A stretch of 64,000 bases of DNA, taken from positions 108,558 through 172,557 of the forward strand of contig BGKB01000148.1 of NCBI GenBank assembly GCA_003116975.1, written 5' to 3'. This stretch comes from Aurantiochytrium sp. KH105. Taxonomy: Eukaryota; Sar; Bigyra; Thraustochytrida; Thraustochytriidae. Below are positions 1 through 64,000 of the stretch, piece by piece (the first letter of the stretch is position 1; the number at the start of each line of letters is the position of its first letter). Under the pieces are notes generated by a model, which was given only the letters and a program-made list of their open reading frames with translations, ran no database searches and was not told the origin of the DNA. The position numbers and the translations under genes were made by a program.

Positions 1-3000
1 CTCCTTGACATTATCGCGCGTGACATCCATGTCTTCGCCACCGGGAACGAGAGGTACCGGCTCGCCGCTCATGCTGCGATGCCCTGGGGCTTCAAAGGTG
101 CACATAAAGACATCTACGAAGTCATCACCATCGTACTCGAGCATCTGACGCAGGCCGTCTGCGAGCGTCGGGTTGAGCTCCGCGAGATCCCGCAGACCTG
201 GTTTGGCGCGCACCTTACCAAGCAACGTTCGGTAAAAGGCAAGAGCAAAGTTCATGTCAATGATGGTGGCATTGTAGATGGCCAAGCCCAAGAGCTTGCC
301 GACCATACGGTAGGCATTCGGGTCCGTCGCCGCGGTCGACAGGGGGCTAAGGTTGAACCACAATTCGCCCGTGTCCCCCTCGCGGGAAAACATGCCGTAA
401 TCCTCGCTGAAAAGCTGCTCCGCAAGCAGCTGAAAGAACTCCTTCTTGACGCCGCCCGCGTCGACTCCGTCCTCTCCGCGGAATTTAACCATAAGCGGGC
501 GCTTGAGATCTGCCGCCTGCGCACGATCGAGCGCCCGCATCGTGTCCCGGATAAGATCACTTCGCGACACTTCGAGTACAAAGTACGGCACGCCTCCCAT
601 CAAGGGCAGGCCGGCCAGCTGGCCACGAAAAGCGTTCACGTTTGCAGCCATTTGCTCGCGATCCTCGATCATGAGGAGGAGCGTCTTGGTGTCCGGCGAG
701 AGCAAAAAACCGTACTCGAAAATGGTCCAGGCCGACTTTGCTTTGCCCTTGACCTTTCTGTCGCGCCAGCGCAAAAAGTAATTTTGAAGAAATTCGGCAG
801 GGTACGCCAGCAGGCTACGCGTATAAAAGGCCTCGACAGGAATGCCTTCCTGCATGATGGCGGGCGCCGCAACAATGGCAGCATTGGACGGTGCCGCGTT
901 GGCCACCGAGTCGGAAAGCAAGTTCCGGCGTTTGGCTTCGTTCTCGTGACGTACATTGTTCATGAGGTAAATACGGCGTGTCACGACGCAGAGTTGCTTG
1001 AGGCTGGCATCGGCGATCTTGCGTCGGCTCAAGTAGACACCGATTGAATCGACGAGGCGAGGCGTGACGAATTTTGCCAAAATGTCTCCAGGAACTTCCA
1101 TAAAAAGCCACTTGTGCAAAAGCTTTTCAAGCGAGGAGCGCGGCATGCTTTCCGTGGCAATAACGAGTCGCTCGTGCTCAAATTGAGCCAGCAAAGCCGT
1201 CGGGGACAGAAAGAGTAGCAGGTAAGGGCGGATCTGGTCCGGCTCCTGCGCCGAGGGGGCAAACTTTACAAGTGCACGCGTAACGGGTCGCAAAAGATTT
1301 TGCACCAGCCTGCGCGCTGGCTCGTATCCATCCTTTTCGTCGTTCTCGAGCTCAACAATTGCCTTGGTCGCAGCCAAAAGGCCGCGCACAACACCCTCGA
1401 CATCAAGTCCTGATCCTAGCGCTTTGTCGGCGCGACCAATCGCCTTGGAGGGGTTTAGCTTCCACGAAAGCGCAGAGGCGCGCGGGGTCGCCAGGTAGGC
1501 TGGCTTGCAGAAACTGCCGGCAAGCATGTATGGGTCCTGAAGGAGACGGCCCAAGAGTGAGAGGGTCTCGCTGAGATCCCCAGACTCGAGAGCGCTTGTC
1601 GCCGTGTTGTAAAGCTCTGTGCTCGAAATCCAAGCTGCCTCGTGCGTCCGCCCGCACAGGGACAGACGTACCTCGCGCGCGATGCTCGCGGCGGCAGCTG
1701 GTGCCGCGATGACCACTACGCGGTCAGGGAGTGCGGCGAGCTCGTATGCCGAGGCATGACGATCCGTCAGTGTGATCGTGAAGGGGCTTTCTTCGCCGGG
1801 TGTCCAGGTGAGGATCTCGCCGCTGGCGGCCAAGAAGGTAGTGACGCCAGCCGCGCCTCCGACCATTTGAGCGACTTCAATCTCGTTTGCCTGAAAGTAC
1901 GACATGGCCTCCGAATTGGTGGGTCGACCGGCGCCGCACCAAAGAAGAGCGCCAGGGCGACCCATGAGTACAGTGTGCGCATCGCCGCACGCCAAGAGGT
2001 CGACCGCAAAGGGCACGGGCATTCGAGTTGGTTCCGAAGCCGTCATGATGGTGTTGGCAAACCCGAGTTGGCCCTTGTCGTTGCGTCCGCATCCGTAGAC
2101 GCGACCTGACACAGTCAATGCAACCCAATGGTGTGCTCCGGCCGCGATAGCTTTGACAGGTACATTCTTGAGCGCCTTTCCAGCGAGATACAGGACCGTA
2201 GGGTCCTTGCGGCGCGAAACAAAGACTCGACCCGATACGCCAAGTGCTACGAGGACCTCGGAGGTGCATGCAATCTGAACAACGGGCTCGTCCAGTGGAA
2301 CTGAGACGGATTTTGCAGCGGGATCGTTCGAAGCCACTACAAACACGCGTCCTTCGGTGTCAAGCAGCGCCACGTACGTGGAGGCGCAGGCGACCTGAAT
2401 CACGTACGCGTCTACCTGGACGGGAACTTCTGCAGGGAGGGCGACAAAGGCGTGACCGTCGCGCGTTGCGTAAGCAACGAGCGCGTCGCGGCCGCTCATA
2501 GAGACAATGCTTTCGTTTTCTGCTGCTTGGGGCTCGATCCACGGGCTGGCGCGCATCTCCAGTCCCTGGAAGGAGAACATGGTGCCAGCGACGTCAGGGT
2601 ACGATGTCAGCGGGGAAGGCCCGAGGGACATCCATTGTGGCTTTGTGGGTGTTCCTCGTAGCGATCGCAGCGAGGCGCGCAAGCTTTTGCGCTTCGAGCC
2701 GCCGCCGCCCGTGACGATGGACACGCTCTTTCCAAGGCTCGCGCGAACCCTTGAGAGAGAACCCCTTTTCCGCGTGGCCTCTGCGCCTGACGCGCGGCCT
2801 GCGCCGTCGACGCCGTCGACCTCTTCGTCTTCGAGGATCTCGTCGTCAAAGAGCGCGTCGTCCTCGGCGTCGAGCTCGGCGATGCCGGCGAGCTCGGTGT
2901 CCTCGTCATAGTCGTCCTCGTATGACAGCTCGCGCCGGACCTGCTCCTTGGCGGCGGCGGCCAGCACGCGCGCCTCGCTTGCGCGCCGTATCGAGTTCAT
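1..3000 (-). CDS. RCC1-repeat HECT E3 ubiquitin ligase (HERC4-like), 3' end cut by window edge
   Basis: An uninterrupted frame of exactly 1000 codons runs from the ATG at 3000 to base 1 with no stop, so the C-terminus lies outside the window. The N-terminal ~120 residues are acidic and low complexity. Residues ~160-410 hold RCC1-like propeller blades, the clearest being VALTVSGRVYGCGRNDKGQL. A helical linker follows (~410-740) of the kind seen between RCC1 and HECT in small HERC proteins. From ~800 the HECT N-lobe is clear: RPLMVKFRGEDGVDAGGVKKEF, then FSREGDTGELWFNLSP and YRMVGKLLGLAIYN. The family accepts ubiquitin from an E2 on a C-lobe cysteine and passes it to substrates. That cysteine would lie ~150-200 residues beyond the edge. 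It is divergent from the GTPase gene at 4520. Family assignment is firm; the exact orthologue is inferred. Confidence 0.9.
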   Translation of the reverse strand, partial: MNSIRRASEARVLAAAAKEQVRRELSYEDDYDEDTELAGIAELDAEDDALFDDEILEDEEVDGVDGAGRASGAEATRKRGSLSRVRASLGKSVSIVTGGGGSKRKSLRASLRSLRGTPTKPQWMSLGPSPLTSYPDVAGTMFSFQGLEMRASPWIEPQAAENESIVSMSGRDALVAYATRDGHAFVALPAEVPVQVDAYVIQVACASTYVALLDTEGRVFVVASNDPAAKSVSVPLDEPVVQIACTSEVLVALGVSGRVFVSRRKDPTVLYLAGKALKNVPVKAIAAGAHHWVALTVSGRVYGCGRNDKGQLGFANTIMTASEPTRMPVPFAVDLLACGDAHTVLMGRPGALLWCGAGRPTNSEAMSYFQANEIEVAQMVGGAAGVTTFLAASGEILTWTPGEESPFTITLTDRHASAYELAALPDRVVVIAAPAAAASIAREVRLSLCGRTHEAAWISSTELYNTATSALESGDLSETLSLLGRLLQDPYMLAGSFCKPAYLATPRASALSWKLNPSKAIGRADKALGSGLDVEGVVRGLLAATKAIVELENDEKDGYEPARRLVQNLLRPVTRALVKFAPSAQEPDQIRPYLLLFLSPTALLAQFEHERLVIATESMPRSSLEKLLHKWLFMEVPGDILAKFVTPRLVDSIGVYLSRRKIADASLKQLCVVTRRIYLMNNVRHENEAKRRNLLSDSVANAAPSNAAIVAAPAIMQEGIPVEAFYTRSLLAYPAEFLQNYFLRWRDRKVKGKAKSAWTIFEYGFLLSPDTKTLLLMIEDREQMAANVNAFRGQLAGLPLMGGVPYFVLEVSRSDLIRDTMRALDRAQAADLKRPLMVKFRGEDGVDAGGVKKEFFQLLAEQLFSEDYGMFSREGDTGELWFNLSPLSTAATDPNAYRMVGKLLGLAIYNATIIDMNFALAFYRTLLGKVRAKPGLRDLAELNPTLADGLRQMLEYDGDDFVDVFMCTFEAPGHRSMSGEPVPLVPGGEDMDVTRDNVKE

Positions 3001-4519
3001 CCTCCCTGCCTGCCTCTCCCGCGCGTCGCGCCGCGGCGTGCCGCACGAGCGAGCGAATCGAGCGAGCAGTCGATCGAGCGGGGGCAGCTCGGCGTCTCGG
3101 TTGTTGGTTTGTTGACCGCGGTCCCACTCCACTTGCAACGATGATGCCTTGACCTGCCAGCTGAAAATACAAAGTTGCCATTCGTTGATCCAAGCACGGT
3201 ATCGTATGTTTGCTTGTTTGTCTGTTTGTCTGTCTCTCTGTTCGTGTGTGCGCGCGTGTGCGCGCTTCTCATGCTGCGCCCGTAGCGCCCGCTGCGCGCA
3301 TGTCGGTTCCTGTATTGGTAGAGGCAGCACGACCGAGGGTGGACCTTGGATACCCGACCCGAAGCGGCGGCCAGGGCAGGTAGGTCGCTGGCCGATCATG
3401 ACGGCAAACGATCGGGCTGGGGCCTGGCGCGCGGGACCGCGCGCCGCGAGCGGCAGCGGGACCGCGCGCCAGCGAATGCGGGCTCCGGCCGGAGCAGGGC
3501 AGCAGCGGCGACGGCAGCGACGCTGGCGCGGCAGGCCTGGCTGCTGGGCAGCGCGTGCGGCTCCGCGGCACGTGCAGCTTTCTCTTTCTTTTTCCGCTGG
3601 CTGGTGTTTTTTTCTTTCTAATTTCTTTTTTTACTGTTTTTTTGGTCTTTCTGCGTCTTTCTTCCCTTTTTGCGGTGGGCTCGCCTTGGCACGCGCCGCG
3701 CGGGTTTCGGAGAACGAGCGGCAGCGGAGGAGGAGGCGGTAGTAGCTGCAGCTGCAGGCAGCAGACAGGCCGCCGGGGTCATCACGGGGTTGCACACTGC
3801 ACCGCGCTGGCTGCGGCGTCCGCGAGGGTTCACACTGCCAGGAGAACGCCCCTTCTCTCCCCTTCCCGCGCTCCGCGGCGGCACCGGAGACAGAGCGAGT
3901 AGGGCGCGTGTGTGAAAAAAAGGGGCTGGGGATACGGGGAAAAGACCAGCGCGACAGTGGAGAGTGAGGGGACCCTAAGATAGTGTACCCCTAGTAAAGT
4001 GCTCTCCGTCTAAGCTTTCCAAGTCTCCCGCACATGCTGCCTTTCCCCGAAGTACTCACGGGAGCACACTGGGGCGATTGAGAGGAAAGGCTTCAGTGAG
4101 ATGCGTAGTGGGGGAAAGCGGCGCGTGCCGCAATAATCTCCCGCATGAGCGAGGCCGCGCCCGCAGCGAGGAGGGACTCGCAGACTGGACTCGCAGAGGC
4201 GGCCCGCAGAGAGGGGCCGTCCACTGGGGCGGCAGGTGCGCCGCGAGCGCGAGGCAGAATCGATTGCGTGAGACGAGCGAGGGACGCGCCGCCGCCCCGA
4301 GGCAGGCAGACAGGCAAGGGCACGCACGCACGCACGCGCGCTCGCACGGACCCAAGGCACGCAGCGCGCGGGAAAGCCGCGCAGCCGGCGTCGCCCTCTC
4401 GCGCTTCGGTTCGCTTGGCTCAGAGCTGCGCCGCGGCTCGTCGCGTCGCGACAGGAAGTATAAGGGTTTGAACTTTGAAAAAGCAAGACAGGCACGAAGA
4501 CGGGCAAGAGACGAGCAAG
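3001..4519. other. Divergent intergenic region between HECT ligase and GTPase genes
   Basis: About 1.5 kb shared by two divergent genes. It holds a TTTG/TCTG then GT/GC simple repeat (3208-3269), a T-rich block (~3590-3670) and a very GC-rich stretch (3690-4440). I see no ORF with coding character. The in-frame codons 4475-4519 upstream of the GTPase ATG begin with TTG and are treated as 5' UTR. Confidence 0.5.
3208..3269. repeat. TTTG/TCTG and GT/GC simple repeat
   Basis: Tandem tetranucleotides (tttg, tctg) pass into alternating gt/gc purine-pyrimidine sequence, which could adopt Z-DNA. It lies in the 5' flank of the HECT ligase. Confidence 0.7.
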
Positions 4520-7500
4520 ATGGCATCCATCCTGGAGAACTCGGAGGAGGTGCTGACGAGGATGCAGACGAACGAACGCGTGGTCAATTTCCTTGGAAAT
4601 GACGACAAGAGACGCGTGTCCATGTTTACCGGAGGCCGCATCGGCGCCTCGCGTCTGAGCAACGGGCGCGCAGCAGAAGGCGTCCTCCGTGTGGATCAGA
4701 CCGGGCTCGTCCTGGTGCGCTTTGCATCGAAACGCTTTTCCTCGTTCCGGTCGAAGCGGCAGTCCGCCAAGGTCGAAACTCTCTGCAAGGTGGAGGACAT
4801 TGTCGACGCACGTCTTAGCCCCGACGCGCAGGAAAAGCGCGAAGGCAAGTGGCAGCTGAGCGCAGAGGCGCAAGATGGTCGCGTCACCGTCTACAATTTC
4901 GAAAGCCCCAATGTTTTCGAGGCCGTCGGGTGGATGCAAAGCATTCGCAGTCTGCGCGGACTCAAGGAACGGCCCGTGACCGCCGTGATTGGCGAAACGG
5001 GCGTTGGCAAGTCCCTTCTGGCTTCCAAACTTGCTGGGCTTGACCGCGAGAATTCCGTCTTTCGCGTCGACGACACGCCAGAGAGCGTCACCGTTGTCAC
5101 CGACATGTACCTCACGCATTGGCTCGGCAAGGACGAGGACCAAGAGATCGTCCTTGTGGATACGCCCGGCCTCTTGGACTCGGAAGGCCGTGACGCAGAA
5201 CACGCTACAGAAATGTTGGCCAAGCTCGCCCAACTCGGCTGGGTCCACACCTTTGCGATTGTACTCAACGCGCAGGACACCCGTCTCAAGGGCCCACTCA
5301 CCCAGATGCTCACAACGCTCGAGAAGAGCTATGGCAAGCAATTCTGGGCGCATGCCTGCATTGTCTTCTCGCACTGGTTCATGGACCCCGCGTCGGTGCG
5401 TCGTCGCAAGGACAAGGATGAAGACTTTATGTCTCGCCGCTGGAACGACGAGCTTGCGCGAAGGTTCCCCTTCATCATGGAGCTGCGTTCCGTTGATAAG
5501 CGCCTGCCCTGCTTCTTTGTCGACTCGGACGCTGCAGAGGGCGAGGAGTCCAAGCTTTTGAGTGCTGAGCTCCGTCGCTTCGCCGAAATCGCATCGCAAA
5601 ACCTCCCTCTCGACTGTCGCAAGGTGCTTCCCGACGTCCAGGCGGCCATGCTCGGTGCCAGCGTCCCGGCCGACGCCCTCGAACTCGCGCAACACCTGCG
5701 CGAGCTCGATCTCGTTGAGCGGCTGCCACGTCTCATCGAAAACGACATTTTCACGGTCGAGGCCCTTGGCCGTCTGCGAAACCGTACGCTTCGTGACTTG
5801 CTTGGATGGTCCTCCCAGGAAATCAACACGCTGCGTAGCGCCGCGGACGTGGTAAGCACCGAGAACCCGGAGCACGTTCTTGTTCGCGACTTCGAGGCTC
5901 TCGGACTTCCTACGGAAGCGATTCTTGGATCTGGTCTCACCTCAACGGAGCTCCTTGCCATGGAGGACAAGGAGGTTATGCGCGTCTGTGGCTTCAAGGT
6001 CGAGCAGATGCAGCTGTACGATGAATACCGTGAGACGGTCCTCCGTAACCAACGCGTGACAGCAGACCTCCTCTGGGAAGGTGCCATTGTGACGCGCAAT
6101 ACTACGGGCTGGGCCTACGGTGACGACAGTCGCCCCCAAGACTTTCTCGCCCCAGGTATGATCATCAACTGGCGTGACCTCGATGGTGAGGCGCATGGCG
6201 TGCTCGATCCTCCTGCTGGCTATGCAGGCCACCCGCGCACCTACGAGGCGCCCGCGCACCCGGGCTGGGCGCGTGTCTACTGGTTCGGCTCGGGTTACAC
6301 GAATACGTACCGCATTGGTGCCGACGAGGTGCACGAGCTCAAGTTCGAAAAGACTTCCGAGGCCGGCATCGAGTATGCTGATCCGGACGACCTCGACGGC
6401 ATTGTTTTTGCCCCTCTTGATTCCACGCCTCAGCGCGTAACGCATCGGGACCTGCGCTGCACCTTTTCCTTCCCCAAGGGCCAGCGTTACGGGCACTGGG
6501 CCAAGTTCGATGTCCGTCCCGCAATTTGCAAGGCCGTGGGCGGTATTGAGCCTGGTCAGATTGTCCGTCTGCCCAATACGTCGATTGAGGCCATTTGCAT
6601 CGGCGTTGGTATTGAGGAGGAAGGCAATATCAAACTCTGGTTTCGAGTGCTTAGTGACGGAGGCTCCGTCGGCGCTGGTCTCTTCCCAGACCAGGCCCTC
6701 CCCGCGCTCGAAGTCTTTGACTCGGGCACTGTCGAGGAAGCTGGACATGAGGATTGGGAATGCCATTCCGATGATGGCATCGAAAACGATGAGCTCGACT
6801 ATGTTACGACAAACATCCAGGAAGACTTCAAGTACGTCACGGGTGTTCGCTACCGCGAGTACGCTACCTTTGATATTCGCGACGAAATGCTCGACCGCTT
6901 CAACTTTAGACTTGATGGCCATCCGCTTCATCATGGGGACGTCATCAAGCATAAATCCTCGGGTGCCGTCTTTACGACTGTGGGCGTGAGCACGCACCAA
7001 TCGGAGCGAGCCCGTTTCTGGCTCCACAATGGCCAGAATCCTGGCGCCAGCGTGTGGACCTTTCTTCACAATGACATCAACCAGTTCGAACGCACCGGCG
7101 AGAAACGTTCGCTCGAGCAGATTGAGCCGCCGCGCAATATGTTTACGCCCCCGTCTGAGGACGAGCGCCGCCGCATCAACCTTGAGCCCACCTTTGAGTT
7201 CCCTCGTGGCACAGGTTTCCAAACCACCATGGCTACGTTTGACGTTACCGAGGCCACGGTACGCAGTTTGTGCGGACAGCCCCCCGGTGCGGTCTTCATG
7301 GGACCTGACGGTCGTCGCATCACGGTTATTGGCGCCAGCCCTATCCCCGAGACGGGCGTCCCGGACGTCTGGTACCACATGGACGGCTCTCGCGGCGCGG
7401 GTCTCATTCCCGAGTTTGCACGACTCGTTACGGGTCAGTTGTTTTCGGACACGGGCGAGATTCGCGATCTCGAGGAGCTTCGTGAGGAGCTCGGCAGTAT

Positions 7501-7765
7501 GCCTGCGCCCATGAACCCGCTGCAGGCCTTGTTGCAAATGCTTGAGCGCGCCGCTGACGGTGAGACCCGCGATGGGGCTTCCGACCAAGCCGAGGAGGCC
7601 GAAGTCGCCCCGAGTCCCTCCGCCCCGTCAACGGGCCAAGCGCGGCAGGGGCAAGCGGCTTCGGGGGACGCTCAAGCCCCGGCCTCTGGTGACGCTGGTG
7701 ACGACGATGATGACGAGTTCATCAGTTACTTGCGTGGTGAAGATAGCGACGATGAGGACAACTAA
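4520..7765 (+). CDS. Large multidomain AIG1/Toc-type GTPase with PH-like, SAM-like, MIB/HERC2-like and triple C-terminal repeats
   Basis: 1081 aa from the first ATG (MASILENSEEV). Residues ~15-125 look like a PH domain ending in the typical tryptophan helix (FEAVGWMQSIRSL). Residues 158-165 are a P-loop (GETGVGKS), 214-217 are DTPG, and IVFSHW resembles the G4 region of AIG1/Toc GTPases. Two SAM-like helical modules follow (~385-450 and ~455-515). Residues ~515-620 resemble a MIB/HERC2 domain, ending in YWFGSGYTNTYRIGADEVHEL. Three ~110-residue repeats then start near residues 645, 768 and 890, sharing F.FP.G, A.FD, IGVG-like and GAG(L) motifs. The tail is acidic (DDDDDEFISYLRGEDSDDEDN). GTP binding is well supported. 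The cellular role is unknown; the layout suggests a membrane- or scaffold-attached GTPase with protein-interaction modules. Confidence 0.85.
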   Translation: MASILENSEEVLTRMQTNERVVNFLGNDDKRRVSMFTGGRIGASRLSNGRAAEGVLRVDQTGLVLVRFASKRFSSFRSKRQSAKVETLCKVEDIVDARLSPDAQEKREGKWQLSAEAQDGRVTVYNFESPNVFEAVGWMQSIRSLRGLKERPVTAVIGETGVGKSLLASKLAGLDRENSVFRVDDTPESVTVVTDMYLTHWLGKDEDQEIVLVDTPGLLDSEGRDAEHATEMLAKLAQLGWVHTFAIVLNAQDTRLKGPLTQMLTTLEKSYGKQFWAHACIVFSHWFMDPASVRRRKDKDEDFMSRRWNDELARRFPFIMELRSVDKRLPCFFVDSDAAEGEESKLLSAELRRFAEIASQNLPLDCRKVLPDVQAAMLGASVPADALELAQHLRELDLVERLPRLIENDIFTVEALGRLRNRTLRDLLGWSSQEINTLRSAADVVSTENPEHVLVRDFEALGLPTEAILGSGLTSTELLAMEDKEVMRVCGFKVEQMQLYDEYRETVLRNQRVTADLLWEGAIVTRNTTGWAYGDDSRPQDFLAPGMIINWRDLDGEAHGVLDPPAGYAGHPRTYEAPAHPGWARVYWFGSGYTNTYRIGADEVHELKFEKTSEAGIEYADPDDLDGIVFAPLDSTPQRVTHRDLRCTFSFPKGQRYGHWAKFDVRPAICKAVGGIEPGQIVRLPNTSIEAICIGVGIEEEGNIKLWFRVLSDGGSVGAGLFPDQALPALEVFDSGTVEEAGHEDWECHSDDGIENDELDYVTTNIQEDFKYVTGVRYREYATFDIRDEMLDRFNFRLDGHPLHHGDVIKHKSSGAVFTTVGVSTHQSERARFWLHNGQNPGASVWTFLHNDINQFERTGEKRSLEQIEPPRNMFTPPSEDERRRINLEPTFEFPRGTGFQTTMATFDVTEATVRSLCGQPPGAVFMGPDGRRITVIGASPIPETGVPDVWYHMDGSRGAGLIPEFARLVTGQLFSDTGEIRDLEELREELGSMPAPMNPLQALLQMLERAADGETRDGASDQAEEAEVAPSPSAPSTGQARQGQAASGDAQAPASGDAGDDDDDEFISYLRGEDSDDEDN

Positions 7766-7991
7766 ATGTTTTACCCTCCCCCTCCCTTTACGCACCCATT
7801 AAACACCACACCAGCATGCAAACAAACCACAAGGTTTTCTTCTCTAGGCCTACTTTACTATCCCACACATGAACATGAATTTGTGAGTTTTTTTTTTTTT
7901 TCTCCGCCTAGGCCTACTTTACTTTCGCAGAAGGATTTGTTTCGAGCGACGAAAGAATTGGTGCTCGTGTTTGCTGCCAAAAAAATCCTGT

Positions 7992-10130
7992 TTAGTCGAG
8001 ATGGTACCGCGCCAGGTGGCCGCCGCTGTCAACGACGACGCAGACGGACTCGTCCTGAAAAGTTGCGGCAGTTTTGCATGCGTAGGCAGGCAGACGCAAT
8101 CCTCCTGGAGAATAGAGTGGGATAGGAAAGGTGAGGGCGCCCATAGGACACGCCGTGTAGCTATTGCGTCGAGCAGCCCGCGTGGCATACACAGAGGCAC
8201 CACCAATGCCCGTCACAACGCTTTTGGTCGCCTGCGGAGACATCACCACGTCTCCAATGATCGAGACCGCTTCGTCTCGCCAGCCTCCCAAGATTTGCAA
8301 CTTTCGCACATCGATGACTTTGGTTGACCCATTTCCAAACCCCAGGATTACGGTGGTGTCACCCATAAAAGCATGTGTAAAGAGAGGCATGCTGCCCGCT
8401 GGTGCGTGCGCATTGCAGTCGTTAAGGCAGCGCACAGATTCGCCAGCGCGAAGGTCATACATTTCAAAGGTGCCCGAGTCGAGCGTCCAGCTCACGAGGT
8501 CCAGGGAGCTTGGATGCCATTGCACACTGCCAACAATGCCATGCGTGCTACACTCAGACTCGGGTGGGGCGATACGATCAAAGAGGACGCGTTCAGGCCG
8601 CCAGACTTGCACACGCCGGTCAAAGCCACCTGAAACGATCCGAGTCTCATTGCTATTCAGATTGTCTGATGATGAACATGCCATTTGCCGAAGCGTGCTC
8701 GACTTGACGCGGCCAGCCTGTTCACATGGCTCAAAGATTGCGCCTTCTAGTGAGTCTTGGTCGTCGCTGTCGATGCGAAGTAGCCCAAAACTAGTGTCTG
8801 TGCCCACAAGAGCTTGTCGTCCGGGTTGCAGCCAAACCAAGTCTCGCACGCAAGCCTCTCCCAGAGGGATCACCTTGTGTCCTTGTGTTTGCCGAATCGG
8901 AATGGACGATGCTGATGATGCCGCCGAGGACGGCATTGAGGTCGACGATGCCAGGGACGCCGAGCCAGCTGATGAAGACGATGAGGAGAGATCTATTGAG
9001 CGTCGCGTGGCGTTGCCTTGATGCCACGTTCCATGCGTTGCACCCGCGCTTCCCGTCTGCGAGCTTGCCCATGAGACACCCGAAGGCGTTCGCGCAAGCG
9101 CATCTCTGCTCAGACGCGAAATCAAGAGGGCACCGTCCTTTTTCTTGGTCGCGAGCGCCTCCCTTGTAAGAAGCTGATCCGTGCCGGTGACGACCAAACG
9201 CCCTTTCTCTGCTAGAAGCGGCTTGGTCAAAGACCTCGATTTCCCAAACGCGCATCTTGCAAGCGGTACGATCACCTCCGGTTGCAAGAGAAAGTCATTC
9301 TTTTCATCATCTCCATGCATGTCGTCGCCAAGGATGTCGCGCGCACTCAGCTGCGTCCGAAGAGGGAGTCTGTTGGCAGGGTTGCTCCGACTACCGCCGC
9401 TGCCACTGCTGCTACTGCTACTGCTACTGCTGCTACGGTTCTCTGCATTGGGATGAAGATGGCTTTCGCAACCGTCAAGTCTCTCGTTTTCTCTACTGAC
9501 GATTTTTCGTGCTTGCTTACAGGCTCGATGTGACTGCGAGCCTTGATACTGATATGGGGCGATATGTGTGACATTGCCGTCACCCGTGGAATGCTGCCCG
9601 AGTTTCCCGGTGCAGTTATGCGTGTGCGCGTCAAGATCGTCAGCACGATAGAAGCGGGGCGTGGGAGACACGCGTTTGGGCAGTCGTGAACGTATTTTGC
9701 CTTCGCTGATGTTCGTTTTCTGTTGTGCAAGATTCGCATCTGTTTCCAGTGGGGCTCGAGAGTCAGCTCCTTCGGCCGGACGCCTTGCGTCGAAAATATC
9801 CTCAAAGTCGAGATGTGCGAGCTCGATCTCCCCGTGCTCGTCTTTCTCGTAATGCTGGTTTTCATGCTGACCGAGTTGCTGAAAGGCCAAACGAGTGTCT
9901 TCGTCCTCAAAGTCGCCATCAGCGCATGCTACATCAACGTGACACGAGTCAAAGGAAGCCAAATTTAATTCCTCAAAGGAAGGTTGGCGTCGCAAGCTGG
10001 TCTCACAATTCTCCCCTGCCTCGCTGATCGCAGACCTTGTTCGTTTTGATCGATTGCGTGCCGTCGATAGCAAAAGCTCCGCATTGTCCAGACGGTCTTT
10101 GTCCAGACCTGGAACAGCATGGGCATTCAT
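7992..10130 (-). CDS. WD40-type protein with long disordered, serine-rich N-terminal half
   Basis: 712 aa from the ATG at 10130. In-frame codons further upstream start at TTG and were rejected. Residues 1-420 are low complexity, with two poly-serine tracts (near 235 and 380) encoded by AGC/TCC-type repeats. Residues ~425-712 carry propeller-like strands: VRDLVWLQPGRQALVGTD, IVSGGFDRRVQVWRPE, VGSVQWHPSSLDLVSWTLDS and TKVIDVRKLQILGGW. I cannot assign a named family. The likely role is a protein-protein scaffold. It is transcribed convergently with the GTPase gene (226 bp between stops). Confidence 0.7.
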   Translation of the reverse strand: MNAHAVPGLDKDRLDNAELLLSTARNRSKRTRSAISEAGENCETSLRRQPSFEELNLASFDSCHVDVACADGDFEDEDTRLAFQQLGQHENQHYEKDEHGEIELAHLDFEDIFDARRPAEGADSRAPLETDANLAQQKTNISEGKIRSRLPKRVSPTPRFYRADDLDAHTHNCTGKLGQHSTGDGNVTHIAPYQYQGSQSHRACKQARKIVSRENERLDGCESHLHPNAENRSSSSSSSSSSGSGGSRSNPANRLPLRTQLSARDILGDDMHGDDEKNDFLLQPEVIVPLARCAFGKSRSLTKPLLAEKGRLVVTGTDQLLTREALATKKKDGALLISRLSRDALARTPSGVSWASSQTGSAGATHGTWHQGNATRRSIDLSSSSSSAGSASLASSTSMPSSAASSASSIPIRQTQGHKVIPLGEACVRDLVWLQPGRQALVGTDTSFGLLRIDSDDQDSLEGAIFEPCEQAGRVKSSTLRQMACSSSDNLNSNETRIVSGGFDRRVQVWRPERVLFDRIAPPESECSTHGIVGSVQWHPSSLDLVSWTLDSGTFEMYDLRAGESVRCLNDCNAHAPAGSMPLFTHAFMGDTTVILGFGNGSTKVIDVRKLQILGGWRDEAVSIIGDVVMSPQATKSVVTGIGGASVYATRAARRNSYTACPMGALTFPIPLYSPGGLRLPAYACKTAATFQDESVCVVVDSGGHLARYHLD

Positions 10131-11924
10131 GTGCCAAACTAATGTGCAAGACTTGATGAAGAGCCTTGACCTTGCTCTATACAACACGTTGAGCGAGCAC
10201 GCAAGTTGCTTGATCTGCTCCCGCAAATGTCTTTGTCGCGCTGCTTCTCGGTTGTGCCCTGCAAAGAAGACAGCCTTACTTGCTGGCTACGGTGGCGTTC
10301 GTGAACGCGCAAGGTTGACAAGCAGTTTGGCTTGCGCACGCGCTCAAACAAACACACGTTGCGCTCGCGTCGCGCACAATCACATGCACATTCAATCTCT
10401 GCAATGCGAAACGAGGAGAGCTCCAAGAGACTTCGACAAGACAAAGGACACGTCCACGCACATAGAAGTCGCCAAGCAAGGAAACTTGCGCGAGGTCCAT
10501 TTTGGGGCGCAGCTCTCTTTACCGGACAAATCGACCCGCGAGAGTTTCTTCTCGTTAAATGTTGGGTGCCTCCCACGTTACTTTTTCTTTTGCTTTATTT
10601 CTCCAAAATTCAATAAAATCGCGAGGAGAAACGCGGACGGTTGGCCGGGTCGGGTCGTCTGTCACCTGACACGCCACGCGTCCTTGTCCTTCCTCTGGGT
10701 CCACATATGAGCAGACAGTCCAGTCCCAAGTCGCGAATACATCGCGAAGCACAAGCTTGCCTGCTTTTCCCGTCAATTTCCGCCGTGACGACTGCAACCT
10801 GACCGGATATCCCGTGCAACAGACCCCTTTCGGGCCAATCGATTGGCCCCATTCCCGACAACACCTTCCCTCAGTTACCCACAGTTATGTTTCTGATCGC
10901 CTTGTATAGGGCCGTGCTACTTTGTTCCAGAGTCAGTTTCCTCCGCCTACCTTGAGCGACCTACAACCTCGCTTGTCGATGCAGAGCCTTTGCGTTATTG
11001 CCAGTAAAGCATGGCTGCTTCTCTCTGGATTGTCGGTTTCTTTTTTGATTTTGCTTTTTCCCGGCAGCACTGGTTCATCAGCGTTGAGCTTGCAATTGTC
11101 CGTATAGAAAACGAATATTGGAGGCCACTGTTTGGGCAGGTTCACACTCACCTACTCGTGCTAGGCGTTGGGCGCTGGACGCAACAGCAGGCACGTTGAT
11201 CAGCGAGACACTTGGGTGAGGGAGGTCTCAGATGATAAACTGCATTCTTGAAAGGCGAGTGCAATCAAGTATTCGTACTTGATACTAATGCTTGCACTTT
11301 CCTTTCCCCAGTGAAGTCGGGTGCATCTTCTTTCTGCTGCTACTCTCTCTCAGGGAAAAATATACCTTGATCTCACTAGCAGCTGTCAAGATCCCGCACG
11401 TTCTCCGTCTCTGTAAGCCCACTCGTTCCACACGAATAATATACTGCGCTAAAACGAGCTTTGACCACGTCAAATGATCTCGAGGGCTATCAGCGTTGCT
11501 ACAACATCGTCGATTGGCTCCTGCCAATACAGGTCCACATCCGATGGCCGGGTGGTCTTACGTTCTCGACACTGAGCGACTGACTGTGTCTGCAAAATCC
11601 TTCTCACGATGCGTCCTGTATCACCGGACGATCGCCAAAGAACCCACCATCGGCATGCAAAATTGCACGTGGTCTGGTGCAGTCAGCACAACGTCCGATC
11701 AAGTGAGGCGTGGCACAAGAGTTGCACTCGACAGATTTCCTTTACACGGAGCAAACTTGCATTGGACATATCTCGACCCGCGCAGGACCCCGCCGCACGC
11801 GCTGGTGAGCTGCCCGCCTGCCCGCCCGACCCCGCGTCCACCTTTCGTGCGTGAAGAAGTCAGCTGCTCTGCGCAGAGATCTCGGAGGAGGAGAAGAAGC
11901 AGCAGACGAAGAAGAAAAGATACC
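10131..11924. other. Divergent intergenic region between WD40 and enoyl-CoA hydratase genes
   Basis: About 1.8 kb holding the 5' flanks of two divergent genes. Base composition falls toward AT-rich around 10550-10620 and 11030-11400. Short frames exist on both strands but none has coding character or a recognisable motif. No tRNA-like or repeat structure was seen. Confidence 0.45.
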
Positions 11925-12815
11925 ATGCTCGCTGCCACTGCACGCTTGGCGCGGCGGCCTGTGCAGGCCCTCGCGAAGGACGCGAGGGCGCCTGGCGTGG
12001 CCCTCTCCAGCACCGTGAGGCAGCTGTCGACGGACTTTAGCTCGTACGAGAACATCAAGGTGGAAAAGAAGGAAGGCCGCGTGGCGCTCATTGAACTGTA
12101 TCGCCCCAAGGCTCTCAATGCGCTCTGCACGCCGCTCATCAACGAGCTGAACGACGCCACGGAGAAGCTCGACCTGGATGCGGACGTGGGCGCCATTGTC
12201 ATCACTGGCAGCGAGAAGGCCTTTGCGGCGGGCGCTGACATCAAGGAGATGCAGTCCAAGGAGTACATTAATGCGTACACGACCAACATGTTTGCAAACT
12301 GGGCGAACTTGTCCAAAATCCAAACGCCTACCATTGCCGCCGTGAACGGTTTCGCGCTAGGCGGCGGCTGCGAGCTGGCGATGCTCTGTGACATCATTCT
12401 CGCTGGTGAGAAGGCCAAGTTCGGCCAGCCGGAGATCAAGCTCGGCACCATCCCCGGTTGCGGAGGCACGCAACGTCTCATCCGCGCCGTTGGCAAGTCC
12501 AAGGCCATGGAGCTTGTCCTCACGGGCAACATGATGTCTGCGCAGGAGGCCGAGGCCAAGGGTCTCGTGGCGCGCATTTACCCTGTCGAGGATCTTGTCG
12601 ACGAGGCTCTCAAGATGGCCCGCCAGATCTCCAGCTTCTCTAAGCCGATTGTGCAGATGGCCAAGGAAGCTGTCAACGCCTCGTACGAAATGTCGCTCGA
12701 GGAAGGCTGCCGCTTTGAGCGCCGCATCTTTCACAGCACCTTCTCCACGGAGGATCGCCTCGAGGGTATGACTGCTTTTGTCGAAAAGCGCGACCCCACC
12801 TTCAAGCACAAGTAA
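11925..12815 (+). CDS. ECHS1: Mitochondrial enoyl-CoA hydratase (crotonase family, ECHS1-like)
   Basis: 296 aa from the ATG at 11925 (taccATGc); upstream in-frame codons look like UTR. The first ~35 residues are an Arg/Ala-rich, acid-poor mitochondrial presequence ([20 protein letters not shown]). The crotonase fold follows: [14 protein letters not shown], oxyanion-hole motif [26 protein letters not shown] and [20 protein letters not shown]. Both catalytic glutamates of hydratases are present (Glu150 and Glu170). The enzyme hydrates trans-2-enoyl-CoA in the second step of beta-oxidation and in branched-chain amino acid breakdown. Length and motifs match ECHS1 closely. It converges on the DJ-1 gene with 105 bp between stops. 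Confidence 0.95.
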
Positions 12816-12920
12816 AAGGATTTGGAGGGTCGTGTGCAACATAACAAAGAAAAGGAATCATTGGATAACAAAGATATATCGAAAAACTTGCTTGAGGAAA
12901 AGTCTTTGGGATTGTGTTGC

Positions 12921-14423
12921 TCAAAGTCTAGCAATAATCGCCGCGTCAAAATAGTCCCCAAGACCCAACCAAAAGAGCGAGGGCAGCAAAACATCAAGAC
13001 CGGCCTTTTTGATCGAAGATGAGAACGTTTTCATCGTCGATTGCGCTGCGAGCCCCGCAAACGGATCATCGTTGGCATCGCTGTTGCGCGTGTACTCGAC
13101 CCGCTGCGCCGTGGCATCGGCAAGTGCCTTGCCGCAATCCTCCTCAATGACGGCAAGTGCAAGATCTGTGCCCGCCGTGACTCCCGACGAGGTGAGAAAT
13201 CGTCCGTTGTCCGCGTTGACCCATCGCGCAGAGCGCTTCCAGGTCACCTTGCTGCTCGATCGTGAGAGAATATCAAACTGAATCTTGTTCGTCGTCACGT
13301 CCAAACCGTCAAGAACACCCGCTCGAGCCAAAATGGCGCTTCCCGAGCAGACGGTCATGGTACGCGGGACGCTTGCGCACATTCCAGCAACAAATTTGAG
13401 CATGACAGGATTGTACATTTCTCGAATAGTTCCAACGCCACCGGGCATGAGTAAGAGGTCGACTTTGTCTTTAAGCGCGACATCAAGGCCAACGTGGTCA
13501 GACTTGAAGCGAATACCGCCCCACGACTTGACCTCTGCTTTTTCCGCGATGCACACGAGCGAGTATACTGCGCCGTCCTTGCTCGTGCGATTCGCTGCTG
13601 CAAACATTTCCAATGGACCGAAAGCGTCGTAGAGCTCGAAGTTGTCATAGAGCACAAGGCCGACACGGAGTGGCTCAGCGCGTTGAGCTGCGGCCGGGCT
13701 GATGGGGACGTTGTTGAAGAAATCCCCGGCGTCAATGTTGCTGACAAAAGGGTCTTCGGACCCGTCCTTGCTCACAGGCACGTATTCGGCGTACTCAATG
13801 ACGCGATCAGCAGCGGCGCGCGAAAACACGCGCGCAATCACCCAGATGGCCATGTCCGTACCAGCGCTAACGCCGCTGCTGGTGAAGATGGCACGCTCTG
13901 GCGCATCGGTCACACAGGTCCAACGGGCCTGTGCCTTCCAGTCCACTTTAGGAAAGGAGGCCTTCATGCCATTGTAGGCCCACTTGTTAGTCGTCGCTGA
14001 ATAGCCATCCAGGAGGCCAAGCGTTGCGAGGATACCAGCGCCCGTGCACACGGACATGACGAGCTTGGCCTCGTCCATGGTGCGAAGAAGCCATTCTACA
14101 TATGGTTTGTCCTCGAGAAAAGGTTTCCATCCAGGTCCACCGGGAATGAGTACGATGTCTGGCTTGAGACTATCGAGCGCTGCAGACCCGGGCTCGAGGT
14201 CCGGTTCCAGCCGAGGCGAGAAGCCTCCGTTGGCCCGGGTCCCTGCTCGTCCAATTGTCACAATATCCACGCACACGGGACTTCTCCCCACATCCTTGTT
14301 GTTCAGAGCAGCGAACATTTCCAGCGGGCCGTACATGTCGAGCAGTTCGTATCCCTCAAAGAGCACCGCCGCAAGAACCAGCGGGCGCTGCTGCGCCTGC
14401 GCGATCTCGTGCAGCCGCTCCAT
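12921..14423 (-). CDS. Tandem DJ-1/PfpI-family protein (two fused GATase1-like domains)
   Basis: 500 aa from the ATG at 14423 (MERLHEIAQAQQRPLVLAAV). The open frame continues upstream to 14828, but that part is Arg-rich and unlike the family. Domain 1 (~13-215) has VLFEGYELLDMYGPLEMF, IPGGPGW and the nucleophile elbow SVCTGAGILA (Cys126), then TTNKWAY and TSSGVSAGTDMA. Domain 2 (~250-450) repeats this order: LYDNFELYDAFGPLEMF, MPGGVG, TVCSGSAILARAG (Cys359), TTNKIQFD and TSSGVTAGTDLA. Both elbows keep cysteine. The TTNK and SSGVSAG motifs are like bacterial isonitrile-hydratase/AraC-associated DJ-1 members. The substrate cannot be read from sequence; a glyoxalase- or hydratase-like activity is possible. 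Confidence 0.88.
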   Translation of the reverse strand: MERLHEIAQAQQRPLVLAAVLFEGYELLDMYGPLEMFAALNNKDVGRSPVCVDIVTIGRAGTRANGGFSPRLEPDLEPGSAALDSLKPDIVLIPGGPGWKPFLEDKPYVEWLLRTMDEAKLVMSVCTGAGILATLGLLDGYSATTNKWAYNGMKASFPKVDWKAQARWTCVTDAPERAIFTSSGVSAGTDMAIWVIARVFSRAAADRVIEYAEYVPVSKDGSEDPFVSNIDAGDFFNNVPISPAAAQRAEPLRVGLVLYDNFELYDAFGPLEMFAAANRTSKDGAVYSLVCIAEKAEVKSWGGIRFKSDHVGLDVALKDKVDLLLMPGGVGTIREMYNPVMLKFVAGMCASVPRTMTVCSGSAILARAGVLDGLDVTTNKIQFDILSRSSSKVTWKRSARWVNADNGRFLTSSGVTAGTDLALAVIEEDCGKALADATAQRVEYTRNSDANDDPFAGLAAQSTMKTFSSSIKKAGLDVLLPSLFWLGLGDYFDAAIIARL

Positions 14424-14954
14424 CTTTCTGCTTTCTGCCAGCTCTTTTGCTTGGCTTTGCGTGGCTTTGCTTGCTCTGGCTTGCACGGTCACCCCCTCCC
14501 TGCGCGTCCGCTGCGTTGGCGGTCTGGTCCGCACGGCTCTGCTGCGCTCTCGTGCTTTGCGCGCGCGGCCAGCCCCGCGCGATCTGCGTCTGGTCTTGGC
14601 GTGGCTTCTGCATCTGCGCCCGCGCTTGCGCCTGCACGGAGTTGTCGCGGCATGAGCAATGGGAAGATAGCCGTGGGACCGGCGCGCAGTCCCATGTCCA
14701 TCCGAGGTCACCATTCCAGGAATGGGCCCGGGACCGTGCAGGACGCCAGTTCGCTTGCCCCCGCGAGGAAAGGTGACTCCGTGCGCGTCGCGACACAGCA
14801 TGGCGAAAGCAGCTTTGGAGCTTCGCATTGGCCCAGCCGAGCAAGAGAAGTGAATGTAATGAAAGAAGCCTGCAGCGAAAGATGGATGTTGATGATGTCA
14901 TGTTCTTTAGTAAGGAGGGTGGGCAGCAGGGCGGATAGACAGGAAGGCGGTCGG
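14424..14954. other. 5' flank of DJ-1 gene and 3' flank of NKAP gene
   Basis: 531 bp between two genes transcribed leftward. The open minus-strand extension (14424-14828) encodes Arg/Ala-rich low-complexity sequence, probably 5' UTR of the DJ-1 gene. No other feature seen. Confidence 0.4.
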
Positions 14955-16361
<1,407 letters not shown>

Positions 16362-18518
16362 CTAGTCGCCCCACAAGTCTGGCGGCAGGCCCGCGTGCAG
16401 CACGGACAGGCCCGAGCGCGCGGACCCGGAGCTCCTCGTTGAGGCCGCCAGCGCCGGTATCGCCGATGTCGCCGATGCCCGCGCCGGTGGCCTCCGCCAC
16501 ACTGAGCCAGCCCCCGCGCCGAAGCGGGCTCTGCCAATACCGCCGTCGCCGCCGATCACGCCAAGACGCCCCGCGGGAGGAGCCTCGAAGGCGGACGCGC
16601 CGCGCGGCGCAGGCCGTTGCGCAGGCGCAACTCGCCTGAGAAGGTGATGCGCGTCTGCCGCGGTTTCCACTTCTTGGACCCTGAAAACCTCCTCCTTTTC
16701 ATTGTTGGCGACTTGTGCGCCCGGATCGTCGACAGTGTCTCGGGCCTTGTCAGCAGAGTGTTCCTCGACGACGTCCTGGTCGTCGTCAGCGTCTTCTTGG
16801 CCTTCAAAGTCTTCCTCTTCCTCTTCTTCTTCTTCTTCTTCAAATTCTTGATCACTGGGCGAATTGAAATGCTCACCATGTTCGCCGCTCGAGTCAAATT
16901 GATCGCGAACGTCACGTTGGCGACTCGGAATCGCTCGTTCAACTGGAGCGACATCGGCGCCGAGGATGGTCAATCGGGATGCGGAAAAGGCTGCTGGAGC
17001 AATCGTACTTTGCGAGAACGTGTTGAGAAGCTCAAGATGCTCGATGCAGCGCAAATACACCGAATCAAACTCACCGCTCTCCGGGCTGCCCTCAAAATCA
17101 TCTTCGGATGGCCCGAGAGCAGACAAACGAAATTCACTTGATGCATCATCCCTTTGGTCCTCCTCGCTGACTTCTTGGACGGTCTCGACGTTTTTTCCCT
17201 GAGTATCCTCGTAATTGTCATGAGCATGATTTTGGCTCTTATTGCTACGTTTTCGATCGCTCTTCTCGAGCTGGTTCGTCGTTGCCTCTGCGCCCTGAGC
17301 CGTTTCGCCAGCGATATCCGATGTTTTGTGCAGAAGATTTTCATTTTGTGGTTTCTCTGCGGGTATATGACGTGGGCCTATTGCTTCGTTTGAAGTTTCT
17401 GGTCGTTCCCGAAAATCAGTTGCGTTTAGCGAACGTGTTTTTGTCGTTTGCATAGTCTCAATCGTCTGCACGGCCGCATGCTCGAATGTAGTATACAAAT
17501 GCTGAATGATGGCCTGACAAGCTACACGTTGTAAAGGTCCAAGTTCCGTTGCAGATGGGATGGCGCTCTGACGATGTCCAGTCTGTCGATTGGTAAAGAT
17601 AACTTGTGCTTGCTCTGAATCAATCACTGAAAGACTCCACGCGCCCATGCGTAGAACCTCTCGGCCTGGAGGCATGGCTTCCTCGCTTGGGGAAGCATTT
17701 CCTCCTGGCGCGCTTGTCCAGGAATACGCGCTCGCTGACTCGAGCGTTCGCGGTGCCTCCGTGGCGGAGGCAATTTCGCGACCGCGCAAGTTCCCCCCAA
17801 GTCGAATATCAGCCGTCGATCGCTGTACCCCGGGCAGATCAAGCCCACGCTTGAACTCCTGCAGCAATGAGTCGACGGTGCTCATGACTGCATCGTTCTT
17901 GGGTGAAGAAGAAGAAGTAGTAGAAGAGGAAGAAGAAGCAACCATGTCTTTGATCTCGAGCTGTAGTGGCGGGGAAGACAGAGCCCCAAACTCGTCTTCA
18001 TCGTGATCCAGAGCAAGACGATCCATATGCGTGTGCCGAGATGGCTCAAAATAACCAGCAAGTGAGTCAGCCTCATCGCTGTCGCCTTCTTCAGAGCTCA
18101 CGGAGAGCGAGTCGAGAGGCATCGCCGCACGTCGAAGTGCGTCACGGACGTCACGTTCTGCCGGATCATAAGATCGAGGGGGCAAAGGTGGCGGCGATTG
18201 TGGTGGTGGGGGGGGTGGCGGAGAGACAGATCTTGCTCCTTGCTGCGTTTGCTGCTCCTTTCGTCTTTTCTCAAATCGCTGTTGCGCGGAGGGCAGTCTT
18301 TGCTGGTGGTCTTGACTCCGAGTTTGGGATTTTTTTCGTGTGTGAGAAACGCTTGCTTTCTTTTGCGTTTGCACGGGTTCGCGCCATCGTTGCTTGTAGG
18401 TTTTGACCCGCCAAGGTCCTTCCTCGTCGAAGAAGTCCGTGTCGTGGGCGGCGGGCAGCGGCGACCCAGTCGCCTCTTCGAAAGCCCGAATGTACTGGTC
18501 CAGCTCCTTGGACGACAT
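16362..18518 (-). CDS. Large disordered acidic protein of unknown function
   Basis: 718 aa from MSSKELDQYIRAFEEATGSP (ATG at 18518). I do not recognise a family. The N-terminal ~60 residues look ordered. Then come QR- and P-rich segments (PPPPPPPQSPPPLPPR), poly-Ser, a short ordered stretch (GAWSLSVIDSEQAQVIFTNR... ~300-350) and a glutamate run (EEEEEEEEEE) near residue 590. The last ~80 codons are extremely GC-rich (Gly/Ala/Arg) and look more like the promoter/UTR of the NKAP gene that follows 66 bp later. The true C-terminus could therefore end earlier through an unrecognised intron. A centrosomal, cytoskeletal or nuclear scaffold is possible, but nothing specific supports one. Confidence 0.6.
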   Translation of the reverse strand: MSSKELDQYIRAFEEATGSPLPAAHDTDFFDEEGPWRVKTYKQRWREPVQTQKKASVSHTRKKSQTRSQDHQQRLPSAQQRFEKRRKEQQTQQGARSVSPPPPPPPQSPPPLPPRSYDPAERDVRDALRRAAMPLDSLSVSSEEGDSDEADSLAGYFEPSRHTHMDRLALDHDEDEFGALSSPPLQLEIKDMVASSSSSTTSSSSPKNDAVMSTVDSLLQEFKRGLDLPGVQRSTADIRLGGNLRGREIASATEAPRTLESASAYSWTSAPGGNASPSEEAMPPGREVLRMGAWSLSVIDSEQAQVIFTNRQTGHRQSAIPSATELGPLQRVACQAIIQHLYTTFEHAAVQTIETMQTTKTRSLNATDFRERPETSNEAIGPRHIPAEKPQNENLLHKTSDIAGETAQGAEATTNQLEKSDRKRSNKSQNHAHDNYEDTQGKNVETVQEVSEEDQRDDASSEFRLSALGPSEDDFEGSPESGEFDSVYLRCIEHLELLNTFSQSTIAPAAFSASRLTILGADVAPVERAIPSRQRDVRDQFDSSGEHGEHFNSPSDQEFEEEEEEEEEEDFEGQEDADDDQDVVEEHSADKARDTVDDPGAQVANNEKEEVFRVQEVETAADAHHLLRRVAPAQRPAPRGASAFEAPPAGRLGVIGGDGGIGRARFGAGAGSVWRRPPARASATSAIPALAASTRSSGSARSGLSVLHAGLPPDLWGD

Positions 18519-19285
18519 CGTGCTGTTCGTGCCAAGAAGACGAGAGCCCCTGCTCCCGCTCCGCTCCGGCCGAGACCTCGTCGAGTTGCGGCACCACTGG
18601 TCGACTCCGCGCGCGGGCCTCGTCCGGCCCATCGCTTGTCTCGAACCCACGCTACGCGCGACGCGACGGTTTCTGGGGCGAAGCGCTCTTCGATAAGAGT
18701 CCAGCTTGAAATATCACCCTTCCTACTTGCCTACTTTCTTTTCTTTCTTGCAATGATTGAAGAGACCGTCTTGAGCTCAAGCACGCATTCCAGCCTCGCT
18801 GCTTGTCTCTCCTCCTGGCAAGAACTTCCTGCTGTCCTTGTTCATCTACTACTACTTCGGCCTACTGCATCTCCGTCGAGATTAATCAGCTGACGGACAG
18901 AACGTGAACGGATTTCTAAAGGGGGTATAATAGGAAAGTTACTTCAATAGCGGCACTGATGAAATCGCATTACTTTGGACGAAAAGTATGCTTTGACTCG
19001 TAATCAAACCCCTTGCGAAACGCGAAATGTGGCAAGGGTCAGGTCTTGCAGAACCAGAATTTGGCAAAAAGAGAGCAAGAAGGTGTCGGTGAGCAAAGGC
19101 AGACAAACACATACTCACACTCAGCTCGAAGGCGCAGCCCTTCGCTGCGCTGCGCAGCTGCGCAAACGCTGAAAAGGAGCGAGAAAGAAGGTGCCGCCGC
19201 GTCATACTTGTCGTAGATCAGAACTCGATCGTTAGGCAATCGCACACGCGCTATTCATGCTCACGGCCTTACAGGGCCGAACATC
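18519..19285. other. Divergent promoter region
   Basis: 767 bp between the disordered-protein gene and the WD40/EF-hand gene. It is GC-rich near 18520-18680 and mixed afterwards, with a short aca/cac run at 19100-19125. No gene or strong motif seen. Confidence 0.4.
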
Positions 19286-22200
19286 ATGGAGGAGCTCGCA
19301 AACCTTCCAGCGGAGGAGCTGGAAAACTTACGGCAAAAGTTCTTGTCGCATGGCGATGAAGGACTTAACTTGGAGCAGTTTGTTAAAATTATCCTCGAAA
19401 CGCTTGGGCACTCGAGAAACAACGCAGGTCCTGACTTGAGCACTGCCGATGACCGCGAACTCGTCTCGTCCATGTGTGAGACCTTTGAGGAAATCGATCG
19501 CAATGGAAACGGGAATGTAGAATGGGCAGAGCTGACATCATTTTGGGTCGACAAGGGCTTCGTGGCAACTCGCAGACTCGTCGAACCTCTGCGCTTCCGT
19601 TTTCGGGAGGACATGCAGTACAAGGATCGCTACAGCCGTGGATCAAAGATCAACAAGCTCGTATTTCTCGACACCATCCAAAAGATTGCAAGCTTTGAAA
19701 AAGAGAGCATGAAGCTCAAGATTTACGACACGCAATTGCGACTTTGCGGCGAGGCAGACGTTGGGCACGCAATCCACAAGTATCGCCCTTCATATCGTCG
19801 TAAAGACGAGCTGCGGGACTGCTTGGTCGTTCCGAGGCGCAATATACTCATCATTCTGTCTTCTGATTTGAGTTTGACGTTTTGGGACGCCAATAATTTG
19901 CGTTTCAACCACTTTGCCTTTGCCAAATCACCACAAACATGCATTGCTTACTCTCCCGAAACTAACAAGGTGTATACTGCCGGCAGCAGCAACCGCATCC
20001 ACGTGTGGTTTCCTGAAAAGGGACAACGCACAGAGAGTATCGTCACCCGGCACAAAGAGGCCATCACAGATATCCTGGTCGTGGGCAGTCTTGTCGTGAC
20101 CTGCTCTCTCGACAAAACGATCCAAACGCACGACATCACCACCGGACGACATCGGGCCACCCTTCGAGGACACAAACTCAGTATCAAACATATGGTGTAT
20201 TCCAAACGCCAAGGTACGCTCTTGTCCGCCGGGCTGGAGACTGACGTCCTCGGCTGGGATCTCGTGTCGCAAAAGCTCGTTGTCCGTTTGAGCGGTCACC
20301 GCACTTCCGTTATTGGAGTTCACCTTTTGCCCAACAATGATCCTACCAAAACAGACCGTGCCATCACAGCCGACAACATGGGCAACTTTCGCATTTGGGA
20401 CTTTCAACGCTCGCATACCGGGCAGGCCGTCTGCCTGCAGGTTTTCCAGCGCAAAATCCGCAATTTTCACGGCAAGTCCAAGGACCGAGGCGCACGAGAC
20501 GGCCAAAAACCCTTGTTACCTGGCCAGCAGCGTTGGACGCTCGATGACTTCCATCCCAATACCTTTTGCGTGACCAATCCAGGTGCAGACATCATTGCGG
20601 CCACATCCAAGATGTGTCGATTCACCTCATCTGGGCACAAGAACATGAACAATATGCCTTCTGGTGCCATCTTTAATTCCGTATCTCTCACCTTTATCAC
20701 AGCCATGGGCAAAGATGTTCAGCTTTGGGATGGACGCACTGGCCAGGTCGAGCAGGATATGTTCAGCCTGGCTAAGACAGAGCTCACATCTCTCCTTCTC
20801 GATGATCGAGAGCGCAAATTTATTGTCGGTCACGCTGCAGGGCATGTCTTAGTGCACAGCTATCTTAATGGCGTGAAAATGAAGAAGACGGAGATCAGTC
20901 ATGCTGCCGATGTTACGGGCATTGCCTATGTTGGTGCGGAGAAGCTCATCATCAGTGTCGCACGGGACCGATCAATCATGGTCCATGACGAATGGCCAGA
21001 AGATGAGTGCGCTCCCTTTTTGCGAGGCATTTCGTGCGCTCATCACGCAGACATTACTTGCGTTGCGTACTCGGAGCCCTTTTCGCTGATCGCTAGCGGA
21101 TCCGCTGACGCAACCGTGACGCTTTGGAATTTCGAGTTTCTCAAGGCAGAGACTCTACTGTATGGTCACTCTGCCGATATCGTGGCTGTCTCGTTTGTCG
21201 GTTCATTTCCTATTCTTGTATCTGCCGATGCAAATGGCATCGTTCTCGTTTCGCTCATTCATCCCTCGTCTGCCAAAGGTCGCTGTCTCCAGCGTTTCGA
21301 GAACTGGAACGACATTGAAAAGTTCGGCAGCGGATACTACTATGACGGCAAGCCGGAATCCAAATGCCAGCGGACAGCCATCACGGCACTCGCGGTGCAT
21401 GAAGAGATCTCCACGGGGCGTTGGCTCTTGGTTCTCGGGGACGAGATGGGAGTTGTGAAAACTCTTGATCTTTCGGTCCTCATTCAAGAGCACGGCCTTC
21501 AAAAGCGGGATCCGGAAACCTACCCTCTGCATCGCACTGGTTACAATGCACGCCGCAGACTGCGCCGAGACAGTGGCTTTGTGATGGACAAGCAAGTCCA
21601 AATGCAACAGGAGCACGCGCGAAGCGAGGTTGCAGCGGCAAGTTCAGCGCCTGAAAAGTTGCCTCTCTTGGCAGCGATCAAGGCGCACCATGGCGCGATC
21701 AGCTCGATCCAAGTCATTGATGCGCCTCTTTCTGTCCTCACCTCGTCTTTGGACCGTTCTGTGAGAATCCACAACATTCTCTCGGGTGAGCTCTTGGGCA
21801 TCCTCAACATGAGCGATGAGGAGAAGGAAGCCATTTCAACGGGAGAGACGCCTGCACAGCCCTGGCTCTTCGATGTCGAGCCGACCGAGCGTCGACTTGA
21901 GGGCCACAGACACAAGAAGGCGGCCGTCGTTCTTGAGCAAATTGAGGCCATGCGGCATGCAGAAATTGCAAGGAGTCTTGCAGCGGACGCCTATGATCTT
22001 CGGCAAAGAAAGATTGCGCGCGCGCGTGCTCGCCTCTCAATCAACCAGGCTCAGGAACTTGAGTTGGACATACAGCAAGGGAAAACAACATCTTGTCTTT
22101 CTTTTGACCAGGACCCTCAAGAAAATGCCATGGCGAAAAAACGCGCGGACAAGGACAAGCTCCTCGAGCAGCTTCTTACCAAGGACGCTCAAGCCTCCGG

Positions 22201-23749
22201 CGGCGTGCGGGCTACCCCGAGCACGTACACACGATTTGCCCAAGAGCAGCAGCGCAACAAACTTCAAAGCCGGATTCCGAAAAAGGCAAATATCGAAGCG
22301 TCGAGCTTTTTGCGCAAAGAACTTGGATTTGGTTCCAATACACGTTTGCGCGACCGCAAACAGCGCAAGCTTGACTCGCTCTCGCACTTTCGACGAAAGT
22401 TTGCAACCAAGGGGCTTCTGGAGGACAAGTTGACGATGAGCTCATGGCTCAATCCGGCCGTGGTGGAGGCAGAGGCTGACGAGATGCAGCGTCCGAGCAC
22501 TGCACCGGAACAGACGCCGCAGCCTTTGGACATCGCGCAACTTTGGGGCAGATCAAACGCAAATTTTGTGGACGCGATCGATAACATGCTCGTCCTGGGT
22601 CAGCCTTCGCCGCGCCAGCTCTCACCATTGAATCAAGAGAGTGGCTCGGCATCCCCGGAGCGGAGACGCAGACCAAGCACGGCAGGTAATAACGCCGCGC
22701 TCGACGCTCCAAGCGCCTCGGACCAAACGTGGAGACGCCGGAGCACGGCTGTGAGACAACGCTTCGAGCTTGCTGCCGCTGCCGACGTTGATTTGCAGCG
22801 ACCACGTACCTCGCCGGCGTCTGGTATTTCTTCCCGATCACTTTTCTCTCAGGAGTCTTCGGTGACGACGCCCTCGCACGCATTGCACCCGCCAGACACT
22901 GGATCGAGCAGTCCCTCAGCGACCCAGCACAATCGCCGACGGCGACGCTCACTCATCCAGCGACAAGCCGACTTTGCCCAGGTATCGGAAGAGAGCAAAC
23001 TGCGTCGCATGTCCTCGAGCCTCCGCATGGAATCGCGACGTAGTTTGCCTGGATGCAGCCCAGGTGGCGTGCGTTTTGGGCCGTATCATGAATCGCATGT
23101 GCGGGGCTTTTATGATCTTTTCAAGGAGCTTGATCCCGATCAGAGTGGCTTCATTGACATGCAAGAGTTTTACACCAACGTGAAGCTACGCGAGTCGCCA
23201 ATTGCGGCCTCGCTTGGGAGCATCTTCGAGACAATGGACGAAGACGATAACGCCACTGTAGACCTGGTGGAATTCTTGCAATGTTTCTTGCCTCTCGTGC
23301 AGCACTCGGAAATTGTCGCCATGGTACGGTACTTTGAGCGCAGCGCAGAGAAAAAGGCGAGCAGTTTCAAGCAGGCGCGCAAGGTAACGCAGCTCTCCGA
23401 GGAGGCTGAGCGCGAAATCGACGAGCTTTTCAATCAACTCGATGAGAATAATGACAACTCCATCCAGTTGAGTGAGCTTCGCCACGTCGCTCTTGCAAAC
23501 AATTTCATCAAAGAAGAGGATGTACGTGAGATTGCGCAGCGGTATTCTTCATTAGAAGATGCTTCCTTGTCCAAAGAGGATTTTAAGGAGCTTTGTAGCG
23601 AGTACTTTTCCTACAATTCGGACAAGCTCATTCGCGAAGTTCTTTCCTTTAATCAAAAAAACAAAAAGAGAGATGGTCTCCGCGCACGCCTGTCCAGTGT
23701 AGAGAGCACTACACTTTCCCCACCAGAGACAGAAGATGATTGCGAATAA
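19286..23749 (+). CDS. EF-hand / WD40-repeat protein (WDR49/WDR64/WDY-like), probable flagellar protein
   Basis: 1487 aa, ATG at 19286. An N-terminal EF-hand loop is canonical (DRNGNGNVEWAE, residues 71-82). From ~160 to ~830 there are many WD40 units, for example TDILVVGSLVVTCSLDKTIQ, LIASGSADATVTLWNFEF and SSIQVIDAPLSVLTSSLDRS, enough for two propellers. A charged, disordered region follows (~860-1260, with RRRRS-type basic patches). Three further EF-hand-like loops close the protein: DPDQSGFIDMQE (~1281), DEDDNATVDLVE (~1318) and DENNDNSIQLSE (~1386). The EF-hand then WD40 order is known from WDR49, WDR64 and fly WDY, which are linked to cilia or sperm. The extra C-terminal EF-hands make this version larger. 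A Ca2+-regulated axonemal role is inferred. Confidence 0.85.
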   Translation: MEELANLPAEELENLRQKFLSHGDEGLNLEQFVKIILETLGHSRNNAGPDLSTADDRELVSSMCETFEEIDRNGNGNVEWAELTSFWVDKGFVATRRLVEPLRFRFREDMQYKDRYSRGSKINKLVFLDTIQKIASFEKESMKLKIYDTQLRLCGEADVGHAIHKYRPSYRRKDELRDCLVVPRRNILIILSSDLSLTFWDANNLRFNHFAFAKSPQTCIAYSPETNKVYTAGSSNRIHVWFPEKGQRTESIVTRHKEAITDILVVGSLVVTCSLDKTIQTHDITTGRHRATLRGHKLSIKHMVYSKRQGTLLSAGLETDVLGWDLVSQKLVVRLSGHRTSVIGVHLLPNNDPTKTDRAITADNMGNFRIWDFQRSHTGQAVCLQVFQRKIRNFHGKSKDRGARDGQKPLLPGQQRWTLDDFHPNTFCVTNPGADIIAATSKMCRFTSSGHKNMNNMPSGAIFNSVSLTFITAMGKDVQLWDGRTGQVEQDMFSLAKTELTSLLLDDRERKFIVGHAAGHVLVHSYLNGVKMKKTEISHAADVTGIAYVGAEKLIISVARDRSIMVHDEWPEDECAPFLRGISCAHHADITCVAYSEPFSLIASGSADATVTLWNFEFLKAETLLYGHSADIVAVSFVGSFPILVSADANGIVLVSLIHPSSAKGRCLQRFENWNDIEKFGSGYYYDGKPESKCQRTAITALAVHEEISTGRWLLVLGDEMGVVKTLDLSVLIQEHGLQKRDPETYPLHRTGYNARRRLRRDSGFVMDKQVQMQQEHARSEVAAASSAPEKLPLLAAIKAHHGAISSIQVIDAPLSVLTSSLDRSVRIHNILSGELLGILNMSDEEKEAISTGETPAQPWLFDVEPTERRLEGHRHKKAAVVLEQIEAMRHAEIARSLAADAYDLRQRKIARARARLSINQAQELELDIQQGKTTSCLSFDQDPQENAMAKKRADKDKLLEQLLTKDAQASGGVRATPSTYTRFAQEQQRNKLQSRIPKKANIEASSFLRKELGFGSNTRLRDRKQRKLDSLSHFRRKFATKGLLEDKLTMSSWLNPAVVEAEADEMQRPSTAPEQTPQPLDIAQLWGRSNANFVDAIDNMLVLGQPSPRQLSPLNQESGSASPERRRRPSTAGNNAALDAPSASDQTWRRRSTAVRQRFELAAAADVDLQRPRTSPASGISSRSLFSQESSVTTPSHALHPPDTGSSSPSATQHNRRRRRSLIQRQADFAQVSEESKLRRMSSSLRMESRRSLPGCSPGGVRFGPYHESHVRGFYDLFKELDPDQSGFIDMQEFYTNVKLRESPIAASLGSIFETMDEDDNATVDLVEFLQCFLPLVQHSEIVAMVRYFERSAEKKASSFKQARKVTQLSEEAEREIDELFNQLDENNDNSIQLSELRHVALANNFIKEEDVREIAQRYSSLEDASLSKEDFKELCSEYFSYNSDKLIREVLSFNQKNKKRDGLRARLSSVESTTLSPPETEDDCE

Positions 23750-23829
23750 ACCAAAATTGACTGTTAGACATATTTTCCGTTCACGGCCACTTTCTTGATG
23801 TCATTTCGAGTCGGCATAGAAGATTCCGC

Positions 23830-24801
23830 TCACATTTGCAAGGGTTTGGCATGAAGATCGGTCCGCTTGACATCGTCTCCGCCGACAGCAAGCTCCTGGA
23901 CCATTTCTTCGAGGGTTTTCACGCGACGATACTCGATGCGCTGCTCGTGTGCGGACCATGGGTGATCGCAATTGCAAACCCATGGACTGAAGAACTTGTT
24001 ACATGCACACGATCCTCGACTGCACTTGTGTGTTTTAGGGTCGTGATCTGTGTGTTTGTGTTTGCAGCTACAGCGCAGAACCCATGCGCCTTCGGCAACA
24101 ACAAAGAAGAAATGAGGGCATTGGCACTTGCCATTGCAGCATTTTGAGGAAGTTTTACCATTGGCGAGCTGCTTCATAGGGTGGTCTTTGAGCCGATGCC
24201 CGCACAAACAACGACTCTGTTCGCGGACGGGGATACATTCGCGATCACACATGGAGCAGCTCCAAATCACAGTAGGCTTGATTATTGGGCCAGGGCGCTT
24301 GCTTGACTGATGCCGTTCGCCGTAATGCAAAGCAACCGGGACCAGCTGGCTTGATGCCGATGAAGATTTGTACTCGAAACTTCGTACCAAGGAGCGAAGA
24401 GGCTTCTTCTCACGAAGTGGCTCTTCGCATCGTTGCCGATTCTTTTCTTCGTCTTCACCTCTGTTTCTGTTTGCGTCTACAAGGGCGTGGGACTTCACTT
24501 GTTTGGGCTTTCTGCGTTTTTTCAAAAGTTGCAATTGCTTTTGCGCCTGCTGTGATTCCTGTCGACGGACGTCATCCTCACTCTGGTTCTCCATGACATG
24601 CGTGACGTTTGTTTTGGCTTGCAACGAATTCAAGGTTCCAATCCTATTCGTGCTCTGAGATGTGGATGAATACGCCCACTCTTCTCTGGTTGTTTGGAAA
24701 AAGGGACACACTTGATCGGCCTTATCACCGATGTAAGTGCCGGAGGCCCCGAGACCGCGGCAGCGCGCCGCGCGCCGCCGCAAGAAGACCGTTGGACCCA
24801 T
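23830..24801 (-). CDS. FAM221-like cysteine-rich protein
   Basis: 323 aa if the ATG at 24801 is used; a second good ATG at 24594 (MENQSEDDVRR) would give 254 aa and removes a weak, low-complexity N-terminus. The C-terminal ~150 residues carry the FAM221 pattern of short Cys/His motifs: WSCSMCDRECIPV, RCLCGHRLKDH, KCCNGKCQCPHFFFV, LRCSCKHKHTDHD, CSRGSCACNKFFSPWVCNCDHPWSAHEQ. These probably bind zinc. FAM221A/B occur mainly in organisms with cilia, and FAM221B is testis-associated in mammals; molecular function is unknown. It is convergent with the WD40/EF-hand gene (80 bp) and divergent from the WDR54-like gene. Confidence 0.82.
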   Translation of the reverse strand: MGPTVFLRRRAARCRGLGASGTYIGDKADQVCPFFQTTREEWAYSSTSQSTNRIGTLNSLQAKTNVTHVMENQSEDDVRRQESQQAQKQLQLLKKRRKPKQVKSHALVDANRNRGEDEEKNRQRCEEPLREKKPLRSLVRSFEYKSSSASSQLVPVALHYGERHQSSKRPGPIIKPTVIWSCSMCDRECIPVREQSRCLCGHRLKDHPMKQLANGKTSSKCCNGKCQCPHFFFVVAEGAWVLRCSCKHKHTDHDPKTHKCSRGSCACNKFFSPWVCNCDHPWSAHEQRIEYRRVKTLEEMVQELAVGGDDVKRTDLHAKPLQM

Positions 24802-25223
24802 TTAACATTCCGTTAGACCTCTTTTCACCATGGCCTCTCATGACCTGAGGAGGACTGATAGAAGCCCTCTCACTTGCCTGTAGTGCCTGCTTTACTTGCT
24901 TGCTTGCTTGCTTGCCTGCCTGCTTGCCTGCTTGCCTGCTTGCCTGCTTGCCTGCCTGACCGTAGCGTTTGCTCTCATGATTGGAGGCCCATCTGCTTAT
25001 TGGTGTAGAGGAGAACTTTGCTTCGTGAACCCCTTTTGACGCATTTTCTCAAAAAGCGAACCGAGGCTGTGCGTCGCGAGCGAGAAGAAGCAAAGGGGCA
25101 AGGAGAAGAGCGAAAGGAAAAGAGGCGGATGAGCGGGGTGATCCGTCCCACGGATGAGACAGTCGTAAGTAGTCCGAGCGAGTGTTGGGACGTCTGACAT
25201 GTCATGATGACAGAAACTAAACT
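24802..25223. other. Shared promoter of FAM221-like and WDR54-like genes
   Basis: 422 bp between divergent starts. The notable feature is a CTTG/CCTG tetranucleotide array at 24895-24958. The right half is purine-rich (agcaaaggggcaaggagaag). No ORF. Confidence 0.45.
24895..24958. repeat. (CTTG/CCTG)n tetranucleotide array
   Basis: About sixteen units of cttg or cctg in tandem, in the middle of the FAM221/WDR54 divergent promoter. Confidence 0.9.
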
Positions 25224-26198
25224 ATGTTGAAAAGTGGTTGCTTGCTGTCTTGCCATAACCAGGAACATGTCCTCGCCGGCGCACCCTCGTACAGATTCAA
25301 CAACCTTTCCATGAGCAGCAATGGCATGGTTGCTTACGTGGACAAGACGCACATCCGCGTTGAGAATGCTCCAAAGAGAACAGGCCGTCTCATTCCGGTT
25401 GCGGCCGCCAAGCTTGTGCAGCAAGTAAAATTTGTGACGATCGACTGCAAAGAGTACCTTGTAGTGACCTCAGATGTCGGCGTTCATCTCTTTGACTCCG
25501 CCGGTGCAACACTCCTGAGCTATCTATCGACCGACAAAATTCACGAAAAGATCGAAAATCATCCCGAAAATGACCCAGAGCGTATGGAGTACTGCTGCAC
25601 TGCGGAAGGACTTCATGGTACCTCTATGCTTCTCGTAGGGACGTCGCGGGGTGCACTTGCAATGCTTCATTACGACGCCCGAAAAAAGACACTCAGTGTC
25701 GAGCATGTCGCGTGCGGGCACCAACGCCCTGTCTGCGCAGTGGCAGCTAGTGTCTCGTACATTGCGTCAGGCGATGAGTCTGGTCAAGTCACTGTGTTGG
25801 CTGCCGATTCCTTTGCCGAACATTGCCGATTCCCAAGCATGGGTGCCCCCTGTTGCAGTGTTGAGATTCGAGCAGGCATGATCATTGCAGCCTTTGTCAC
25901 GGGTGTCGTGCGCGTCTACTCCATTACTCATTCGCATTTGCAAATCGAGGTTGACGCACATTGCCGTGCGCTCAACTCGATGGCAATGCACCCTTCAGCT
26001 AATGCATTTGCTACTTGCGGCGAGGATGGTTTCGTAAACGTTTGGGAGCTTCCAAGCAAACAATGCGACGACTTGCGTCTCGTATCTTCTGACCACTTCA
26101 AGGACCGTTTCCTCGTCGGAGTTTCGTTTTTCAAGGACAACTCGAACAAGCTGGCGGCCACTGCGTACGACAGCGCATTTCTTCTCACGCGAGTTTGA
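25224..26198 (+). CDS. WDR54: WDR54-like WD-repeat protein
   Basis: 324 aa, ATG at 25224. The whole protein is one compact propeller. Units include VTIDCKEYLVVTSDVGVHLF, MLLVGTSRGALAMLHYDA, YIASGDESGQVTVLAADSF, IIAAFVTGVVRVYSITHSHL and a last classical unit AFATCGEDGFVNVWELPSKQ. The order GHQRPV, GAPCCSVEIRAGMIIAAF and QIEVDAHCRALNSMAMHPSA parallels the human WDR54 propeller, and the length is the same. WDR54 is a cytosolic scaffold with reported links to signalling and cilia; its mechanism is unclear. It shares a promoter with the FAM221-like gene. Confidence 0.85.
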   Translation: MLKSGCLLSCHNQEHVLAGAPSYRFNNLSMSSNGMVAYVDKTHIRVENAPKRTGRLIPVAAAKLVQQVKFVTIDCKEYLVVTSDVGVHLFDSAGATLLSYLSTDKIHEKIENHPENDPERMEYCCTAEGLHGTSMLLVGTSRGALAMLHYDARKKTLSVEHVACGHQRPVCAVAASVSYIASGDESGQVTVLAADSFAEHCRFPSMGAPCCSVEIRAGMIIAAFVTGVVRVYSITHSHLQIEVDAHCRALNSMAMHPSANAFATCGEDGFVNVWELPSKQCDDLRLVSSDHFKDRFLVGVSFFKDNSNKLAATAYDSAFLLTRV

Positions 26199-26744
26199 AA
26201 GTTACATTTGAAAAGTTTTTGATAAGGACTTGAAAGAGAGCTGCCGCACTGAGAGTTGACTCTGAAAGTGTGTCCTTTGCCCCTCCAGACAAGACGCGAC
26301 AGACCTCAACAGGCAGGCCCAGTAGAAGCATTTGACAGTTTGTTTGGGTAGTACAACTCGTAGGTCCAGTTAAAGCAAATGAGAGCATTTTGAGGTTTGT
26401 CTGGAATCTTCACACTGTTTCCGAAGAGCACACTTTCATGTTGCTGGAGGTTTTTCGCCTTGTACTATAGCTCTCTGACCTTCTTTTACAGAGCCAAGAA
26501 TCCTGTTTGCGCACAGAAGAGGCGCCTCCTCGAAAAAAATCGATCCAACAAAGTTGCCTCAGTGTGCGTGCGTCACCTCCTTAGCCTCCAACTTTGCGCT
26601 CTCCCGTTTTCCGTTTGCCGCAGGCAGTTCAGATTTGCCGAAATCGCTTTTTCCAGCAGCAATCTGTCGAAAACGTCGGTATACTTTAAGATCAATCAGA
26701 TGTAGTGTTTGTCGATGGTGGGTCAGAGAAGATCCCCAGCGCAC
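26199..26744. other. Intergenic, between WDR54-like gene and convergent unknown gene
   Basis: 546 bp. On the minus strand, the bases immediately after the TGA of the next gene read GTGAGTGCG when taken from the last codons (TCGTGAGTG), a good splice donor. A short open stretch follows (26559-26744, QIAAGKSDFGKSELPAANGK). This could be an alternative 3' exon, but it is unproven. Nothing else seen. Confidence 0.35.
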
Positions 26745-27725
26745 TCACGACGTCTGCATCGTCGTGATGACAAGAACGTTGCCTCGCTCGCAATCTTCCA
26801 GAAGGGATTCATCTGCATACCCATCGTTGACGCTGTCATAATCATCGTCAAAGACTTGAATTGGTAACGCCGGCGCCTTACGCGGAGCGATCTTGGGTTG
26901 AAAAGGAGACAGCTTGATGGGACCTTGCGTTCGCGCTTGCGATGTCTCTGGACCAAGCGTCCAGCTCGAAATGTTCGATTTTTGTGCGTACTTTCGCTCC
27001 ACTGCGGCCTTTTGCCTTTCAAAGGAAAAGAAGCCGTCTTGCGGGCGTAAACTCTGTCTCGAAAATGGCCTTTCCTGAGAAGAAGATGGTCTCCTCTGAC
27101 GTCTCTCGTGCTCTTCCTGTCGCATGTCTGGAAGATTCGGGTGTGAACGGCGTACCTCGGCATTGGTGCGCATCAGGTCACTCAGATTCGTACTCGTTTC
27201 TCGACAGGATTCAATCAGGCGGGCAAGACTCGACGCTGATGGACGCCCAGGGTTGCGAGGTGGATGCTTCGCTGCCTCTAAAAAGTCTTCACTCGAGACA
27301 GGGTGGGAGGACGCAGGCAGAGATGGCGCAGGGGCAGTCCCGGGCCGTGTGCTCCATGCGTAATTTGGGTCGACCGTCGCTTTGAGTGACATGGAATTGA
27401 CAAGTCCTTGGTAGAAGCTTTCGACAGCGTGTTGTGGAGGTGTATCGAGCGTTCGACGTTTGGCAGCGCGTCTTGTCGAAGCTTCTTTGTGCTGTCGATT
27501 CTGGATGTGTAAATTTGATCGACCGGTCGCACGACGAGATTGCGAAGTCGCCACGGCTCTTTCTGCTGTTCTTACTTTGCGTAGCCTTTCAATGGCTCGC
27601 TGATGTCGAGCAGCAGCAGCTATTTCCCCATGGCAACCTCCGGCGGGATAATGATACTGGCGAACCCGACGGTCATTCTGCAGATCTGGCGACGATTGCG
27701 CTCGTCGCGCGGCTTTTTCGTTCAT
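26745..27725 (-). CDS. Basic, disordered protein of unknown function
   Basis: 326 aa from the ATG at 27725 (MNEKAARRAQSSPDLQNDRR); the open frame upstream begins with GTG. No family recognised. It is rich in Arg, Ser and Gln, with short conserved-looking segments: ESFYQGLVNSMSLKATVDPN, YAWSTRPGTAPAP and an acidic end (VFDDDYDSVNDGYADESLLEDCERG). Proteins of this build with RPGTAP-like motifs are common among microtubule- and axoneme-associated proteins, and the gene sits inside a run of probable flagellar genes. A cytoskeletal role is only a guess. The last codon overlaps a GTGAGT sequence, so the C-terminus may be spliced. Confidence 0.6.
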   Translation of the reverse strand: MNEKAARRAQSSPDLQNDRRVRQYHYPAGGCHGEIAAAARHQRAIERLRKVRTAERAVATSQSRRATGRSNLHIQNRQHKEASTRRAAKRRTLDTPPQHAVESFYQGLVNSMSLKATVDPNYAWSTRPGTAPAPSLPASSHPVSSEDFLEAAKHPPRNPGRPSASSLARLIESCRETSTNLSDLMRTNAEVRRSHPNLPDMRQEEHERRQRRPSSSQERPFSRQSLRPQDGFFSFERQKAAVERKYAQKSNISSWTLGPETSQARTQGPIKLSPFQPKIAPRKAPALPIQVFDDDYDSVNDGYADESLLEDCERGNVLVITTMQTS

Positions 27726-28330
27726 TGTGCGGTCAACCTTTCTTGTTTCGTTGCTGGCCGGCTGACTCACTGAGTAGTGGGCTTTAAACTCTCGGAGACG
27801 AACAAGCTTGATCGTCGCACTTCTGCTAAGATCTCGCTTCCCGTTGAGCGGCACGACTTGTTAGCTTGGTGTAGACCACGAGCAGGAGCAACCGACCTTA
27901 CAAATTCAGAGAACAGATCTCTTTGCATACATTTTACAGCTCGACAAAATTAAAGAAAGAGCCATATTACTCACGTATCTACCTAAAGAGCGAATAGCAA
28001 CATGCTTGCACTCTCAGTAGCTGCGCCTTTGTGCAAATTGACCCGAACTCACTGTCAGAAATCGGAAATCGGGATTCGTAACGGCTACGACAACAACGCG
28101 AAATGTGTGTGTCTTGTGTTATCTTCGCGTCAGTGGCCGGGGACGCGCGACCGTCCGCTCCAAACAGACAAACAACGAAAGATCCACCATTGCAGCGTTG
28201 CAGGCGCAGACACGTACGCAAGACGCGGCGGCGGGAAAGGAACCCAGCGTACGCACTACGGCCAGGCGCGAGCTCAGAGCTCGAGTGAGCGTGCGACGAG
28301 TTTCCGGACGCCATTGGGCAAAAAGGCGCA
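27726..28330. other. Divergent intergenic region
   Basis: 605 bp between the unknown genes at 27725 (-) and 28331 (+). AT-rich at 27900-28010, GC-rich close to the right-hand start. No ORF or motif supported. Confidence 0.4.
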
Positions 28331-29020
28331 ATGGCAGAGAGCGCAGACGAAAGCTTCACGCGAGGGACGCTCTTGTGCGGAGCGCTCGCGAACTTGGCCA
28401 GAAAAGAGGGAAAGCTGCAGGAGCAGGATGAGAAAGTCGGAGCAAATCGTGAGGAGAGGGAAAGCCTCCCAAAGCCCAACAAGAAGCCGCGCAAGTCCGT
28501 CTCGTTCAGTGTCGAGCCCGAAATATATCGACCCGTGATTCAAGAAGGTATTGAAGAGCACCTTTGCCGCGTCCTCGGGTTTGCTCAAGAAGAGCAGTCG
28601 CGGATTAAACGTAGTGACCTTGCTCCTTTGCATCTATTCATGGAACGAAGCGCGCGGGCAGTGGGGCACACGCGGTTTTTCCTTGACGGGCCCCGATTTG
28701 GCCACGAGGACGCAAAACGATGGCGCATGCTTGGAGAAGATGGATCGTTGACCGCCGAGGAGATCAATGAAGCTTTGCCGCGGTCGCTTGAGTCGTTCTC
28801 TTTTGTGCCGCGCCACATTGATAGGTTAATCAACGTCTGGAAGAATCCACCAAGTCACGTATTTGTAGAAGATGGAACAAGTGTTTCGTGCGCAGTCTGC
28901 TATGAGGTGCAAACTGCCTGGTGTGAACGATGTGAGGCCTGCCCAGGGTGCACTGCAAAGGGTGAAAAGGATTCGGACCTCTCCGCGATCTGCGATCTTG
29001 CCATCGCCGATGAGCTTTAG
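28331..29020 (+). CDS. Unknown protein with C-terminal Cys-rich (zinc-binding-like) motif
   Basis: 229 aa, ATG at 28331 (gcgcaATGGca). No family recognised. Residues ~45-60 form a basic patch with KPRKSVSF, a possible PP1-type (RVxF-like) docking site. The middle (~65-165) looks helical and ordered (EGIEEHLCRVLGFAQEEQSR, SFVPRHIDRLINVWKNPPSH). Near the end CAVCYEVQTAWCERCEACPGC has six cysteines in CxxC steps and probably binds one zinc ion. It lies at the end of the 19-29 kb run of probable flagellar genes, but nothing in the sequence itself ties it to flagella. Confidence 0.65.
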   Translation: MAESADESFTRGTLLCGALANLARKEGKLQEQDEKVGANREERESLPKPNKKPRKSVSFSVEPEIYRPVIQEGIEEHLCRVLGFAQEEQSRIKRSDLAPLHLFMERSARAVGHTRFFLDGPRFGHEDAKRWRMLGEDGSLTAEEINEALPRSLESFSFVPRHIDRLINVWKNPPSHVFVEDGTSVSCAVCYEVQTAWCERCEACPGCTAKGEKDSDLSAICDLAIADEL

Positions 29021-29836
29021 TGTCGAGGGGTCTTTTTCTTGATTTTTATTACCACCTTCTTTGCGCGTGAGCGAAACTGCACGTCCAATGAGAATCACTG
29101 TCTTGCGATGATTGGAACATCTCTAGCAGTAGGCAACCGTTCATTGCTGCAAACTTAAGTCGGACTGGCTGGCGATTTCCATGGATCTCTTTATACTTTT
29201 TATCTCTCCATTTTTGGGTCTTGATTGATGCTTTTACTTGTGCTGATGAGCTTGCCATCCGTCCGCCTTGGTCTTATGAAAATTAACTCGTTCACCCATT
29301 TACGCGGAGAATCACAGACGACCCGCGTAATCCCTGAACGGTCCCGCTGTCTGCCTTCGGTTCCGAATCACGTGATTGCGGAAGAAGAGATTTTTCTGCG
29401 AGCCAAGACTTTCCAAGGCATCACTTCATAGGTGTGGTGAGCCACATTAGAACAACGCGTTGTATTACAGCCGTAAGGGTCGTCATTCTACCTGGGTGGG
29501 AGCGAACACAAGGTGCGCACAAGGCATCCCAGATGTGGCGCACTAGACAGGCGGACAATCTACACTACCTTGTGATGGTAGAGATGGGCCCCAAATCCAG
29601 GCTCCGTGAAGGCGGACAAGCGGTCCACCTTGCTCGTCCTGGCCGCCGTCGCCGCCGCCGAAAACATAATGGTCGAGCGCGGGCGAACCAGCAACGAAAG
29701 AAAAGAAAAAGTAAAGCAAAGCAAAGCAAAGCAAAGCAAAGAAACGAAACATCAAATACATTTGAGGGTACTACAGAGCCAAGCTACTGTTGTGGTGACC
29801 AAACGCGAGCTGCAAACCAGATTCCCATGCTTTGCG
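29021..29836. other. Intergenic region with AAAGC repeat
   Basis: 816 bp between two plus-strand genes. It includes an (AAAGC)n array at 29713-29740 just upstream of the 7TM-RGS start. An in-frame extension of that gene to 29606 covers the array and is treated as 5' UTR. Nothing else supported. Confidence 0.45.
29713..29740. repeat. (AAAGC)n pentanucleotide repeat
   Basis: Five to six tandem copies of aaagc, in the probable 5' UTR of the 7TM-RGS gene. Confidence 0.85.
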
Positions 29837-31324
29837 ATGGCGGAACAGGTGGAAAGCGACCCTATCTGTCAGGCCGCTTGGGAGGCGGGGGCTGCGCGAC
29901 TGGCGCCAGACTACATTGACGTCTCGCGTATTTTTTCAGTCGCACTTTTGGCAGTCATTTTGTTCTTCTACGTGACCACTAGCCTATGGTGGTTTTCCTG
30001 CCGTCGAAAGCTTTTTATTCAGAAGCGCTCGACACTCTTTATGTTGCTGGGCGGTTTTGGCGGCATGTTCTTGTCCTTTTCGCTGTTGTATCGTATCTAC
30101 GTCGGCCCGGGAAACTACCCATGCGACATCCACGTTTGGCGATTTCTTGGGCTTCCTCTTATTGCCGGCCCAATTCTCACGCGCACTGCGTTATTCTACG
30201 CTCGAACGCGCTTCAATCAGCTCATGGTAGACCTCGATGAGTCGCAGGCCACTGTGTTAGAACAGTATCGCAACTTGTCGAGCCCAAACGTCCTTCGCGT
30301 ATTTCTCGGATGGGTTGGCGACATCTGTTCACTGCGACGCCGCCGCGTGTCGATGGGAGACGGAGATCGCAGCAGTATCGGACGGCGCGAGGACCGCGTC
30401 CTTTTACTCTTTTTTTTCACCACCAATGCATATGGTGTACTCATTTGGATTGGGACTCTTATTGTCGCTTTTGTGTACATTGCAGTGTTGCATGTGATCA
30501 ACGAGTCGCCCCTTGGTAGGGGCTGTCTTGGTTGTGGGTCGAGCAGCTTCGAAACTGTCTACCTCGGAGTCGTGCTGCTAAGTATGGCAGGTCTTGGGGC
30601 TTTTCTCCTTTGGCGCATCCGTTTCGAGGAGGACCCGCTCGGGATCGTTGCAGAGCTTCGCCTCGCGCTATGGTGCTTTGTGCCTTTTGTGTTCTTGAGT
30701 CTCCTGACTGCCATTGATCCAGGAGACCTCGCGCGAGAGGGCATTTTCAGTTGGAGCGAGATGATGCCTCTCAACATTGCCGCTGTTCACTTTGTGCAAT
30801 GCCCCCTTCAGCTTCTACGCTGCAGACAAAAGTCCTCTGCGGCCCTGTGCAAGATCGACTCTGCAACACAGAGTGCAGACAATCATTCTGCGCCGCAAAC
30901 GCTCGAGGAGGTGCTTGCAGTCCCGTCTGGAAGACATACCTTTATGCGATTTCTCGCCAAAGAGTGGTCGGTCGAAAACTTGTACTTTCACGACGCCGTG
31001 CTCCGCTTCCGCAATTTGCATCGATCTCGCGACCAGGCTCTCAAGATCTATCGCACTTTTGTCGCAGACGGGGCCATTTTCCAAGTCAACATCTCGTCAG
31101 CCTCGCGTTCCGCCATTCACCAAGCGCTCGAAACCAATGTCGGATCTGAGCCTTCTGAAGACCTCTTTGATGAGGCGGACGGCGAAGTTTTCCTGCTCAT
31201 GCGCACGGACTCGTTCGAGCGCTTCATCCGCTCAGCTATTTTCCACAATTGGGTGGAGGAATTTGGGCTGAGGGCCCCAGCTCCGGGCCTAGCGCCTACT
31301 GCCAACGTAGCCGAGTCGGCATAG
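29837..31324 (+). CDS. Seven-transmembrane protein with C-terminal RGS domain (GPCR-RGS type)
   Basis: 495 aa from the ATG at 29837 (MAEQVESDPICQAAWEAGAA). Seven hydrophobic helices are visible: IFSVALLAVILFFYVTTSLW, LFMLLGGFGGMFLSFSLLYR, WRFLGLPLIAGPILTRTALF, LLFFFTTNAYGVLIWIGTLI, TVYLGVVLLSMAGLGAFLLW, LRLALWCFVPFVFLSLLTAI and MMPLNIAAVHFVQCPLQLLR. The RGS box then runs from ~360: TLEEVLAVPSGRHTFMRFLA, WSVENLYFHDAVLRFR, YRTFVADGAIFQVNIS, LFDEADGEVFLLMRTDSFER. RGS domains speed GTP hydrolysis by G-alpha subunits, so receptor and G-protein brake are joined in one chain. The layout matches plant AtRGS1 and GPCR-RGS proteins of oomycetes and amoebae. The ligand is unknown. Confidence 0.87.
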   Translation: MAEQVESDPICQAAWEAGAARLAPDYIDVSRIFSVALLAVILFFYVTTSLWWFSCRRKLFIQKRSTLFMLLGGFGGMFLSFSLLYRIYVGPGNYPCDIHVWRFLGLPLIAGPILTRTALFYARTRFNQLMVDLDESQATVLEQYRNLSSPNVLRVFLGWVGDICSLRRRRVSMGDGDRSSIGRREDRVLLLFFFTTNAYGVLIWIGTLIVAFVYIAVLHVINESPLGRGCLGCGSSSFETVYLGVVLLSMAGLGAFLLWRIRFEEDPLGIVAELRLALWCFVPFVFLSLLTAIDPGDLAREGIFSWSEMMPLNIAAVHFVQCPLQLLRCRQKSSAALCKIDSATQSADNHSAPQTLEEVLAVPSGRHTFMRFLAKEWSVENLYFHDAVLRFRNLHRSRDQALKIYRTFVADGAIFQVNISSASRSAIHQALETNVGSEPSEDLFDEADGEVFLLMRTDSFERFIRSAIFHNWVEEFGLRAPAPGLAPTANVAESA

Positions 31325-31778
31325 TATAAATAAAGGTAAAAAAAACATCAACGGCGGCGAGATGCGGTCTCGACTGCACTACCTGTGTGTGCGTGTATGT
31401 AAGAATACTCCAATGAACGTTGAACGAATCTCTGTCGCGTCACCATCCCCCTCCTCCTCTTCTCCTTCTCCTCCATGACAGCGGCGAGAAGGGCGGCCCT
31501 GCGAAAGGACATCGCCGTGTCTGTCTGTTGGTGGAGTGTCTGTCTGGCTGCGTGCCACACCATCTGCTGCTGGCCGCGTCACCCTTGGTCCCTCTCACAC
31601 GTTGCTCAGCCAGCCTTTGGCACTGCCACTACCAGCCAGCCACATGGCGGGCGTGGGTCACTGAGTGTGAGATGACCAAGCTCTGGTGGCAGCTGGGTGG
31701 CTGGGACCCAACATTGTCCCAAGGAAGAGTCTGTCTTTCAGTCCCGTAACGGCCAACCAGGTCCGTGGGCCTCGAGCC
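31325..31778. other. Intergenic, 5' flank of kinase gene
   Basis: 454 bp between two plus-strand genes. An AT-rich segment (31321-31350, tataaataaaggtaaaaaaaac) directly follows the 7TM-RGS stop and is probably its 3' end. The remainder is CT-rich. An in-frame open stretch from 31686 precedes the kinase ATG and is not counted as coding. Confidence 0.4.
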
Positions 31779-32788
31779 ATGGACGAGGCCATGGCGAGGT
31801 GGCGCGCCGCCGCAGCGCGCGCTGCCGTGGAGCGGACGCTGGCAGCGCCCGCGGCGCCTGTGGCCACGCAGCTCGCGGAGTCGTGCGGAGGCGGAAGCTC
31901 GACGCCGGGGGCGGGACCTGCCCAGAGCACCAAGAACTGCTGCAAGACCCCAGGACTGCCCCAGGCAGCAACAAGCAAGGCCGGCAAGATGCCCATGTAC
32001 GAGCCGACGAACGTCAGTCTGGCCGTGGCGCAGAGGAGCGCATCTGGCCACGAAGCTCGCACGGAGATTGTCCTTCCTCGTATCGACAGCAGGATCGAGC
32101 TCGAGGATGAGCCGCGGCGAGAAGAAGAGTTGCCAAAGAGTATTCAGGCCCCGGGACCCCTACTACAGGCCCAGGCCCCAGCTCGCCAAATACGTGGAAG
32201 ACCTCGTCCACCAGGCCGCCGAACCACGGCTGAGAATCAAAATCTCAAGGTAGAGGTTGCGCCTCGCTCGATAGACGCCGACTCTATCCCGTCGTCCAGC
32301 AGTGTTGCCGTCGACGGCAACTCCGGGGGTGAAAATGGAGCAAGTCGAAACAACAATAACACCACTGGACGACCTTTGTCTCAAACACCTACAACAGCTA
32401 CACCGCGGCGAGTCGGTCTGGTGTCGCGACCTTCCACAGACTCACCGTCCAAAGGAACCTTTATCGCGCAGAGCGGAGCGCCCGTACGGGCCGTTGTTGA
32501 TTCGGGGAGAAATAGCCAGCGTCCAACGAGCTCTCGCCGCACAAAACCTCTCAGTAGTCACCGTCCATCTCATCTCGACGGTGTGGCGAGTATGCTACCA
32601 TGGAACAATCCTCGTATGGTGAAGAAGCGCATCCCTATCGTGTCTGAGGCACCCTTTCGCTTTCGAAAGAAAAAGGTCAGCGTGCGCGACCTTGCAAAAG
32701 CGCATCAGCGCGAGCGCCGCCACGGACCTTCCAAGCGCAGAGTTCAGGCTGGACAGTCAAGTGACACCTTGCGACGACAACAGCAATC

Positions 32789-32821
<33 letters not shown>

Positions 32822-35078
32822 ATTACTACAAAGTGACCCTCGAGCGGAAGAAAGTGCGGAGATTCAGCAGCAGAATGCGGAGAGCGGTAGGCCGACAAGC
32901 AAAGCGAGCAAGTCCCGTCCACCTGTGCTTAATTTGAGTGAGCTCATGCTGGACAAGAACAAACAAGAGCAGAACGTCAAAGTATCTTCAGGAAAAGAAT
33001 CCTTACCAAACTTGGCACCCCTCGAAGGCGCCCATGTGGTATCAGGCGACGACGCAAGCAAGCAGGAGCAGGAAGCAAGCATTGCGTACTCGTTTAAGGT
33101 GACTGAAACGGGAAGCTTGAACATACAAGGCTTTGAAATTCAGGAATCGGGCATTACGCGTGCGCCAAGCGGAGTTCTGCCTTCCCTCAGTACCCGTGAT
33201 GGTCTTATTCGGCTTTCCATTCTTGGACGCGGCGCCAGCGGCGTCGTGTACGAAATGCTTCACGAACCTACCTTTAGCTTGGTGGCAGTCAAGAGCATTC
33301 CCTGTTTTGAACAGGGCAAGCGAAAGCAAATGATAAAGGAGCTCAAGGCTCTTTATGCAAATTTGGTGCCGATTCGGACGCCAGGATCGGCCACAACACG
33401 CAATGCGTCGCGTCCTGTCTCAGCAGGTGCGCAGCCACGGGACCGCGGCGAATCGATGCCTGAAGCCGACACCGTTGCTCCAGCAATCGAACAGGGACCC
33501 GCATGTCCATATATTGTCGCTTTTCACGACGCCTTTGTCAATCCTCAAGAGGGCAGCGTGAACATTGTCATGGAATACATGGACGGAGGCAGCCTGCAAG
33601 ATGTCGTCAGCGCGGGAGGCTGCGACAGCGAGGACGTGCTATCAGTGGTGACTGAAAATGTGGCGCGAGGTCTCTTGTTCTTGCACAATCGACGCCAGAT
33701 TCATCGTGACATCAAGCCGAGCAATCTCTTACTCAACGGCAAGGGCGAGGTGAAAATTAGCGACTTTGGCATCGTGCGCGACGTGAGTGAAGACCAAACG
33801 AACGTAAACACCTTTGTTGGGACAATGGTGTACATGTCGCCCGAGCGAATCAATGGGGAGCCGTACTCGTTCGCAAGTGACGTCTGGTCTCTTGGTCTTA
33901 CGCTCATGACTTGCGCGCTTGGAGCTTTTCCTTTTCGAGAGGGCGGTAGCTACTGGGACATGCTCCATAGCATCAACAACGACCCAATTCCCCAGCTTCC
34001 TGCTGATCAATTCTCTCCGGCCTTTGCAGATCTTGTCAATCAATGTTTACAAAAGGATCCGGCAAAGCGCCCGACAGCGGCGGAAATCTTGCGTCACCCC
34101 TTTGTGGCCGAACGCCTCTCGAACAATCAGCCGAGTCCGCAGACCGAACAAGCGCCAAGCACGGCGCGGGGCGAAAACGTACAGCACTCAAGTTGCAGTG
34201 CAAAGGATGCCGTCGCAGTAAATTCTGCGACCGGAAATGCTTGCAAGTCATCACCCCGGTCCACCTCAACGTATTCGCCACGACCAGAATCAAGTCCAGC
34301 GAGACCGGGGTCCGCACGCACACCAAGTACTGCTACTCAGGAAAGTCACATCAGTGTTGAGAGCAAGGAAAAGCTCGAGGAAATTTGCTCTAAACTTGTC
34401 GAGTACCAGCTCGGCAAAGTGCTGGAAGCAAATCAGCGACGTAGCAAAGCCCGCGAAGCTCTCATGGCTTCTCACGGCGCTTCATACCAGAGCGGCCAGG
34501 AGAGTGACGGCGCTGATCCTGTCCCGAATACGAGTGTCCAAGGCAATCATGCTTTGGTGCCAAGTGCAGTCCTTCCCGCTGCCTTTTGCGAAAACTCAGC
34601 TTCTGGAGGTGGAAGCGGACATCCTGTGCTTGCGCATCATAGCGGATCGAGTGCAGCTCTTCTCGAAGAGGAAGATAATGCAAATGGAAATTGGCCTGCT
34701 GCTGCTGCTGCGGCTGCTGCTGCTGGATCAGCGATCAATGCAGCGCGTCGCCGCAAGCGAGCACCGCCTCGGAGGCGGGCCGAATCGACGCCTTCGCTCG
34801 CGGAGATGGGAAAGTGCTCTTGCAGTTTCAAGGGGAACAAGTGCTCATTCTGCATGACGACGACACTTGGCCCGCATTCGCAGCCCCAGCAGGCTCCATC
34901 GGGGGTTGATGCCATTGGCAATGTCGTTCCTTTCAACCTCCGCAAGTACGCCAAGGATGAGTGTGCTCGTATCGCCAACCAGATCGGCGTCGATGCCGTC
35001 ACAGTCCGCCAGCGGGTCAATGCGCACGTTGCGCGCGCAAATGAATTTCTCCGCCGCTCACGTTTATATGCGAGTTGA
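31779..35078 (+). CDS. MAPKK-like (STE7-type) protein kinase with long N- and C-terminal extensions
   Basis: 1099 aa from the ATG at 31779 (MDEAMARWRAAAARAAVERT). Residues 1-480 are disordered, with a poly-Gln run (32790-32819). The kinase domain starts near 475: G-loop LGRGASGVVYEM (~481), AVKSI, HRDIKPSNLLLN (HRD ~642), DFG (~662) and FVGTMVYMSPER. The activation loop contains TNVNT just before FVGT, matching the S/T-x3-S/T phospho-site pattern of MAP kinase kinases. An insert of ~45 residues lies between helix C and CPYIVAFHDAF. The C-terminal ~330 residues include poly-Ala and a short Cys motif (CSCSFKGNKCSFC). It should phosphorylate a MAP kinase. Kinase activity is well supported; the MAPKK label is a strong inference from the loop. 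Confidence 0.87.
32790..32819. repeat. (CAG)n poly-glutamine tract
   Basis: About ten tandem CAG codons within the kinase N-terminal extension. Confidence 0.9.
34695..34724. repeat. (GCT/CTG)n poly-alanine tract
   Basis: Tandem gct codons (poly-Ala) in the kinase C-terminal extension. Confidence 0.85.
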
Positions 35079-35354
35079 GCTTTGGTATAGAAAAAAGGGG
35101 GGCGGGGGCGGGCGCATGATGAGTGTCCACGGCCAGAGGAAGAATGAGAACTTTCGAATGTAGAACATTCTGCAATAGCCTTGGCACTCTTGAGCAACGT
35201 TGAGGCTTACCGTCATTTAGTGTACGATAGTATGAAACCATGCACATCCTTTGTGTCAACTTTTCAAATCCTGGCTGTCCTTGAATATCTAGAATGAAAA
35301 AGCAGCAATTTCCTTCGTTCAATTTTAGGTAATCTTATTTTCAACGACGTGCAG

Positions 35355-36533
35355 TCAAGCGGCGTGCTTGTTGAACATGGAAATTCCTATTGCGACCATG
35401 CCGAGGGCAGCAAGATGCCAAATTGAAAAGGGGGCATCGTAAACGGCTACATCGAGCATGAGCGTGAGTCCTGGCTGTACGCAAGCAGCGAGAGCAACAA
35501 CTGAGCTTGGCACGCTGGCATTTGCAAAGGCAATGCAAAGTGTGTTGATGAGCGTGAGAGCGAGCGCATTGTACAAAAGCGCCCCGAAAAAGGCATTGGA
35601 CGCTTTGCAGGCCTCGAGAAGCTGGACAATGCTTGCAAACACGCCATCACCAATGAACATGAGATGGAAAAAGCAGCAGAGCATTCCGCTTGCAGACACC
35701 CAGCACGCAAAGGGAAAGAGCTGGTATTGCGTGACGACTGGTTTTTGCATGATGATGCTTGCGCCCAGCGCGGCTGCCTCGAGAGCAAGGGAAACGATGG
35801 CGATCATGAACATGTCGTCGCCCTCATTGGCACTGGCGCCTTGGACCTGCGCATCCGTCACGGGCTCAGGCTCGACACCATCAAATTCGACCTCCCCGCC
35901 CGAGACAAGAATCAGCGTCGCGGCGCCGCCACTTGCAAGTACAAGCGAAATGGCCACGCCCAGACGGTCCTTGGCGAGTTTGGGAAGAACCTCCGCTCCT
36001 ACGCTGATTGCCATGACATAGACGAAGAGCGGAATAAATGGACCATCGAAAATAGAGGCAATCGTAGGGGGGACAAACATCAGGCCGAACAGGTAGCACA
36101 TGGGCGAGGCATACTGCGCAAGGACGCCTGCCATGAAGATGCGCGCGCGATGTTCTGGACGAGGAATGAGGCTTTCCGCACCATGTTTCCAGAGACTCAG
36201 CATGGCGAGTGCCGTTGCCGCCAGACAGTGCCTCCCAAACAGAAAGACGGATACTGGCACGCCCACCTCTCCTTGCAGCGACTTCGAGCCGATGGCTGCC
36301 CAGAACGCCATGAGCGACTGATACAAAGCCAGAGCCCCATAAGCTAGCTTCACCGTGCGCTTCTGCAGCGTGTAGGCCTTGTCGGCGGACTTGGTCTTGG
36401 ACCCCTTCCGCAAGGGCTCGTCATCGTCGCCGTCGTCGTCATTGTTGTCGACGACATCGTAGGGCCTCTCGCTATCGAAAGCCTTCGACCTCGGCGAGAG
36501 GCCCTTTTCCAGCTCCAGCTTGTCCATTTCCAT
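35355..36533 (-). CDS. EamA/DMT-superfamily transporter
   Basis: 392 aa from the ATG at 36533 (MEMDKLELEKGLSPRSKAFD); the frame upstream starts at TTG. After a charged cytosolic N-terminus (~60 aa, acidic NNDDDGDDDEP) there are about ten hydrophobic helices in two halves, split by an acidic loop (EVEFDGVEPEPVT). The C-terminal half has the EamA-like ending ANASVPSSVVALAACVQPGL followed by a last helix WHLAALGMVAIGISMF. Members of this superfamily move nucleotide sugars, triose phosphates, amines or other small metabolites. The substrate here cannot be told. It is divergent from the LRR gene and convergent with the kinase gene. Confidence 0.82.
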   Translation of the reverse strand: MEMDKLELEKGLSPRSKAFDSERPYDVVDNNDDDGDDDEPLRKGSKTKSADKAYTLQKRTVKLAYGALALYQSLMAFWAAIGSKSLQGEVGVPVSVFLFGRHCLAATALAMLSLWKHGAESLIPRPEHRARIFMAGVLAQYASPMCYLFGLMFVPPTIASIFDGPFIPLFVYVMAISVGAEVLPKLAKDRLGVAISLVLASGGAATLILVSGGEVEFDGVEPEPVTDAQVQGASANEGDDMFMIAIVSLALEAAALGASIIMQKPVVTQYQLFPFACWVSASGMLCCFFHLMFIGDGVFASIVQLLEACKASNAFFGALLYNALALTLINTLCIAFANASVPSSVVALAACVQPGLTLMLDVAVYDAPFSIWHLAALGMVAIGISMFNKHAA

Positions 36534-36935
36534 CTCCCGCGCGCCACGTCCGCCCAAGCAAGCGTCTTCCTCGCGTCGTGCGAGGGTTGCCTGGGTCGTG
36601 GGGGCGCCTCGGATTCCTGGCTCCGCGCTCTCCCCTTTGAGGATCTGTGGAAAGCCGATTTGGCGAGGTGGCCGGTAGTAGTAGTACCAAAACTTTTAAA
36701 GGATAAACGAACACTTGGGTCTATTTTGACCGCGACCCGCGAGTTTGGGTCGTTTTCGGTGTTTCGATGCCTCTGACATGTGAAGGTCTGAAAAGTGGGT
36801 TGCGCCAAACCCGTCGACAAAGCGAGCGCCGAGTCCGAGTCAACGAACGAACCAGCAAACGAACAAACACGAACGAACGAGGGCGTCGAGGAGCCAAGCC
36901 GCGAGGCACGTCGTCGGTGGCCAGCCTTGCGCACG
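36534..36935. other. Divergent promoter of transporter and LRR genes
   Basis: 402 bp. The right half has cgaacgaacaa-type repeats (36840-36890). In-frame open codons upstream of the LRR ATG are considered UTR. Nothing else seen. Confidence 0.4.
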
Positions 36936-37550
36936 ATGACGGAGGAGGCGCTGCCGCGCGTGGTGACGACGCGCGCGGACGGGAAGCGGAGCTGGTCGCT
37001 GAGCTTTAAGTCGCTCGATGACGAGAGCTGCAGCGAAAAAGTGGTCCCCGCGCTCGCCGAGGTCTCGTGCGAAATTCTCGACCTGAGCTGCAACGGAATT
37101 GGACCCGACGGCACGCGAGCGCTCTGCGAGGTGCTCGCCGCACAGGACCAGGTGCAGGAGATTGATCTCTCAGCAAACGCGGTCCACAACGGCGGCGCCG
37201 AAGCGTTGGCGCAGCTTTTGACCTCAAATACGAGAATCTCGCGCATTGACATTCACGCAAGCCAAGTCGGAGACGCAGGCGCCAAGGCGCTGGCCGAAGT
37301 GCTCATGGTTAATACGACTCTTCGTGACCTCGACTTGTCAGCCAATTATATTACCGATGAGGGCGCGCTTGCACTTGCCAAGATGCTCGAGGTCAATACC
37401 GGTCTCGAGGCTATCTCATTACGTTCCAATGACTTTGAAGAGACTGGCAAGCGCGCACTTCTTGCTGCTCTAGAAAAGAATCCTCGCATCAAGTCACTCG
37501 ATGGGGCCGATCGTATGCGTGACCTTGAATCTATTTGCGTGTGTATGTAA
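36936..37550 (+). CDS. Leucine-rich repeat protein, ribonuclease-inhibitor type
   Basis: 204 aa from the ATG at 36936 (MTEEALPRVVTTRADGKRSW). Four to five 28-residue RI-type LRRs fill residues ~45-190: ILDLSCNGIGPDGTRALCEV, QEIDLSANAVHNGGAEALAQ, SRIDIHASQVGDAGAKALAE, RDLDLSANYITDEGALALAK and EAISLRSNDFEETGKRALLA. This is the common short LRR_RI module found in NLR, RanGAP and many protist proteins. No catalytic or targeting motif is visible, so it is probably a small binding protein. Partner unknown. Confidence 0.83.
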   Translation: MTEEALPRVVTTRADGKRSWSLSFKSLDDESCSEKVVPALAEVSCEILDLSCNGIGPDGTRALCEVLAAQDQVQEIDLSANAVHNGGAEALAQLLTSNTRISRIDIHASQVGDAGAKALAEVLMVNTTLRDLDLSANYITDEGALALAKMLEVNTGLEAISLRSNDFEETGKRALLAALEKNPRIKSLDGADRMRDLESICVCM

Positions 37551-37888
37551 GGCCTGAACTAACTAGATTTGATCTTCGTGTGAGTCATCGCGCCAAGATG
37601 ACAAATTTGGGTCTCCACGACAGCATATGTCCATCTTGTTCACGTCACTTTTACTTTTACGGGGTTGTACGCATATCTTTTTTATCAGCTTTTGCCGACG
37701 GCTTTTGCCGACGGCTTTTGCCCGGACAAAGAGAAGAGAAGAGAAGGTTCATTGCAAAACTTGTTGTATCTCCTCTTCGAGACACTTGTCTTTGGGGTGG
37801 AGGGGGGATGCTGTCGACAATGATCTCATGGCAAAGAGAGAAAGGTACAGAAAAGAAACAATTTTTTATATGCAATCTCCTGCTGTAT
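37551..37888. other. Convergent 3' flanks with a 13-bp tandem repeat
   Basis: 338 bp between convergent genes. The unit cttttgccgacgg occurs two and a half times in tandem at 37689-37720. Otherwise AT/T-rich 3' sequence. Confidence 0.5.
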
Positions 37889-40492
37889 TTACTCTTCATG
37901 ACACTCGTCCTGACCGTCATCGCGCGATGACATCAACGCTACATGCAGACCTCGTAGGTCCCCCTCGTCCACGTCGTCGCTAATGCAGCTGCCGCTACTA
38001 CGACGCACTCTTTCGTTGTCGAGCTCGTATGGGTCGTGATCGTCGAGGAATGGACGAAGCGGTGCAGCTTCTGAGGATGCCATATGAAAGTACAAAGCTA
38101 CGAAAACAACAATCGTCTGCACTGAAAGATACAAGGATTTGACGAGGGAAAACAGCTTGGATGGTACGACATGAACATGAAAGGCATAGCGTACAACGGC
38201 TAGAGCCAAAATAGCGGGCACACCAAAAAGACACCACATCCACACGCCCGCGGCGAGGGCCGCTGGAAGAATGCGGTCATATCGACGTGCGGGACCAAGG
38301 GAAAAGAGAATTGGATCCTCGCAACACCGCGCCAAAGGTTGATGACGATCAGGATGACGCAGGGCTGGCCAATAAACTGTAGGGAAAAGACCCGATTGCA
38401 CCGCGTACTTGGCTTCGCGCAGCGTGCCGAGACTTGACAGGAAAGCGTTGATGAAAGCGTCTGGAGCGATGGAAATGAGAGCGTAGCGCCCACCAGGCTT
38501 TAAGGGAGCAAAGACGCCGATCTCGGTCATGCCCCGCGTGAAGAACAGCTCAAAGAACATGTTGATGACAAATCCCACGACAAAGGTAACGAGGATACCC
38601 GTACGAAGATGTGGATGACGGAGCGCGCGGGCGCGGTCGATCCATGTGTTGATGTAGTGCTCGGTCGTGTCGCCGGCTTCGAGCATGAGCGCCTGATACA
38701 GACCGCTGCGACGTTTGCGCAGCTCGAGGCGGTTCGAGCGCTCAATGTGTACAAAACCCATCGCGAGACCCACAAGAATCGCGAAAGCGCCGCAGAAAAA
38801 CGCTGCAAAGTGAACAAATTCAACCGCGTCCTTGGCACGGTCACACGTCGCGAACATACTTTGATGCGCTCGTGACATTTTCTCTTGGAATTCGGCCTTG
38901 AAGATGGGCAAAAAGGTCGGTTGCACATGGCCCAACAGGTCGGCATCCGGCAAGGGAGTCACGTGCGCATTAAATTGGAGACGCTGCACGAAGCGAATGG
39001 GAATGCCCGTATAAGCATGTAAAAAGCTGTCCACCATGGCATCGTGCGCAGGGTCAGGATGTGGAAGGCCATCGACGGCCTGACGCAATTTTGGGTCACA
39101 CTGGAAAAAATTTGGCGGCGAGACAAACATTGGAAATCCCTCTGCAAGACGGGAATAGTTGAACAAACCACTTGGACCGTTCATGGCATACGCAATATTG
39201 CGTGGAATCTGGCTCGAGTTTCGAAGCGCGTCTCGCGACAGACGGTACTGCACGGTACCGATGCCGTCGATCTCGGCGCTTTCTCCGCTCTCGAGACTCA
39301 TTTGCGTTTTGAAAACTTTCATCCACACTTGAAGCGGCTTGCCGCGCGCAATATCTTCTGGTAAAAAGTATGCGGCGTCTGATCCGCCAACCTCATTGGC
39401 CCATCGCGCATCCCACAAGGGCTTGCACAGTCTTGCTCCATCTTCTCTGCTCTTTCCACATGCTATTGCATGATCGCTGCCTTCGTACGAGACGAGGTTA
39501 CGCATGAGCTGAGGAATGTACTTGCCCGTATGAAGCGCATATGTCTCTGCATAGGCTTCAATGTCCTCGTTGGTGGTCATGTTTGGCAAAAGGCCAGGAA
39601 AATTCTTCTTCTTGTCCAAAGAAACAACAAAGGACATGGCACCCATGTCTTGGTCAAGTCCTTGCGAGTGCAGCAAATCGAGCGCATTGCGCGAAGAAAA
39701 GAGACGATCGTCCTGGTAACCGAAAATAAGGTCGTCTACCGTGCGATTGACAATCATGCGCTCCGAGCTAGCGCCTCGATAGGCCAACTCCATGGCGCTC
39801 GGTCGCATGATCGCTGGGAGCTTGCGCACAAAGCTATAGTATGCGAAAAGCATCGGAAAGTTGAGCACATTGACATAGGTGTGTTCGGCAGCCGAGACAG
39901 AGAGTTCTGGAACGGCTACATAGGTCTGTTTCGAGCGGTATGCAACAACCTCACCGTCCTGCATCCACGTAAGGTTTTGGTTTTCGACAAGCGTTCGATA
40001 TACGAATGGCCCAATCGTGGTAAGAACGGGCTGCGCCCCGTGCAGAGCAACGTCGCGCGGATTAGCGATGCTGTGCACGTGCACCTTGAGCAAAATGGCG
40101 TCCTCACTTCGTACATTGCTTCTGAAGTCGGCAATGCCGGACGCCGAGGGATTGTCAAGCATGAGTGAATTGCGTATTTCGAGTCTAAGAAGTCGGTCAA
40201 AGACGATGGGCAGCGAGACTGCGAGAAGAAAAAGTGCCAGCGCGCAAACGATTGCAGCACCCGCGCAACACCGAACAGATCCGCACTGCCGTAGCGAGAA
40301 TTTGCGTCGCACCGGTCTCCACTCAACGGGTCCTTCTGGGATTCCGCTCGTCGCACTGGACCCTGACCCGTGGCATGACGGGCATCGCGGCAGTCCTCCT
40401 GCTGCGCTTCCTGCTGTCGTCGACGACGGCGCGTCGGCAAGGCTCACCCGGTCCTCGCTCGCCGGCGGGCTCTGGGTTCCGTCGAGGCCCAT
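37889..40492 (-). CDS. CD36/SCARB/LIMP-2 family protein with extra C-terminal membrane helices
   Basis: 867 aa from the ATG at 40492 (MGLDGTQSPPASEDRVSLAD). A Cys-rich N-tail precedes helix 1 (AAIVCALALFLLAVSLPIVF). The large lumenal/extracellular part has CD36 landmarks: SIANPRDVALHG, TIGPFVYR, NRTVDDLIFGYQD, PEDIARGKPLQVWMKVFKTQ and VDGLPHPDPAHDAMVD followed by TGIPIRFVQRLQFNAHV. The usual closing helix is FFCGAFAILVGLAMGFVHIE. Unlike CD36 (~470-530 aa, two helices), about 260 more residues follow, with at least three further helices (ILVTFVVGFVINMFFELFFT, LAAGVWMWCLFGVPAILALA, YLSVQTIVVFVALYFHM). The family binds lipids, lipoproteins or particles at the surface or lysosome. Several NxS/T sites are present. 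The extension is unusual. Confidence 0.87.
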   Translation of the reverse strand: MGLDGTQSPPASEDRVSLADAPSSTTAGSAAGGLPRCPSCHGSGSSATSGIPEGPVEWRPVRRKFSLRQCGSVRCCAGAAIVCALALFLLAVSLPIVFDRLLRLEIRNSLMLDNPSASGIADFRSNVRSEDAILLKVHVHSIANPRDVALHGAQPVLTTIGPFVYRTLVENQNLTWMQDGEVVAYRSKQTYVAVPELSVSAAEHTYVNVLNFPMLFAYYSFVRKLPAIMRPSAMELAYRGASSERMIVNRTVDDLIFGYQDDRLFSSRNALDLLHSQGLDQDMGAMSFVVSLDKKKNFPGLLPNMTTNEDIEAYAETYALHTGKYIPQLMRNLVSYEGSDHAIACGKSREDGARLCKPLWDARWANEVGGSDAAYFLPEDIARGKPLQVWMKVFKTQMSLESGESAEIDGIGTVQYRLSRDALRNSSQIPRNIAYAMNGPSGLFNYSRLAEGFPMFVSPPNFFQCDPKLRQAVDGLPHPDPAHDAMVDSFLHAYTGIPIRFVQRLQFNAHVTPLPDADLLGHVQPTFLPIFKAEFQEKMSRAHQSMFATCDRAKDAVEFVHFAAFFCGAFAILVGLAMGFVHIERSNRLELRKRRSGLYQALMLEAGDTTEHYINTWIDRARALRHPHLRTGILVTFVVGFVINMFFELFFTRGMTEIGVFAPLKPGGRYALISIAPDAFINAFLSSLGTLREAKYAVQSGLFPTVYWPALRHPDRHQPLARCCEDPILFSLGPARRYDRILPAALAAGVWMWCLFGVPAILALAVVRYAFHVHVVPSKLFSLVKSLYLSVQTIVVFVALYFHMASSEAAPLRPFLDDHDPYELDNERVRRSSGSCISDDVDEGDLRGLHVALMSSRDDGQDECHEE

Positions 40493-41032
40493 GGTGAGTG
40501 ACGCCGCCTCCCGTGCCTCTTCTATCCTTGCCTTTCCTTGCTGCGCCGTCGCGGGCACGCCGGGCTCTCTCCCTCTCTTTCTCACGCGCCCGCCCGGGCG
40601 AGCGGCCTGCGGCGTGCCGTTGTCTTGCTCGCGCCCGCCTCGTCCCCGTCGCAGATTTGCGTCTGCTAGGGCTGTTCTCTCTCATGCATGGCAAGCGTCC
40701 ATGGCAAGGCATTATTCTGCGTCGTGATCGAGTCTGCGATCGAGCCGCCTAGGAAATGGCTCGGAATTGGAACCTAATAACGAAGGGCCAAGCTGAGCAA
40801 GGCCTGCTTCGCACGGGCAGAGAAATTCGTTCTGTAGCTGATAGGAGTTGCACTCTTTCCCATGGAAAGGTTGGTTGCCCTTGGGTATATTAGTGTGTGC
40901 AACCCGTGGTGACGTCGAGCCCCTGAGCGTCATGAGATATAATGACAAATTTTGTTATTTAGTTTTGCGCAAAGCATCGGTCAATATTTGCGCATACGCG
41001 GTTGACCCGCGCAAGGGGCAAGAAGGGAGGTT
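40493..41032. other. Intergenic, 5' flank of CD36-like gene and 3' flank of ankyrin-like gene
   Basis: 540 bp between two minus-strand genes. GC-rich near 40500-40660, mixed and more AT-rich beyond 40900. Checked for a tRNA-like fold around 40760-40920 and none is convincing. Confidence 0.4.
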
Positions 41033-41898
41033 CTATCCTCGATAAGATACGAGCTGGATGGAATCCTGCGCACCGAGTTTGCGAAGAAAGTTGACAATAT
41101 CGCCCGCAGCGACGACCTGAGCAGCGGTAGACGCCTCGGTTGCAGCTTGTTGTGCACACTGCAGCGGCATACTGTCGTCATTAGCAACAGCGCGAATGTC
41201 GGCGCCGTGTAGAACGAGAAGTTTAAAAACTGACACTTGTGCACGCGCGCAGGCGGAATGCAAGGGTGTTCGACCGTTCTTGGGATGCATAGTGTTCACA
41301 TCGAAACTTGCGCCCTCCGAAAACTGCGATATCGTCAATGCAATAAACGTCAGCGGGGATTCCGTTCTCACATGAGATATTTTTCGCGGCGAAAACATGC
41401 ACTTACGAGGACAGGCAAGGTTTGCAAGAGCGGCGCTTCATCATCCGCTTCATCAATGAGGTCGAACACAAGAGTACGAAGACCTGGGTGCCTCCCGTCA
41501 ACACCGTTTTGCAGCATGAAGCGAATGACCTCGGAGTGACCGCGTGCGCCTTTTGAGAAAACATCTGTCAGTCATCGATTCGATGGGCCCAAATTATTTG
41601 CGAGAGAACAAAACGTACATGCTTTTCGAAACATGTTAGCAACGGTCCAGGAGAGCAATTCGTCTTCCCGACACGCCAAAGCAAGCTGCACCATGCTCTG
41701 CAGTCGCCCGGCCTCTGCCTCCTCCACCAAGGCCTGATTATGCTTGAGCACCGTCGCCGCATACTCCGGCTGGTCCCAGCGCATCTGTTTGAGGCGCTGG
41801 AGTTCTTCCGCAATACCGCCGTGGTTTGCCGTTGCGCGAAAGAGCGCCATCCGGGGCCTGCCTGCCTCGCGGTCCTGCATCTCCGGCCTCGAATCCAT
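41033..41898 (-). CDS. Spliced ankyrin-repeat-like protein (three exons)
   Basis: Exons on the minus strand: 41898-41619, 41564-41407, 41323-41033. Introns 41618-41565 (GTACGT...GACTGACAG, 54 bp) and 41406-41324 (GTAAGT...ATATCGCAG, 83 bp) both keep frame, giving 242 aa from MDSRPEMQDREAG. Across the first junction the protein reads MFRKA-Y-VFSKGARGHSEV, restoring an ankyrin helix pair. A clear ankyrin unit is NGRTPLHSACARAQVSVFKL followed by LVLHGADIRAVANDDSMPLQ. No catalytic domain. It is probably a binding protein. It lies head-to-head with another ankyrin-like gene at 42516 that shows a similar helix pattern. Confidence 0.75.
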
Positions 41899-42515
41899 GG
41901 TGTCCGGTCGGCTGAGCGGCGCGCGCGCGAGCCCTCGTACGCGTCTCGAGCGCGAGCCCGCCGAGCCCGGTCGCGCCCACGTCGTCAACGTCTGCGCCGC
42001 GCACAGCACAGCCCAGGTCTTTATTGGTCTGCCGCCCTTGTACCCATTTATGTTGTTGCGGGCCTGGGACGGGGACAGGGACAGGGTCGCTCCGTCCCGC
42101 GACGATGGCCGAGCTCGAGTCACTCGTCGCTGGCCTTCGTTGCGCAAAGTCTGGGCGACGGAGGCATGCATCAGTGCAGCATGCGGAGACAGATCCCGGC
42201 CGGTGTAACTCTTCCGCGCGAGACGAGACGATCGACGAAGAGATGCGCGGCCAGCGCGTCGTGGGAAGGGACGAGTGAGCTCAACGCAGAGCTTAGGACG
42301 GACCACGTGGCTGGCGACGGAAAGAGAGATGCCTGGCTACCTGGCTGGCTGGAGGAGCATGACGTGGACAGACGTGCGCTAGTCGGGCGGTGCGCGTTTT
42401 AGGAGCTGAGCTGAGCTGAGCTGAGCTGAGCTGCGCGGCGCGGAGACGCCTCGCTTTGGCTTGCTCCGCCTTGCCTTGCAGTCTAGGAATACCCAGCGAG
42501 CGAACCGAGAAGCCA
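41899..42515. other. Divergent promoter of two ankyrin-like genes
   Basis: 617 bp, GC-rich. It holds a (GAGCT)n array (42403-42432) 80 bp before the plus-strand start. Open frames here on both strands start at GTG/TTG or lack coding character. Confidence 0.45.
42403..42432. repeat. (GAGCT)n pentanucleotide repeat
   Basis: Six tandem copies of gagct just upstream of the ankyrin-like gene at 42516. Each unit contains the self-complementary agct. Confidence 0.9.
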
Positions 42516-43496
42516 ATGTCCGCGATGCAAGAGCTTTTTGAGAGTATTCGAGACGATGACATAACGCGCGCACACAAAGCAATGGATACACTAGGGCAAG
42601 ACAATGGGTCGCTTCCGCCCATGTATTTTATCGAGATGGCGATCTTTGGAGGCGCTGCAGACGTCACAGAACTCATGCTGGAGCGCTTGCAGCTGTCGAC
42701 AGAAGCGAGGGGAAAGGCTTTCCAGCTTTTGGCAGAGGCAGGTCTTCATAAACCTATGGCCAATTGGCTCGCCACAGAATGTGCCGCACGTCTTGAAGAA
42801 TCAGATTTCCAAAAGTCGCTCCGATTCGCGGCCTCCAAGGGTCACGTCCAAGTTGTTCGCGTCTTACTAAACCATACAATTGTGTGGCCGCAAAGTACAC
42901 TGGCCAACGCTTTGAATAGTGCGGCATACTTTGGGCAAGAGGGTGTTGTCCGTGAATTTCTCACGGATGGCCGGGTCGAGCTGGACGCACAGAATCTTCG
43001 TCCATTGACGTTGGCTGCCCAGTGGTTCCACCTTCGCACACTCGATGTGCTGCTTCATAGCGATACGTTTGCTGAATCCGATGCAGGAGCACGTTTGGCA
43101 ATGAGTATCTTAGCAATCCGGCCCGGCGACATGCTCCGTCAGAAAGATCTCTTGGAGCACCTCTTGCACAATTCTCGTGTGCGAGGCGATCTCGGTCCTT
43201 GGAACAGACTCGATGAAAGACTCCAAACCGCGTTTGAAGCGCTCAGGCAGCGCGAGGTGGCTGCCGTCGCTCTAGCGGCCCAGGCCACGCGCTACCTGAG
43301 GACATCGCACAACGCCGAGACCCATGTCGGCGTCCGCATCGCATGGCTTGCGTTCGGACGTACGATTCGGCACCGGAGCACTTCGATCTGCAAGCGCCAC
43401 CTCGAGCGAAGCGCCAGCTTGCTGAGCGCCTTGCATCGCATCTGCGACAACCCCAACGACACGGTCTTACACTTCCGGCCACCCCCAAGAAGCTAG
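42516..43496 (+). CDS. Ankyrin-like helical repeat protein
   Basis: 326 aa from the ATG at 42516 (MSAMQELFESIRDDDITRAH); an upstream extension starts at TTG. Helix-pair repeats of about 33 residues are visible: IEMAIFGGAADVTELMLERL, LRFAASKGHVQVVRVLLNHT, LNSAAYFGQEGVVREFLTDG and LTLAAQWFHLRTLDVLLHSD. These resemble degenerate ankyrin repeats in which the TPLH turn is lost. The C-terminal ~90 residues are basic and less regular but keep the local G/C-ending codon pattern, so I take them as coding. Function unknown. It may be a diverged paralogue of the neighbour on the other strand. Confidence 0.72.
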   Translation: MSAMQELFESIRDDDITRAHKAMDTLGQDNGSLPPMYFIEMAIFGGAADVTELMLERLQLSTEARGKAFQLLAEAGLHKPMANWLATECAARLEESDFQKSLRFAASKGHVQVVRVLLNHTIVWPQSTLANALNSAAYFGQEGVVREFLTDGRVELDAQNLRPLTLAAQWFHLRTLDVLLHSDTFAESDAGARLAMSILAIRPGDMLRQKDLLEHLLHNSRVRGDLGPWNRLDERLQTAFEALRQREVAAVALAAQATRYLRTSHNAETHVGVRIAWLAFGRTIRHRSTSICKRHLERSASLLSALHRICDNPNDTVLHFRPPPRS

Positions 43497-44122
43497 AAAA
43501 CAAAATCGTCCCGAGTCCCACCTCCCCATCTCTTTCTCACACGATGTCGCTACAATCACAGATTTTATCATATATCTACTCGCACGTCTTCTGCGCCGCG
43601 AGGCCTCGAGGCTTCCGCGCGGTGGTCCTCGTCACCGCGCCCGGGTCGCCCCGCGTGCTCTTGCCGCGGTCTTCTTCTTGCTCTTGTGCAGCTGCTGCTC
43701 CTGCCGAGGCTGCTCCTGCTCGTGGTAGCTGCGCAAGGCGCTCTTGGGCCCTGCCGCGGCGGTTGCAAGCTCGCGCTCCGCGGGTCCCGCGGCCGGGGCC
43801 TTGCGGCGCGCGTCCCTCGCGCGCGGCGCGGCGGCGGGCGCGGNNNNNNNNNNNNNNNNNNNNNNNGCCGCGCGGAGGCGCGCGCGCGCGCGCAGGCGGA
43901 GGCCCCGCGCGGGCGCCCGCGGGAGCTGGGCGCGCGGCCGGCGGAGCGGCGCGGGATGGCGGCGACCCGTCTCCGGCGCCGAGGAAGCGCACCCGGCCCA
44001 GGCAGAGCGCGCTGCGCCTGCGCGAGCGAGCGAGCGAGCGGCGCGGGGGAGGAGGAGAAGAGGGAGGAGGAGCCGCGAGCCGCGGGCTGGCTGACTGACG
44101 AGACCTTTGATCTGGGTCGACT
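43497..44122. other. GC-extreme intergenic region containing an assembly gap
   Basis: 626 bp with a run of Ns and very GC-rich flanks, including gcgagcgagcgagcg (44020-44041). Long open frames on several strands here come from composition. The 5' end of the cytochrome b561 gene may be affected. Confidence 0.5.
43844..43866. other. Assembly gap (23 N)
   Basis: Twenty-three consecutive undetermined bases inside a region of almost pure G/C. The gap size may be nominal. Confidence 0.99.
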
Positions 44123-44917
44123 TTGTGTGTGCGTGTCGATGAAAATGTAAAATGCGCAGGGCTCATCAATGAAGAGCAAGTCGACCATGCCAGACACGCC
44201 GGTGGTGACAGCCAAGGAAGCCTCCGGGCCACCAAGGTGCTCGGCATCGCGGTGCACGTACTCTGTGGTCTGTCGCTCCTGCTTGTGATTGGATGGTTTG
44301 CGTCCTCGAAGCAGGGCTACAGCTGGCAAACGAGCGACCCTGGCGTCTTTGCTTGGCACCCGACGCTCATGGTGCTGGGCCTGGTGGTCTGCTACGCCGA
44401 AGCCGTCATCTCCTGGCGTGCCTTTGACTTCATTCCGAGGCCCGTACGCAAGATTGTTCACGTCGCCCTTCACACTGTGGCGCTCGTGGCTGTCGTCGTG
44501 GGACTGCGCGCCGTCTTTCGTTTCCACAACGAGAACCAACCCAAACCCATTCCCAATCTGTACAGCTTTCACTCGTGGCTTGGCCTCATCACCGTGATTC
44601 TCTTCTTCGCGCAGTACGTTATCGGGTTCTGGGCCTTTTTCTACCCCAAAGCGCAGGATGCCCTTCGCGCAGCGCTGGTCCCTCTTCATGCGCGCGCCGG
44701 ACTTCTTCTTTTTGTGGTCTGCGTCGCGGCCACTGTCACGACGGGCGTGCTGGAGAAGCTCACTTTTATGAGCAGCTGCAACAGCAAGACGGATGGCACT
44801 GCCGACAAGTTCTGCTACATGGGCAATTTTCTCGCGCTCACTGTCGTCGTCCTTGCCTGCGTTGTTGGAGCGATTGTTTCGCTTCCCACTTCCAAGTCTA
44901 TTCTTGTGGCCAGCTGA
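44123..44917 (+). CDS. Cytochrome b561 family transmembrane ferric reductase (5' end unresolved)
   Basis: The open frame gives about 264 codons but begins at TTG, and its first in-frame ATG lies after helix 1, so the start is unresolved. A good ATG at 44187 (MPDTPVVTAKEAS) is one frame off. One missing base near 44220 would join it to RATKVLGIAVHVLCGLSLLL. A short 5' intron is the alternative. Six helices are visible. The haem-ligand histidines of the family are present: AWHPTLMVLG, KIVHVALHTVALVAVVVGLR, YSFHSWLGLITV and PLHARAGLLLFVV. The protein moves electrons from ascorbate or a similar donor across a membrane to ferric iron or monodehydroascorbate. Family assignment is firm. Confidence 0.8.
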   Translation: MCVRVDENVKCAGLINEEQVDHARHAGGDSQGSLRATKVLGIAVHVLCGLSLLLVIGWFASSKQGYSWQTSDPGVFAWHPTLMVLGLVVCYAEAVISWRAFDFIPRPVRKIVHVALHTVALVAVVVGLRAVFRFHNENQPKPIPNLYSFHSWLGLITVILFFAQYVIGFWAFFYPKAQDALRAALVPLHARAGLLLFVVCVAATVTTGVLEKLTFMSSCNSKTDGTADKFCYMGNFLALTVVVLACVVGAIVSLPTSKSILVAS

Positions 44918-45791
44918 GTTGATCTTGTAGATTGCTAAAACCAACTTTCACGTCTCTCTTTATTTTATTTACAAGATCGATCCTGCCGATCTACGATCGT
45001 TATTTTTCAAACTTTGGGTCTTGGCAAATGAGCTCACATCAAAAAGAAAAGTCGGGACACTACGAAGTGCGAGCTTCACTCTCGGGAGAGAGAGTGTAAT
45101 AAAATTCTACTCCACACGTGCTCTGCATAGAGTAACAATTTGAAAATGAGGTTGGTAAACGTATGTCATTGCAAAGCACGAGTAATTTCTCGTCGGTCAT
45201 CAGCGGAATGGCCATTGCTGTCGTTCGGACTTGCTTTTGGCTATTTACCGCGCTACAAGGGTCGACACGTCAACTCCGCAATTGAGGTCCAGTCACTCAC
45301 AAGGATCACCTTGCCGCATCCTTGCACTTCTCGTGGGGCTGGCATACGGTGCAGCACATTTTATCTACGTGTTATCATCACCCAACTGCAGGGAGCTCCT
45401 CTGAGCCACCATCTAACCCCCTTCTCGACTGAAGATTCTACGGAAGGCCTGTATAGACTCAACCTTCATGATCTCGATCATCTCACTGTTTTTGGACCCA
45501 TTGACGGATGATTGGGACAAAGGAAAAGTGTCTTTCTCGAAAATTCGTTCCAGCGTGGCGAGCGAGTCCCGGGTCACCCGAGCGAGCAAATAAAATAGAC
45601 AAGTCTGCCAGACCCGCAAAGAAGCCCGCGTGCATGGCAAAGGCGCGGGCGCGTGCGTGCGTGTCCGAGGCGTGACCCTCTGCATCCGGTCGGTTGCGCG
45701 ATCGATCGGTCGGTCAGACGTCCGTTCGTGCGGTCGATCGGACGTTCGGTCGCCAACGTCGCGGGGACGCGAGACGGGAACGTGGAGCATC
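44918..45791. other. Intergenic, 5' flank of ER DnaJ gene
   Basis: 874 bp between two plus-strand genes. AT-rich 3' sequence at 44930-45130. Near the DnaJ start there are clustered cgatcggtcgg-type elements (45690-45760). Short frames on both strands are not convincing. Confidence 0.4.
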
Positions 45792-47261
45792 ATGAGGTTG
45801 TGGCGCTGGAGCGTGGTTGCCTTTGCTCTGGTTGCCTTCATCGCCCTAGCGTGCGAGCCTGTAGAGGCTGCGCGACGCGGCTCGCCACGAAGGGAAGCAC
45901 CGAAGAAGTCAAAAGACTTTTACAAGATCTTGGGCGTGAAGCGCAACGCCTCCGACAAGGATATCAAAAAGGCGTACCGTGAAGCGGCCAAAAAGTATCA
46001 CCCTGATCGTATCCAGGGTGACGACAAGGCCAAGGCCAAGGCCACGCAAAGATTTGCCGAGATTGGCAAGGCCTACGAAACCCTTTCGGATCCTGAGCAA
46101 CGGCGTATCTATGACCAAGTCGGTGAGGAGGGTCTCAACGGCGGTGGCGGCGGCGGCGGTGGCCAGCCTCGTCAACAGCGTGGTCATCCAGGTGGAGGCT
46201 TTAACTTTGGTGGAGGTTTCGGCGGAGGTGGACCCGGCATGGGACGAGGTCGACCTGGCGCAGGATTCGGTGGCGGCGGCGGCGGTGGCGGTGGCTTTAA
46301 TTTTGGTGACATGTTTGGCAACATGTTTGGCGGTATGGGAGGAGGTGGAAGAGCAGGCGGGCACCCAGGGTCCGGGGCGAGAAGAGGCCGACCTCAACCA
46401 GCAGCCCCGAAAGACCTTTTCGCCGGCACTCCCGTCACGAGTCTCGAAGGCAAGGGCATCAGCAGTCAGCTCGCGGCAAAAAATCGCAAGACGCGCATGT
46501 GGACTGTCCTTTTCTACAAGTCGGAAAACGAGAAATTGCAATCCATCTTTGTCAAGCTCGCCGAGCGATATCAAGGCACTGTCCATGTAGGCGCTGTGAA
46601 TTGCGCAAAACCGGAAAACGCCAAGGGCTGCGATCATTTTGCCAAGGAAGCTCCACGCTCCGCATTTCCCTTTGTAAAGGCCCTTTATCCGGGAAAGCCC
46701 TCGCAGACGTTCAAGGGCAAAAAGATATCGACAAAGACGATTGCCGCAAGTGTCGATGCCTACTTGGAACAGCTCGTCACCATCATCCACTCGACAGCGG
46801 AGGCGAGGACCTTTACTGAGTCTTGCGTGAAGGAGGGCCGCCGCGCGTGCGTGATTCTTTTGTCTGACGCAGGCAAGGACAAACCGCCAATGCTTCTCGG
46901 CGCCTCTGCAGCATTCAACTATCAAAAGCTCGATTTTGCTTATTGGCCTGCCAAGTCAAAGAGCGAGAGCGCCGCGGCATACCGATATCTCACACGAGGC
47001 GATGCGGAGCCACGTGGCGAAGAAGGCGAGGAAGGCGGGGTGCCCGATGACAAATCACTGCCCTTACTCATGGCGTGCAAGACGGGCGCGTATCTTGGCA
47101 ATCCCGACGTCAAGAGCTTCAAGTTCGAGGCAGAAGACGTGAAGCGGGACATCAAGTCGTTCAAGCAGTACACGCGGATCTTGAGCGACGCCTACTTTAC
47201 AGATCGGAGTGCAGCCAAGCGGAGAACAGCACGCGAGTCCTCCGCCAAGGACGAGCTTTGA
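45792..47261 (+). CDS. ER-lumenal DnaJ protein with thioredoxin-like region and KDEL retrieval signal
   Basis: 489 aa from the ATG at 45792, placing a clean signal peptide first ([20 protein letters not shown], cleavage near VEA-A). The J domain (~42-110) has [20 protein letters not shown] and the HPD triad at residues 70-72, needed to stimulate Hsp70. A Gly/Phe-rich segment follows (~120-210). Residues ~225-340 look like a thioredoxin fold ([48 protein letters not shown]) but the usual CxxC redox pair is absent. The last residues are KDEL, the ER retrieval signal. It should work with BiP in ER folding or ERAD, like DNAJC10/DNAJC16-type proteins. The thioredoxin part is probably structural or substrate-binding. 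Confidence 0.9.
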
Positions 47262-47369
47262 AAGAATTACCAAACAAAAAACATGACGCGCCTCATTGTG
47301 ACGGGGCGAGACACTTGTAGTTAGAACAAACACCGGATTTTATTTTTCTTACGTATTCCTCTTCTTTTC

Positions 47370-47801
47370 CTACATGCATGGGTCCTTGCCTGCGATCAAT
47401 AGCTCATGCTTGCAATAGGCTACAAATTCCGCTTTACTCAGTGGTCCTTCAGGAGCTTTGCGCTTGTCAGGAGTCGTGCCAAGAGCACTTACGGCACTGA
47501 GAAAGGCGTCTTTTCCAAGGGTCCCGCTTTTCCCGGTATCGTACATTTCAAAAAGCGTTTCTAGATCCTGATCCGTAAAGATGCTGCTTTGTGCGCCGTC
47601 CTTGCGCTTTGCTGCAAGGTCTTGCAGCTTAGCCGCGAGAAACTCGTGCACGTTTTCTGGTCGCTCAAAAACGACCGCAGACCCGAGCTCATTGAACAGA
47701 CCAAGAATGTTGTGCTTTTTCAAGTATGCGCGCGCTTCATCTCGAGGGTCCTTGCGTCCTCCAGCGCTCTGCGCATCTTCTGGTCCCTTGGTCTCCGCCA
47801 T
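47370..47801 (-). CDS. EFCAB10: EFCAB10-like protein (RIIa-like motif plus EF-hand)
   Basis: 143 aa from the ATG at 47801 (MAETKGPEDAQSAGGRKDPR); upstream open codons look like UTR. Residues ~25-60 read ARAYLKKHNILGLFNELGSA then VVFERPENVHEFLAAKL, the dimerisation/docking helix pair of the RIIa/DPY-30 type. Then an EF-hand-like pair follows (LETLFEMYDTGKSGTLGKDA with loop DTGKSGTLGKDA, and GPLSKAEFVAYCKHEL). The order and length match EFCAB10. RIIa-like motifs usually dock on AKAP-type proteins of the axoneme, so a flagellar role is likely. It is convergent with the ER DnaJ gene (108 bp). Confidence 0.82.
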   Translation of the reverse strand: MAETKGPEDAQSAGGRKDPRDEARAYLKKHNILGLFNELGSAVVFERPENVHEFLAAKLQDLAAKRKDGAQSSIFTDQDLETLFEMYDTGKSGTLGKDAFLSAVSALGTTPDKRKAPEGPLSKAEFVAYCKHELLIAGKDPCM

Positions 47802-48081
47802 GGTGCACCGCTGCAAGGGGGTTCTTCCCTTCCTTTTCCGTGTCTGCCTTGCCTCGTCCAAGCAGTCGACCGATGGCTGCTTGTTTCTCGCAACTTGCCC
47901 GAGTTTGCGACTTACCCCTTTTGCCTGTCTGTTTGCTTTTATAAAGTGTATGATGACGGATTTTAACACCGCCTTGCACTCCGTTTTGCGAACTTTGTTC
48001 AACTCGTAAGAACAATACTATAATACTAGTAAAAAAACAAACAAATAAAACGTAACGGTAATGTCATTATTTGGTGGGATG

Positions 48082-49794
48082 TCATTCTTTGGTGGGATCT
48101 TTGGAGGAGGATGATATCAGTGGAGCTGTCTCTACGTCATCTTCATTGTGATAATGCAAAATGCGCGACGCTTGCCGGAGCATGCCGCGAGACTCAGTCT
48201 TGCGGCCGAAACAGTACGCGACATCCTCTTTGTCCAGAGTTGGCTCGGCCCGAGAGCCTCTTGCTTGGTTGAGAAGACCATGTGCAACACGAGCATCGTA
48301 AATGTTGAGGAGGGTGCCTGACACAATACCGACGGAAGCAAGAGATATGAACAGGTATTCCGCCGTGCGAAATGTCCCCGACGAAGCGTGAATGCCCGCG
48401 ACGCCAAGTGGGACAATAGCGAGCGCAAGATTCTGTGCCGCCGTAACAACACCCATGGCCGTACCAACGTCACCAGGTGCAACGAGGGTAATTGATGGCC
48501 ACAAGGTAGTGCAAAATATCGTGTAGCCAATTCCCTGGAGCACGAGCGGCACCACTGCATTCAAAGCGGTGAGAGCCAACAAAAGGTGTACAAACAGAAT
48601 GGTCACAGCTGCACAAAGGATGAAGCTGGCGCGATGCCCGATGCGATCCACGACAAAGGCAAGACATGGAACGCCCACAGCGCTGATTGCAAAGGGAACT
48701 CCCATGAGTACACTTGCGCGACTTTCGGCTGAGACGTGCGCTGCACATGAGATTTGTCCATCAGCGCAACACTCGCCGCCGCAAATGCGCTCGATTAAAA
48801 AGGCACTGGCCACGTTGTTGAAGGGCATAATTGTCCCATAAATAGCCATGCACGACACCAAGAGCAACCAATATGAAGCTGGCCAACGTCGCAGGGAATG
48901 CCAGGTGTGAGCAATTGTAAGCTGCGGGCGTGTCGATGTGCCCGGGGAGGTCCCGGCACCAGCATCGGCGCCAGCAGAAGCAGCAGCAGCAGCAGCAGCG
49001 CGCGACGCTTGCAACTCCTCGCGGCGACGTTCGAGACGCAGCACATATGCCGCAGAAGGTAGGCACAGGCCAATAACGACAATGCTCACGAGAAAGGACA
49101 TGTGCACGCCTGCTCTGCGGGCCACCATTGGGCTAAGGACGTTCGTCGTCACTGATCCAAAGCGCGATATAGACAGCGATATTCCCATGGCCAAGGCAAG
49201 GTGTGGAGATCCATGGAACCAACTTGCCAGACAAGCCGATACGCTCACGCAAAGGGACTCTGCGCCGCTTCCGTATACGAAGCGGCCCAAGAGGACGAGG
49301 TTTTCAATCCGTGCAAAGACGCCGATCCAAACGAGGATCTGTCCGGCCATCAGAGTGCTTGAAAAGATGAGACTCATCCATGCTGGTCCAAACCGATCCA
49401 CGAGCATGCCTCCGCCAAGGGGGATGATGATATTGGGTACCGAGTAAACGGAGTAGATGAGACCGAAAAAAGTATTGAAAGAAAGAGCGTGGCTTGAGCC
49501 GTTTGCGAATGAGGCTTCAAGCTGGTCGTGTAGGGCCGATGGTACGTCTGACGCGTAATAGCATGCGAAGAGCTGAAAGGCACCGAGGATCATGACGATC
49601 CAGGCGCTTCGCCGGCCATCTGCACCCAGCACATCTTTGTGGTCGTCGAGATGTGCATCGTGCTTTACGTCATAAATTTCGACAACGTCGAGTCCGAGGA
49701 GCGAGCGCTCCTCCTCCACCATGTCTATACCGCGTCGCCTGCGCACAGCGTCATGCTCTGCAAGGCCTTCGGGCGGCTCGGGCCGTGGCGCCAT
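48082..49794 (-). CDS. Major facilitator superfamily transporter, MFSD1-like
   Basis: 570 aa from the ATG at 49794 (MAPRPEPPEGLAEHDAVRRR); the open frame upstream is Arg/Ala-rich UTR-like sequence. Twelve hydrophobic helices in two bundles are visible. Landmarks are SFNTFFGLIYSVYSVPNIII, PLGGGMLVDRFGPAWMSLIF (the MFS loop 2-3 motif GG..VDR.G), RFVYGSGAESLCVSVSACLA and in the second half FAISAVGVPCLAFVVDRIGH. These match MFSD1, a lysosomal exporter of dipeptides in animals. A dileucine-like ERSLLGL in the N-tail could direct it to lysosomes. An Ala-rich insert (49000-48970) sits in the central loop. Confidence 0.84.
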   Translation of the reverse strand: MAPRPEPPEGLAEHDAVRRRRGIDMVEEERSLLGLDVVEIYDVKHDAHLDDHKDVLGADGRRSAWIVMILGAFQLFACYYASDVPSALHDQLEASFANGSSHALSFNTFFGLIYSVYSVPNIIIPLGGGMLVDRFGPAWMSLIFSSTLMAGQILVWIGVFARIENLVLLGRFVYGSGAESLCVSVSACLASWFHGSPHLALAMGISLSISRFGSVTTNVLSPMVARRAGVHMSFLVSIVVIGLCLPSAAYVLRLERRREELQASRAAAAAAASAGADAGAGTSPGTSTRPQLTIAHTWHSLRRWPASYWLLLVSCMAIYGTIMPFNNVASAFLIERICGGECCADGQISCAAHVSAESRASVLMGVPFAISAVGVPCLAFVVDRIGHRASFILCAAVTILFVHLLLALTALNAVVPLVLQGIGYTIFCTTLWPSITLVAPGDVGTAMGVVTAAQNLALAIVPLGVAGIHASSGTFRTAEYLFISLASVGIVSGTLLNIYDARVAHGLLNQARGSRAEPTLDKEDVAYCFGRKTESRGMLRQASRILHYHNEDDVETAPLISSSSKDPTKE

Positions 49795-50838
49795 CTTTGA
49801 TCTCGTTGGTCGGTTGGCTTGCTTTTTCTTTTCGCACTCGGCGAGGTTTCGCCGCCGTTGCCTTTGCAGTCCCGCCAGGTAGAGCGCGAGGACTTTGTTC
49901 CGCGGGCGCAGGACGGACGCCCCGCGCTGTCTGCCCCCGCTCGCGCCTGGACGCTCGCGCGCGCGCTCGCGCGGCTCCCGCGCTTGGGCCTTTGCAGGGA
50001 GGGCTGCGGCCTCACTGTCAATCTCTTCATTTGAAGAGACGGAGCGAGACGGAGAGACACACGCTTCGAGAGTGGGAGAACGGGAGAGAGATTGCGATTG
50101 GTTGGTGGCTTGGCCGCGCCTTCCGGGCCTGGCCAAGGCGGAAAGCTTTTCCTACGCGCCAGCCAGGCCTAGACTTCTAGTCTAGCCTAGTCTTTTGGCC
50201 AAGTCGCTGCTCATGGGCGAGGTCATTCATACTCCCGACTCGCGGTTTCGGTCATAGAAAAAGATTATTGGTCGTTTGGTTCATCACGAAAGTAGTAGCA
50301 AGGCAATGCTGCCCCTCAAATTTATTGTGAGAATCCTTGCAGACGCGACGTCATGCTTGTGAGCCTGATTTTATAATGCAGATGCTCGTTCATGATGGCT
50401 TCTTGCATTGATCCCGAAATCTCTTGGACGTTGAACACGAGCTAGAACACACAAGCTCCATCCATCGACTCAGAACGAACGATAAAGTTATCAAACGATG
50501 CGCAAGCCCGCAAAACTCGCAAAGCTCAAAGTTCGCGTCATCTTATAGACCCCCCTCCATTCGCTCTCTCTTTTGCTGCTCCCTGGCTGGTCCTTCATTG
50601 CCTTCTATTGCTCTCAAGTTGCTCTCACTGGCACAGCCAGTTCGGAAAAGTCCAAACGCAAACGGCTCGGGCGGGCGCGTGGACCAGGAGGGAGCACGAG
50701 GCGCGCAGCGTGCGGGCGGCGAGAGGAAAGACGGCGCCAACGCCGCGCTAGCCTCGCCTTTCGCTGCAGACCAGCCGTGGTGCGCGCAAGACAGCAGGGC
50801 GCGCCGCGCCACTCGTAGGGGGGTGGGACTTGTGCGGC
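49795..50838. other. Divergent promoter region
   Basis: 1.04 kb between the MFS gene and the spliced membrane-protein gene. The ends are GC-rich; 50170-50560 is AT-richer. No gene supported. Confidence 0.4.
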
Positions 50839-51758
50839 ATGTCCGAAACATCGCGCCCGCTCGAGGCCACAGACGTGCTGGCCAGGGCGGCGACAAATTG
50901 CGGCGACACGAGCATCATCTCGCGCGAACAGCGCATTCAAGTAAGTGTGCGCGACACAGGGTACAAAGATTGCTGTTCATCTTTCTGTCTGGCGAACCTG
51001 ATCATTGAAGACTGACGATGAAGAAATTCCCAACGCAGACATTTGTGCATCTCCTGCAAGACCGGGACACATCGTCCAAGAATGCTGATGAGCTCACCGA
51101 GCTAGCAGCAGCATGCGCGCTTCTCCTCGCTTCGGACACTCGCGTGATTCTCTCTGTTGCCCCTTCTGCCGTTGACTCCTTGCTCGATGTGCTCGAGAAA
51201 GAAGCAAATCGGGTGCCCATGCCGCTCGCACTAACGGCCACAGCTCTAGCGGAGGCCACAATGAGCGATGCCGAGGCTCTGAAGCGACAAAAACGAGCGC
51301 TCGACCTGGCGTGTGCCACTTGCAGCGCGGATTCTTTGTACGGCAAACAAAAGGCGTGGCACTCGCAGCTTCTTGCAACAACTCGCGTGTTGCGGGAAGA
51401 GATGATGCCCACTCGCGCCTCAAACACAATGGGAAGCCTTTGCTCACGCATTGTTAATGCCAAGCGGCTTCCGCAACGGCTGGCAATAGCGGCCGCGGCC
51501 ATCATGTTTCTCGTGCTCGCACTTGTGTGCATCTGGGTCGTTTTTAAGACTGCTGCCAGCATGCTTGGTGCGGGCAATGGCGCCCGCCCACGCAGTCTTC
51601 GCGATGATGCGCCAAAAATTCTCCCTCTTCTCTTGCTCGTTGCATACGTATCGGTAGTGTACAAGTCGTCGTCAAGCTCCATGCCACGAACGACTGCGAA
51701 CAAGATCATTGCGGCGCTCTCGCGTAATGTTGTCGAGGCGCACGCAGAGCTGCCATGA
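50839..51758 (+). CDS. Two-exon membrane protein of unknown function
   Basis: Proposed exons 50839-50940 and 51024-51758. The intron (50941-51023, 83 bp) begins with a perfect GTAAGT and ends in ATGAAG, and splicing keeps frame: ...SIISREQRIQ joined to KFPTQTFVHLLQDRD. The product is 278 aa starting MSETSRPLEATDVLARAATN. Without splicing a shorter 246-aa product could start at 51018. Residues ~35-190 are helical and soluble-looking. Two hydrophobic segments follow, RLAIAAAAIMFLVLALVCIW and ILPLLLLVAYVSVVYKS, so it is probably anchored by a C-terminal hairpin. I do not recognise a family. The acceptor choice is the weaker part of the model. Confidence 0.6.
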
Positions 51759-52277
51759 TAATTGATGGACGGATTAAGCTGTCGGATGCGACTGCCTTTG
51801 GGTCTGTCTTTATAACACTGCGTGTGCTAAGGGAATGCACGGCATGCATGTCTTCAGTATGGAATCAACTGCCGAGTCAGAACAATGATGGCGTTGCGCG
51901 CGCCCCTCCTCCATTTTTCTTTTTTCTAACATCAGGGAGGAGCATCTCTTTCCACAAAAGACGTGTGATGCATCCGTAGCGAGTCTGGGCATGAAAGAAG
52001 ACGAACTTCAAATTTACGCTGAAGCACTCACTGGGCGTTTTTGTTCAAGGCGATGTGCGGGTCTCGCATCGCATACAAAGGTTTCTATTTTGATATCTTT
52101 CAAATGATAGAACGTGTCTTGGACTATTTGGAGTTTTAAAACCTCTTTTTCACATGCGCACGCGCGCGCGCTTCATATCTTGCGCAAGGAGGGGGAAAAG
52201 GAGGAAGGGAGGGTGAAAGAGACCTGGACAAAGTTCGTGTAGTTACAGGGCAGGGATCGAGGTTCAAGGCCAAGATC
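51759..52277. other. Convergent 3' flanks
   Basis: 519 bp between the membrane-protein gene and the aminotransferase gene. AT-rich at 51990-52140, with a cgcgcgcgcg run at 52157. Nothing else seen. Confidence 0.4.
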
Positions 52278-53642
52278 TCATTGCGGGAAGGGTTGCTCAA
52301 GACGATGCGTGGGGCCCTCGTCGCACGTAAGCATGCCGCCGTTGTGCTCCTGATCATACTTGCGGAGCGCCTCGCCAAGACGAAGCATGGCGTTGTCCAT
52401 GTCGCTTTGCGAGGCGAGCGAAAAGGAGAGTCGCGCAAACGGAAGATCCTTGCCCGAGGGGGAAAATTCGTGCCCGGCCACGACAAGAATGCCAGAGTCG
52501 TGCACGAGGCGCCTGACAAATTCACGCGTGCTCCGCAAGCCCTCAAAATTGAGCCAGATGAACATGCCAGCATCGGGAACGGCGAGGCGCACCATGTTGC
52601 TTGGCAAGTGAGAGGAAATGCTCTCGACAAGGTCGTCGCGGCGTTCCCGGTAGAAACCGGCGACCTTGCGCACGTGCTCGGTGAAGCCGCGAATGCCCCA
52701 CTGCTGCAGAATGCCCAAGAGGATGCTCTGCGAGACTCCGCTGGCATGCAGATCTGTGACCTGCTGATGAAGAACAACGCGGTTGACAATCTCCTTGGGG
52801 CCGGTCATGAAACCGAGACGAAAGCCAGCCGAGATAACCTTGGAAAAGCTGTCAAAGCGCACAACGCGCTCGTCAACGTCCATCGAGTACAGCGAAGGGA
52901 TCCAGTCGGCCTCATCCCGAAATTGCAAAAAGTAATACGGGTCGTCTTCAAGGATGAGAAGATCGTGCTTGCAGGCAATCGCGTAAAGCTCACGGCGGCG
53001 CTCGAGGCTGAGCGAGATGCCCGTTGGGTTCGAGCCCGTGGGGATCACATAGAGCACCTTGGGCTTGGCCTCGAGCGGATGGTCCTGGGCCCAGTTGGTG
53101 AGCAAGGTGTCCATGGCAGAGGGCACGAGGCCCTGGCTGTCAGTTTTCACACCAACAACGTTGCAGCCATACGGCTTGAGAAAGTTGAGCGTGCCCGCGT
53201 ACACGGCCTCCTCAACGAGAATAGAGTCGGTGGTTTCCACCAGACACTCGATCGTCTTTGTCAAGGCGTCCTGGCTTCCGGTGGACATAAAAATTTCTCT
53301 GTTCTCGCGAATGCTCTGCGGGGGCGCGTGAAAATGGTCTTGAAAGTCCTCCAAAAACGCGCGGAGTGCCGGGAGACCAGCCGATGGCGTGTACTGGAGC
53401 ATCTCTGGGACGTTGTCAATTTTGATGCTGACGTTTTGGCCGTCTTCGCCACGCATCGAGAATGAGAGCTCGGTCAGCGGAAAGGTATCCGGGTTGGGCA
53501 TACCACCGCCCAGACTGATGGCGCCCGGCTTGGACATGAGGTTCATGAGCGCCCGAATAGCCGACGGTTCTCTGGCACGGCTGCGTTTCGTCAGGAAGCG
53601 GTCGTACCTGCCCACCGCGTTGTCCCCCATGGTCATCGACAT
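52278..53642 (-). CDS. AADAT: PLP-dependent aminotransferase, kynurenine/2-aminoadipate type (AADAT-like)
   Basis: 454 aa, ATG at 53642. Fold-type I aminotransferase throughout: ISLGGGMPNPDTFP, QYTPSAGLPALRAFLEDF, STGSQDALTKTIECLVE, PTGSNPTGISLSLERRREL (201-219), ILEDDPYYFLQF (Asp233/234 near the PLP ring) and the Schiff-base lysine in FDSFSKVISAGFRLGFMTGP (Lys268). LHASGVSQSILLGIL and AGMFIWLNFEG follow the AADAT pattern. The enzyme transfers amino groups from 2-aminoadipate or kynurenine to 2-oxoglutarate, in lysine or tryptophan breakdown. There is no obvious mitochondrial presequence, so it is probably cytosolic. Relatives with branched-chain or aromatic preference exist, so the substrate is inferred. 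Confidence 0.9.
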   Translation of the reverse strand: MSMTMGDNAVGRYDRFLTKRSRAREPSAIRALMNLMSKPGAISLGGGMPNPDTFPLTELSFSMRGEDGQNVSIKIDNVPEMLQYTPSAGLPALRAFLEDFQDHFHAPPQSIRENREIFMSTGSQDALTKTIECLVETTDSILVEEAVYAGTLNFLKPYGCNVVGVKTDSQGLVPSAMDTLLTNWAQDHPLEAKPKVLYVIPTGSNPTGISLSLERRRELYAIACKHDLLILEDDPYYFLQFRDEADWIPSLYSMDVDERVVRFDSFSKVISAGFRLGFMTGPKEIVNRVVLHQQVTDLHASGVSQSILLGILQQWGIRGFTEHVRKVAGFYRERRDDLVESISSHLPSNMVRLAVPDAGMFIWLNFEGLRSTREFVRRLVHDSGILVVAGHEFSPSGKDLPFARLSFSLASQSDMDNAMLRLGEALRKYDQEHNGGMLTCDEGPTHRLEQPFPQ

Positions 53643-54810
53643 TGTCTTTCTCTGGCTTCTGGTGATCGATCAATCGATCTATCTTCGTTTCCTACTACGT
53701 GCAAGATACAACGAGATCGTGATTTGCCGCTCCCTCTCCTGGTCCCATTCCCGTGTGCTGCCCTTCATCACTGCAATCCCTGACAACTTACTACACCTCG
53801 ACCACGTGGCCGGTCAGCTGTCGCAGTTGCCGCCGCGCACAAAACTCCGAGCCGTCGAAGCGCCCAACGCTCGCTCGCAGTGTAGACATTGTGCATTGCA
53901 AGTGCAGCATTCTCGGATCCTCGGTCGCTTTCCTTGCTTGGCCTTGCCTCGCTTTATTATGCGGTCATGACGCGCATTGCGCGAAGTAGGACCGTTTGGA
54001 AGGAAGAGTCCGAGTCCTGCCGGTGCGAGCGCGGCGCGGCGAGCGACGGTGACCGTTCCTGCAACGCGCGACGTGCCAGTGGTGCGGCACACTCCGCCCC
54101 TGCCCTGCCGAGCGAGCGATCGAGCGAGCCAAGAGCACCGCAGCCGCCTGCCGGGGAATCCCTCCTTCGTAAGCTCGCCTGCAAGCTACTGCGAGCAGCT
54201 GCAGTTGCGGCGCGTGCTAGTTAGGATAGTATACTAGTGAATGCGCAGTGTGTACGCGAGCAGCAGCTGCAGCAGCAGCAGCAGCGGCGGCGCTTTATCG
54301 TAGCGTCGCCGAGACCGCGATGGAGGAAGCCGCTCGAGAGAGGGCAGGGCAAGAGCTGCTGCTGCTATAGCTGCCTGTCACGGCATTGTGCATCGTGCCG
54401 CGGTCCATTTTCCTGGGCGCGAAGGATGAGAGTTCACGGCCGCGGCCGACTGAATCGCCGGCAGTATGGATAGGCCTAGCTAGACCAGTCAGTAGTAATA
54501 ACAGGGAGACGAAGGGGATGCCAGTGGGCAGCGCCGTTGCGTGAACGAGCGCCGGCGGGCAGCGATGTAGGCTATACTGCTTCATCTACTCTACACAGCA
54601 GGTTTATGGGGGAGGTTTGCACGCAGGGACGAACAATGGAATTTGAGCCCGTCCGTGAGCTTGACCTAGACCTGGGCCTAGGATTTTTTGGTGTTGGCGC
54701 AGGTGTCTTTACTCATTCATTCATCATGTTATGTATTCAAGTTTCATGCTATAAGCAGCGGTCGCTGACGAGCGCATTGCAGGAGACGACACCCTTTGGT
54801 AGTTAGGAAG
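53643..54810. other. Intergenic, 5' flank of aminotransferase and 3' flank of Serinc gene
   Basis: 1.17 kb between two minus-strand genes. It contains a CAG/CTG-rich patch (54260-54290). Open frames are short and of mixed codon character. No gene supported. Confidence 0.4.
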
Positions 54811-56301
54811 TTAGACCATCTGAATGGTACGGCCGCCGGTCGAAGAGGTGCCAGAAGGGCGCGCCGTCGAAGCAGAAGCATTTGATGAAAAATCGCGGTT
54901 GGTAAGAATAGCAGGCGCAACGATGGTCCACAAGTAGAGCAAGATCGTGATCCACTGCGCGCCAATGCGCAGCCACATCTGGCCCTTTTCATTGGTGGTC
55001 TCAGCCTGTGCCGCGCCCCAGTTCGTGAGGACCATGGACAAGTAAAAGGTGGAGACTACCATGGCCAAGTGGAAAGCAATGACCATGAGACGGTCGCTGG
55101 GGCCAGGTGCCTTGGCCGCTGCCGGTTGCGAGCCCTGCTCGCGCTGCATATCGGCGGCCGTGCGACCCTCACCAACCTCGTAAAGGCCGCCATGGACGGG
55201 GTGAGCGCCCGCAGCACTCTTGCCAAGCTCCTCGCCTTGGGCCTCGGGGATACCCTTGCTACCGTGCATAATCGACGCCATGGAGGCCGAGCTCTGGTTG
55301 GCACCCCACGCCAAGCTAATGGCCATAATGACAACACCCACGCCGATGGCGCCATTGGATTCTGGGCCGTCGAAAGTACCCTTTCTGCAGACCGGATCAG
55401 GGTTGGCCTCCAGTGCCGCCCAGGCAAGATACGTAATGTATGCCGAAATAACGCCGGCGGGCAGAGCGGCGCCAGGTTCCTCGGAAAAGCGGTCACGAAA
55501 GAGTGTCAGACCTGTCAAGACGATGACGGCGAGAAGCGTGATGGTCGTCACGGCAGGGCCAATGCTGCAGGCTGAGAATTCCATGTACAGGACGACAATG
55601 CCGACGAAAACGCACGCAAAAAGGCCAACGACACTTGCGACAATGAGAGAAAGCCACAGCTTTTCATTGGCATCAGGTGCCTCCGCATTGGCGACCCACT
55701 TGTCGTTCCAATCGTACGCAAAGCCGATCATGAGCAGGACTTGCATGAACAAGAAGAGAACCGAAAAGACACGCGCAGTCCAAACGTAGCCCTCGATGTC
55801 AAAGATATCCTGGTCCATGAGTACAAAGCCGATGATGGCGCCGGCCTGCAAGATCAGTTTCCAGAGCCAGAATCCACGATGAAAGGCAGTTCCGCAGAGC
55901 GACAAGAGCACGTGCAGAGCAAAAAAGCTCGCCGTTGCAGCTCCCACGCGGTACACGGCTTCGTCGCCCATGCAGTAGGCGTAGACGCCTTCGGTCCCGG
56001 TTCCATTGAGGGCGTCGAGATTGACTTGGTTGGTGCTGTTGCTGCAGCCGAGCTCGTACGAGTAGTACCCTGCGATTTCAATGTCCCAATTCCAGTCGTC
56101 TGCACTGTACTTGAGCACAACGCAGAGAAAGACAACCGCGAGGAGATCCAGGAGGTACATGAATTTGGCCACGCGCGAGGAGATACCTCCGGCGGCCGAA
56201 GTAGCCACCGAGATGCAGCACCCCAGACACGAGCACGCGCAGCTCAGTCCAGTGCACGTGCAGCACAAGGCCATCGACATGGCCGACATGATCGCCCCCA
56301 T
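54811..56301 (-). CDS. Serinc/TDE1 family membrane protein
   Basis: 496 aa, ATG at 56301. The start MGAIMSAMSMALCCTCTGLS followed by CACSCLGCC is the Cys-rich lead-in of Serinc proteins. About ten helices follow with family landmarks: FMYLLDLLAVVFLCVVLKYS, VYRVGAATASFFALHVLLSL, FHRGFWLWKLILQAGAIIGF, FVGIVVLYMEFSACSIGPAV, ISAYITYLAWAALEANPDPV and near the end AFHLAMVVSTFYLSMVLTNW. The family was named for serine incorporation into membrane lipids; structural work points to lipid scrambling. It lives in the plasma membrane or endosomes. The 350-400 loop is Gly/Ala-rich. Confidence 0.92.
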   Translation of the reverse strand: MGAIMSAMSMALCCTCTGLSCACSCLGCCISVATSAAGGISSRVAKFMYLLDLLAVVFLCVVLKYSADDWNWDIEIAGYYSYELGCSNSTNQVNLDALNGTGTEGVYAYCMGDEAVYRVGAATASFFALHVLLSLCGTAFHRGFWLWKLILQAGAIIGFVLMDQDIFDIEGYVWTARVFSVLFLFMQVLLMIGFAYDWNDKWVANAEAPDANEKLWLSLIVASVVGLFACVFVGIVVLYMEFSACSIGPAVTTITLLAVIVLTGLTLFRDRFSEEPGAALPAGVISAYITYLAWAALEANPDPVCRKGTFDGPESNGAIGVGVVIMAISLAWGANQSSASMASIMHGSKGIPEAQGEELGKSAAGAHPVHGGLYEVGEGRTAADMQREQGSQPAAAKAPGPSDRLMVIAFHLAMVVSTFYLSMVLTNWGAAQAETTNEKGQMWLRIGAQWITILLYLWTIVAPAILTNRDFSSNASASTARPSGTSSTGGRTIQMV

Positions 56302-57683
56302 CCTGCTCGCCGGCTACCCTTCCCTTCCCTGCCGTTCCCTTCCCTTCCCTGCCCCTCGCTTCGCTCTCCTGCTCCGACGAGGTGCTGCGAGTTGACTTGC
56401 GTTTCCCCTTTGCTCGTTCGCCCGAGGTGCCAGAAGAGGCCGCGGCGCGCTTGCTCGCTTTCCGCTTTCCGCTTTTGACCCCCTTCCTCGTGCCGATCGA
56501 GGCAGGTGCGCTGCCGCCGCCCGCCGCGCCGACCCGATCGGCCGAGCGTCGCACGCGACTCCGACGCTGGCGCGCTCGCGCTCCGGCTCCCGGGCCTGGC
56601 CCGAGCGCTGCCGCGGAGCGCGGCCGGGGGCACGGTCTCGGGGCCCGCGCCGGCCGGAGAGCGCGACGCCAACAAGCCAGCCAGCTGAGCGGCGCGTGTG
56701 ACCGGTCAGGTCAACGCGGTAGGAGTACTCTAGGCGATGCTAGGCCTGACGCGTAACTAACATGTAAAGAGCGTTGAAGAAGAGGCAGCGTGAGAGCGGC
56801 CGGGGAAAGAGACAGCGAGACATGCGATGGGCGACCTGCGCAAGATGGTGCTCAAGATGCGCGGCGTCGGCGACATGGCGGCGGGAGGGCACAGAGGCAC
56901 GCACGCATGCATGCAGGCAGGCGGCGAGGCGCTGGCGAGAGGCTCGGGGCGGGCGGGCGATCGTCTCGGGCCACGTTGGGGCGGAGTGGTGCACGCGAGA
57001 GGCGTGGGTCGTGGAGAGTGAACCGTTCGACGAGCTGGCTGGAGAACTGTAAATTAAAGTGAGGAGAGCTCACTCTTTAGGAAATTGGGAGAGCGCAACT
57101 TGTGGGACAGGGAGAACTGGATGGGTCGAAAAGACGGGCGTGGGCTGTGTTTGCGTGCATGTGCGGGTGCGTGTTGGGGACGTGGCTGCAAGCTGAGTAT
57201 GGCAAGGATAGCATTTCGTGATACGGAGAACATTTGATGAATCGAAAACACGTTCGGTCGTCGGCTTGGTTTGCGCGCCTTATGTTAATGCGTGCATTTA
57301 TTTGTTTGTGCGTGCTATGAAGCGACTCTAAGCTGGGCATGCCAGGGAGAACATTTCTTAATTACCGTCTTGATCTCTGACGTAGCCCATCCCCATCCAC
57401 CGGCCAGTCACTGAGAACGATCGTGCACACTGGACTCTGAAGGACGCGCCTCAACGCGGAACATGCGGCCGCATTGCGGCCCATTGACAACGTTGTCTTT
57501 GCGTGCATGTTAAAAAACAATATAAATGTGAGATTATCCGGGCAGATGATGTGAAAGAAGTACCGTCGAAGGAACCCGTTGTGTCGAAAGGAGTGGCTCG
57601 TCGGTGAAAGGAGCGCTATTGCCCAGATGTGGAATGAACGCGATTAAAATTTCACGTTGGCCGCATTGAAGTTTGCTTCCACT

Positions 57684-57732
57684 CATTCATTCATTCATTC
57701 ATTCATTCATTCATTCATTCATTCATTCATTC
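57684..57732. repeat. (ATTC)n tetranucleotide repeat
   Basis: Twelve tandem copies of attc. Confidence 0.95.
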
Positions 57733-58030
57733 GCTCGATTGATCATCTGCCACCTTGCCTTCAGCTGGCTGGTCAGATGACCTCGTAGCGCAACTGTTCA
57801 CCACTGGTCGCCAGCCAGCCAGCAGCAGCAGCCAGCAGCAGCAGTAGCAGCAGGTTCTCGCTGTCTTCAAGACAACTAAAACAAATAGGCAAGGCAACCC
57901 CGTTTCGAAAAAAAACAACTTGAACCCGAAGGTGACAAGTAGAGCAAGAAAACTTCGCTGTTCTTCTACCGGCCGCGACGCAGAGCGCGCTCGCTGCGCG
58001 CCCTCGCCGCGGCAGACCCGACCCAGCTGA

Positions 58031-58062
<32 letters not shown>

Positions 58063-58063
58063 G
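58031..58063. repeat. (CCTG)n tetranucleotide repeat
   Basis: Eight tandem copies of cctg, upstream of the ribonucleotide reductase start. Confidence 0.95.
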
Positions 58064-58093
58064 GACGCGCCACGCGCCGCGCCGCGACGAGAC

Positions 58094-58120
58094 TCGCCTC
58101 GCCTCGCCTCGCCTCGCCTT
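58094..58120. repeat. (CGCCT)n pentanucleotide repeat
   Basis: Five tandem copies of cgcct, about 200 bp before the reductase ATG. Confidence 0.9.
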
Positions 58121-58325
58121 GCCTCTCGCCGGCCCGACTCCCGCTCGCCGGGGACGAGGGCGCGGGCGCAGACGCCGAGCTAACGACCGGCGAATCCATC
58201 CCTCTCTCCCTCCTCGGATCCTTGGGCGAGAGCGCCTCGAGACACGGCGGAGCAAAGCACCAAGCAAAGCGCCTACTCTCTCGTGGCGGCGGCTCGCGGC
58301 AGAGGAGCGAGCGAGCGGGAGCGCG

Positions 58326-60590
58326 ATGAAGCGCGCGCTGTCTCCGGCGACGCGCGCCGTGCCCGCGCTGACGACGGGCCTGCCGCCGCGCGGGAGCCTC
58401 GGCGCCAAGGGCTCCGCGAGATGGACGATGGTCGCGACGCGAGGGTTCCGCCTCGACGCGCGCTTCGTGCGCAAGTACGCGGAGCGCAAGGCCAACTTTG
58501 GGTACAACGGCCTCGGGGAGCTCGTGTACTACAGGACCTACGCGCGCGTCAAAGACAATGGCACGCGCGAGCAATGGTACGAGACGGTGGAACGTGTCGT
58601 GAACGGCACCTTTAGCATGCAGGAGCGCTGGATGGCTGACAATGTCCTTGGCTGGGACGAGGCCTGGGCGCAGGAACGCGCGCAGGATATGTTCGCCCGC
58701 ATCTTTGACATGAAGTTCCTCCCACCCGGTCGCGGCCTCTGGTGCATGGGCACCTCGGTCACCGAAGAACGAGGACTCTTTGCTGCCCTCAACAACTGTG
58801 CCTTTGTCAGCACCACGGACGTGGACAAGAGCTTCTCGGAAGCATTTTGCTTTACAATGGACGCTTCAATGCTCGGTGTTGGAGTCGGTTTTGACACAGC
58901 GGGCAGTGGCAAAGTCCGCCTCGAGCGACCTTCGGGCAGCACGCAAAAGTACCTTGTGCCCGACACGCGTGAGGGCTGGGTCCACTCGCTCGGGGACCTT
59001 CTCGAGTCCTATGTAACGCCCGGGGCCAACGCGCTCGAGTTTGACTACTCAAAGATTCGCAAAGCTGGTGAGCCTATCCGTGGCTTCGGAGGAACCAGCT
59101 CTGGCCCCGCGCCACTGCAACGTCTCCATGCGTCCGTGCGCAAGGTCTTAGACTCCGCTGATGGCAAATCGTTGAGCGTGACAAACATTGTTGACATTAT
59201 GAATCTCGTGGGCCAGTGTGTTGTGGCCGGTAATGTCCGGCGCACCGCAGAGATTGCCTTTGGTGATCCTGATTCGACAGAATACATTGAGCTGAAAAAC
59301 TACAAGGTCAACCCGCAGCGCGCAGAGTACGGCTGGACAAGCAACAACTCTGTCTTTGCCAAGCTTGGCATGGACTACACGCAGATCGCGGAGCGTATTC
59401 GAAACAACGGCGAACCCGGTTTTGCGTGGCTCGACAACATGCGCTCATTTGGTCGCATGAATGGTGTACCCGACAACAAAGACTGGCGGGCAGGTGGTGG
59501 CAACCCCTGCCTTGAGCAGACGCTCGAATCGCACGAGCTCTGCTGTCTCGTGGAAACCTTTCCGGACCACCACGAAAGCTTGGAAGACTACAAGGCTACC
59601 CTCGAGGCAGCCTTTTTGTACGCCAAGACAGTCACGCTCGGAAAGACCCATTGGCCGAAGAGCAACCGCGTCATGCTCCGCAACCGGCGCATCGGATGCT
59701 CCATGAGTGGAATTGCACAATTTGTCGCCTCGCGTGGCATGCACGCTCTCCACGACTGGGCTGAGGAGGGCTATGCCACGGTGCAGGCTTGCGATGAGGA
59801 GTATTCCGAGCTCTTTGCCATTCCGCGCTCCATCAAGACGACCTGCGTCAAGCCATCGGGAACGGTTTCGCTCGTCGCCGGCGCAACGCCGGGCATTCAT
59901 GTACCAGAGTCACGCTTTTACTTGAGGCGCATTCGAATCAACGCTGACTCTGAGCTTCTCGGACCCGTTCGCGCAGCGGGCTACGACGTCGAGCCCGCAG
60001 AGACCGACCCGGAAAATACAGTTGTGGTCTCCATCCCCATTGACGCTGGCGAGGGCGTTCGTACGAGCCGCGAGGTGTCCATGTGGGAACAGCTTTCCAT
60101 GGCAGCCTTTATGCAAAAGCACTGGGCCGACAATCAGGTATCCTGCACAGTCACCTTTGATGATGCCACCGAGGGCTCTCACTTGGTAAATGCCCTCAAC
60201 GTTTTCCAGTATCAGCTCAAGGGCGTATCTTTTTTGCCTCGCGTTGAGGCTGGGGCTTACGCGCAAATGCCATACGAGGAGATCACGGAGGAGACTTACA
60301 ACGCCATGTCGGCAAAGATTGGTACTCTTGATCTATCGTCTCTCTCCAAACCCTCTGTGGTAGATGACGATGAGGAACTCGAGGTGGCCGCTGGCCATCG
60401 CAGCAAGCGGCCTGATGCTGCAGACTCACCAAAGGTCGTGCCGGCCATGCCGGATCTTGGGGGTGTCTCTCTGGGTGCCGGTTTGCCGGATAGCTTTTGC
60501 GACACGTGCAATCTTCCTGACCAGGACGTGCCCCCTGGCGCCTGCCCATTGCCCCCAAAGTCGGCAGGTGTGGACGACAAAACCAAGTGA
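58326..60590 (+). CDS. Adenosylcobalamin-dependent (class II) ribonucleoside-triphosphate reductase
   Basis: 754 aa from the ATG at 58326 (MKRALSPATRAVPALTTGLP). The enzyme makes deoxyribonucleotides from ribonucleotides with a B12-derived radical. Family landmarks are FDMKFLPPGRGLWCMGT, NNCAFVST (Cys158), SMLGVGVGFDTAG, GQCVVAGNVRRTAEIAFG, NPCLEQTLE (Asn393, Cys395, Glu397) and ELCCLVETFP (Cys406/407). The Cys395-to-Cys406 spacing of 11 matches the thiyl and redox cysteines of the monomeric Lactobacillus enzyme. Near the C-terminus SFCDTCNLPDQDVPPGACPL supplies thiols for re-reduction. Length agrees with the monomeric type. The first ~40 residues are basic and Ala-rich, perhaps an organelle signal. 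Class II enzymes are rare in eukaryotes (Euglena is the textbook case), so transfer from bacteria is likely. Confidence 0.93.
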   Translation: MKRALSPATRAVPALTTGLPPRGSLGAKGSARWTMVATRGFRLDARFVRKYAERKANFGYNGLGELVYYRTYARVKDNGTREQWYETVERVVNGTFSMQERWMADNVLGWDEAWAQERAQDMFARIFDMKFLPPGRGLWCMGTSVTEERGLFAALNNCAFVSTTDVDKSFSEAFCFTMDASMLGVGVGFDTAGSGKVRLERPSGSTQKYLVPDTREGWVHSLGDLLESYVTPGANALEFDYSKIRKAGEPIRGFGGTSSGPAPLQRLHASVRKVLDSADGKSLSVTNIVDIMNLVGQCVVAGNVRRTAEIAFGDPDSTEYIELKNYKVNPQRAEYGWTSNNSVFAKLGMDYTQIAERIRNNGEPGFAWLDNMRSFGRMNGVPDNKDWRAGGGNPCLEQTLESHELCCLVETFPDHHESLEDYKATLEAAFLYAKTVTLGKTHWPKSNRVMLRNRRIGCSMSGIAQFVASRGMHALHDWAEEGYATVQACDEEYSELFAIPRSIKTTCVKPSGTVSLVAGATPGIHVPESRFYLRRIRINADSELLGPVRAAGYDVEPAETDPENTVVVSIPIDAGEGVRTSREVSMWEQLSMAAFMQKHWADNQVSCTVTFDDATEGSHLVNALNVFQYQLKGVSFLPRVEAGAYAQMPYEEITEETYNAMSAKIGTLDLSSLSKPSVVDDDEELEVAAGHRSKRPDAADSPKVVPAMPDLGGVSLGAGLPDSFCDTCNLPDQDVPPGACPLPPKSAGVDDKTK

Positions 60591-60612
60591 TTTTATCTTT
60601 TTAGGAAATATC

Positions 60613-60642
60613 CAATCAATCGATCGATCGATTGGTTGATTG
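60613..60642. repeat. Near-perfect inverted repeat in 3' flank
   Basis: The segment caatcaatcgatcgatcgat followed by tggttgattg is nearly its own reverse complement and could form a hairpin in the 3' UTR of the reductase mRNA. Confidence 0.6.
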
Positions 60643-60900
60643 CCACGAAAATAATGAAAATAAAAAATGGATTTGTAGCCATGCCAAAGACTTTTTAAGT
60701 CTTGGAGATTTGCTCTCGCAAATGTTGCCGTCGACAGAAATCACACGGGATCATAATTTTTGCTTTTTTTCTGAAAAAAGAAAAAAGTCAAAAGAAAAGC
60801 GAGCAAGCATGTGGATATCATTGTCAGTCTGAACTGCGTTCCTGACCAAACGCGAAGCGAAGATGTCCCAAAACTTACGAAGGCAGTCTAGATGATATAA

Positions 60901-60996
60901 TCAGCCACGACGACGGAGCACGGTGAAGAAGATCACCAGGATCTGAAGGTACCTACGGCCGTTCAGTCCGAGCGTGTAGTAGAGCAAGCCCGCCAT
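60901..60996 (-). CDS. Candidate 31-residue hydrophobic microprotein
   Basis: ATG at 60996 in a good context (aagaagATGG), stop TGA at 60903-60901. The product begins MAGLLYYTLGLNGRRY and ends in one hydrophobic segment LQILVIFFTVL capped by RRRG. About 25 of 31 codons end in G or C, as in the neighbouring real genes, although the region around it is non-coding. One transmembrane helix flanked by Arg residues resembles small subunits of respiratory or ER membrane complexes, but I cannot assign a family. A GTAAGT lies ~30 bp after the stop, so a 3' exon is possible. Confidence 0.45.
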   Translation of the reverse strand: MAGLLYYTLGLNGRRYLQILVIFFTVLRRRG

Positions 60997-61102
60997 CTTC
61001 TTCGACCACTTTCACTGCGCAAGCGCAGCCTCAAGTATCAAGTTGGTCGCGGTGCTTCCTCTCTCCGCGCGCGCCCCGCAGCAAAGCGTTTGCGTTAGGG
61101 CG

Positions 61103-61131
61103 AGGGAGGGAGGGAGGGAGGGAGGGAGGGA
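61103..61131. repeat. (GGGA)n repeat
   Basis: Seven tandem copies of ggga, a potential G-quadruplex-forming run. Confidence 0.9.
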
Positions 61132-61430
61132 CGCGGAAAGCGGAGGCGGGGCAAGCGGCGAAGGCGCGCGAGCGGTCGGTGCGCGTGTGCAGGCGGCGGA
61201 AGAGAGCGCGGCCGTCTCTCGCCTCGTGCAGCGAAAACTCAGCCGGCTTGCACCCGTCTCTCCCTGCCTGCCCCCATATACCAATTTTCCCGCGTCTTCT
61301 CGCAGCCTCGCAATCCTCCGTGTTGGGGGTAATCCGCATCTCTTCACGTACCCCTAAGACTGTAATTCGCCCCCTTGCCACCTTCTGTCGCCCGCCCACA
61401 TGGGGGGAATTCCAGATTGGATGTGGGTCG

Positions 61431-61734
61431 CCGACGCGCCAGTCAACTGCCTTTCTGTCCCGTGCACAGCTCGCGCCTCGCCTCGGGGCCCACACTGCAG
61501 CGATCTCTAGCCGCCTCCACCAACCAGGCGAGGCACACGTTGTGCACGCACGCAGCTTCCGCGCCCGCAAAGGGTTTCTGCTTTGACTTGGACTCGACGC
61601 GACTCGTCATGTATGACTAAGATTCTTCCTGCACCTGCCCCACACACGCCCGCGCCGGGTGTAACTTTGATCCCGGGCGACAAAGACACGTGGACGCGTG
61701 TGCAGAGCGCAGGCTTTTCTCGATCAGAGTTGTG
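61431..61734 (+). repeat. Intergenic direct duplication, copy A
   Basis: Matches 62170-62482 over ~300 bp with a few substitutions. Shared blocks include gtcaactgcctttctgtccc, cgcgcccgcaaagggtttc and gacacgtggacgcgtgtgca. Copy A lacks the 14-bp insert seen in copy B. Confidence 0.85.
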
Positions 61735-62169
61735 CATGCGTGGCAGACCGGAGCGTCTCGCATCGAGACCCTAGCCCTGGCGGACGTGCATATGGTCCGC
61801 GTCGTCAGACCGAGTGCCCGCTTTTCAATCACGCGTGACTGCCGCAGCAGCACTTTCGTCCGCGCCGCTTGCGCACCAACGCGCACGCGCAAGCTAGGTC
61901 GAGCTAGCTACCTGCTCGCGCCTCGCCTCGGGGCCCACTGGAGAGATCACCCTCCCCCTGACGGACGCGCACACGGTCCGCGTCGCCTGACGGAGTCGCC
62001 GAGCGGCCCACTCGTCGATCAGATTTGACCCCCGCCTGGAGCTGGAGACCGGCATTGGATTCGTCCGCGCCTAATTCAATGCTAGCCACCGGCGGGCACG
62101 CTCGTGCTGGCAGAGCGCGTGCTGGCAGAGCGCGTGCTAGGTCGAGCAAGCTGATGTTGCCTTTCGTCT

Positions 62170-62482
62170 CCGACGTGCCAGTCAACTGCCTTTCTGTCCC
62201 GTGCACAGCTCGCGCCTCGCCTCGGGGCCCACACTGCAGCGATCTCCAGCCGCCTCCACCAACCAGCTGCACTGCTGCAGGCGAGGCACGCGCTGTGCAC
62301 GCAGCTTCCGCGCCCGCAAAGGGTTTCCGCTTTGACTTGGACTCGACGCGACTCGTCATGTGTGACTCCGATTCTTCCTGCACCTGCCCCACACACGCCC
62401 GCGCCGGGTGTAGCTTTGATCCCGGGCAACAAAGACACGTGGACGCGTGTGCAGAGCGCAGGCTTTTCTCGATCAGGGTTAT
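62170..62482 (+). repeat. Intergenic direct duplication, copy B
   Basis: Second copy, ~740 bp downstream of copy A. It differs by substitutions, a 14-bp insert (ctgcactgctgcag) near 62265-62278, and ~60 bp of extra sequence before the shared gcgtggcagacc tail. A shorter block (gcgcctcgcctcggggccca) occurs a third time near 61918. Confidence 0.85.
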
Positions 62483-62656
62483 GCACGGTGGCTCCTTAAG
62501 CCTTAGACACCAAGGTCCGAGAGTAGGCACGACCGTCGGCCACGCGTGGCAGACCAGAAACAAGCGCAGCAGCTGAAGTCTAAGCGGCGAGGGTGAGGCT
62601 CTCATCGCGCCTCGACGCGAGGCGCTCCACCGCACCGACCCGCAAAGCCGTTCACG

Positions 62657-63886
62657 ATGCCTTTCGGTTTCGGCAGATCCAAGAAGGCCGCGGCGGCGGG
62701 AACGGTCGCGCCTGCAGCAGCAGCCGAGCCCACGCAAGACGAACGGGACAACGCGGAGATAGCGCGCCAGTTTCAGGAGAAAACCGAAGAAGTGCGCAGG
62801 CTTATTAAGGAGCATGAGAAGGAGGGCGAGGCCACCTACGATGAGGCCAGGGCGAACGCGGCCGCGTTTGCGGAGACGATGGCGAAGATGGACACGCTCT
62901 TCGTGCATATTTACAAAGTGACGATCACGTGGTCCCGCGTGCTTGGTGTAATCTGGGCCATCACCTGGACAGTCCTCGCGTTCATCAACAGTGGCCTTTT
63001 TGATAACTCAGAAGATGATTCGGACATCGTGGGGACAATCACGGACCAGGTCGTCGAGCACGTTTGTGAGCAGAGCAGCTGCTCGCTCGCGGTTGGGATC
63101 CAGTGGGCCATTCTCGCCCTGCTCGCATGGATGATTGGCTGCGACTTCGCGGTCCCGATCAGCGATCTTACCCTGCCCGATCCCCCCAAGGAGGAAATTA
63201 CAATCCCACCCAACGCCACGCGTAAGTACGTTGAATGGCCAGGCAACGGCGGCAGGTTTGAGCGCGGCAAAATTTACAAGGTTCGGGAACTGCCCTTGAA
63301 GGATAGAGAGGAGCACGGTATCCCGGAGGAGGAGATTCTCGAAGAATACGTGAAGTTCGCGACGGAGCTCAGGCGCCGGAACCGCTTCCGCGGCCGCATC
63401 TTTGAGTCCCGGGCGGGCCAGGTCGCCCCGACTTTCGCTGAGTTCGTTGACGATCTCATCCGACCATTGATCGAGGAAAAACACCAAGAGGAACAGCGTC
63501 TCAAGATAGCGGTACCTGCCTATCAGAAACAGGTTGATGAACTCCGCAAGGAACATCTTACCCGTGTCGAGTGGTGGACTGCCTTCAACAAAAGGCTTCA
63601 CGCGGTCACCTGGGTCGTTCAGACGCTCATCGCTCTTGGCCTCATGACAGCATTTCCAATTATCACGTCCCGTGACATCTGCACTGACACCCCCATTCCC
63701 TTCTGCGGCTTCCCGGGCTTCTTGTTTGGCAGCACTACCTTCATGCTCTGCATTTACGTGCTCCTAACTCGCGTTGTATGGGCACCCGAGATCCTTGAGG
63801 AAGTCTTATTGACCGGCACCCAGATCAGGGCTCACGCGGATTCGGCGTATGCCAAGGGGCGCCGCCCATCTGGTGTCAGCAGTTGA
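62657..63886 (+). CDS. Four-helix membrane protein of unknown function
   Basis: 409 aa, ATG at 62657 (MPFGFGRSKKAAAAGTVAPA). No family recognised. Residues ~27-80 form a charged coiled coil (NAEIARQFQEKTEEVRRLIK). Helices follow at ~92-115 (WSRVLGVIWAITWTVLAFIN) and ~143-166 (AVGIQWAILALLAWMIGCDF), with a Cys-containing short loop between them. A large hydrophilic domain (~170-310) contains ITIPPNATRKYVEWPGN and a second helical stretch (EEKHQEEQRLKIAVPAYQKQ). The last pair of helices is WVVQTLIALGLMTAFPIITS and FGSTTFMLCIYVLLTRVVWA. The two helix-hairpins around a soluble domain suggest a channel-like or organelle-shaping protein, but this is only a guess. Confidence 0.7.
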   Translation: MPFGFGRSKKAAAAGTVAPAAAAEPTQDERDNAEIARQFQEKTEEVRRLIKEHEKEGEATYDEARANAAAFAETMAKMDTLFVHIYKVTITWSRVLGVIWAITWTVLAFINSGLFDNSEDDSDIVGTITDQVVEHVCEQSSCSLAVGIQWAILALLAWMIGCDFAVPISDLTLPDPPKEEITIPPNATRKYVEWPGNGGRFERGKIYKVRELPLKDREEHGIPEEEILEEYVKFATELRRRNRFRGRIFESRAGQVAPTFAEFVDDLIRPLIEEKHQEEQRLKIAVPAYQKQVDELRKEHLTRVEWWTAFNKRLHAVTWVVQTLIALGLMTAFPIITSRDICTDTPIPFCGFPGFLFGSTTFMLCIYVLLTRVVWAPEILEEVLLTGTQIRAHADSAYAKGRRPSGVSS

Positions 63887-64000
63887 TACAGTGACCGGAG
63901 CTCGCAGTGCGGGCAATTCTCTCTGCTCTCCTCTCGCTACCTCGACGTAAGAAAATAAAGTAAAGATAATAATAATGGATTTTTAATTAAATGCCAAAGA

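What the first reader, a model, noticed from the sequence alone, without database searches (positions are those of the whole stretch)
4520..7765. AIG1-type GTPase fused to PH-like, SAM-like, MIB/HERC2-like and repeat modules
The sequence shows a P-loop GTPase (GETGVGKS, DTPG) with an N-terminal PH-like domain and a long C-terminal chain of interaction modules. AIG1/GIMAP and Toc GTPases are normally short or membrane-anchored. I know of no described protein with this order. It has the build of a signalling or immune-type switch: lipid sensing, GTP switch, oligomerisation, ligand binding.
Basis: partly seen in the sequence, partly recalled or inferred. Interest (0 to 1): 0.75.

Follow-up and report, generated by a model that had tools for sequence, protein, structure and literature searches.

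The report
Multi-domain AIG1 GTPase beside ubiquitin ligase
This gene encodes a large GTP-switch protein related to immune and chloroplast-import GTPases, built into an unusual chain of interaction modules; it belongs to a small gene family whose members mostly sit beside a gene for a ubiquitin ligase, which suggests a testable partnership.

Summary
ORF 4520-7765 is real: 1081 aa, one open frame. Its G domain passes Pfam's AIG1 cut-off. SAM-like and MIB/HERC2-like modules score under Pfam cut-offs but recur in paralogues; three C-terminal repeats are confirmed by profile comparison; the PH-like call is weakest. That this is one protein is well supported: the assembly holds a 99% identical copy and five paralogues (41-42%), each an open frame with the same order. 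The window gene is under strong purifying selection (dN/dS 0.04 against the 99% copy). Arg255 aligns with the arginine-finger position of GIMAP7 and Toc33, so a dimerising switch is likely but untested. New here: 5 of 7 copies lie beside a HECT ubiquitin-ligase gene, in both lineages, in different orientation. I propose a split HERC2-like pair: a GTP-gated receptor serving an RCC1-HECT ligase. Among the five paralogues the repeats change faster (omega 0.42) than the G domain (0.06), and copy number probably differs between haplotypes, as reported for GIMAP immune families; immune function is not shown. Structure models were too poor to confirm PH, SAM or MIB folds. No eukaryote collection was on hand, so spread among protists is untested.

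The parts
4520..7765 (+). Coding sequence of the 1081-aa protein, single open frame, stop included
   Evidence: 99% identical copy and five paralogues with the same order
4673..4960 (+). PH-like module, residues about 52-147 (weakest call)
   Evidence: Pfam PH E 0.032, 15.2 bits, under cut-off 25.1; not hit in 3 of 3 paralogue N-termini; strands then a C-terminal helix in a low-confidence model
4967..5614 (+). AIG1-type G domain, residues about 150-365
   Evidence: Pfam AIG1 41.7 bits as a fragment, cut-off 27; Foldseek matches Toc34, GIMAP2, IRG proteins
5282..5284 (+). Codon of Arg255, aligned with an arginine of GIMAP7 and Toc33 at the finger position; invariant in 7 of 7 copies
   Evidence: alignments
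5669..5857 (+). SAM-like module 1, residues about 384-446
   Evidence: SAM_EPH E 0.036 in the fragment, 1.2e-5 to 4.1e-5 in 3 paralogues; five helices in both low-confidence models
5867..6055 (+). Possible SAM-like module 2, residues about 450-512
   Evidence: five predicted helices only; no SAM profile hit
6071..6349 (+). MIB/HERC2-like module, residues about 518-610
   Evidence: Pfam MIB_HERC2 E 7.6e-4 in the fragment, under cut-off; both PDB profile hits are HECTD1 MIB, E 0.0027 and 0.0037
6452..6694 (+). C-terminal repeat 1, residues about 645-725
   Evidence: profile-profile comparison; alignment A6
6803..7084 (+). C-terminal repeat 2, residues about 762-855
7181..7429 (+). C-terminal repeat 3, residues about 888-970
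   Evidence: strand-strand-helix-strand-strand-strand in the model
7547..7762 (+). Low-complexity tail ending in an acidic stretch; D1064, D1065, E1066 and L1071 invariant in 7 copies
1..3000 (-). Divergent neighbour: RCC1-like + HECT ubiquitin ligase; ATG taken at 3000, runs off the left edge (1161 aa in all)

Best explanation
It is a multi-domain AIG1-type (GIMAP/Toc-like) GTPase that acts as a GTP-gated receptor or scaffold, most likely for the RCC1-HECT ubiquitin ligase encoded next to it. Shown: one long open frame with an AIG1-type G domain, a SAM-like and a MIB-like module and three repeats; paralogues with the same order; a HECT gene beside 5 of the 7 copies. Inferred: the G domains pair face to face and Arg255 enters the partner's site; the SAM-like part builds larger assemblies; the MIB-like part and the repeats bind a target or the ligase, so that the GTP state decides when the target is offered for ubiquitination. 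My weights: AIG1-type multi-domain family 0.95, arginine-finger dimer switch 0.5, work with the HECT ligase 0.35.
For: AIG1 over cut-off in the window protein and in 3 of 3 paralogues scanned. Arg255 aligns with an arginine of the GIMAP7 and Toc33 chains (weak hits, E 0.074 and 0.17) and is invariant in 7 of 7 copies; R133A in pea Toc34 cuts dimer formation (passages of PMC12973003). HECT: 44 places in the assembly; 5 lie 432 to 4098 bp from one of the 7 family genes, covering both diverged lineages. Two of these five neighbours were scanned (window, C331): both have RCC1 and a HECT domain complete but for at most a position at each end; C32:272009 is 93% and the C32:236359 end 94-95% identical to C331's, C26's 90% to the window's. 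Window, C331 and C32 ligases keep a Cys in LPTASTCFN (that it is the catalytic Cys is recalled). Orientation is head-to-head in the window lineage and tail-to-tail in the other, so closeness outlived a rearrangement. A MIB hit and a HECT hit share what looks like one open frame on C13 and on C188 (same reported frame length, spacing divisible by three), a fusion of functions that are split here. The nearest solved MIB is that of a HECT ligase, HECTD1.
Against: Two of 7 copies (C27:333358, C32:263665) have no HECT gene found beside them. The tree of RCC1-HECT proteins is unresolved, and in the genome search the best non-allelic match of the window ligase is C37, not the paralogues' neighbours (224 against 212 bits), though full-length BLASTP ranks the latter first (264-265 against 244 bits). 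The third RCC1-HECT type, C105/C37, has no family gene on its contigs. Adjacency may be inherited from one ancestral pair and mean little. No expression or interaction data. G4 and G5 are unlike between the lineages (FSHW/VDSD against FTRW/VDND). MIB, SAM and PH scores are all under Pfam cut-offs.
Confidence: 0.4

Rival explanations
1. An immune-type intracellular receptor family: a conserved AIG1 switch, fast-changing C-terminal repeats that recognise pathogen or self molecules, copy number varying between haplotypes; the HECT neighbour is incidental.
For: Among the 5 paralogues omega is 0.06 in the G domain, 0.42 (bootstrap 0.33-0.52) in the repeats and 0.92 (0.50-2.14) in the linker before them. 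C27 holds 1 copy and C32 holds 3, near a stretch that is 95% identical between the two contigs. Lancelet GIMAPs show presence-absence variation (passages of PMC12373286).
Against: No region has a pooled omega clearly over 1 (one pair's tail reaches 2.01 on 18 changes). The share of synonymous differences is also lower in the G domain than in the repeats (0.090 against 0.218), so gene conversion may explain part of the contrast. The window gene shows no such pattern: 1 nonsynonymous against 20 synonymous changes in the repeats.
Confidence: 0.2
2. A housekeeping scaffold of membranes or cytoskeleton, septin- or Toc-like in action: the N-terminus tethers it, G and SAM-like parts polymerise, the repeats bind structural partners. 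The HECT linkage is ancestry only.
For: Septins, Toc and AIG1/GIMAP share arginine fingers (passage of PMC11238149). Strong constraint on the window gene, omega 0.04. The only suggested solved relative of the repeat is mS48, which spans the small mitoribosome subunit from lower body to head (passage of PMC8998825).
Against: No transmembrane segment: best 19-residue hydropathy 1.16 in the window copy, 1.57 in any of 7. No lipid-binding motif was tested. A copy-variable gene group is unexpected for a housekeeping scaffold, although the window gene itself is not in that group.
Confidence: 0.25
3. The PH-like and SAM-like calls are over-read: the protein is an AIG1 GTPase with lineage-specific linkers and repeats, whose N-terminus and second helical set are neither PH nor SAM.
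For: PH hits only the window copy, E 0.032. Profile searches of the PH and SAM regions against PDB give nothing under E 0.1. Models have mean pLDDT 35.8 and 42.0.
Against: SAM_EPH ranks third by E-value in L003 (4.1e-5) and second in L006 and L007. Strands followed by a C-terminal helix are predicted for 54-145. SASH3 SAM is among the SAM-profile hits, but second to a lysozyme entry and at E 0.87.
Confidence: 0.15

Closest known systems
AIG1/GIMAP and Toc34/Toc33 GTPases
   Same: AIG1 G domain over the Pfam cut-off; an arginine aligned to the finger position; Foldseek matches to Toc34 and GIMAP2
   Different: 1081 aa with PH-like, SAM-like, MIB-like and repeat modules; no membrane anchor
Multi-domain AIG1 proteins of Biomphalaria and lancelets
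   Same: AIG1 joined to other signalling modules; family expansion and copy variation (passages)
   Different: Partners named in the passages seen are death/CARD, kinase, ARM, HINT, coiled coil; no MIB, SAM or this repeat there
HERC2 and HECTD1 ubiquitin ligases
   Same: MIB-like module, nearest solved MIB is HECTD1's; RCC1 and HECT in the adjacent gene. HERC2's own make-up is recalled
   Different: Here the MIB-like part and the RCC1-HECT part are in two proteins, and the MIB-like part is joined to a GTPase
ROCO (LRR-ROC-COR) proteins of brown algae
   Same: A GTPase switch with a diversifying binding region, proposed as an immune receptor (passages of PMC11378527)
   Different: Other GTPase class and other repeats; exon shuffling there, a single open frame here

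Membership tests
AIG1/GIMAP/Toc GTPases | Score over the curated Pfam AIG1 cut-off | tested here: met
   37.4 bits whole protein, 41.7 fragment, cut-off 27; 35.2-38 bits in 3 of 3 paralogues scanned
AIG1/GIMAP/Toc GTPases | G1, switch and G3 motifs | tested here: met
   GETGVGKS, SVT and DTPG invariant in 7 of 7 copies
AIG1/GIMAP/Toc GTPases | Arginine at the finger position | tested here: met
   Arg255 aligned to R in GIMAP7 and Toc33 chains (weak hits); invariant in 7 of 7. Its role is inferred; 'conserved box' as a name is recalled
AIG1/GIMAP/Toc GTPases | G4 and G5 motifs of the family | tested here: inconclusive
   FSHW/VDSD in the window lineage, FTRW/VDND in the paralogues; the GIMAP consensus for comparison is recalled
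AIG1/GIMAP/Toc GTPases | Structure ranks nearest to GIMAP/Toc | tested here: inconclusive
AIG1/GIMAP/Toc GTPases | Nucleotide-dependent dimerisation and GTPase activity | not testable with these tools
   needs protein
Toc34-type membrane receptor | C-terminal transmembrane anchor | tested here: not met
   Best 19-residue hydropathy 1.57 in any of 7 copies, and that window is in the G domain
MIB/HERC2 domain | Score over Pfam cut-off 33.5 | tested here: not met
   13.6 bits whole, 19.8 fragment, 23.0 in the L003 fragment; hence 'MIB-like'
MIB/HERC2 domain | Best sequence relatives among solved structures are MIB domains | tested here: met
   2 of 2 profile hits at E up to 10 are HECTD1 MIB, E 0.0027 and 0.0037; by single sequence 2 of 8, the rest a terpene synthase at E 0.8-9.7
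SAM domain | Score over Pfam cut-off (SAM_EPH 27) | tested here: not met
   14.2 bits in the window fragment, 23.7-25.4 in 3 paralogues; hence 'SAM-like'
SAM domain | Five-helix fold | tested here: inconclusive
   Five helices predicted at 384-445, low pLDDT
PH domain | Score over Pfam cut-off 25.1 | tested here: not met
   15.2 bits in the window fragment; 0 of 3 paralogue N-termini hit
GIMAP immune proteins | Induction or function in defence | not testable with these tools
   no expression data
HERC2-type ligase | RCC1, MIB and HECT in one polypeptide | tested here: not met
   MIB-like and RCC1-HECT parts are in two adjacent genes here

The most novel reading that the evidence does not exclude
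A split, GTP-gated HERC2-like ubiquitin ligase: an AIG1 GTPase that has taken up a MIB-like module and lineage-specific sensing repeats works as the switchable receptor subunit of an RCC1-HECT ligase encoded next door, and the pair has been duplicated and diversified in its sensing repeats, as an intracellular recognition system of a single-celled eukaryote.
Probability: 0.2. Interest if true: 0.85.

Novelty: new variant of a known kind. Interest (0 to 1): 0.6.

Why it matters
AIG1/GIMAP GTPases are linked to defence in animals and plants, yet their molecular work is mostly unclear. A gene family in which the GTPase is built together with binding modules and sits beside a ubiquitin ligase gives a concrete idea, that such GTPases gate the offering of targets to ligases, which can be tested with two proteins. 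It also adds a repeat with no Pfam match whose only suggested solved relative is in a trypanosomatid mitoribosome protein.

Tried and rejected
Relatives elsewhere: none found. Viral contigs twice: no pattern match, then 41 stretches, none confirmed; genome contigs twice: 2 and 26 stretches, none confirmed; phages no match; plasmids 1 weak G-domain hit, E 0.3. These collections are of viruses, prokaryotes, phages and plasmids, so this says nothing about other protists. PADLOC, NCBIfam and PHROGs gave only weak hits to P-loop stretches.

Structure: single-sequence model pLDDT 35.8, seven-sequence model 42.0, pTM 0.30. That the repeats are degenerate MIB copies is not supported by profile comparison (E 0.17-0.2). 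SAM1 and SAM2 are not detectably alike (E 0.084). That the window ligase and the paralogues' ligases are sisters was not upheld: the tree is unresolved (6 of the 44 HECT places, the partial C32:236359 left out). The mS48 link weakened in part on retest: with 9 repeat sequences 4 of 4 hits were mS48 chains of three trypanosomatids, with 18 only the 7ane chain stayed, E 0.0019. A literature search for AIG1 with HECT gave 5 papers, none about such a pair by their titles and abstract starts.

Rows left out: one search was given 3 of the 4 SAM fragments printed 9 of the 12 repeat fragments; one search used 18 of the 21 repeat copies (the 99% copy left out).
Full report
What is there. Window 4520-7765 (+) is a single open frame of 1081 codons plus stop, ATG at 4520. 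It lies in contig C148 of a 76.0-Mb, 367-contig assembly. Several searches return loci in near-identical pairs on different contigs, so the assembly seems to hold two haplotypes; that is inference.

One protein, not two. A protein search of the assembly gave 7 places: the window gene, one on C26 that is 99% identical (taken as the allele), and five paralogues (C32 three times, C331, C27) at 41-42% identity in alignment A1, each one open frame of over 1000 codons that aligns from about residue 51 to 1020 or beyond. At that distance, a chance read-through of two neighbouring genes would hardly be kept in every copy. Between the window gene and C26 there are 65 synonymous and 10 nonsynonymous changes, dN/dS 0.04, so the frame is under purifying selection.

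The modules. The G domain is AIG1-type: over the Pfam cut-off in the window protein and in 3 of 3 paralogues scanned. In the genome 25 places ring for AIG1, 13 over the cut-off; 7 of these 13 are this family and 6 other proteins. SAM-like module 1 is found by SAM_EPH in the three paralogues (E 1.2e-5 to 4.1e-5), less well in the window copy (E 0.036 as a fragment; not listed whole). The MIB-like module is the only family found in its fragment, and the same place rings in 7 of 7 copies. The three C-terminal repeats match each other by profile comparison; a search with the window's repeat region found only these 7 genes in the assembly (7 of 7 places; single-sequence sensitivity). Their profile points to mS48 of trypanosomatid mitoribosomes: E 0.0058 with 9 sequences, 4 of 4 hits being mS48 chains; with 18 sequences E 0.0019 for one mS48 chain, the others no longer listed, and LolC at 0.59. 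That link is suggestive, not firm. The PH-like N-terminus is the weakest: E 0.032 in the window copy, none in 3 paralogue N-termini, no PH protein in PDB by profile. A search with the window's N-terminus found the 7 copies and one place at E 0.13.

The switch. Arg255 aligns with an arginine of the GIMAP7 and Toc33 chains (hits of E 0.074 and 0.17) and is invariant in 7 of 7 copies. That this is the finger in GIMAP7 is recalled. For Toc34, R133 is described as the finger and R133A cuts the dimer (passages of PMC12973003; that paper gives R133 for Arabidopsis Toc33 as well, whereas PDB 3def is titled R130A). Arginine fingers in Toc34/Toc159 and AIG1/GIMAP are noted in PMC11238149 (passage). G4 and G5 differ between the lineages: FSHW/VDSD in the window gene, FTRW/VDND in the paralogues.

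The neighbour. The divergent gene (ATG taken at 3000, minus strand, leaving the window at its left edge) encodes an RCC1-like + HECT protein of 1161 aa. A HECT search of the assembly gave 44 places. Five of the 7 family genes have one close by: C148 and C26 (4.1 kb from the HECT domain, head-to-head) and C331, C32:275311, C32:237805 (480, 432 and 493 bp, tail-to-tail). C32:263665 and C27:333358 have none found; downstream of the C27 copy lies repetitive DNA (50 matches listed). With 44 HECT places a randomly placed gene has one within 5 kb with a chance of about 0.008; both lineages by chance about 6.5e-5 if independent. Shared descent of an old pair would remove that independence, but the pair then stayed together through deep divergence and a change of orientation. 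The ligases of window and C331 and that of C105 all carry RCC1 and HECT. A tree of six HECT proteins leaves window, paralogue-side and C105 ligases unresolved; BLASTP bits favour the paralogue side slightly, the genome search slightly favours C37. C105/C37 have no family gene. On C13 and C188 a weak MIB hit and a HECT hit appear to share one open frame (4851 and 4843 aa), so a fused form of the two functions seems to exist in the same genome.

The paralogue group. Among the five paralogues pooled omega is 0.06 in the G domain, 0.18 and 0.16 in the SAM-like parts, 0.29 in MIB, 0.37 in the N-terminus with PH, 0.42 (0.33-0.52) in the repeats, 0.63 in the tail and 0.92 (0.50-2.14) in the linker before the repeats. 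None is clearly over 1, and synonymous differences are also fewer in the G domain (0.090 against 0.218), so gene conversion may contribute. C27:360000 matches C32:304666 at 95% in the same orientation, so these contigs look allelic there, with 1 gene on C27 and 3 on C32; the upstream flank of the C27 gene matches C32:278462 at 88%. But C27:300000 matches C56, not C32, and C331 is unplaced, so a copy-number difference between haplotypes is likely, not proven.

Verdict. The architecture is a new variant of multi-domain AIG1 proteins. The most useful new lead is the pairing with a ligase gene. Function remains inferred.

Noticed in passing
L030, L031, L032 (C106, C115, C96): A second AIG1-type family in the genome: BTB_2 (KCTD-like) domain joined to an AIG1 G domain in L030 and L032; L031 has the same sequence pattern but was not scanned.
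   Followed up: partly
L028, L034 (C11, C69): Further AIG1-like GTPases without a BTB hit; L034 scores under the AIG1 cut-off.
   Followed up: partly
window 6452-7429 and PDB 7ane mS48 residues 641-697: The C-terminal repeat resembles a stretch of the kinetoplastid mitoribosome protein mS48: possibly a wider protist beta-rich module without a Pfam family.
   Followed up: partly
G000 C13:610043-614725 and C188:30351-35045: Very long open frames (4851 and 4843 aa) with a weak MIB_HERC2 and a HECT hit, HERC2/HECTD1-like.
   Followed up: no
L007:1-1400 (C27:331858-333257): Repetitive DNA, 50 matches listed in the genome, downstream of the C27 copy where most other copies of that group have the HECT gene.
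   Followed up: no
window 57936-60590: Long frame matching B12-dependent ribonucleotide reductase models.
   Followed up: no
window 37889-40681 (-): CD36-family protein.
   Followed up: no
window 19217-23749: 1510-codon frame with WD40 propeller and EF-hand matches.
   Followed up: no
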